DNA from: a virus
Direction: 5' to 3' (one strand)
IMG/VR virus record: IMGVR_UViG_3300034283_001558
Span: 1-22,540 of that record
DNA length: 22,540 nucleotides
Shown here: positions 1 through 22,540 of the stretch, piece by piece
Layout of the letters: every line of letters begins with the position of its first letter
How positions within the stretch are numbered: the stretch's first letter is position 1
Translations under genes and position numbers: made by a program
The notes under the pieces: model-generated
The model's database searches: none
Told to the model about the DNA's origin: nothing
The model's input: only the letters and a program-made list of their open reading frames with translations

Positions 1-182
1 TGGGCGAACTTCCGAAAGAATGGAACTGGTTGCCTGATGAGTACGGGCCAAATGCCGACGCCAAGTTACTGCACTACACACTTGGCACGCCATGCTTTCA
101 GGAGTTTGCTGATACTCCACAAGGCAACGAGTGGCACAGAGAACGAATACTTACTGAATATTGCCAGCAAAGGAACATATGA
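1..182 (+). CDS. Glycosyltransferase-like protein, C-terminal fragment
   Basis: This reading frame is open from the window edge (codons begin at base 3) and ends at the TGA at 180-182, so only the last 59 residues are seen. The fragment contains LLHYTLGTPCF followed by an acidic and aromatic tail (EFADTP...EWHRE). From memory, a terminal K-L-x-H-Y/F-T-x-G-x-P block is typical of GT-A (GT8-like) glycosyltransferases, where the His sits near the nucleotide-sugar/metal site. The catalytic DxD part would lie upstream, outside the window. The TGA overlaps the ATG of the next gene as ATGA, which suggests translational coupling within one sugar-transfer operon. The family assignment rests on this short tail only. 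Confidence 0.5.
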   Translation, partial: GELPKEWNWLPDEYGPNADAKLLHYTLGTPCFQEFADTPQGNEWHRERILTEYCQQRNI

Positions 183-964
183 TTTTTCTAAGTAAAAACG
201 GGCAAGACGAATATATCAACATGTTTGCACATGGATGCGGGGCAACTGCTGTGAGCACTGAAGATTTTGATTTCAATGCCAGCAGAGATCCCATAGTACT
301 GCGTGGTATTCTAAACAAAGTAATCAAGTATTGCCAACGATCACAACGAGACTTTTGGTACGTTGATTCAGGCTATTTTGGAAATACACCTAGTTCGGCC
401 AATCCCAACGGATGGAAGCACTGGCATAGAATTGTGCCAAACAATTTACAACATGGCAAAATAATTGAACGCCCATCAGATCGTTGGCAGCAACTGCAAA
501 TCAAACTGCAACCAAGAAAGTACGGTAGCAAAATTATCATAGCAGCACCAGACGAAAAACCCTGCAAGTTTTACAAAATTGAACAACAGCAATGGATTGA
601 ACAAACAGTGGCGACTATCAAACGCTACACTGACAGGCAAATAATAGTGCGACAACGAGCACCCCGGCGTGAAGATCGGGTACGATTGGATCCTTTGTCT
701 GCGGTGTTGGCAGATGATGTGCATGCATTGGTCACATACAACTCTGTTGCAGCAGTTGAAAGCATCATAGCAGGTGTTCCAGCGTTTACACTGGCTCCAG
801 TAAATGCTGCTGATCCTGTGGCCAGCCGCGGATTAGCCAACATAGACAATCCTAGTTGGCCTGACACTCTTTTGCGCGAAGCCTGGGCACATCATCTTGC
901 TTATGGACAGTTTCACATCAGCGAAATGCGCAATGGACAAGCGCACAAAATTTTATTTGGATAA
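179..964 (+). CDS. GT-B/capsule-synthesis-like protein, paralog 1
   Basis: This 261-residue protein is the first of three paralogs in the window (the others are at 1717 and 3438). The start chosen is the ATG at 179, which overlaps the previous stop and has AAAGGA just upstream; an upstream in-frame ATG at 161 lies inside the previous gene. Shared landmarks in the second half are an aliphatic strand (KIIIAAP), an IKRY-T-x-R-x-IIVR block, a VHALVTYNSVAAVESIIAGVPAF block and a Trp-rich C-terminus. The Y/W-N-S...GVPAF arrangement resembles the nucleotide-sugar binding half of capsule polysaccharide (Kps-type) GT-B enzymes. The usual HP after R is replaced by QRAP in this copy. The N-terminal part has YVDSGYFGN and WKHWHRIV, seen in many phage hypothetical proteins. 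A sugar-transferase role is inference from fold-like motifs and the glycosyltransferase neighbours. Confidence 0.55.
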   Translation: MIFLSKNGQDEYINMFAHGCGATAVSTEDFDFNASRDPIVLRGILNKVIKYCQRSQRDFWYVDSGYFGNTPSSANPNGWKHWHRIVPNNLQHGKIIERPSDRWQQLQIKLQPRKYGSKIIIAAPDEKPCKFYKIEQQQWIEQTVATIKRYTDRQIIVRQRAPRREDRVRLDPLSAVLADDVHALVTYNSVAAVESIIAGVPAFTLAPVNAADPVASRGLANIDNPSWPDTLLREAWAHHLAYGQFHISEMRNGQAHKILFG

Positions 965-967
965 AAT

Positions 968-1720
968 ATGACCAAAAAGTTTGTTTGTATAACATCAATG
1001 GATCAGACCTACTACGAAAAGTGTGGTAAAGCCTGCATCGAAAGTTATGGCATGCATTGGCCAGGTGATATTCCCTTGTACGTATACAATGAAAACATGT
1101 CCGAGCCTCCCAAGAACAAATGGACTCACTACGTGCCTTGGGCTGATATGCCCGCGGAATATTTTGATTTTGTTCAACGCGGGCACGGAAATCGTACTAT
1201 AACATTTGCCAAAAAAGCATTCAGTATTGTTCATGCCATGAACAACATTGACTGTGATCGATTGATATGGCTTGATGCTGATGTAGTGACCACAATGCCA
1301 ATTAACCCGCAGTTGCTTGACATGATCACACCAGACAACGTATTAAGCACACACTATGGAGTCAAGCACGACTGGCCTAGCGATTCTGATCCGAGTAGAA
1401 TCAGTTTCAGTTGTGAAACAGGATTTTTTATTGTAAACAAGAAACACGAAAAATTCCAGAACATGGCTGACCGTTATCTTGAGTACTATGATAAAGAACT
1501 GGGCAAAGATCTACGAAGATTCTATGACGGAGAAGTGTACGGAGCAGTGGTAGCAGAAATGGAAACAGCAGGTGTAAAGATGTTGGAACTCAATCCTGGA
1601 CAGAGACACAAAACACCTATACCTCGCAGTGTAATGGCCCCTTATATCATGCACTACAAAGCTGGTGCCAAAGATCCCTTTAACAGTGAAGACCTGTTGA
1701 AAAATCACAAACTTGTATGA
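968..1720 (+). CDS. GT-A glycosyltransferase (GT8-like)
   Basis: This 250-residue protein has a Rossmann-like N-terminal strand (FVCITSMDQTYYEKC), a central RLIWLDADVV block with the DxD metal/nucleotide-sugar motif at D103-D105, and the block SFSCETGFFIVNK that often lines the acceptor site in GT8-like enzymes. It ends with IMHYKAGAKDP, where the His may be the C-terminal metal ligand. It is expected to transfer a hexose from a nucleotide sugar in the cytoplasm of the infected cell; donor and acceptor are unknown. It starts three bases after the previous stop and shares an ATGA overlap with the next gene. No strong Shine-Dalgarno sequence is present, so translation is probably coupled. It is related to the minus-strand gene at 2619-3422 (same YYEK/YEKYG N-terminus and WLDADVV/WMDADTV core). 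Confidence 0.75.
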   Translation: MTKKFVCITSMDQTYYEKCGKACIESYGMHWPGDIPLYVYNENMSEPPKNKWTHYVPWADMPAEYFDFVQRGHGNRTITFAKKAFSIVHAMNNIDCDRLIWLDADVVTTMPINPQLLDMITPDNVLSTHYGVKHDWPSDSDPSRISFSCETGFFIVNKKHEKFQNMADRYLEYYDKELGKDLRRFYDGEVYGAVVAEMETAGVKMLELNPGQRHKTPIPRSVMAPYIMHYKAGAKDPFNSEDLLKNHKLV

Positions 1721-2622
1721 CCACAGTTGCAGTTTATCATTGTTCGGTACCTCCAGGCAATAAAAATTTAGAAAAGCCCTTGATACTCACTAACTTTGCA
1801 CAGGGAGTTAGACAAACGGGCGATCAGGTATTTGATGTTCGTGATCATCAATGTCGGCCTGCTGATGTTGGGGTAATTCAAGGATGGACTCACGAAATAG
1901 GCACAAGGCCGCATTTGAAACTGCGAGGAGATGCTATTCGTTCACATCGTCGGACTGTGGCTGTGGACAGCAACTTGTTTTTGTACAAGGACAAAACGAA
2001 TCCAGGCAATTATCTGCGTTATAGTTTCAATGGAATCTTTCCTACCACAGGCATCTACTGTGACAATCAAGTTGATCCTGCACGTTGGCAGCAGATACAA
2101 CGCGATTTAAAGTTAGCCGTGAAAGATTATAGATCACAAGGCAGTCATGTGTTGTTGTGTTTGCAACGCAACGGAGGGTGGTCAATGTCAGGTCTGGATG
2201 TAGTTGTCTGGACCCGATCTACTATACACACCATTCAACAGCACAGCAGTCGACCCATAGTAATACGAGCACATCCTGGAGACAAAGGTAGTGCAGAGTA
2301 TCTTGCACAGTTAAAAAACATGCCAGGTGTATCAGTCAGTGCACCAGGACGTACCATGGAACAAGATTTGGTAAATTGCTGGGCAGTGGTCAATTACAAT
2401 TCTAGCTCAGTGGTAGGTGCAGCCATAGAAGGTTATCCTGTGTTTGTTACAGATCCTACTAGAAGCCAGTGTAGAGATATTGCCAACACTGATCTATCAC
2501 AGATAGAAAAACCTGTATTGCACAACAGACAACCATGGCTTGAACGCATATCAATGTTTCACTGGAACTTTCAGGAACTTGCTTCAGGAGCCTGCTGGCG
2601 CCATATGCGTCAGTACGTTTAA
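1717..2622 (+). CDS. GT-B/capsule-synthesis-like protein, paralog 2
   Basis: This 301-residue protein is the second member of the paralog family also present at 179 and 3438. Its N-terminal half (TVAVYHCSVPPGNKN..., GVIQGWTHEIG, VAVDSNLFLY) resembles the first Rossmann-like lobe of GT-B enzymes. The second half carries IQQHSSRPIVIRAHPGDKG, then DLVNCWAVVNYNSSSVVGAAIEGYPVFV and a C-terminal HWNFQELASG. The RPIVIRAHP...WAVVNYNSS...GYPVFV order matches capsule polysaccharide synthesis proteins (Kps-like), where the HP and NSS blocks surround the CMP- or UDP-sugar. ATG 1717 overlaps the preceding stop as ATGA. Its stop overlaps the stop of the convergent gene at 2619 by four bases. The exact substrate cannot be told. 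Confidence 0.6.
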   Translation: MTTVAVYHCSVPPGNKNLEKPLILTNFAQGVRQTGDQVFDVRDHQCRPADVGVIQGWTHEIGTRPHLKLRGDAIRSHRRTVAVDSNLFLYKDKTNPGNYLRYSFNGIFPTTGIYCDNQVDPARWQQIQRDLKLAVKDYRSQGSHVLLCLQRNGGWSMSGLDVVVWTRSTIHTIQQHSSRPIVIRAHPGDKGSAEYLAQLKNMPGVSVSAPGRTMEQDLVNCWAVVNYNSSSVVGAAIEGYPVFVTDPTRSQCRDIANTDLSQIEKPVLHNRQPWLERISMFHWNFQELASGACWRHMRQYV

Positions 2623-3422
2623 TTCCAGTACTCTTCGGTTCTTTTGACCAACAGGTCTTTGTCTTTGCTGCGACCCAGGCTTTTGCGATCGCCTTTAAGG
2701 TGATCTAGGTATGCACCCCACTCTGAATTGATCAAAGGATGTCCTTCGCCCTTGATCAAATGACCTGACCAATCTAGTTCACGCAGGCCATGATTTTGTC
2801 TCACAACGTCAAACACAAACGAGTCGTGCCATTCGTCTAGCAAGAAGATACCTTGCTCAGCATCATCATAGTAGCGTTGAAAATCTGCTAGAAATCTTTG
2901 TACTCCAGAACTCTGCAGATTCATGGCATACAGCCCACATTCGCTGAATTTACCACGCCGTCCCAAAAAACACAATTCTCGGTCATTGGGGCACAGTTGA
3001 CTGATGTGGGACACACTGATAGGACTATGGCACACAGTGTCTGCGTCCATCCAGATCAACCAATCAGTCTGAGTGTGTTTTGCACAATGAAAAATGCTGT
3101 ATACCTTGTGAGCAAATCTCACAGCATCCCATTTGAATCCTTTGCCAGCATCCTTTCTGCGGCTGCGAACAGGATCTGCACTGACATCTCCATTGGCCTT
3201 GGGCACACCGTGCCACTGTGTTTTGAACTTTTTAAGCTCAGAACTCACTGACTCAAGATCATAAACAGTCAAATTAGGTGCCGACTGGTGAACATTGACG
3301 CCTTCGGCATACACAACCAACTGAACCTCCTGGGGCCAATTCTTTAAGAAAGTTTGTATCATGCGTTGACCATACTTTTCGTAACCTTCTTGGTTAAATG
3401 TTGTGACTACAGTGTAATTCAT
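2619..3422 (-). CDS. GT-A glycosyltransferase (GT8-like), minus strand
   Basis: Using the start MNYTVVTTF at 3422 gives 267 residues; a 13-residue longer form starting at 3461 would run into the divergent gene. DxD is at D126-D128 in DWLIWMDADTV, preceded by the conserved FAHKVYSIFHC helix and followed by ECGLYAMN, which corresponds to the ETGFFIVN block of the paralog at 968-1720. A basic insertion around residues 66-98 (KTQWHGVPK...RSRRKD) is absent from that paralog. The gene is alone on the minus strand, tail-overlapping the 1717 gene by 4 bp and starting 15 bp from the divergent gene at 3438. The shared 15-bp gap is AT-rich (CTATATAT). A role in transfer of a hexose or similar sugar is expected; the acceptor is unknown. 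Confidence 0.72.
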   Translation of the reverse strand: MNYTVVTTFNQEGYEKYGQRMIQTFLKNWPQEVQLVVYAEGVNVHQSAPNLTVYDLESVSSELKKFKTQWHGVPKANGDVSADPVRSRRKDAGKGFKWDAVRFAHKVYSIFHCAKHTQTDWLIWMDADTVCHSPISVSHISQLCPNDRELCFLGRRGKFSECGLYAMNLQSSGVQRFLADFQRYYDDAEQGIFLLDEWHDSFVFDVVRQNHGLRELDWSGHLIKGEGHPLINSEWGAYLDHLKGDRKSLGRSKDKDLLVKRTEEYWN

Positions 3423-3437
3423 AACTACTATATATCT

Positions 3438-4265
3438 ATGCGTGTGAGCCTTTTTGAACAATTCGGCGCCTTAAACAGTGGTCCTGTTTTCTCTGCCTTG
3501 CGGCAAGGACTAGCCGTGGCCGGTTTAAAACAGTCTACCGATGACATGACAGCAGATGTAGCAGTGATTTGGAGCATGCTATGGGCAGGTCGCATGCGTG
3601 GCAATCGGGCTGTGTGGCAAGCATACAGAAAATCAGGTCGTCCGGTAATAGTTGTAGAAGTGGGCATGATTCGTCGCGGATACACATGGAAACTGGGCAT
3701 CAACGGAACCAGCATTGACTCGTATCCCAATTCAATTGTGGATGTTAATCGTGCTGAGCACCTGGGTATAAAGTTGCAACCTTGGCAGCAGGGCAACAAC
3801 ATTGTGATTGCTGTGCAACGTGCAGACAGTGAACAGTGGGCAGGACAACCACCGATGACACAGTGGTTGCACAACACAGTCAACACCATACGCAAACACA
3901 CCAGTCGACCCATTGTGGTCAGATCGCACCCAAGGTTTAACATATCAATGCCGGACATTGTGGTAGAGCACCCAAAAAAGATAACCGGCAGTTACGACGA
4001 CTATGACTTTGACCAAACTTTAAAAAATGCCTGGGCCGTGGTCAATTGGAACTCAGGTCCTGGACCACAGTCTGTGATTGCAGGAGTTCCGGCATTTGTT
4101 GGACCCAGCAGCTTGGCAGCACCTGTGGCCAACCTGAATTGGTCCATGATTGAAACACCGCGCATGCCTGACCGCACACAGTGGGCAAATCAACTGGCCC
4201 ACACAGAATGGACCACACAGGAATTGGCCACAGGAGCACCTATTAAAAGATTACTGGGTATATGA
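3438..4265 (+). CDS. GT-B/capsule-synthesis-like protein, paralog 3
   Basis: The start is taken as the ATG at 3438 (MRVSLFEQFG, 275 residues), because the longer reading from 3354 lies antisense to the 2619-3422 gene. The family features are clear: NIVIAVQRA, then IRKHTSRPIVVRSHPRF, LKNAWAVVNWNSGPGPQSVIAGVPAFV, and a C-terminal HTEWTTQELATGA. The same order appears in the paralogs at 179 and 1717, which supports a gene-duplication family. The N-terminal half contains VAVIWSMLW and PVIVVEVGM, consistent with a Rossmann-like lobe. No good ribosome binding site precedes the start; the short AT-rich gap is shared with the divergent gene. Function is inferred as sugar transfer. Confidence 0.6.
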   Translation: MRVSLFEQFGALNSGPVFSALRQGLAVAGLKQSTDDMTADVAVIWSMLWAGRMRGNRAVWQAYRKSGRPVIVVEVGMIRRGYTWKLGINGTSIDSYPNSIVDVNRAEHLGIKLQPWQQGNNIVIAVQRADSEQWAGQPPMTQWLHNTVNTIRKHTSRPIVVRSHPRFNISMPDIVVEHPKKITGSYDDYDFDQTLKNAWAVVNWNSGPGPQSVIAGVPAFVGPSSLAAPVANLNWSMIETPRMPDRTQWANQLAHTEWTTQELATGAPIKRLLGI

Positions 4266-4292
4266 CGGTAAATATCTTCGACAAGGATTTAT

Positions 4293-4964
4293 ATGCACGA
4301 AATACACGGATTAGTATTCCCGTTTCAAGATTACTTTAATCGCTTTGGCGAAAACATCTTGGGATTTGGCCAAACCGCCAGAGACGAAACACTCAAACAC
4401 GTTAAGAATTTTAGAAACGCTGTGGACATTGGAGCACACGTTGGTATCAGTGTACATCAATGGGCACCACTGTTTGAACAAGTGTATGCATTTGAGCCCA
4501 TGATTGATCACTACAACTGTCTTGCCAAGAACACAGCAAAGTTTTCCAATGTAAAATGTTTCAACAATGCCATGAGCAACGAAAGCCGCATGCTGCATGG
4601 CGCCTATCGCACTATGAAAAACTCTGGAAGTTTTCAATTGGTCGATGACGAGTTTGTGGCAGTGAATCGAAAAAATGCCAAGATCTATGACATCCCCAGC
4701 AAGCGACTAGACGACTTCAAGTTAGACAATGTTGACATGATCAAAATTGATGTGGAAGGTTGGGAGTTTGAAGTACTCAAAGGTGCTGAACAAACAATTC
4801 GTCGTTGCCAGCCCATACTCATGGTTGAATACACACATGGTGGCGGCAGAGAAAACAAGAGCATGCATACCTATGATGTTGCTGAATATCAGGCATTTGT
4901 TAACAGCCTTGGCTATCGAGAAATTATTGAACTTGGTGGCGACACAATCTATGGACCAAAATGA
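4293..4964 (+). CDS. FkbM-family SAM-dependent methyltransferase
   Basis: This 223-residue protein has motif I of class I methyltransferases as VDIGAHVG (residues 44-51), an acidic strand-2 end YAFEP (66-70), and the FkbM signature IKIDVEGWEFEVLKGA (150-165), followed by ILMVEYTHGG. Family members usually O-methylate sugars or small molecules using S-adenosylmethionine. Here the neighbours are glycosyltransferases, so methylation of a transferred glycan is the natural reading, though not shown. AAGGA lies 5-10 bases before the ATG. The 27-bp gap upstream has a GTAAATAT stretch (4267-4274) that loosely resembles a T4 late promoter. Its stop overlaps the next start as ATGA. Confidence 0.85.
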   Translation: MHEIHGLVFPFQDYFNRFGENILGFGQTARDETLKHVKNFRNAVDIGAHVGISVHQWAPLFEQVYAFEPMIDHYNCLAKNTAKFSNVKCFNNAMSNESRMLHGAYRTMKNSGSFQLVDDEFVAVNRKNAKIYDIPSKRLDDFKLDNVDMIKIDVEGWEFEVLKGAEQTIRRCQPILMVEYTHGGGRENKSMHTYDVAEYQAFVNSLGYREIIELGGDTIYGPK

Positions 4965-5806
4965 TTGATAGTTTTCTCTACTACAATGAAACGGACCTGT
5001 TTTTTCTAAGGCTTGATTACTTAGATCAATATGTAGACAAGTTTGTGATTGTTGAAACAGACACCACATTCAGTCTCAAGCCACATGCCGCACAGTTTGA
5101 TCGAGTTTATCAGCAACTACCAGAGTCAATCAAACGTAAAATTGTGTACCACTACTTGGTAATTGACAAAAGCCAAATCTCCAATCCCGATCCAGAAGCA
5201 TTCAAAGATCAAAGCCGTTATGTGGAACGCATGATGCGTCAGGCTGTGGCCAATGTAGTCAGTAGTGTCAGCAGCAGTGATTACGTCATGCTCAGTGATC
5301 TGGACGAGTTCTGGGATCCTGCGCATCTTGATCAGTGCAAACACATGATCGATCAACGCGGCAGCATGTTCTGGGCACAGGATGTAAGATCGGGCTACAT
5401 GGACTGGCAAATGGACTACGGCCGTTGGCCTGGCACCAAATCTACTAGACTGGATATTCTGCCTGAACCCATGAACGAAATGTACTGTAGCAAAAACAAA
5501 ACCTGGGGCAAGTTCGGCGATGCCAAAATTGAAGCAGGATATCACCTAACAATGATGGGCAATACAGCTACCAAGCAAGAGCACATAGAATCTTTACGCG
5601 AAGGTCCAGGCTGGCAACACAAGCTGGGCAAAACCAGTGCAGAGATTGCGCAAGGTATGACCACTGGCAGTTATAATTCAGTGGTCAAAAAAGGCAAAAG
5701 CCGAGTGACAAAAATAGGCACAACAGGGTTGGATACTAGATTGGTCAGTTGTGCAAAAAAATATCCTGCACTATGGAGTGGTAAGTTGGATCCAGGCAAT
5801 GCCTAA
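4961..5806 (+). CDS. Glycosyltransferase family 17-like protein
   Basis: This 281-residue protein begins MIDSFLYYNETDLFFLRLDYL and continues VDKFVIVETDTTFSLKPH. That is the hallmark start of GT17 (beta-1,4-mannosyl-glycoprotein GlcNAc-transferase-like) proteins: a short strand, N-E-x-D-L, then VIVE...TFSG/LKPK. A DxD motif lies at D113-D115 in MLSDLDEFWDP, again typical of the family. In bacteria and phages the acceptor of GT17-like proteins is generally not known, so the eukaryotic activity should not be transferred. It is coupled by an ATGA overlap to the methyltransferase gene, and its last bases overlap the next gene by 8 bp. Confidence 0.78.
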   Translation: MIDSFLYYNETDLFFLRLDYLDQYVDKFVIVETDTTFSLKPHAAQFDRVYQQLPESIKRKIVYHYLVIDKSQISNPDPEAFKDQSRYVERMMRQAVANVVSSVSSSDYVMLSDLDEFWDPAHLDQCKHMIDQRGSMFWAQDVRSGYMDWQMDYGRWPGTKSTRLDILPEPMNEMYCSKNKTWGKFGDAKIEAGYHLTMMGNTATKQEHIESLREGPGWQHKLGKTSAEIAQGMTTGSYNSVVKKGKSRVTKIGTTGLDTRLVSCAKKYPALWSGKLDPGNA

Positions 5807-6539
5807 ACATCCTAGAGAACGCACTGACGATATAATTGACTGTGCCTGTGTGATACACGGTTCTGGTTATACTTGGCAGTATGTAGAAAAACTGCACAGT
5901 ATGTTGGAACGAGTGCGTCCCGGTGGTATCAGACTACATGTGTATACCGAGCATCATAGATCAGTTCCTCCGCACATGGTCAAGCACTGTCTGGAAGAAT
6001 GGCCTGGAATATCAGGACCCAAGAAGTCATGGTGGTACAAACTGCAATTGTTCAATCGAGACTTGTTCAATGGCAACCTGCTGTACTTTGATCTTGACAC
6101 TGTGATTGTGCGCGAAATTGATTGGATCACAAAACTGGATCTTGGCTATCTCTGGGCCATCAGGGATTTTCGTTATCTACAAACACCAGAAAAACAAGGA
6201 CTCAACAGCAGTGTGATGTGGTTCAATGTTCCACGAGTGGCCTGGCTCTGGGACGAATTCAAAGCCAAAGACTTGGCCACTACCATGCGTCGTTACCCTG
6301 GCGACCAAGATTACATACAACATCAACTGGGAGTGAATCGTTATAGGCTCATGCCCGACTGGCAGTTTCAAAGCTGGCGCTGGCAATGTGTAGACGGCGG
6401 CTATGATTTTCCTCGCCGTAGACACAAGATCCCAGGCGCAGGTATCAACATTGATCCGCGTACTTCTGTATTAGTTTTTCACGGGCACCCTAAACCGCAC
6501 GAAATTAACGATAAAGTAATACAAGATTTGTGGCAATAA
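5799..6539 (+). CDS. GT-A-like glycosyltransferase
   Basis: From the ATG at 5799 this is 246 residues; the longer in-frame start at 5751 is inside the previous gene and lacks a ribosome site, whereas CCAGG precedes 5799. The protein has an early CACVIHGSGYTWQYVEKL segment, RLHVYTEH, a KLQLFNRDLF helix, the metal motif YFDLDTVIV (D98-D100), a block LNSSVMWFN that probably lines the acceptor site, and GDQDYIQHQL. The last part, VLVFHGHPKPHE, supplies a His like the terminal ligand of GT8-type enzymes. It closes the glycosyltransferase island; the next gene begins a separate promoter unit. Donor and acceptor are unknown. Confidence 0.72.
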   Translation: MPKHPRERTDDIIDCACVIHGSGYTWQYVEKLHSMLERVRPGGIRLHVYTEHHRSVPPHMVKHCLEEWPGISGPKKSWWYKLQLFNRDLFNGNLLYFDLDTVIVREIDWITKLDLGYLWAIRDFRYLQTPEKQGLNSSVMWFNVPRVAWLWDEFKAKDLATTMRRYPGDQDYIQHQLGVNRYRLMPDWQFQSWRWQCVDGGYDFPRRRHKIPGAGINIDPRTSVLVFHGHPKPHEINDKVIQDLWQ

Positions 6540-6543
6540 ACGG

Positions 6544-6572
6544 TTGACCAAAAATAGCTCTTTTGCTACAAT
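6544..6572 (+). promoter_or_regulatory. Sigma-70 early promoter P1
   Basis: The -35 TTGACC is at 6544-6549 and the -10 TACAAT at 6567-6572 with a 17-bp spacer and an extended -10 TGC. It lies five bases after the glycosyltransferase stop and reads into the gene at 6598. It separates the sugar island from the early block. Confidence 0.85.
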
Positions 6573-6597
6573 AATGGCTTAACAACACGGAGCCACC

Positions 6598-6804
6598 ATG
6601 AGCTACATCGTTTTCAAGCACAACAAGGAATACGGTCCACGCAAGGGATTGGAAGGCCCATTTCACTATCCCAACGGTCGTGTTGCCTACTACGATCCAC
6701 GTGAAGGCAAATACTGGGATCCGCACACAGATTTCTACTTGGAAGAATCAGAAATTGCAGATCTGCAGGATTTGATTGTGGACCTTTTGCGACAAAAAGG
6801 TTGA
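6598..6804 (+). CDS. Small early protein of unknown function
   Basis: This 68-residue protein has no family that I recognise. It is rich in aromatic and charged residues (SYIVFKHNKEYGPR, YYDPREGKYWDP) and ends in an acidic helix (EESEIADLQDLIVDLLRQ), so it is likely soluble. It has its own consensus promoter (6544-6572) and a GGAG ribosome site four bases before a CCACC spacer and the ATG. Its final codons overlap the -35 box of the next promoter (6801). This arrangement is typical of early phage genes that interfere with host functions, but a role cannot be assigned. Confidence 0.8.
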   Translation: MSYIVFKHNKEYGPRKGLEGPFHYPNGRVAYYDPREGKYWDPHTDFYLEESEIADLQDLIVDLLRQKG

Positions 6805-6829
6805 CCGAATATTCCCAATTTGTTATAAT
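6801..6829 (+). promoter_or_regulatory. Sigma-70 early promoter P2
   Basis: TTGACC at 6801-6806, 17-bp spacer, extended -10 TGT, then TATAAT at 6824-6829. The -35 box overlaps the stop codon of the preceding gene. The downstream leader is nearly identical to that of P4 (7481). Confidence 0.9.
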
Positions 6830-6858
6830 ACTTGTATAGTAATTAAAAAGGAGCCAAA

Positions 6859-7092
6859 ATGATACATCAAAATATACAAAAACTCATTAACGATTATCAA
6901 GAGATTCTGGATCGAGATCCATTGGATCAGTCAGAGGATACTCAAAGTATTCTCATTCGTTTCACTCAAGCTCTTGCTACAGAACTAGGTGAGATTGTGG
7001 TTCAAAGTCCCTACAATGAAGGCGTTCGTATGTACTTTGACGAAAAAATTGCCCGCTATGAGATTAAAAAGAGCGTGGCACTTGTGGAATAA
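6859..7092 (+). CDS. Small early protein of unknown function
   Basis: This 77-residue protein is mostly predicted helical: an N-terminal amphipathic helix (IQKLINDYQEIL), a second helix (SILIRFTQALATELGEIV) and a charged C-terminal segment (YFDEKIARYEIKK). I recognise no domain. It is transcribed from its own promoter (6801-6829) and has AAAGGAG five bases before the ATG. It is followed by a 200-bp gap with a direct repeat. Helical shape and early timing would fit a host-interaction or DNA-metabolism adaptor, but that is speculation. Confidence 0.8.
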   Translation: MIHQNIQKLINDYQEILDRDPLDQSEDTQSILIRFTQALATELGEIVVQSPYNEGVRMYFDEKIARYEIKKSVALVE

Positions 7093-7100
7093 AGTGGCTA

Positions 7101-7146
7101 AAAACTAGTACTTGAGTTTGCAGTTTTACCCCTTAAAACTAGTACT
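7101..7146. repeat. Pair of 12-bp direct repeats AAAACTAGTACT
   Basis: Identical copies lie at 7101-7112 and 7135-7146, 34 bp apart start to start, which is a little over three helical turns. Each copy contains the overlapping palindromes ACTAGT and AGTACT. They sit in the longest gap of the window (7093-7295), about 90 bp upstream of promoter P3. They look like binding sites for a dimeric protein, but no such protein is identified. Confidence 0.5.
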
Positions 7147-7236
7147 AAAGTACACATTTTTCCCTCTCAGGGCGTTTAATTTCCCTAGATGTTGTGCAAG
7201 TGCATCAAAGCACACAAAAAACAGTATAAACAGCGG

Positions 7237-7265
7237 TTGACCGAATATTCCCAATTTGCTATAAT
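7237..7265 (+). promoter_or_regulatory. Sigma-70 early promoter P3
   Basis: TTGACC at 7237-7242, 17-bp spacer, extended -10 TGC, TATAAT at 7260-7265. The spacer (CGAATATTCCCAATTTG) is shared almost exactly with P2 and P4. Confidence 0.9.
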
Positions 7266-7295
7266 ATAGCATAGTTTAACAAAAAGGAGCCACAA

Positions 7296-7475
7296 ATGAA
7301 CTTCGAACAAGCCATGCAAGTTGTCCAGCAATACCAAAAAGATTGGGCCTTGCCCGGACTGCTGGAAACCCTGCAACAGATGCAAGACAGCGGCGAAGAC
7401 GATCTCACATTTGACCAGCTTCGTGCAAGCCGTGTAGTTTTCCGCGAAATGGGCAAGTTGTTTGCCCCAGCATAA
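7296..7475 (+). CDS. Small early protein (59 aa) of unknown function
   Basis: The ATG at 7296 opens a 59-residue frame ending at TAA 7473-7475. It reads MNFEQAMQVVQQYQKDW, then LPGLLETLQQMQDSGEDD, then LTFDQLRASRVVFREMG. It looks like a small helical bundle rich in Gln and Glu. No family is recognised. Support for it being real comes from its dedicated consensus promoter (7237-7265), an AAAGGAG ribosome site with proper spacing, and a stop just before the next promoter (7481), the same layout as its neighbours. Confidence 0.8.
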   Translation: MNFEQAMQVVQQYQKDWALPGLLETLQQMQDSGEDDLTFDQLRASRVVFREMGKLFAPA

Positions 7476-7480
7476 AACGG

Positions 7481-7509
7481 TTGACCAATAATTCCCAATT
7501 TGCTATAAT
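7481..7509 (+). promoter_or_regulatory. Sigma-70 early promoter P4
   Basis: TTGACC at 7481-7486, 17-bp spacer, extended -10 TGC, TATAAT at 7504-7509. The following leader (ACTTGTATAGTAA, then AAAAGGAGCCA) is a near copy of the P2 leader. Confidence 0.9.
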
Positions 7510-7537
7510 ACTTGTATAGTAACTAAAAGGAGCCAAC

Positions 7538-7942
7538 ATGCAGAACTGGACTGACAAGATCATCCATTGGAATCAACTGCCCGGAACAGAAGTCAAACGG
7601 CTATTAGCTACCTGGGGCAAGACTCCAGCAGATATTGCCAAATATGACAAGAAGCACGGGTACGTGAACTCTACGCCTGTTAAGGCTCATGTGTCTAACA
7701 CAGACAATCCTGTGGACTTTCCCAAGCCTGCACCTAAAAAGGCAGTGCCTAAAACAGTGGCCAAACCTGCCGCTCGTCAAAAGCACACAGGTGCCGACGG
7801 TGCAATCAAGTTTGTAGCACACAGAAATCTCTATGTGGGCTTTATGGACGGTAAAGTAGTAGTAACCAAACGCACCGTAGATGCCTGCCGTACCGTGTTG
7901 CTCGAACAGTTTGGAATTGAAGGTGTCAAGGTTGACGCTTAA
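7538..7942 (+). CDS. Two-domain early protein with basic Pro/Ala/Lys linker
   Basis: This 134-residue protein has an N-terminal segment (MQNWTDKIIHWNQLPGTEVKR...WGKTPADIAKYDKKHG, about 1-42) that may be a small helical DNA- or protein-binding unit. A low-complexity basic linker follows (about 60-82, with KPAPKKAVPKTVAKPAA). The C-terminal domain contains a strand pair (IKFVAHRNLYVGFMDGKVVVTKR) and a final helix (VDACRTVLLEQFG). No family is recognised. The basic linker suggests contact with nucleic acid, but this is inference. It has its own promoter (7481-7509) and GGAG site, and its last codons contain the -35 box of the next promoter. Confidence 0.8.
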   Translation: MQNWTDKIIHWNQLPGTEVKRLLATWGKTPADIAKYDKKHGYVNSTPVKAHVSNTDNPVDFPKPAPKKAVPKTVAKPAARQKHTGADGAIKFVAHRNLYVGFMDGKVVVTKRTVDACRTVLLEQFGIEGVKVDA

Positions 7943-7960
7943 TTCGACTTCTGCTATAAT
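7932..7960 (+). promoter_or_regulatory. Sigma-70 early promoter P5
   Basis: TTGACG at 7932-7937 lies inside the last codons of the 7538 gene; a 17-bp spacer with extended -10 TGC leads to TATAAT at 7955-7960. It drives the AAA+ ATPase gene and probably the small genes after it, up to the terminator at 9741. Confidence 0.85.
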
Positions 7961-7990
7961 TTAATTTTAACGCACAACAAGGAGCCAACC

Positions 7991-9013
7991 ATGAGTGCCA
8001 TTCGTATTATTAAGGGCGAATACCGTAACAAGCCCGTTCGCAATATTGCTTTTACTTTGGTGTCAGGCTATGCCTCGGGCGCCAAAGGCAATTATGTTAC
8101 TGTCAAAAATGATGGTAACTTTCCCAACTGCCCGGATACAATCCGTATTAAGGTAGATTCCATCCAAAATTTTGAATATGTAACAGGAGATGCCGTGCAA
8201 GACAATACAGTACACTTTGAGAAACCCGCTGTAGTCGAGACAGATGACGAGGCCATGGATCGTATCCGTGAGCGTTTTGACATCCTGCACGAGATGACAA
8301 AGGCCACAGTGTCAGGCGACATCCGTGCTATGATTGTGAGCGGCCCTCCAGGTGTGGGCAAGAGCTTTGGCGTTGAGCAAGAAATTGACAAGGCCACAAT
8401 GTTTGACAAAATAGCCGGCAAGCGACTGCGAGCTGAAGTAGTCAAAGGCAGTGCTACCCCAATTGGCCTGTACCAGACCCTGTACAAATACAGTGACGCC
8501 AACAGTGTCGTAGTGTTTGACGACTGCGACAGTATCTTGTTGGATGACGTTGCTCTTAACCTGCTCAAGGGTGCCTTGGACTCGGGTAAGAAGCGTGTGA
8601 TCTCCTGGTTGTCAGAGTCTAGTGCTCTGCGCCGTGAAGGCATCCCAGACCGTTTTGAGTTTAAAGGTAGCGTTATCTTTATCACCAACTTGAAATTTGA
8701 CAAGATGAAGTCGCAAAAATTGCGTGACCACTTGGATGCCTTACAATCACGTTGTCACTATTTGGACTTGACCTTGGACACCATGCGTGACAAGTTGTTG
8801 CGTATCAAACAGATTGCCAAAGATGGTGTGTTGTTTGCAGACTACGACTTTAACGAGTATGCACAAGACGACATTATTGACTTTATGCATGACAACAAAG
8901 ACCGTTTGCGTGAGGTATCCTTGCGTATGGCGCTCAAGATTGCAGACTTGCGCAAGAGCTTTCCTAACAACTGGAAGCGCATGAGCGAGACAACTTGCAT
9001 GAAGTCAGCTTAA
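7991..9013 (+). CDS. AAA+ ATPase
   Basis: This 340-residue protein has Walker A GPPGVGKS at 118-125, Walker B VVVFDDCD at 173-180 and a sensor-1 strand VIFITN at 228-233. A C-terminal helical lid follows, with REVSLRMALKIADLRKS as the likely sensor-2 region. Residues 1-65 form a separate small beta-rich region (RIIKGEYRNKPVRNIAFTLV...YVTVKNDG). The layout fits a single-domain AAA+ enzyme acting on DNA or proteins. It does not match the T4 clamp loader gp44 well, since the expected arginine-finger SRC motif is not clearly placed and no gp62 gene is adjacent; SRCHYLDL at about residues 253-260 is a partial resemblance. From memory, similar ATPases occur in T4-like marine phages without a known role. 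It has its own promoter (7932-7960) and AAGGAG leader. Confidence 0.85.
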   Translation: MSAIRIIKGEYRNKPVRNIAFTLVSGYASGAKGNYVTVKNDGNFPNCPDTIRIKVDSIQNFEYVTGDAVQDNTVHFEKPAVVETDDEAMDRIRERFDILHEMTKATVSGDIRAMIVSGPPGVGKSFGVEQEIDKATMFDKIAGKRLRAEVVKGSATPIGLYQTLYKYSDANSVVVFDDCDSILLDDVALNLLKGALDSGKKRVISWLSESSALRREGIPDRFEFKGSVIFITNLKFDKMKSQKLRDHLDALQSRCHYLDLTLDTMRDKLLRIKQIAKDGVLFADYDFNEYAQDDIIDFMHDNKDRLREVSLRMALKIADLRKSFPNNWKRMSETTCMKSA

Positions 9014-9117
9014 TGGGGTCTGACAAGGCTTTCTTTGGCACTGTACTTGCCGTGATAGCCTTGTTGTTCGGGCACCCTGTTGTGGCTTTGTTTATATTTT
9101 TGATTGCGGTGATGTGA
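9013..9117 (+). CDS. Tiny predicted membrane protein (34 aa)
   Basis: An ATG overlapping the last base of the ATPase stop (TAATG) opens 34 codons, MGSDKAFFGTVLAVIALLF followed by GHPVVALFIFLIAVM. After a short polar start the chain is almost wholly hydrophobic, long enough for one long or two short membrane segments split by GHP. There is no strong ribosome site, so translation would depend on coupling. It ends in TGATG with the next gene. The hydrophobic pattern and tight packing support it, but length alone would not. Confidence 0.5.
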   Translation: MGSDKAFFGTVLAVIALLFGHPVVALFIFLIAVM

Positions 9118-9269
9118 TGAACGGGTGGCTTTTAGTTAATATTTTTCTTGCATGGCTCATGCTTAAATGGGCCAAACGAGATTTTGAAGCTGGCCATAAT
9201 GGGCTTGGCTGGATGAACATTGTGTTCAGTGCCTGGAATGCCGCGGCTGCCGCAAGTGCTATTTTTTAA
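9117..9269 (+). CDS. Small two-segment membrane protein (50 aa)
   Basis: The ATG at 9117 overlaps the previous stop (ATGTGATGA). The 50 residues read as an N-terminal membrane helix (NGWLLVNIFLAWLMLKW), a charged loop (AKRDFEAGHNG) and a second hydrophobic stretch ending in an Ala-rich tail (WMNIVFSAWNAAAAASAIF). This hairpin form is common among small phage inner-membrane proteins. No family is recognised. It forms a pair with the tiny hydrophobic protein directly upstream. Confidence 0.6.
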   Translation: MNGWLLVNIFLAWLMLKWAKRDFEAGHNGLGWMNIVFSAWNAAAAASAIF

Positions 9270-9279
9270 GGAATTTGAA

Positions 9280-9408
9280 ATGACAGTAAAATACATTGCT
9301 AATCGTGCAGGCGATATTGCCTTGCCTTGGGAACCAGGCTTGTTGGAATGGTTGATTGCAAAGTACCCACATTCGGGTTATGAAATAAAGGAACTGACAA
9401 ATGTTTGA
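9280..9408 (+). CDS. Small protein (42 aa) of unknown function
   Basis: The start at 9280 has AAGGA seven bases upstream, better than the longer in-frame start at 9220, which is inside the preceding gene. The peptide reads MTVKYIANRAGDIALPW, then EPGLLEWLIAKYPHSGYE and IKELTNV. It is a soluble small protein with one likely helix. No family is recognised. Its end overlaps the next start by 8 bp. Confidence 0.6.
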   Translation: MTVKYIANRAGDIALPWEPGLLEWLIAKYPHSGYEIKELTNV

Positions 9409-9514
9409 AATCTGGGATGGTGATTTGTTTTTGTATGCGGTGGACACCAAGTACGAAGCCGACGAGGCAGTGGAGTCAGGTTTTGAAGTTCGTGCAGTGA
9501 GTCATAATGACTGA
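9401..9514 (+). CDS. Small acidic protein (37 aa)
   Basis: The ATG at 9401 has AAAGGA eight bases upstream. The 37 residues, MFEIWDGDLFLYAVDTKYEA followed by DEAVESGFEVRAVSHND, are strongly acidic and could form a small alpha/beta unit. It overlaps the neighbours on both sides by 8 bp. No family is recognised; the ribosome site and packing are the main support. Confidence 0.6.
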   Translation: MFEIWDGDLFLYAVDTKYEADEAVESGFEVRAVSHND

Positions 9515-9680
9515 GTTGGAAACTGCACTAAAGTCACATGACCGGAGCCTGGCAGGATACACAACCAGGCCCGAACTGGACCGATTAGTGCGATTGCATG
9601 CTGAGTCAGCAGTGCTTTGGGAACAGTATTGTCCCTGGAGCGCCACCAACGGTGGCTACATTGCCTGGGCCAAGAAGTAA
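9507..9680 (+). CDS. Small protein (57 aa) of unknown function
   Basis: The ATG at 9507 overlaps the previous stop by 8 bp. The 57-residue product begins with a helical region (TELETALKSHDRSLAGYTT, RPELDRLVRLHAESAVLWEQ) and ends YCPWSATNGGYIAWAKK. No family is recognised. It is the last gene before the strong terminator at 9741, so it closes the early block begun at P5. Confidence 0.6.
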   Translation: MTELETALKSHDRSLAGYTTRPELDRLVRLHAESAVLWEQYCPWSATNGGYIAWAKK

Positions 9681-9701
9681 TCAGCGATTGATATAGTTTC
9701 T

Positions 9702-9733
9702 CCTGGGCACTCAACGGTTGGCTCCGGCCCAGG
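9702..9733 (+). other. Possible RNA hairpin before the terminator
   Basis: CCTGGGC (9702-9708) pairs with GCCCAGG (9727-9733) around an 18-base loop that holds CAACGGTTG. It has no T-tract and may help protect or stall the transcript end ahead of the main terminator. Significance is uncertain. Confidence 0.35.
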
Positions 9734-9740
9734 CTTTACA

Positions 9741-9773
9741 GCAGGCACCCCTAAAAAAGGTGCCTGCTTTTTT
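9741..9773 (+). terminator. Strong Rho-independent terminator
   Basis: A perfect 9-bp stem, GCAGGCACC (9741-9749) with GGTGCCTGC (9759-9767), has a 9-base loop and is followed by TTTTTT (9768-9773). It ends the run of small early genes. The T-tract overlaps the -35 box of the next promoter. Confidence 0.93.
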
Positions 9774-9800
9774 GACTTCTATTGTATTGTGCTATATACT
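9772..9800 (+). promoter_or_regulatory. Promoter P6, predicted leaderless output
   Basis: TTGACT (9772-9777), 17-bp spacer, TATACT (9795-9800). An overlapping alternative is an extended -10 TGC-TATATA (9793-9798). Both put the transcription start at about 9805-9807, on the ATG at 9806. Confidence 0.7.
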
Positions 9801-9805
9801 TGTAT

Positions 9806-10669
9806 ATGCCTCAACACTTGCTTATTGAGTTAGGCCATGACTCCCCTTTAACACTACGATTTCAACTGCTAGCCAATCCCATAACCGATCTATGGCTAGA
9901 ACGTATGAGTCAACGAGATACCTGGCCCTTGGATCATCCAGATAGATTTTATGGATTCGGCACCCCGGCAGAAGAAACTGCCCGCGCTATTGCCTTGATT
10001 AAACAATGCGTTGCAACCATAAACTCCTATGAGTACATCATACGGCATCCATTTACATTTGATCAAAACTGTTTGAACTATCTGCACAATATCTTTGAGC
10101 AGTATCACGGACTGTTAGACCAACAAAACACAAGATTCTGGCATCGTGCGCCAATGCCAGTTCGTGAGGCCTTGGCCACTTTAAACATTGCTGTGCATAG
10201 ATGTGAAAGTATACTAGGTTCTAATCCACATAGGTTTGTGTGCACCTGGTACGGCATGCCCAAAACACAACAGTTAGATCCTGTACTACAACGACAACAT
10301 GGAACCATGCGTATCAGGTTTGGCACTGTATATTTGAACTATGCTGAGATAGGCAAAACTGTGGAGGACCTTGCACACGACAATGACCAATACATTGGCA
10401 ACGATGCGTTTCGTCCGTTTGATCACTACAGTGCCGATTTTAATGTGGCATTTTACAATCAAGACCTGGAGTCTAAAACACCCAGCATGGCAAAATACAT
10501 ACAGGAACATCAGAAGTTTTTTCTTGCTCGTGGCATAGAAAACGTGTATAATACAAGAGCACTACCATTACGTTTTCCTCTTGCCCAGCTAGTCGAGACT
10601 GTGTCGCGCAGTGCCTTGCTAGCAGAGATTGCTCAGCGCCAGCTTGTAACAAAAGTAACATTAGAATGA
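9806..10669 (+). CDS. Conserved-type phage protein of unknown function
   Basis: The ATG at 9806 (MPQHLLIELGHDSP, 287 residues) is favoured over the in-frame ATG at 9782, which lies inside the promoter. The protein is soluble, rich in His, Tyr and Phe, with long helical stretches (EETARAIALIKQCVATINSY, REALATLNIAVHRCESIL). A central beta-like part follows with MRIRFGTVYLNYAEIGKTVEDL and DDQ/DNDQYIGNDAFRPFDHYSADFNVAFY, dense in Asp and His, and the C-terminus is helical. No domain is recognised. The clustered acidic and His residues could bind metal, which is speculation. Its stop overlaps uvsW as ATGA, so it is probably co-transcribed and coupled with that helicase. Confidence 0.8.
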   Translation: MPQHLLIELGHDSPLTLRFQLLANPITDLWLERMSQRDTWPLDHPDRFYGFGTPAEETARAIALIKQCVATINSYEYIIRHPFTFDQNCLNYLHNIFEQYHGLLDQQNTRFWHRAPMPVREALATLNIAVHRCESILGSNPHRFVCTWYGMPKTQQLDPVLQRQHGTMRIRFGTVYLNYAEIGKTVEDLAHDNDQYIGNDAFRPFDHYSADFNVAFYNQDLESKTPSMAKYIQEHQKFFLARGIENVYNTRALPLRFPLAQLVETVSRSALLAEIAQRQLVTKVTLE

Positions 10670-12135
10670 AACAATGCACAATACAAATACGTGATGAAGT
10701 CAATATCAAGATTGAAGGTCTGGATCTCGACTGTCGCAAAAAATTAGTAAACACATTCAAATACGATGTGCCTTATGCAAGATATCTTCCAGCGGTGCGT
10801 CTAGGACGATGGGATGGCAAAGTCAGTTACTTTCAACTAGGTGGATCTACCTACACAAATTTACTGCCCGAAATCATTCCTATTTTAGAACAGTACGACT
10901 ACGATATCGAGCTAGATGACCAACGTACATATTCTAATACATTTGATTTTAATGTAGTAGAAGAACTTACTTGGGCCCACAAGACCTGGCCCAAAGGACA
11001 TCCTGCTGAAGGTCAGCCTGTGATGTTGCGTGATTATCAAGTTGAAATCATCAATAACTTCCTACAGAATCCGCAGTGTATACAAGAAGTGGCCACAGGC
11101 GCAGGCAAAACAATTATGACTGCTACACTGAGTGCCGCAGTGGAAGCACATGGTAGATCAATTGTTATTGTGCCCAACAAAGATCTTGTGCGCCAGACCG
11201 AACGAGACTATGTAAACTTAGGCCTGGACGTTGGTGTATATTTTGGCGATCGCAAAGAATGGGGTCGTACACATACCATATGTACCTGGCAAAGTCTCAA
11301 TGTGCTGTTGAAGAACACCAAAGCCGGCGTAGGCGATTGCACCATACAGGATTTTATTGAGGGTGTGGTATGTGTCATGGTAGATGAAGTGCACATGGCC
11401 AAAGCAGATGCGCTGAAAACCTTGCTGACCAGTGTAATGGCGCAAGTGCCAATTCGCTGGGGGTTGACTGGCACAGTGCCAAAGGAAAAGTTTGAAAGTC
11501 AAGCACTGCTGGTTAGCTTAGGACCTGTAATAGGCAGACTGTCGGCTAATGAATTGCAACAACAAGGAGTGTTAGCACAGTGTCATGTTAACATTGTGCA
11601 GTTGATGGATCATGTGGAGTTTGCAGACTATCAAAAAGAACTAAAGTATTTGTTAGAGGAATCGGGCCGGCTAGATGCCATGGCGGCGTTGGTTCGTCAA
11701 GTAAACGAAACTGGCAATACCTTGGTGTTAGTAGATCGAGTGGCTGCTGGGCATGCCTTGGTCGAACGCTTGGGCGACCGTGCGGTGTTTGTTTCAGGCG
11801 CAACAAAATCCAAAGATAGACAAAGCGAATATGACGAAGTGGCCGAAGCAACAGATAAAATCATTGTGGCAACTTATGGTGTGGCTGCGGTTGGTATTAA
11901 CATTCCTCGTATTTTTAATTTGGTTATGGTCGAGTCTGGCAAGAGTTTTACCAGAGTCATTCAGTCAATTGGTCGTGGCATACGCAAGGCAGAAGATAAA
12001 GATCATGTGGAGATCTGGGACATAACTAGTACTTGCAAATTTGCCAAGCGTCACTTGACCAAACGCAAGGCCTACTACAAAGAAGCCAACTATCCTTTTA
12101 CACAGGAACGACTGGATTGGATGAAGCTGGCTTGA
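10666..12135 (+). CDS. uvsW: UvsW-type superfamily 2 DNA helicase
   Basis: This 489-residue protein matches T4 UvsW in length and layout. The N-terminal cap (1-100) contains YARYLPAVRLGRWDGKVSYF, which binds DNA in UvsW. Next come the Q-like motif LRDYQ (121-125), Walker A GAGKT (145-149), DEVH box (240-243), motif III GLTGT (266-270), and in the second RecA lobe VATYGVAAVGINIP and motif VI QSIGRGIRK (433-441). T4 UvsW unwinds R-loops and branched DNA, drives fork regression and ends origin-dependent initiation; the same role is expected. The start overlaps the preceding stop as ATGA. Its 3' end overlaps the convergent methyltransferase gene by 38 bp. Confidence 0.95.
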   Translation: MKQCTIQIRDEVNIKIEGLDLDCRKKLVNTFKYDVPYARYLPAVRLGRWDGKVSYFQLGGSTYTNLLPEIIPILEQYDYDIELDDQRTYSNTFDFNVVEELTWAHKTWPKGHPAEGQPVMLRDYQVEIINNFLQNPQCIQEVATGAGKTIMTATLSAAVEAHGRSIVIVPNKDLVRQTERDYVNLGLDVGVYFGDRKEWGRTHTICTWQSLNVLLKNTKAGVGDCTIQDFIEGVVCVMVDEVHMAKADALKTLLTSVMAQVPIRWGLTGTVPKEKFESQALLVSLGPVIGRLSANELQQQGVLAQCHVNIVQLMDHVEFADYQKELKYLLEESGRLDAMAALVRQVNETGNTLVLVDRVAAGHALVERLGDRAVFVSGATKSKDRQSEYDEVAEATDKIIVATYGVAAVGINIPRIFNLVMVESGKSFTRVIQSIGRGIRKAEDKDHVEIWDITSTCKFAKRHLTKRKAYYKEANYPFTQERLDWMKLA

Positions 12136-12865
12136 TCAATTCAAACAGTAGTATAGGACTAGCCCAGCCAAGTTCATTACAACGATACACAGACAGTTCT
12201 ACTGCAAAGCCAATTTTTTTTAGTTGTCCTATTAGATCCCAACCAAAATCTGAATACACCAGACTGCCTTGATCGCTGAGTGGATTGCCGTGATACTGAT
12301 CGGGCAGTCCTTGTTTTACTCGATCCACAGTGACAGCACCAGGATTACCGGCAAAGGGAATGGTCATAAACATACGGCCACCGGGTATGAGCACTCTATA
12401 ACATTCAGCAAACCCTTGCCAGGGATTGGCCACGTGTTCAAATACATCTTGACTCACAATAATGTCTATGCTGGCATCGGTAAATGACAAGTTTTCAACA
12501 TCTTCGTGACGTATACCAGGCAGTGCAGCATTGGGCATGTATTCGCTGCCAATCACGGTACACTTGTTGAGATTTTCCAGTGCCCATTTGTAGCTGCTGG
12601 TCACTTGTTCTTGTAAGTAAATAATATTTCTGGGTTGGGCAAAAAGTTTTACCGCAGTCATGACCACACGTTGTCTGGCTACTAGATTGCATTGCACACA
12701 TCTAGCACTCTCTCGGTAGACCATAAACAAGTCGGAACAATCAGAATCGATTGCAAACTCTGTGTTGTTGTTGCAAACTGTGCAGGTGCCATGCGATAAA
12801 AACTGTGACAATTCAAACGCTAGCGCAAGATCTTGCTGACAATAAATTGGTGTTTTGGTAATCAT
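12098..12865 (-). CDS. SAM-dependent methyltransferase with N-terminal Zn-ribbon
   Basis: The 255-residue product has two CxxC pairs, C28/C31 and C56/C59, that could form a zinc ribbon. A class I methyltransferase domain follows, with HEDVENLSFTDASIDIIVSQDVFEHV (120-145), the typical strand 4 of Methyltransf_11 proteins, and YRVLIPGGRMFMTIPF. The usual glycine-rich motif I is not seen; in its place stands IIYLQEQVTSSYKWAL, then VIGSEYMPN. From memory, a subfamily with an E-Q-x-T block and SEY acidic loop exists near sugar-biosynthesis genes, so the protein may still bind SAM. The substrate is unknown. The gene is alone on the minus strand, overlaps the end of uvsW by 38 bp and starts from a gap that also holds promoter P7. 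Confidence 0.75.
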   Translation of the reverse strand: MITKTPIYCQQDLALAFELSQFLSHGTCTVCNNNTEFAIDSDCSDLFMVYRESARCVQCNLVARQRVVMTAVKLFAQPRNIIYLQEQVTSSYKWALENLNKCTVIGSEYMPNAALPGIRHEDVENLSFTDASIDIIVSQDVFEHVANPWQGFAECYRVLIPGGRMFMTIPFAGNPGAVTVDRVKQGLPDQYHGNPLSDQGSLVYSDFGWDLIGQLKKIGFAVELSVYRCNELGWASPILLFELIKPASSNPVVPV

Positions 12866-12879
12866 TTCATACTATATAG

Positions 12880-12908
12880 TTGACTTTGTGCGCAGGAACC
12901 TGTAAAAT
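12880..12908 (+). promoter_or_regulatory. Promoter P7, predicted leaderless output
   Basis: TTGACT (12880-12885), 17-bp spacer, TAAAAT (12903-12908). The ATG of the next gene begins at 12915, seven bases after the -10, where transcription itself is expected to start. A perfect palindrome CTATATAG (12872-12879) abuts the -35 and faces the divergent methyltransferase gene. Confidence 0.7.
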
Positions 12909-12914
12909 GATGTT

Positions 12915-13415
12915 ATGAGAATTCTTACACTTGACAATCAAACTTACGATCTAGATCATCTTCCTGACGAAATAGATGACATGCGCTTCAGCATATTAGA
13001 CAACTCTAATCCTGTTGACCCAGACTATTATTTTATTCCTTTAATATTTTTAGAAAGTTTTAATTCGCCAGCTCTGGTATTGCGTATTGGAGAACACACT
13101 ATTCGTATGCCCATGGACTGGCAGGTGCTAATAGGAGAACCTGACATGGGTGATCTCGAAGTGCTACCGTTGACGTCGATCAATGATCGTGGCTTCAAGG
13201 TGTTTCAATTTAATCCACTCTCCAGCTTCCGTCCCAGCTTCCCCGATATTGAAATCTTAGATGTCTATCATGAAGTGTCTTGGTATGCACCAAAGTTAAA
13301 AAATGGACAGTTGTTGGCTGTGCCAATTACTGACGGCGACAATCCTGAATGCATATATTTTGTTAAGGATATCAGTCGTAACTGTGAAATTGTAGACTAC
13401 AACAAGGCCTGGTGA
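12915..13415 (+). CDS. Conserved T4-like phage protein of unknown function
   Basis: This 166-residue protein begins MRILTLDNQTYDLDHLPDEI and contains YFIPLIFLESFNSPALVLRIG, MPMDWQVLIGEP, LEVLPLTSINDRGF and VFQFNPLSSFRP, with a C-terminal CIYFVKDISRNCEIVDYNKAW. I recall very similar proteins in T4-like cyanophages and pelagiphages, always of unknown function and usually near replication genes. The fold looks mainly beta, with no catalytic motif I can name. The start at 12915 has no ribosome site and coincides with the predicted transcription start of P7, implying a leaderless message. It leads a run of closely spaced genes through 15817. Confidence 0.85.
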   Translation: MRILTLDNQTYDLDHLPDEIDDMRFSILDNSNPVDPDYYFIPLIFLESFNSPALVLRIGEHTIRMPMDWQVLIGEPDMGDLEVLPLTSINDRGFKVFQFNPLSSFRPSFPDIEILDVYHEVSWYAPKLKNGQLLAVPITDGDNPECIYFVKDISRNCEIVDYNKAW

Positions 13416-13417
13416 TC

Positions 13418-13567
13418 ATGGGAACTTATACAGAATTGCAAATGTTTGAAACGCTGAATCGAATGGTAAAATTTTATCTCGAAAGTTGGCCCGATGATCG
13501 TGAGCAACTGGAAAGATTCTTACGATGGGCCCATAGCCAATATGGATATACATATGGGAAGTCTTGA
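13418..13567 (+). CDS. Small protein (49 aa) of unknown function
   Basis: The ATG at 13418 lies two bases after the previous stop and opens 49 residues: MGTYTELQMFETLNRMVKFY, then LESWPDDREQLERFLRWAHSQYGYTYGKS. It looks like a small helical protein rich in aromatic and charged residues. No ribosome site is clear, so coupling with the upstream gene is likely. Its 3' end overlaps the next gene by about 14 bp. No family is recognised. Confidence 0.6.
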   Translation: MGTYTELQMFETLNRMVKFYLESWPDDREQLERFLRWAHSQYGYTYGKS

Positions 13568-13802
13568 ACCTGGTGCAACTTACATCTACGAGCGAGTAGA
13601 CAATCGAATCTATGCTCGTAAGTTTGGCGAAACCAAGCGACAAATGGTAGGATGGACCGACAAAAACGACACAGGCCTAGCCATGCAAGGATATCGCAGC
13701 GAGATAAACCAAGTACTGACCATGTGCGAAACTGACCCAGCTATGAAGGAGTTGCTGGATCAGTTGTTTGTGTTGTATAATCTAAAGAAAACCCATGAGT
13801 GA
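13554..13802 (+). CDS. Small conserved phage protein with TYIYER motif
   Basis: Starting at MGSLEPGATYIYERVDNRIYARKFG the protein has 82 residues; ATG codons at 13542 and 13494 would lengthen it by 4 or 20 residues into the previous gene. I favour 13554 because related cyanophage proteins, as I recall them, begin just before the PG-x-TYIYER block. The N-terminal part is a likely beta hairpin, and the rest is helical (YRSEINQVLTMCETDPAMKE, LLDQLFVLYNL). Function is unknown. The stop overlaps the gp62-like gene by 8 bp. Confidence 0.7.
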   Translation: MGSLEPGATYIYERVDNRIYARKFGETKRQMVGWTDKNDTGLAMQGYRSEINQVLTMCETDPAMKELLDQLFVLYNLKKTHE

Positions 13803-14244
13803 CAAACTAAGCATTGCCAATGAGATGAAAATGTTTGACCACAAGGTCAGAGATTTCTACGATGATCTGTCAGATGACGAGCGCAAAAAGTTTGCCCCGT
13901 TCCTGATGATCCGTTGGGGAAGTTGCGTGGAAGGATCGCGTGACTTACAGGAGTTCTATGTGATTTCAACCAACGAAAGACTGAACAAACACTTTTTTAG
14001 TTTCAACTCCACACGCCATAAAAAATTGCAATGGCTCATGGCTACCACGGTGAGTCCTGACATGGGTGCTTTCAAACACAATTGGATTTCGCCCAAAAAG
14101 AAAGAAGGCACCGGCGCTGTTCGTAAGCAACTGGCTGAACTGTTCCCGCATTACAAAAGCGACGAACTAGATCTATTGACCACCATTACAACCAAAAAAG
14201 AATTAGATGAGTATTTGCGCAAGCATGGAACAGACACAAAATAA
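13795..14244 (+). CDS. Probable clamp-loader small subunit (gp62-like)
   Basis: This 149-residue protein lacks obvious catalytic motifs. Its pattern resembles the small clamp-loader subunits of T4-like marine phages: KKFAPFLMIRWGSC near residue 32, a polar stretch with an N-x-R-L block, HKKLQWLMATTVSP, then NWISPKKKEGTGAVRKQL and a helical end (ELDLLTTITTKKELDEYLRKHG). In T4 gp62 joins gp44 to load the gp45 clamp. I do not see gp44 or gp45 in this window, which weakens the call, and T4 gp62 is longer (about 187 residues). Placement beside other replication-linked conserved genes supports it. It overlaps both neighbours, by 8 bp upstream and 20 bp downstream. Confidence 0.5.
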   Translation: MSDKLSIANEMKMFDHKVRDFYDDLSDDERKKFAPFLMIRWGSCVEGSRDLQEFYVISTNERLNKHFFSFNSTRHKKLQWLMATTVSPDMGAFKHNWISPKKKEGTGAVRKQLAELFPHYKSDELDLLTTITTKKELDEYLRKHGTDTK

Positions 14245-14911
14245 ATTTGTCTGTGAGTTTTGTAACAAGACATTTGTACGCGAAAGCAGTGTACTGGTGC
14301 ACATGTGTGAACGCAAGAGACGTAGATTAGAAAAGAGCGAGCGTGGAGTTCAATTAGGCCTCCATGCATTTTTACTATTTTATCGTACACTACAACCTTC
14401 GGCAGCCAAGACATTCGATGACTTTGCTGACAGTGCTTATTACAAGGCCTTTGTAAAATTTGGACGCTACTGTGTAGATACACGAGTAATCAACCCGCCG
14501 CGTTTTATGGACTGGTTATTAAAACAAAACAAAAAGATTGACCGCTGGTGCAGTGATCAGATCTACACAGAGTATCTTCAGTATTACTTGCCAACTGAAG
14601 CAGTGGACGATGCGCTGGCCAGAGCAATAGAATACAGCATGGACTGGAACGAGAAAACAGAGCATCCAGCACATGACTGTTTGCGTTATGGCAATTCCAA
14701 TGCCATATGTTATGCAATAACAAGCGGTCGTGTGAGTCCGTGGGCCATTTATAATTCTGAGTCTGGTCAGAAATTTCTAAGTGAGCTCAACACAGAACAA
14801 TTGGCAATAGTATGGCCCTATATCAATTCTGATGTATGGCAAAAGAAGTTTAAAGAGCATCCAGAAGATAAACTGTATGCACAACAAATTTTAACACAAG
14901 CAGGATGGTAA
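14225..14911 (+). CDS. N-terminal zinc-finger protein of unknown function
   Basis: From the ATG at 14225 the product has 228 residues; the ORF could extend to 14207, but the later start is more natural. The N-terminus holds a C2HC finger, FVCEFCNKTFVRESSVLVHMC (C10, C13, H26, C28), followed by a basic patch ERKRRRLEKSER and VQLGLHAFLLFY. The rest is helical and aromatic-rich. I recall the same architecture (a C-x2-C finger, K/R patch, GVQLG) in T4-like cyanophages, with no known role. A zinc finger plus basic patch suggests nucleic-acid binding. It overlaps the gp62-like gene by 20 bp and ends one base before the next gene. Confidence 0.8.
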   Translation: MEQTQNKFVCEFCNKTFVRESSVLVHMCERKRRRLEKSERGVQLGLHAFLLFYRTLQPSAAKTFDDFADSAYYKAFVKFGRYCVDTRVINPPRFMDWLLKQNKKIDRWCSDQIYTEYLQYYLPTEAVDDALARAIEYSMDWNEKTEHPAHDCLRYGNSNAICYAITSGRVSPWAIYNSESGQKFLSELNTEQLAIVWPYINSDVWQKKFKEHPEDKLYAQQILTQAGW

Positions 14912-14912
14912 C

Positions 14913-15260
14913 ATGATTAGAAATATCACAGGTGGTGCAGGCATACACATCTCGGGCAGTGTGTACAATGCGCCTTATATTGACACCACTAGAGCCAGTG
15001 CTGGTATGGTTCGTTACATTGGCGGCAATCTTGAAGTTTACGATGGCAGCTCATGGTTGCCGTTGCAATCCAGCTATCCAACAATTGAACTGGACGGTGA
15101 AACACGGGAAATCATACGTTGGGCACAGAATCGCATGGTTGAAGAAGAACGTATGAAAGCATTGGCAGCCCAACATCCCACTGTAGCCGATGCCTTGGCA
15201 GCACAACAACGAGCTGAGGAAGCTGTGCGTATTGCTGTAGCATTGTGTGATGTAACATGA
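14913..15260 (+). CDS. Fibre-like/virion-associated small protein
   Basis: This 115-residue protein has an N-terminal part with SAGMVRYIGGNLEVYDGSSWLPL, close to the GxxRYN...GYDGTxW repeats of phage tail-fibre and appendage proteins. The C-terminal half is helical: ELDGETREIIRWAQNRMVEE, then MKALAAQHPTVADALAAQQRAEEAVRIA, a probable coiled-coil or trimerising helix. The beta-then-helix form suggests a small structural or assembly protein, or a chaperone-like accessory. It overlaps the next gene as ATGA. There is no late-promoter motif directly upstream, so expression may follow the upstream operon. Confidence 0.6.
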   Translation: MIRNITGGAGIHISGSVYNAPYIDTTRASAGMVRYIGGNLEVYDGSSWLPLQSSYPTIELDGETREIIRWAQNRMVEEERMKALAAQHPTVADALAAQQRAEEAVRIAVALCDVT

Positions 15261-15817
15261 GCGCAGATATTGACATTGACTTTGCTGACAGAGATCTTGT
15301 GTTGAAATTGATTCAGCACACGCCTGCACGACAAAGTGACGGTCGTCGGCACAATTCAGGAGTATACGTCACAGATATTCCGCAAGATCCTGTGAATCAG
15401 TGTGCAGCCATAGACTACGAAACAGCAGAACAACGTGGCTATTTCAAACTGGACTTCCTGAACATGAGTGTGTACAGTTTGATTCAAACTCCCGAACACT
15501 ACGAAGCCATGCTGGCTGCAACTCCACCGTGGAGCAGACTGTGGACTGACGCTCATTGGGTCAGTCAGTTGGCACACGTGGGCAATTACTATGATTTGTT
15601 GAAAGAAATGAAACCAGACAGCATACCAAGACTGGCTGCGTTTATATCAATTATTCGTCCGGGCAAAGCACACTTACAACGGCGTCCTTGGCCAGAAGTG
15701 TTTGCATCAGTATGGGATGGAGATACCAGTCGGGGCTATACATTCAAAAAGGCACATGCAATCAGTTACGCAGCCTTGGTAGCACTGCATATGAATCTTC
15801 TCAACCAAGACGTTTGA
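15257..15817 (+). CDS. Miniature DNA polymerase III alpha (DnaE)-like protein
   Basis: This 186-residue protein keeps, in order, several landmarks of the bacterial C-family polymerase. DIDIDF (4-9) matches the DnaE P-D-F-D-V-D-F motif with two catalytic Asp (E. coli D401/D403). H32-N-S-G-V-Y-V matches the HAGGVVI segment. YFKLDFLNM (62-70) matches KFDFLGL, with the third catalytic Asp (E. coli D555) at D66. LLKEMKPDSIPRLAAFISIIRPG (114-136) matches the LxPD...LxRPG stretch of the fingers, and FKKAHAISYAAL (163-174) matches FxKSHAxxYA. A normal alpha subunit exceeds 1000 residues; PHP, beta-binding and OB domains are all missing and the spacing is compressed. It may be an active minimal enzyme, a regulator or a relic. 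It overlaps the previous gene as ATGA and the convergent gene by 17 bp. Confidence 0.72.
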   Translation: MSADIDIDFADRDLVLKLIQHTPARQSDGRRHNSGVYVTDIPQDPVNQCAAIDYETAEQRGYFKLDFLNMSVYSLIQTPEHYEAMLAATPPWSRLWTDAHWVSQLAHVGNYYDLLKEMKPDSIPRLAAFISIIRPGKAHLQRRPWPEVFASVWDGDTSRGYTFKKAHAISYAALVALHMNLLNQDV

Positions 15818-16178
15818 CCAGGGTAATACTCTTGCGTTTGACCTTTTTGCGGGTAATATCACTGAGACTGCAAACAGGTCCGTGCAGAATTTCCAGATCC
15901 TTGTTGCTAAACGTGCGCAGGGTGTGACGGAATCTATCCCAATCTCCGCGTAAGAATATGTTTATGGGTATGCTACGATTGCTTTCCCACCACCAAGTGG
16001 TAGCTAAATCTAAAAACATCATCTTGTCTTGCTGGCTAACAATAGCCCCAAAGTCGTAGATTGTTGTAACAGAGTCGTCTCTGTTTTGTACTACTCCTAA
16101 ATACTCGTTGTTAGCATAGACGCACAACGTTATGAAAGGGTATTTTTCAGACAATTTTGCAAAGATATCGCTGCCCAT
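15801..16178 (-). CDS. Conserved T4-like phage protein, minus strand
   Basis: This 125-residue product begins MGSDIFAKLSEKYPFITLCVY and contains NEYLGVVQNRDDSVTTIYDFG, FLDLATTWWWESNRSIPINIF and RHTLRTFSNKDLEILHGPVCSLSDI, ending in a basic patch (RKKVKRKSITLVKRLG). I recall a closely similar family in T4-like cyanophages, always of unknown function, with the same W-W-W-E-S-N-R-x-I-P-I-N-I-F core. The C-terminal basic tail could touch nucleic acid. The gene is alone on the minus strand, overlapping the DnaE-like gene end by 17 bp and starting 21 bp from the divergent structural gene. Confidence 0.82.
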   Translation of the reverse strand: MGSDIFAKLSEKYPFITLCVYANNEYLGVVQNRDDSVTTIYDFGAIVSQQDKMMFLDLATTWWWESNRSIPINIFLRGDWDRFRHTLRTFSNKDLEILHGPVCSLSDITRKKVKRKSITLVKRLG

Positions 16179-16183
16179 AAATA
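16176..16183 (+). promoter_or_regulatory. T4-type late promoter motif CATAAATA
   Basis: CATAAATA differs by one base from the T4 late consensus TATAAATA and lies 16 bp before the ATG of a virion-type gene. A start near 16189 would leave a leader that holds the GAGG ribosome site. It overlaps the first codon of the divergent gene. Confidence 0.6.
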
Positions 16184-16199
16184 TTATTTGAGGATCACC

Positions 16200-17270
16200 A
16201 TGTATTCAATCACCGTTTACTTATACCAGCAGATAACCAGAGTTTTGTTAGTTGACACCAGTGGTGGTTACTTTACTATGAGGTATGACCCAGTGTACGC
16301 AAAATATTTAACCATAAACAAGGGCGTGGACAACGTGCTTTTGTTTGAATTTATCAATCAAGATCAAAAACCAGTAAACATTACTGGCAGCAATTTTGTA
16401 TTCCGTCTAATTGGTCAGAACGGCAATGAACTGTTGCTGTCCAAGGACATGGAAGTACTCAGTGCCAGCACTGGACGTGTCAAAGTAGTGTTAAACACTA
16501 CTGATACTATTAACCTGCTGTCACAACCAGCCAGTTACAGCATCCAACGATCGGCTGGAAACTATGTACAGGCTGTGTTTGTAGATGACAATTCAGGTGC
16601 TCGCGGCGATGCTAATATAGTGGACTCAGTATTTCCGCAGTTCCAAGACAGTGTAAATTTGACCATACCCACTATCTATGGTCCTACTTCTTGGCCAGCA
16701 AATCCACCTTCGGGTTGGCCAGACTGGGCACTGACTCCGCAACCATTGAATTATTTGCAACAGACTGAGTTTTACAGTAGTCATATACCTACCTTGGGTG
16801 CTAGTTTGACCACGTTCAAAATGGAACTCACACATTTTACAGGAACAATCAAAGCGCAGGCAGCCGAAGACTACGAGTCGCCCTGGTACAACGTCACAGA
16901 TTCTACACAGTATTTTGACGAAACCAGTACAGTCTATCTTAATGTAGCAGGATTCCACCCCTTGCTCCGTTTGTCGTTTAACCAAAGTCAGGGATGGGGT
17001 GCGCAGGCCAGTGCCACAGTGGTCAACGGAGTGGTCACAGGAATTACTCTCAACAACCCAGGCAGCAACTATGTTGCTCCGCCCAATGTTGTTATTGTAG
17101 GCAACGGTGCTGGTGCACGGGCCGTGGCTAGTTTGGCCAGCGATGGCACTTGTGGGCCAATAACTGTAATTGATGGCGGCTCTGGATATCTACCTATTAC
17201 TTTTGGTAACACACTCATGGCCAATGTTATCATTAACAATGGCACAGTGACCAATTTGATGTACCGTTGA
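16200..17270 (+). CDS. Virion structural protein (tail/baseplate or fibre type)
   Basis: From the ATG at 16200 (GAGG six bases upstream) the protein has 356 residues; a TTG at 16188 is a poorer start. The N-terminal part contains MRYDPVYAKYLTINKGVDNVLLFEFINQDQKPVNITGSNFVFRLI, the pattern of BppU-like or related N-terminal domains of phage baseplate/appendage proteins (x-x-F-x-D-x-x-G-x-P-V-x-L-T-G). The middle is Pro- and Trp-rich (GPTSWPANPP, GWPDWALTPQP). The C-terminus has two Gly-rich repeats, GVVTGITLNNPGSNYVAPP and GPITVIDGGSGYLP, as seen in structural proteins of T4-like marine phages. A virion protein is expected to be expressed late, consistent with the CATAAATA motif just upstream. 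It stands between replication genes, which is unusual. Confidence 0.78.
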   Translation: MYSITVYLYQQITRVLLVDTSGGYFTMRYDPVYAKYLTINKGVDNVLLFEFINQDQKPVNITGSNFVFRLIGQNGNELLLSKDMEVLSASTGRVKVVLNTTDTINLLSQPASYSIQRSAGNYVQAVFVDDNSGARGDANIVDSVFPQFQDSVNLTIPTIYGPTSWPANPPSGWPDWALTPQPLNYLQQTEFYSSHIPTLGASLTTFKMELTHFTGTIKAQAAEDYESPWYNVTDSTQYFDETSTVYLNVAGFHPLLRLSFNQSQGWGAQASATVVNGVVTGITLNNPGSNYVAPPNVVIVGNGAGARAVASLASDGTCGPITVIDGGSGYLPITFGNTLMANVIINNGTVTNLMYR

Positions 17271-17282
17271 TACAAACTCTGC

Positions 17283-17288
17283 TATAAT
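17283..17288 (+). promoter_or_regulatory. Extended -10 promoter P8, predicted leaderless output
   Basis: TGC-TATAAT (TG at 17280-17281, hexamer 17283-17288) has no good -35; TTGATG at 17256-17261 is 21 bp away and TTGATA at 17267 only 10 bp. The primase ATG begins at 17295, seven bases after the hexamer, at the expected transcription start. Confidence 0.6.
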
Positions 17289-17294
17289 AAGCAG

Positions 17295-18278
17295 ATGCTT
17301 GATATTGTTCAATACCTACCTGCAAAACGCAAAGCCAGTCCCAGCGGGTGGGTCAGTTTCAACGCTCCATGTTGTCAACACAACGGCAACAGCCCAGACC
17401 GACGTCAACGAGGCGGAATCAAAACAAACGAACAAGGCTGGAGCTATCACTGTTTCAATTGCGGATACACCGCCAGCTTTATCCTTGGCCGCTCTGTAAG
17501 CTTCAAGGCCCGTAGGCTCTTGAGTTGGCTGGGTGTGCCTGAACGAGATATTGAACTAGCTAACTTAGAAAGTTTACGCCATCGTAGTATCTACGGCATT
17601 GTGGAAGATCGACAACGTGTGGTCAATGCACTACAAGGCATTGATTTTGAAGAACGTGAGCTGCCACCAGGCAGTGAATTGATCACACAGGAACATCCCA
17701 AGTACTGGGACTACATTCGTGATCGGTGTGTACCTGAAGACTTTCCCATGATGACTCCTATTCGCACCGACGGAGTTCACTGGACCAGACCTTGTGTGAT
17801 CGTGCCGTTTACTCATGACAACAAGATTGTAGGATACACGGCTAGGTTTATTGACGGAGCCCGGCCCAAGTTTATAAGTGATCAGCAACCTGGATATGTG
17901 TTTGGTGTAGACCTACAACTGTCCAACTGGCAACATGTGTTGGTGATGGAGGGTATATTTGATGCACTCTGCATAGGCGGTGTGGCGGTCATGCACAATG
18001 AAATTAGCGATGCCCAGGCTAGAATGATCCGCGGTCTAGGACGGGAAATCACAGTGGTGCCTGATCAAGATCGAGCAGGATTGACCTTGATTGATCGTGC
18101 TGTAGAACTAGGTTGGGCGGTGAGCATACCCAACTGGGAAGATTGCAAAGACGTAAATGATGCGGTAAAGAAGTATGGACGACTTGGCACTTTGCTAACT
18201 ATACTTCAAGCCAGAGAAACCAGCAGAATCAAAATAGAATTAAGGAAGAAACAACTTGTTAAAAAATTACGGAGTTGA
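17295..18278 (+). CDS. 61: DNA primase (gp61-like)
   Basis: The 327-residue protein has an N-terminal zinc-binding region with C26-C27-x-H29 and C53-x2-C56 (ending HCFNCGYTASF), as in DnaG/gp61 primases that read the template. The Toprim catalytic core follows: VLVMEGIFDALCIGG (215-229) with the conserved Glu and D-A, then the DxD-like VVPDQDRAG (254-262), then ELGWAVSIPNWEDCKDVNDAVKKYG, the third Toprim acidic region. The gene makes RNA primers and works with the helicase encoded immediately downstream. Length agrees with T4 gp61 (about 342). The ATG at 17295 has no ribosome site and lies at the predicted transcription start of P8. Its 3' end overlaps the helicase gene by 23 bp. Confidence 0.92.
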   Translation: MLDIVQYLPAKRKASPSGWVSFNAPCCQHNGNSPDRRQRGGIKTNEQGWSYHCFNCGYTASFILGRSVSFKARRLLSWLGVPERDIELANLESLRHRSIYGIVEDRQRVVNALQGIDFEERELPPGSELITQEHPKYWDYIRDRCVPEDFPMMTPIRTDGVHWTRPCVIVPFTHDNKIVGYTARFIDGARPKFISDQQPGYVFGVDLQLSNWQHVLVMEGIFDALCIGGVAVMHNEISDAQARMIRGLGREITVVPDQDRAGLTLIDRAVELGWAVSIPNWEDCKDVNDAVKKYGRLGTLLTILQARETSRIKIELRKKQLVKKLRS

Positions 18279-19725
18279 CGTACAGCGTCTGTTCCTGGAA
18301 ATGATGTTGGAAGATGCACAGAGCTATGTGCGTGTACAGAACATTTATAACCCAGACAACTTTGATAAAAGTATACGCCAAGCAGCAGAGTTTATTAAAG
18401 AACACAGCGCCAAGTACAGCACGTTGCCTGATCGTGCACAGATCATTGCGGCTACAGGAATCAAGTTACAATCAGTACCTGACTTGAATGAAGGACACTA
18501 TGATTGGTTTATGACTGAGTTTGAAGCGTTTACCAAGCGCCAGGAACTTGAACGTGCAATTCTTAAGAGTGCAGACCTATTAGAAAAAGGTGAGTTTGAG
18601 CCTGTAGAAAAATTGATTAAAGATGCAGTACAAATTTCTTTAACCAAGGATCTTGGCACAGACTTTTGGGCCGATCCTGAGGGCATGTTTACCAAGTACT
18701 TTGATGCAGGCGGTCAGGTATCAACAGGTTGGCCACAAGTGGATAGACTGCTGTACGGTGGGTTTAGTCGCGGCGAACTCAACATCTTTGCAGGGGGTTC
18801 AGGCTCAGGTAAGAGTTTGGTCATGATGAACATTGCCTTGAACTGGGTGCAACAGGGCTTGCATGGCGTTTATGTTTCTCTGGAACTCAGCGAGGAACTC
18901 ACTGGCCTGCGCACAGCAGCTATGTTAACAGATATGTCAACTAAAGATATTCGTCGAGACAAATCAACAGCGGCCCTTAAAGTCAAACTGGTAGGCAAGA
19001 AAGCAGGCAGCTATCAAGTCAAAGCACTGCCAGCACAGAGTAACATCAATGACATTCGTGCGTTTTTGAAAGAGTATCAGATCAAAACTGGACACAAAGT
19101 TGACTTTATGATGGTGGATTACCTAGACTTGTTGATGCCCGTGAGTGCCAAAGTTTCGCCTAATGACTTGTTTGTGAAAGACAAGTATGTGAGTGAGGAA
19201 CTGCGCAACTTGGCCAAGGAACTGGGTATATTACTGGTGACAGCATCGCAGTTGAATCGATCAGCTGTGGAGGAGATTGAATTTGATCACAGTCATATTA
19301 GTGGTGGTATTAGTAAGATCAATACGGCGGACAATGTATTTGGTATTTTTACAAGCCGGGCTATGAAAGAGCGAGGCAAATATCAGATTCAATGTATGAA
19401 GAGTCGTAGTTCAACAGGTGTAGGACAAAAAATTGATCTTGAATACGATATTAACACTATGCGTATTACAGATGCTGGCGGGGACGAAGGCGGATACAAC
19501 AAACCGCAAAGTTCTATCATGGAATCAATCAAGGCCAAAAGTCAAGTCAAGGCTGCTGATGCTATCGAGGGTAATTCTGACAAATGGGAAAGAGCAACAG
19601 GAACCCCTGCCTGGGAACCAGCCGCCAGTACTAAAGGACGTTACTCCGATGACGTACAAAAAATCTCAGCAGATGTGCAAAGTAACAAGCTGAAACAGAT
19701 GCTGGGCAAGATCAAGCAGTCATGA
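18256..19725 (+). CDS. 41: Replicative DNA helicase, DnaB-family (gp41-like)
   Basis: This 489-residue protein is a gp41/DnaB-type hexameric helicase. The N-terminal part (1-130) is helical; the C-terminal RecA core starts with STGWPQVDRLLYGGFSRGELNIFAGGSGSGKS (Walker A at about 179-187). It continues with VYVSLELSEELTGLR, the Walker B FMMVDYLDLLMP (284-295), LLVTASQLNRSA with the sensor Gln, and a final IQCMKSRSSTGVG arginine-finger-like segment. A Gln/Asn/Ser-rich tail follows. The start at 18256 is TTG, with AAGGA nine bases upstream; it preserves the conserved start LKNYGVDVQRLFLEMML, whereas the first ATG (18301) would remove it. It overlaps the primase gene by 23 bp, and its stop overlaps the next gene as ATGA. 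Confidence 0.95.
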   Translation: MLKNYGVDVQRLFLEMMLEDAQSYVRVQNIYNPDNFDKSIRQAAEFIKEHSAKYSTLPDRAQIIAATGIKLQSVPDLNEGHYDWFMTEFEAFTKRQELERAILKSADLLEKGEFEPVEKLIKDAVQISLTKDLGTDFWADPEGMFTKYFDAGGQVSTGWPQVDRLLYGGFSRGELNIFAGGSGSGKSLVMMNIALNWVQQGLHGVYVSLELSEELTGLRTAAMLTDMSTKDIRRDKSTAALKVKLVGKKAGSYQVKALPAQSNINDIRAFLKEYQIKTGHKVDFMMVDYLDLLMPVSAKVSPNDLFVKDKYVSEELRNLAKELGILLVTASQLNRSAVEEIEFDHSHISGGISKINTADNVFGIFTSRAMKERGKYQIQCMKSRSSTGVGQKIDLEYDINTMRITDAGGDEGGYNKPQSSIMESIKAKSQVKAADAIEGNSDKWERATGTPAWEPAASTKGRYSDDVQKISADVQSNKLKQMLGKIKQS

Positions 19726-20675
19726 TTACCTGTATTGATGCTTTTAAGAATTTGAATATATCAATACAAAATGGTAAGCCTGCAATATCTCCATGCTGTA
19801 TTTCTCCGCCTGTGCTGGTAGAAAATTTAGATTTTGACAACAGTTATCTGAATTCTTTTAGAGAAAGTTTTTCTCAAGGAGTCTTGCCACCAGGTTGTTT
19901 TAATTGCAAGACTAACGAACAAGAAGGATACATCAGTAGGCGTATGGGCAGTAATCAATGGTACGCCGATCATGGACTGGCCAACAACTCAGTTGAATTA
20001 GTTAGAGTAGATTACTGGACCGGCAATACATGCAATCTTGCTTGTGTAATCTGCGGACCTCAGAACAGCAGCATGTGGCAAAAAGAATTAGGTATTCAGA
20101 AACCATCGGTGATCAATCCATCATGGAAACAACTGGATTTAACAGCATTGAAAGCGGTTCATTTCAACGGAGGAGAACCGTTGTTGAGTAAAGAACATGT
20201 GCAATTTTTACATGCTATTCCAAACAAGTCACAGGTTTACGTAAATTACAATACCAACGGAACTATTTTGCCTAATCAAGAGTTACAACAATTATGGGCT
20301 AAATTCAAGTTAGTACAATTGGATTTTAGTATCGATGATGTAGGCAACAGATTTGAATACCAGAGATATCCTGCCTGCTGGGATGATGTTGTTGCCAATC
20401 TACAATGGTACATTGATTTTGCTCCACATAATTGCATGTTTGCAGTTAATACCACAGTGGGCATATTGAACAAACATAACTTAACCAATCTTGATCAATG
20501 GTTAGCGCAGCATTTTAAACAATCAAGATTTGGTGATCCAATTGAACATCGCAAACAAAATGCATTGGGCAAATTCTCATTGGCCGCAAATGTTAAAACT
20601 GTAAAACATCAACTTGACATACTGGATCAACGGCGCAATACCAATTGGCGAACAGTATTTCCGGAGTTAGAGTAA
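19722..20675 (+). CDS. Radical SAM protein with N-terminal Cys clusters
   Basis: This 317-residue protein carries the radical SAM CxxxCxxC motif at C104-C108-C111 (GNTCNLACVICGP) and the SAM-binding GGEP at 150-153 (VHFNGGEPLL), with a later VQLDFSIDDVG strand. Upstream of the core are C25-C26 and C59-x2-C62 (CCISPP, GCFNCK), so a second iron-sulphur or zinc site at the N-terminus is likely; SPASM/twitch-like proteins usually have it at the C-terminus. Such phage proteins are thought to modify peptides or proteins through a 5'-deoxyadenosyl radical. The substrate is unknown. The start overlaps the gp41 stop as ATGA; the 3' end overlaps the oxygenase-like gene by 9 bp. A related protein is encoded at 21348. 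Confidence 0.9.
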   Translation: MITCIDAFKNLNISIQNGKPAISPCCISPPVLVENLDFDNSYLNSFRESFSQGVLPPGCFNCKTNEQEGYISRRMGSNQWYADHGLANNSVELVRVDYWTGNTCNLACVICGPQNSSMWQKELGIQKPSVINPSWKQLDLTALKAVHFNGGEPLLSKEHVQFLHAIPNKSQVYVNYNTNGTILPNQELQQLWAKFKLVQLDFSIDDVGNRFEYQRYPACWDDVVANLQWYIDFAPHNCMFAVNTTVGILNKHNLTNLDQWLAQHFKQSRFGDPIEHRKQNALGKFSLAANVKTVKHQLDILDQRRNTNWRTVFPELE

Positions 20676-21323
20676 AGGCCACACAGGTGCATCAGCAGTG
20701 TAGATAGTCAGTCCCAAAAGGCCGCTGTATCTCACCGCATCTGTGCGGTTCCATCCCTCGTGCCAGGTATAGTTGCCATTCTGATGCCACCAGCCGTCGC
20801 CAAAGTTAGTGGTCATACGCACAGGGTCGTCTCTCTGTTCTGTGCGATAAAAGTAACTGCTGAGATCTTCGGTGTCCTGATTACTAAAGTATACCATGCC
20901 AGTGGCAATCAGTTTGCGATAGTCTGTGTGTAACCCGTTCACAAAGCCTGGCATGTCACGAGTAAACTCAATGTGTGTTTGGCTTTGTCGAAACATGGTG
21001 TCTCGATCCATACCCCAAGCAACGTCAGTTCCGTTATAGTTGTCGTACATCCAGTTGATGCTTTGACGTTTGAACTCTGCACTACCAAAGTATCGGCTGA
21101 TAGCAGTTAGTTTTTTGTTTTCAAATTTTGGACTCAACACCTTGTAACGCATACCTGGCCAAGGATTGTGCCCAACAGGAGCCACATCACCGTGCGGTTT
21201 CCATTCTTCGTTTTCTAGTTCTGCAATGATGTCCTCATAGCTAAAAGGCATTTTGAGATGTAGCTTGCTCACAAGATAACGAATAGGGGTGAATATAGTG
21301 GATAGTTCTGTCATAGCATACAT
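20667..21323 (-). CDS. 2OG-Fe(II) oxygenase-like protein, minus strand
   Basis: The 218-residue product has a double-stranded beta-helix pattern with a possible iron triad H132-x-D134 (NGLHTDYRKL) and H188 (YTWHEGW), and R198 (AVRYSGLL) as the likely 2-oxoglutarate anchor. This arrangement is seen in phage 2OG oxygenases and prolyl-hydroxylase-like proteins. The N-terminal region (MPFSYEDIIAELENEEW) is helical. An ATG three codons in (21314) is also possible, and one at 21251 would cut 24 residues. It could hydroxylate a protein or nucleotide. It overlaps the end of the radical SAM gene by 9 bp and starts 24 bp from the divergent second radical SAM gene. Confidence 0.6.
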   Translation of the reverse strand: MYAMTELSTIFTPIRYLVSKLHLKMPFSYEDIIAELENEEWKPHGDVAPVGHNPWPGMRYKVLSPKFENKKLTAISRYFGSAEFKRQSINWMYDNYNGTDVAWGMDRDTMFRQSQTHIEFTRDMPGFVNGLHTDYRKLIATGMVYFSNQDTEDLSSYFYRTEQRDDPVRMTTNFGDGWWHQNGNYTWHEGWNRTDAVRYSGLLGLTIYTADAPVWPLL

Positions 21324-21347
21324 ATTTAATCATAGGATGCGTACACA

Positions 21348-22538
21348 ATGGAAAAAGATAAAAATTTGTATTGTGCCTGGGCTGACACAGGTCTAGCCCT
21401 GCACAATTCAGGACGATGTTTGCTGTGCTGTCACAGTCAGAACTACTTGCAAAATCAAGAAGGCCAGAACATATATCTAGACACAGGCACTATCGAACAG
21501 GCCTGGAACAGTCCTACTAGAAAACAAATACAAGCAGATCTCGAAGCCGGCGTTCAACATCCCAATTGCAGTGCTTGCTGGAATGAAGAAGCAGCAGGAA
21601 GAAGCAGCCGCAGACAAGTGGCCAATGAACAATTCAAAGATCTAGTGATCACAGGTCACAAGCCACAGCTAGTAGACCTCAAACCTGGTAACACCTGCAA
21701 TCTAGCGTGTCGCACTTGTTGGCCCGAAGTTTCTAGCAAATGGTATCGAGACTACTGGGAAATTGAAGCTCAGAAATGGGAGCCAGACTATAAGAAATAT
21801 CTGGCTTCCTGGGGTAGAATTCGCAGCAGTTACAGCGACGAAAACACACAGCTATGGGCAGATCTAGCAACATGGTTTACTGATGTAGAGTATTATGACA
21901 TATACGGTGCTGAACCCATGTTGCTGGACAAAGTATTTCATATTTTGCAACAGAGCGTTGACAGCGGGCGCTGCCAAGATCAAGGGTTGCATATCAATAC
22001 CAATGGTACCATTTGGAATCCTGAGTACATTGATATCATCAAAAAGTTTAAATCAGTAAACATTGACGTCAGCATAGATGGTATTGGACCACACTTTGAT
22101 TATATTCGATATGGTGAAACATGGAGCACAGTTGAAAAAAATGTTTTGCGTTATCAACAGTTGTCTAGGACCAATCCCAACATCAAAATGCACATCTGTA
22201 TTACAGTGTGTGCTTTGAACATTTTGTACGTGATGCAAATACAACAATATTTCTGTGATCGAGAAATTCCTGTGTTTTTTAACATGGTGCATCATCCACA
22301 TTATCTCAATGTTCGGGCACTGCCAGACACAGTCAAGCAAACAATACGTAGTCAACTTGAATCACAAAATCCCAACTGGCAAATCACCAGCATCATGGAT
22401 TTCATGGACATGCCTTTGGAAAATCAACCGCAGCAGTGGGACAAATTTCTTGAATCAACAAAAAAGCTAGATCTGTTACGACAACAAGATCTAGCCAGTA
22501 CTTTCCCTGAATTTTGGAAATTGATTAACTTGCAGTAA
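21348..22538 (+). CDS. Radical SAM protein (twitch/SPASM-like), second copy
   Basis: This 396-residue protein has the CxxxCxxC core at C117-C121-C124 (GNTCNLACRTC) and, in place of GGEP, YGAEPMLL (187-190). Downstream strands include VNIDVSIDGIGPHFDYIRYG, typical of the radical SAM TIM-barrel. The N-terminus holds C24, C27, C28 (RCLLCC) and C74-x2-C77 (HPNCSACWNEEAAGRSSRRQ), a likely second metal site. It belongs to the same group as the 19722 protein but is longer and has an extra middle region. A protein or peptide modification role is inferred. The start at 21348 has a weak ribosome site (AGGA thirteen bases upstream). It is complete, ending at TAA 22536-22538, two bases before the window edge. 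Confidence 0.88.
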   Translation: MEKDKNLYCAWADTGLALHNSGRCLLCCHSQNYLQNQEGQNIYLDTGTIEQAWNSPTRKQIQADLEAGVQHPNCSACWNEEAAGRSSRRQVANEQFKDLVITGHKPQLVDLKPGNTCNLACRTCWPEVSSKWYRDYWEIEAQKWEPDYKKYLASWGRIRSSYSDENTQLWADLATWFTDVEYYDIYGAEPMLLDKVFHILQQSVDSGRCQDQGLHINTNGTIWNPEYIDIIKKFKSVNIDVSIDGIGPHFDYIRYGETWSTVEKNVLRYQQLSRTNPNIKMHICITVCALNILYVMQIQQYFCDREIPVFFNMVHHPHYLNVRALPDTVKQTIRSQLESQNPNWQITSIMDFMDMPLENQPQQWDKFLESTKKLDLLRQQDLASTFPEFWKLINLQ

Positions 22539-22540
22539 TC

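Follow-up and report, generated by a model that had tools for sequence, protein, structure and literature searches.

An uncultivated phage encodes the probable catalytic C-half of a split, minimal DNA polymerase III alpha subunit

A 22,540-nucleotide stretch of viral DNA (IMG/VR record IMGVR_UViG_3300034283_001558, positions 1 to 22,540; hereafter the window) carries an intact open reading frame (ORF) on the plus strand at 15257-15817, running from ATG to TGA, whose 186-aa product is homologous to DnaE, the alpha subunit of bacterial DNA polymerase III (Pol III alpha). This protein (the C-half), together with a separately encoded N-half, probably constitutes an obligate two-subunit, thumb-less and PHP-less DnaE-type polymerase of T4-related jumbo phages, auxiliary to the phage family B polymerase (PolB). 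It is an example from an uncultivated phage of a kind already described: the passages of Iyer et al. 2021 (PMC7824862) on this system describe a split minimal Pol III alpha computationally in group 2.2 jumbo phages and propose it as a model of the ancestral Pol III. The exact break between the halves, the invariance at the level of residues, the count of partners in 31 records and the missing fingers arginine were worked out here and go beyond those passages.

The C-half gene lies between the gene of a UvsW-like helicase and those of a primase and a DnaB-like helicase. The features of this region are as follows.

10666-12135, plus strand: UvsW-like helicase with ResIII and Helicase_C domains (PHROG 16, DNA helicase), a neighbour in the replication/recombination cluster
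14913-15260, plus strand: small upstream ORF of 115 aa, whose stop codon overlaps the ATG of the 186-aa ORF
15257-15817, plus strand: the 186-aa C-half itself, the catalytic C-terminal part of a split minimal Pol III alpha (PHROG 11778, AlphaFold, Foldseek, hhalign)
15801-16178, minus strand: small convergent gene that shares 17 bases with the 3' end of the 186-aa ORF (PHROG 11637, unknown function)
17295-18278, plus strand: gp61-like DNA primase (PHROG 47, DNA primase; Toprim_2), a replication-cluster neighbour
18256-19725, plus strand: gp41-like DnaB-like replicative helicase (DnaB_C, E=4.4e-21; PHROG 19), a replication-cluster neighbour

The start codon of the C-half gene and the stop codon of the 115-aa ORF share the sequence ATGA, and translation of the two is probably coupled. 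A small ORF occupies the equivalent upstream place in several relatives, the convergent arrangement with the PHROG 11637 gene is common to most of them, and a similar gene order around the C-half is found in phages 121Q, RaK2 and CBB. Several other genes of the window were noted in passing. Two radical-SAM-like proteins (PF04055; 19722-20675 and 21348-22538) are encoded directly downstream of the replicative helicase, with a 218-aa minus-strand ORF (20667-21323) between them. An AAA ATPase of PHROG 1250 (unknown function) at 7991-9013 has weak matches to DnaC-like helicase loaders and to clamp loaders. Just after the UvsW-like helicase gene, the minus-strand ORF at 12098-12865 resembles by eye a SAM-dependent methyltransferase; 121Q, RaK2 and CBB have no methyltransferase gene at this place. 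Finally, a run of ORFs at 161-6539, including one that looks like an FkbM-like methyltransferase (4293-4964), resembles by eye glycosyltransferase and sugar-modification genes and may serve surface modification.

The 186-aa protein belongs over nearly its full length to PHROG 11778 ('DNA polymerase', E=1.6e-50). Scans of the single sequence against Pfam and NCBIfam returned weak matches only, all to Pol III alpha, and a single-sequence search of the PDB gave nothing useful; these gave no clear answer, and the assignment required profiles and structure. When 84 relatives were combined into a profile and this was searched against the PDB, nine of the ten matched chains were Pol III alpha; the motif order agreed, but E values were marginal (best 0.005). 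In an hhalign comparison, the C-half profile aligned with an alignment of nine DnaE proteins at P=96% and E=4e-9, pairing H32...R134-P135-G136 with H511...R639-P640-G641 of E. coli. The AlphaFold model of the protein has a pLDDT of 92.7, and the best 15 Foldseek matches of the predicted structure in the PDB are all C-family polymerases, the 16th having a probability of 0.05. Moreover, in the divergent orthologs of phages CM1 and XacN1, the DNA_pol3_finger domain is matched above the Pfam cut-off inside the C-half gene. Relatives of the C-half were found by tblastn in 63 cultured jumbo-phage records, with about 29-45% identity among the matches listed, and more than 570 were found per scan in IMG/VR. 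Five contigs of bacterial or archaeal metagenome-assembled genomes, one of them 335 kb long (PBPT01000016.1), also contain relatives and are likely jumbo-phage contigs wrongly binned with cellular genomes. GenBank labels the C-halves of GAP32, CBB, the SNUABM phages and Muenster 'putative membrane protein' or 'hypothetical protein', apparently a carried-over misannotation.

A preliminary description of the window had proposed DnaE homology from five ordered motifs. The motifs are present in the order DIDIDF, HNSGVYV, YFKLDFLNM, PDS...IIRPG and FKKAHAISYA, and the PHROG, hhalign and Foldseek results support the homology. Their positions and E. coli equivalents are as follows.

15266-15283, plus strand: DIDIDF motif; D4, D6 and D8 equal E. 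coli D401, D403 and D405
15350-15370, plus strand: HNSGVYV block, with H32 and G35 invariant; hhalign pairs H32 with E. coli H511 (KHAGGVVI)
15440-15466, plus strand: YFKLDFLNM block; K64 equals K553 and D66 equals the catalytic D555, both invariant
15614-15664, plus strand: PDSIPRLAAFISIIRPG block, with R134, P135 and K137 invariant; R134-P135 mark where the fingers begin and equal E. coli R639-P640
15743-15772, plus strand: FKKAHAISYA block; F163 equals F756 and H167 equals the steric gate H760

The metal ligands of E. coli DnaE are D401, D403 and D555 (PMC3919608), and its sequence reads M-P-D401-F-D403-V-D405-F; the ligands in the window protein are therefore D4, D6 and D66, with D8 equivalent to D405. 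The preliminary description had taken D6 and D8 as the first two catalytic Asp, one Asp too far along, and had correctly placed the third at D66. D405 is a conserved Asp in DnaE and an Asn in PolC (PMC3919608), so that D8 is of the DnaE type. The residue equivalent to H167, H760, is the steric gate against ribonucleotides (PMC8485763). Conservation was assessed in two overlapping sets, an alignment of 84 relatives and 93 sequences nonredundant at 90%. D4, D6 and D8 are unchanged in 93/93 sequences, as is H167 (93/93), and F163 is unchanged in 84/84; across these 84-93 diverse sequences D66, H32, K64 and R134 are likewise invariant, and the equivalents of the catalytic residues are retained in orthologs down to 29% identity. 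With dN/dS values of 0.04-0.10 among close relatives, the C-half gene is under strong purifying selection. These values and the invariance of the active-site residues reject random decay of the gene, as the preliminary description had argued.

The region of DnaE that precedes the first catalytic Asp is encoded elsewhere in the relatives. A search of long relatives with PF07733 gave one partial match per record in five, covering the first ~100 positions of the profile, and the matching ORFs encode separate proteins of ~170-200 aa. These N-halves match PHROG 11127 ('DNA polymerase'), have a predicted structure that matches C-family polymerases and carry GVGRGSxVxSY, the GRGS motif being present in 68/68. 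No PF07733 partner is found in the 22.5-kb window, whose contig is a fragment; judging from the relatives, the phage it comes from presumably encodes one. The N-half aligns with E. coli residues 319-393 and ends exactly one residue after EFL in 83/85 sequences. Most C-halves have a Met two to three residues before the first Asp, and some still read MPDIDIDF as in DnaE. The break therefore falls between E. coli L392-N393 and P400-D401, one chain stopping where the other begins. Among 311 sequences (the window and 310 loci), no natural fusion of the two halves was found, and none of the examined loci (up to 30 kb each) holds both. A split intein was considered as the cause of the split and rejected, as there is no extra sequence at either end of the break.

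The two halves accompany each other in jumbo phages. Of the large jumbo-phage records surveyed, 31/31 have the N-half and 30/31 the C-half; because a record was chosen for carrying one half, the count speaks to whether the halves go together and not to how common they are among phages. The record that has no C-half is a 262-kb contig and may be a fragment. Both long contigs whose C-halves are 77-84% identical to that of the window carry the N-half, and in cultured phages the best 60 tblastn matches of an N-half come from those groups of jumbo phages in which the C-half occurs. All 30 pairs have both halves on one strand, and the distance between them in linear record coordinates ranges from 14.7 to 324 kb, with a median of 84 kb. 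A family B polymerase is encoded by 19/21 large relatives. A DnaQ-like exonuclease was considered as a constant companion and rejected, being present in only 10/21 large records. In 121Q, the N-half lies close to a clamp-loader gene.

Compared with DnaE, the phage proteins are strongly reduced. The 186-aa protein has no PHP domain or C-terminal region, in agreement with the preliminary description, which had noted that the PHP, tau-binding and OB parts are absent. It also lacks the GRGS part of the palm. The ~100 DnaE residues between the DIDIDF motif and the H-x-x-G block, the thumb region, correspond to ~22 residues in the C-half, and the stretch from RPG to FxKxH is shortened from ~114 residues in E. 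coli to ~26. The latter deletion removes T680, Q687-E688-Q689 and R709, which are invariant in the nine-protein DnaE set. In line with this, PF17657 matches only short stretches in two divergent C-halves, and the fingers with QEQ and LRR(709) are incomplete. In addition, R396 is lost at the break between the halves, and three changes are invariant throughout the family: R390 to Glu, T377 to His and P642 to Lys. The PHP domain is nearly universal in C-family polymerases (PMC12926913, PMC3919608) and has no match in 21 large relatives; nor did searches with PF17657 and PHP profiles reveal in these phages a complete DnaE or a PHP protein encoded on its own. Given the loss of R709 and QEQ, of R396 and of the thumb, together with the invariant substitutions, handling of nucleotide and DNA must differ from that of DnaE, or the activity may be altered.

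We infer that the two chains assemble, most likely non-covalently, into one nucleotidyltransferase active site. The C-half would supply the three metal-binding Asp, the steric gate, the residues on the template and nucleotide side and the start of the fingers, and the N-half the preceding part of the palm with GVGRGS for the triphosphate. The pair would probably act as a distributive auxiliary polymerase, because it has no PHP domain, thumb, OB fold or clamp-binding part and is missing the QEQ/LRRAMGKK segment of the fingers. It could extend primers or fill gaps alongside the family B replicase and the primase-helicase of the phage. The preliminary description had offered a compact enzyme as one reading; this holds in part, since the unit is split and does not stand alone, the GRGS part of the palm coming from a second gene in 31/31 large relatives.

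The main rival to an auxiliary polymerase, though an unlikely one, is that the halves assemble and catalyse another nucleotidyl transfer, such as template-independent tailing, primer synthesis or nucleotide signalling, since the thumb has been lost and the dNTP-binding fingers are incomplete. The deleted fingers stretch with T680, QEQ and R709, the family-wide R390 to Glu and P642 to Lys changes and the absence of thumb and PHP would all fit such a reaction. A template-directed polymerase is favoured by the invariance of the equivalent of H760, the residue that selects dNTP over rNTP, by the retained RPG block on the template side and by the location of the genes among replication genes.

A relic that has kept its fold but is catalytically idle, serving a structural or regulatory role such as replisome assembly in the phage, would explain why several DnaE-invariant residues are missing and why PolB is present as the presumed main replicase. 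This is quite improbable, as relics usually lose exactly those residues that are invariant here down to 29% identity, namely the metal-binding Asp and the equivalents of K553, H511 and H760. It is also hardly credible that the protein is a decoy or inhibitor of host Pol III, taking template, dNTP or subunits in competition with the host DnaE, as might be imagined for a phage-encoded fragment of a replicase of host type. The phage protein lacks the regions with which DnaE binds the clamp, tau, epsilon and theta, its conserved residues are catalytic and not at interfaces, and a complementary second fragment occurs in 31/31 large records. The decoy or regulator suggested in the preliminary description thus finds no support in a protein with invariant catalytic residues and steric gate, low dN/dS and an accompanying partner half.

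The two-subunit polymerase favoured here agrees with what was known of these phages, answering a question that the preliminary description had raised. In the relevant passages of Iyer et al. (PMC7824862), the system consists of two stand-alone proteins encoded by distant genes, an N-terminal NTP-binding and a C-terminal Mg2+- and template-binding one, alongside a family B polymerase; the window ORF matches the C-terminal part, and no difference of kind from the system in those passages was found. Nor does the window ORF differ from its family, PHROG 11778, or the relatives' N-halves from theirs, PHROG 11127. Earlier genome papers called CBB_328 (172 aa) a truncated Pol III alpha and Atu_ph07 gp316 a Pol III alpha subunit; both Rak2-like proteins share with the window ORF the resemblance to Pol III alpha, and CBB_328 also the small size. 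By its annotation CBB_328 appears to be an N-half, and the C-half of the same genome, FDG95_gp287, matches the window ORF. E. coli DnaE1 is alike in the order and identity of the active-site motifs, in the predicted palm fold and in the start of the fingers, but is a single chain of 1160 aa, whereas the phage pair has ~360 aa in two chains, has lost most of the fingers and is without PHP, thumb, OB and clamp-binding regions. In cyanobacteria, two genes encode parts of one alpha subunit in the split-intein DnaE, with the break at another place than in the phage pair. The phage halves differ from it in having no intein after the N-half or before the C-half, the N-halves stopping one or two residues after EFL. 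Searches of the open-licence literature found no biochemical test of a split Pol III alpha.

In summary, the window adds the C-half of an uncultivated phage to the split Pol III alpha family of jumbo phages. It is conceivable, if still doubtful, that an active pair of ~360 residues is the smallest C-family enzyme, an obligate non-covalent heterodimer split in the palm and devoid of thumb, PHP and the fingers arginine, which hands primers from primase to PolB and represents a reduced or primitive form of the replicase. Should the pair prove active, it would delimit the smallest set of parts needed for the active site of the bacterial replicase, would demonstrate that a polymerase palm can work when split between genes tens to hundreds of kilobases apart, and would illustrate how a C-family enzyme and a family B replicase are combined in a jumbo phage.
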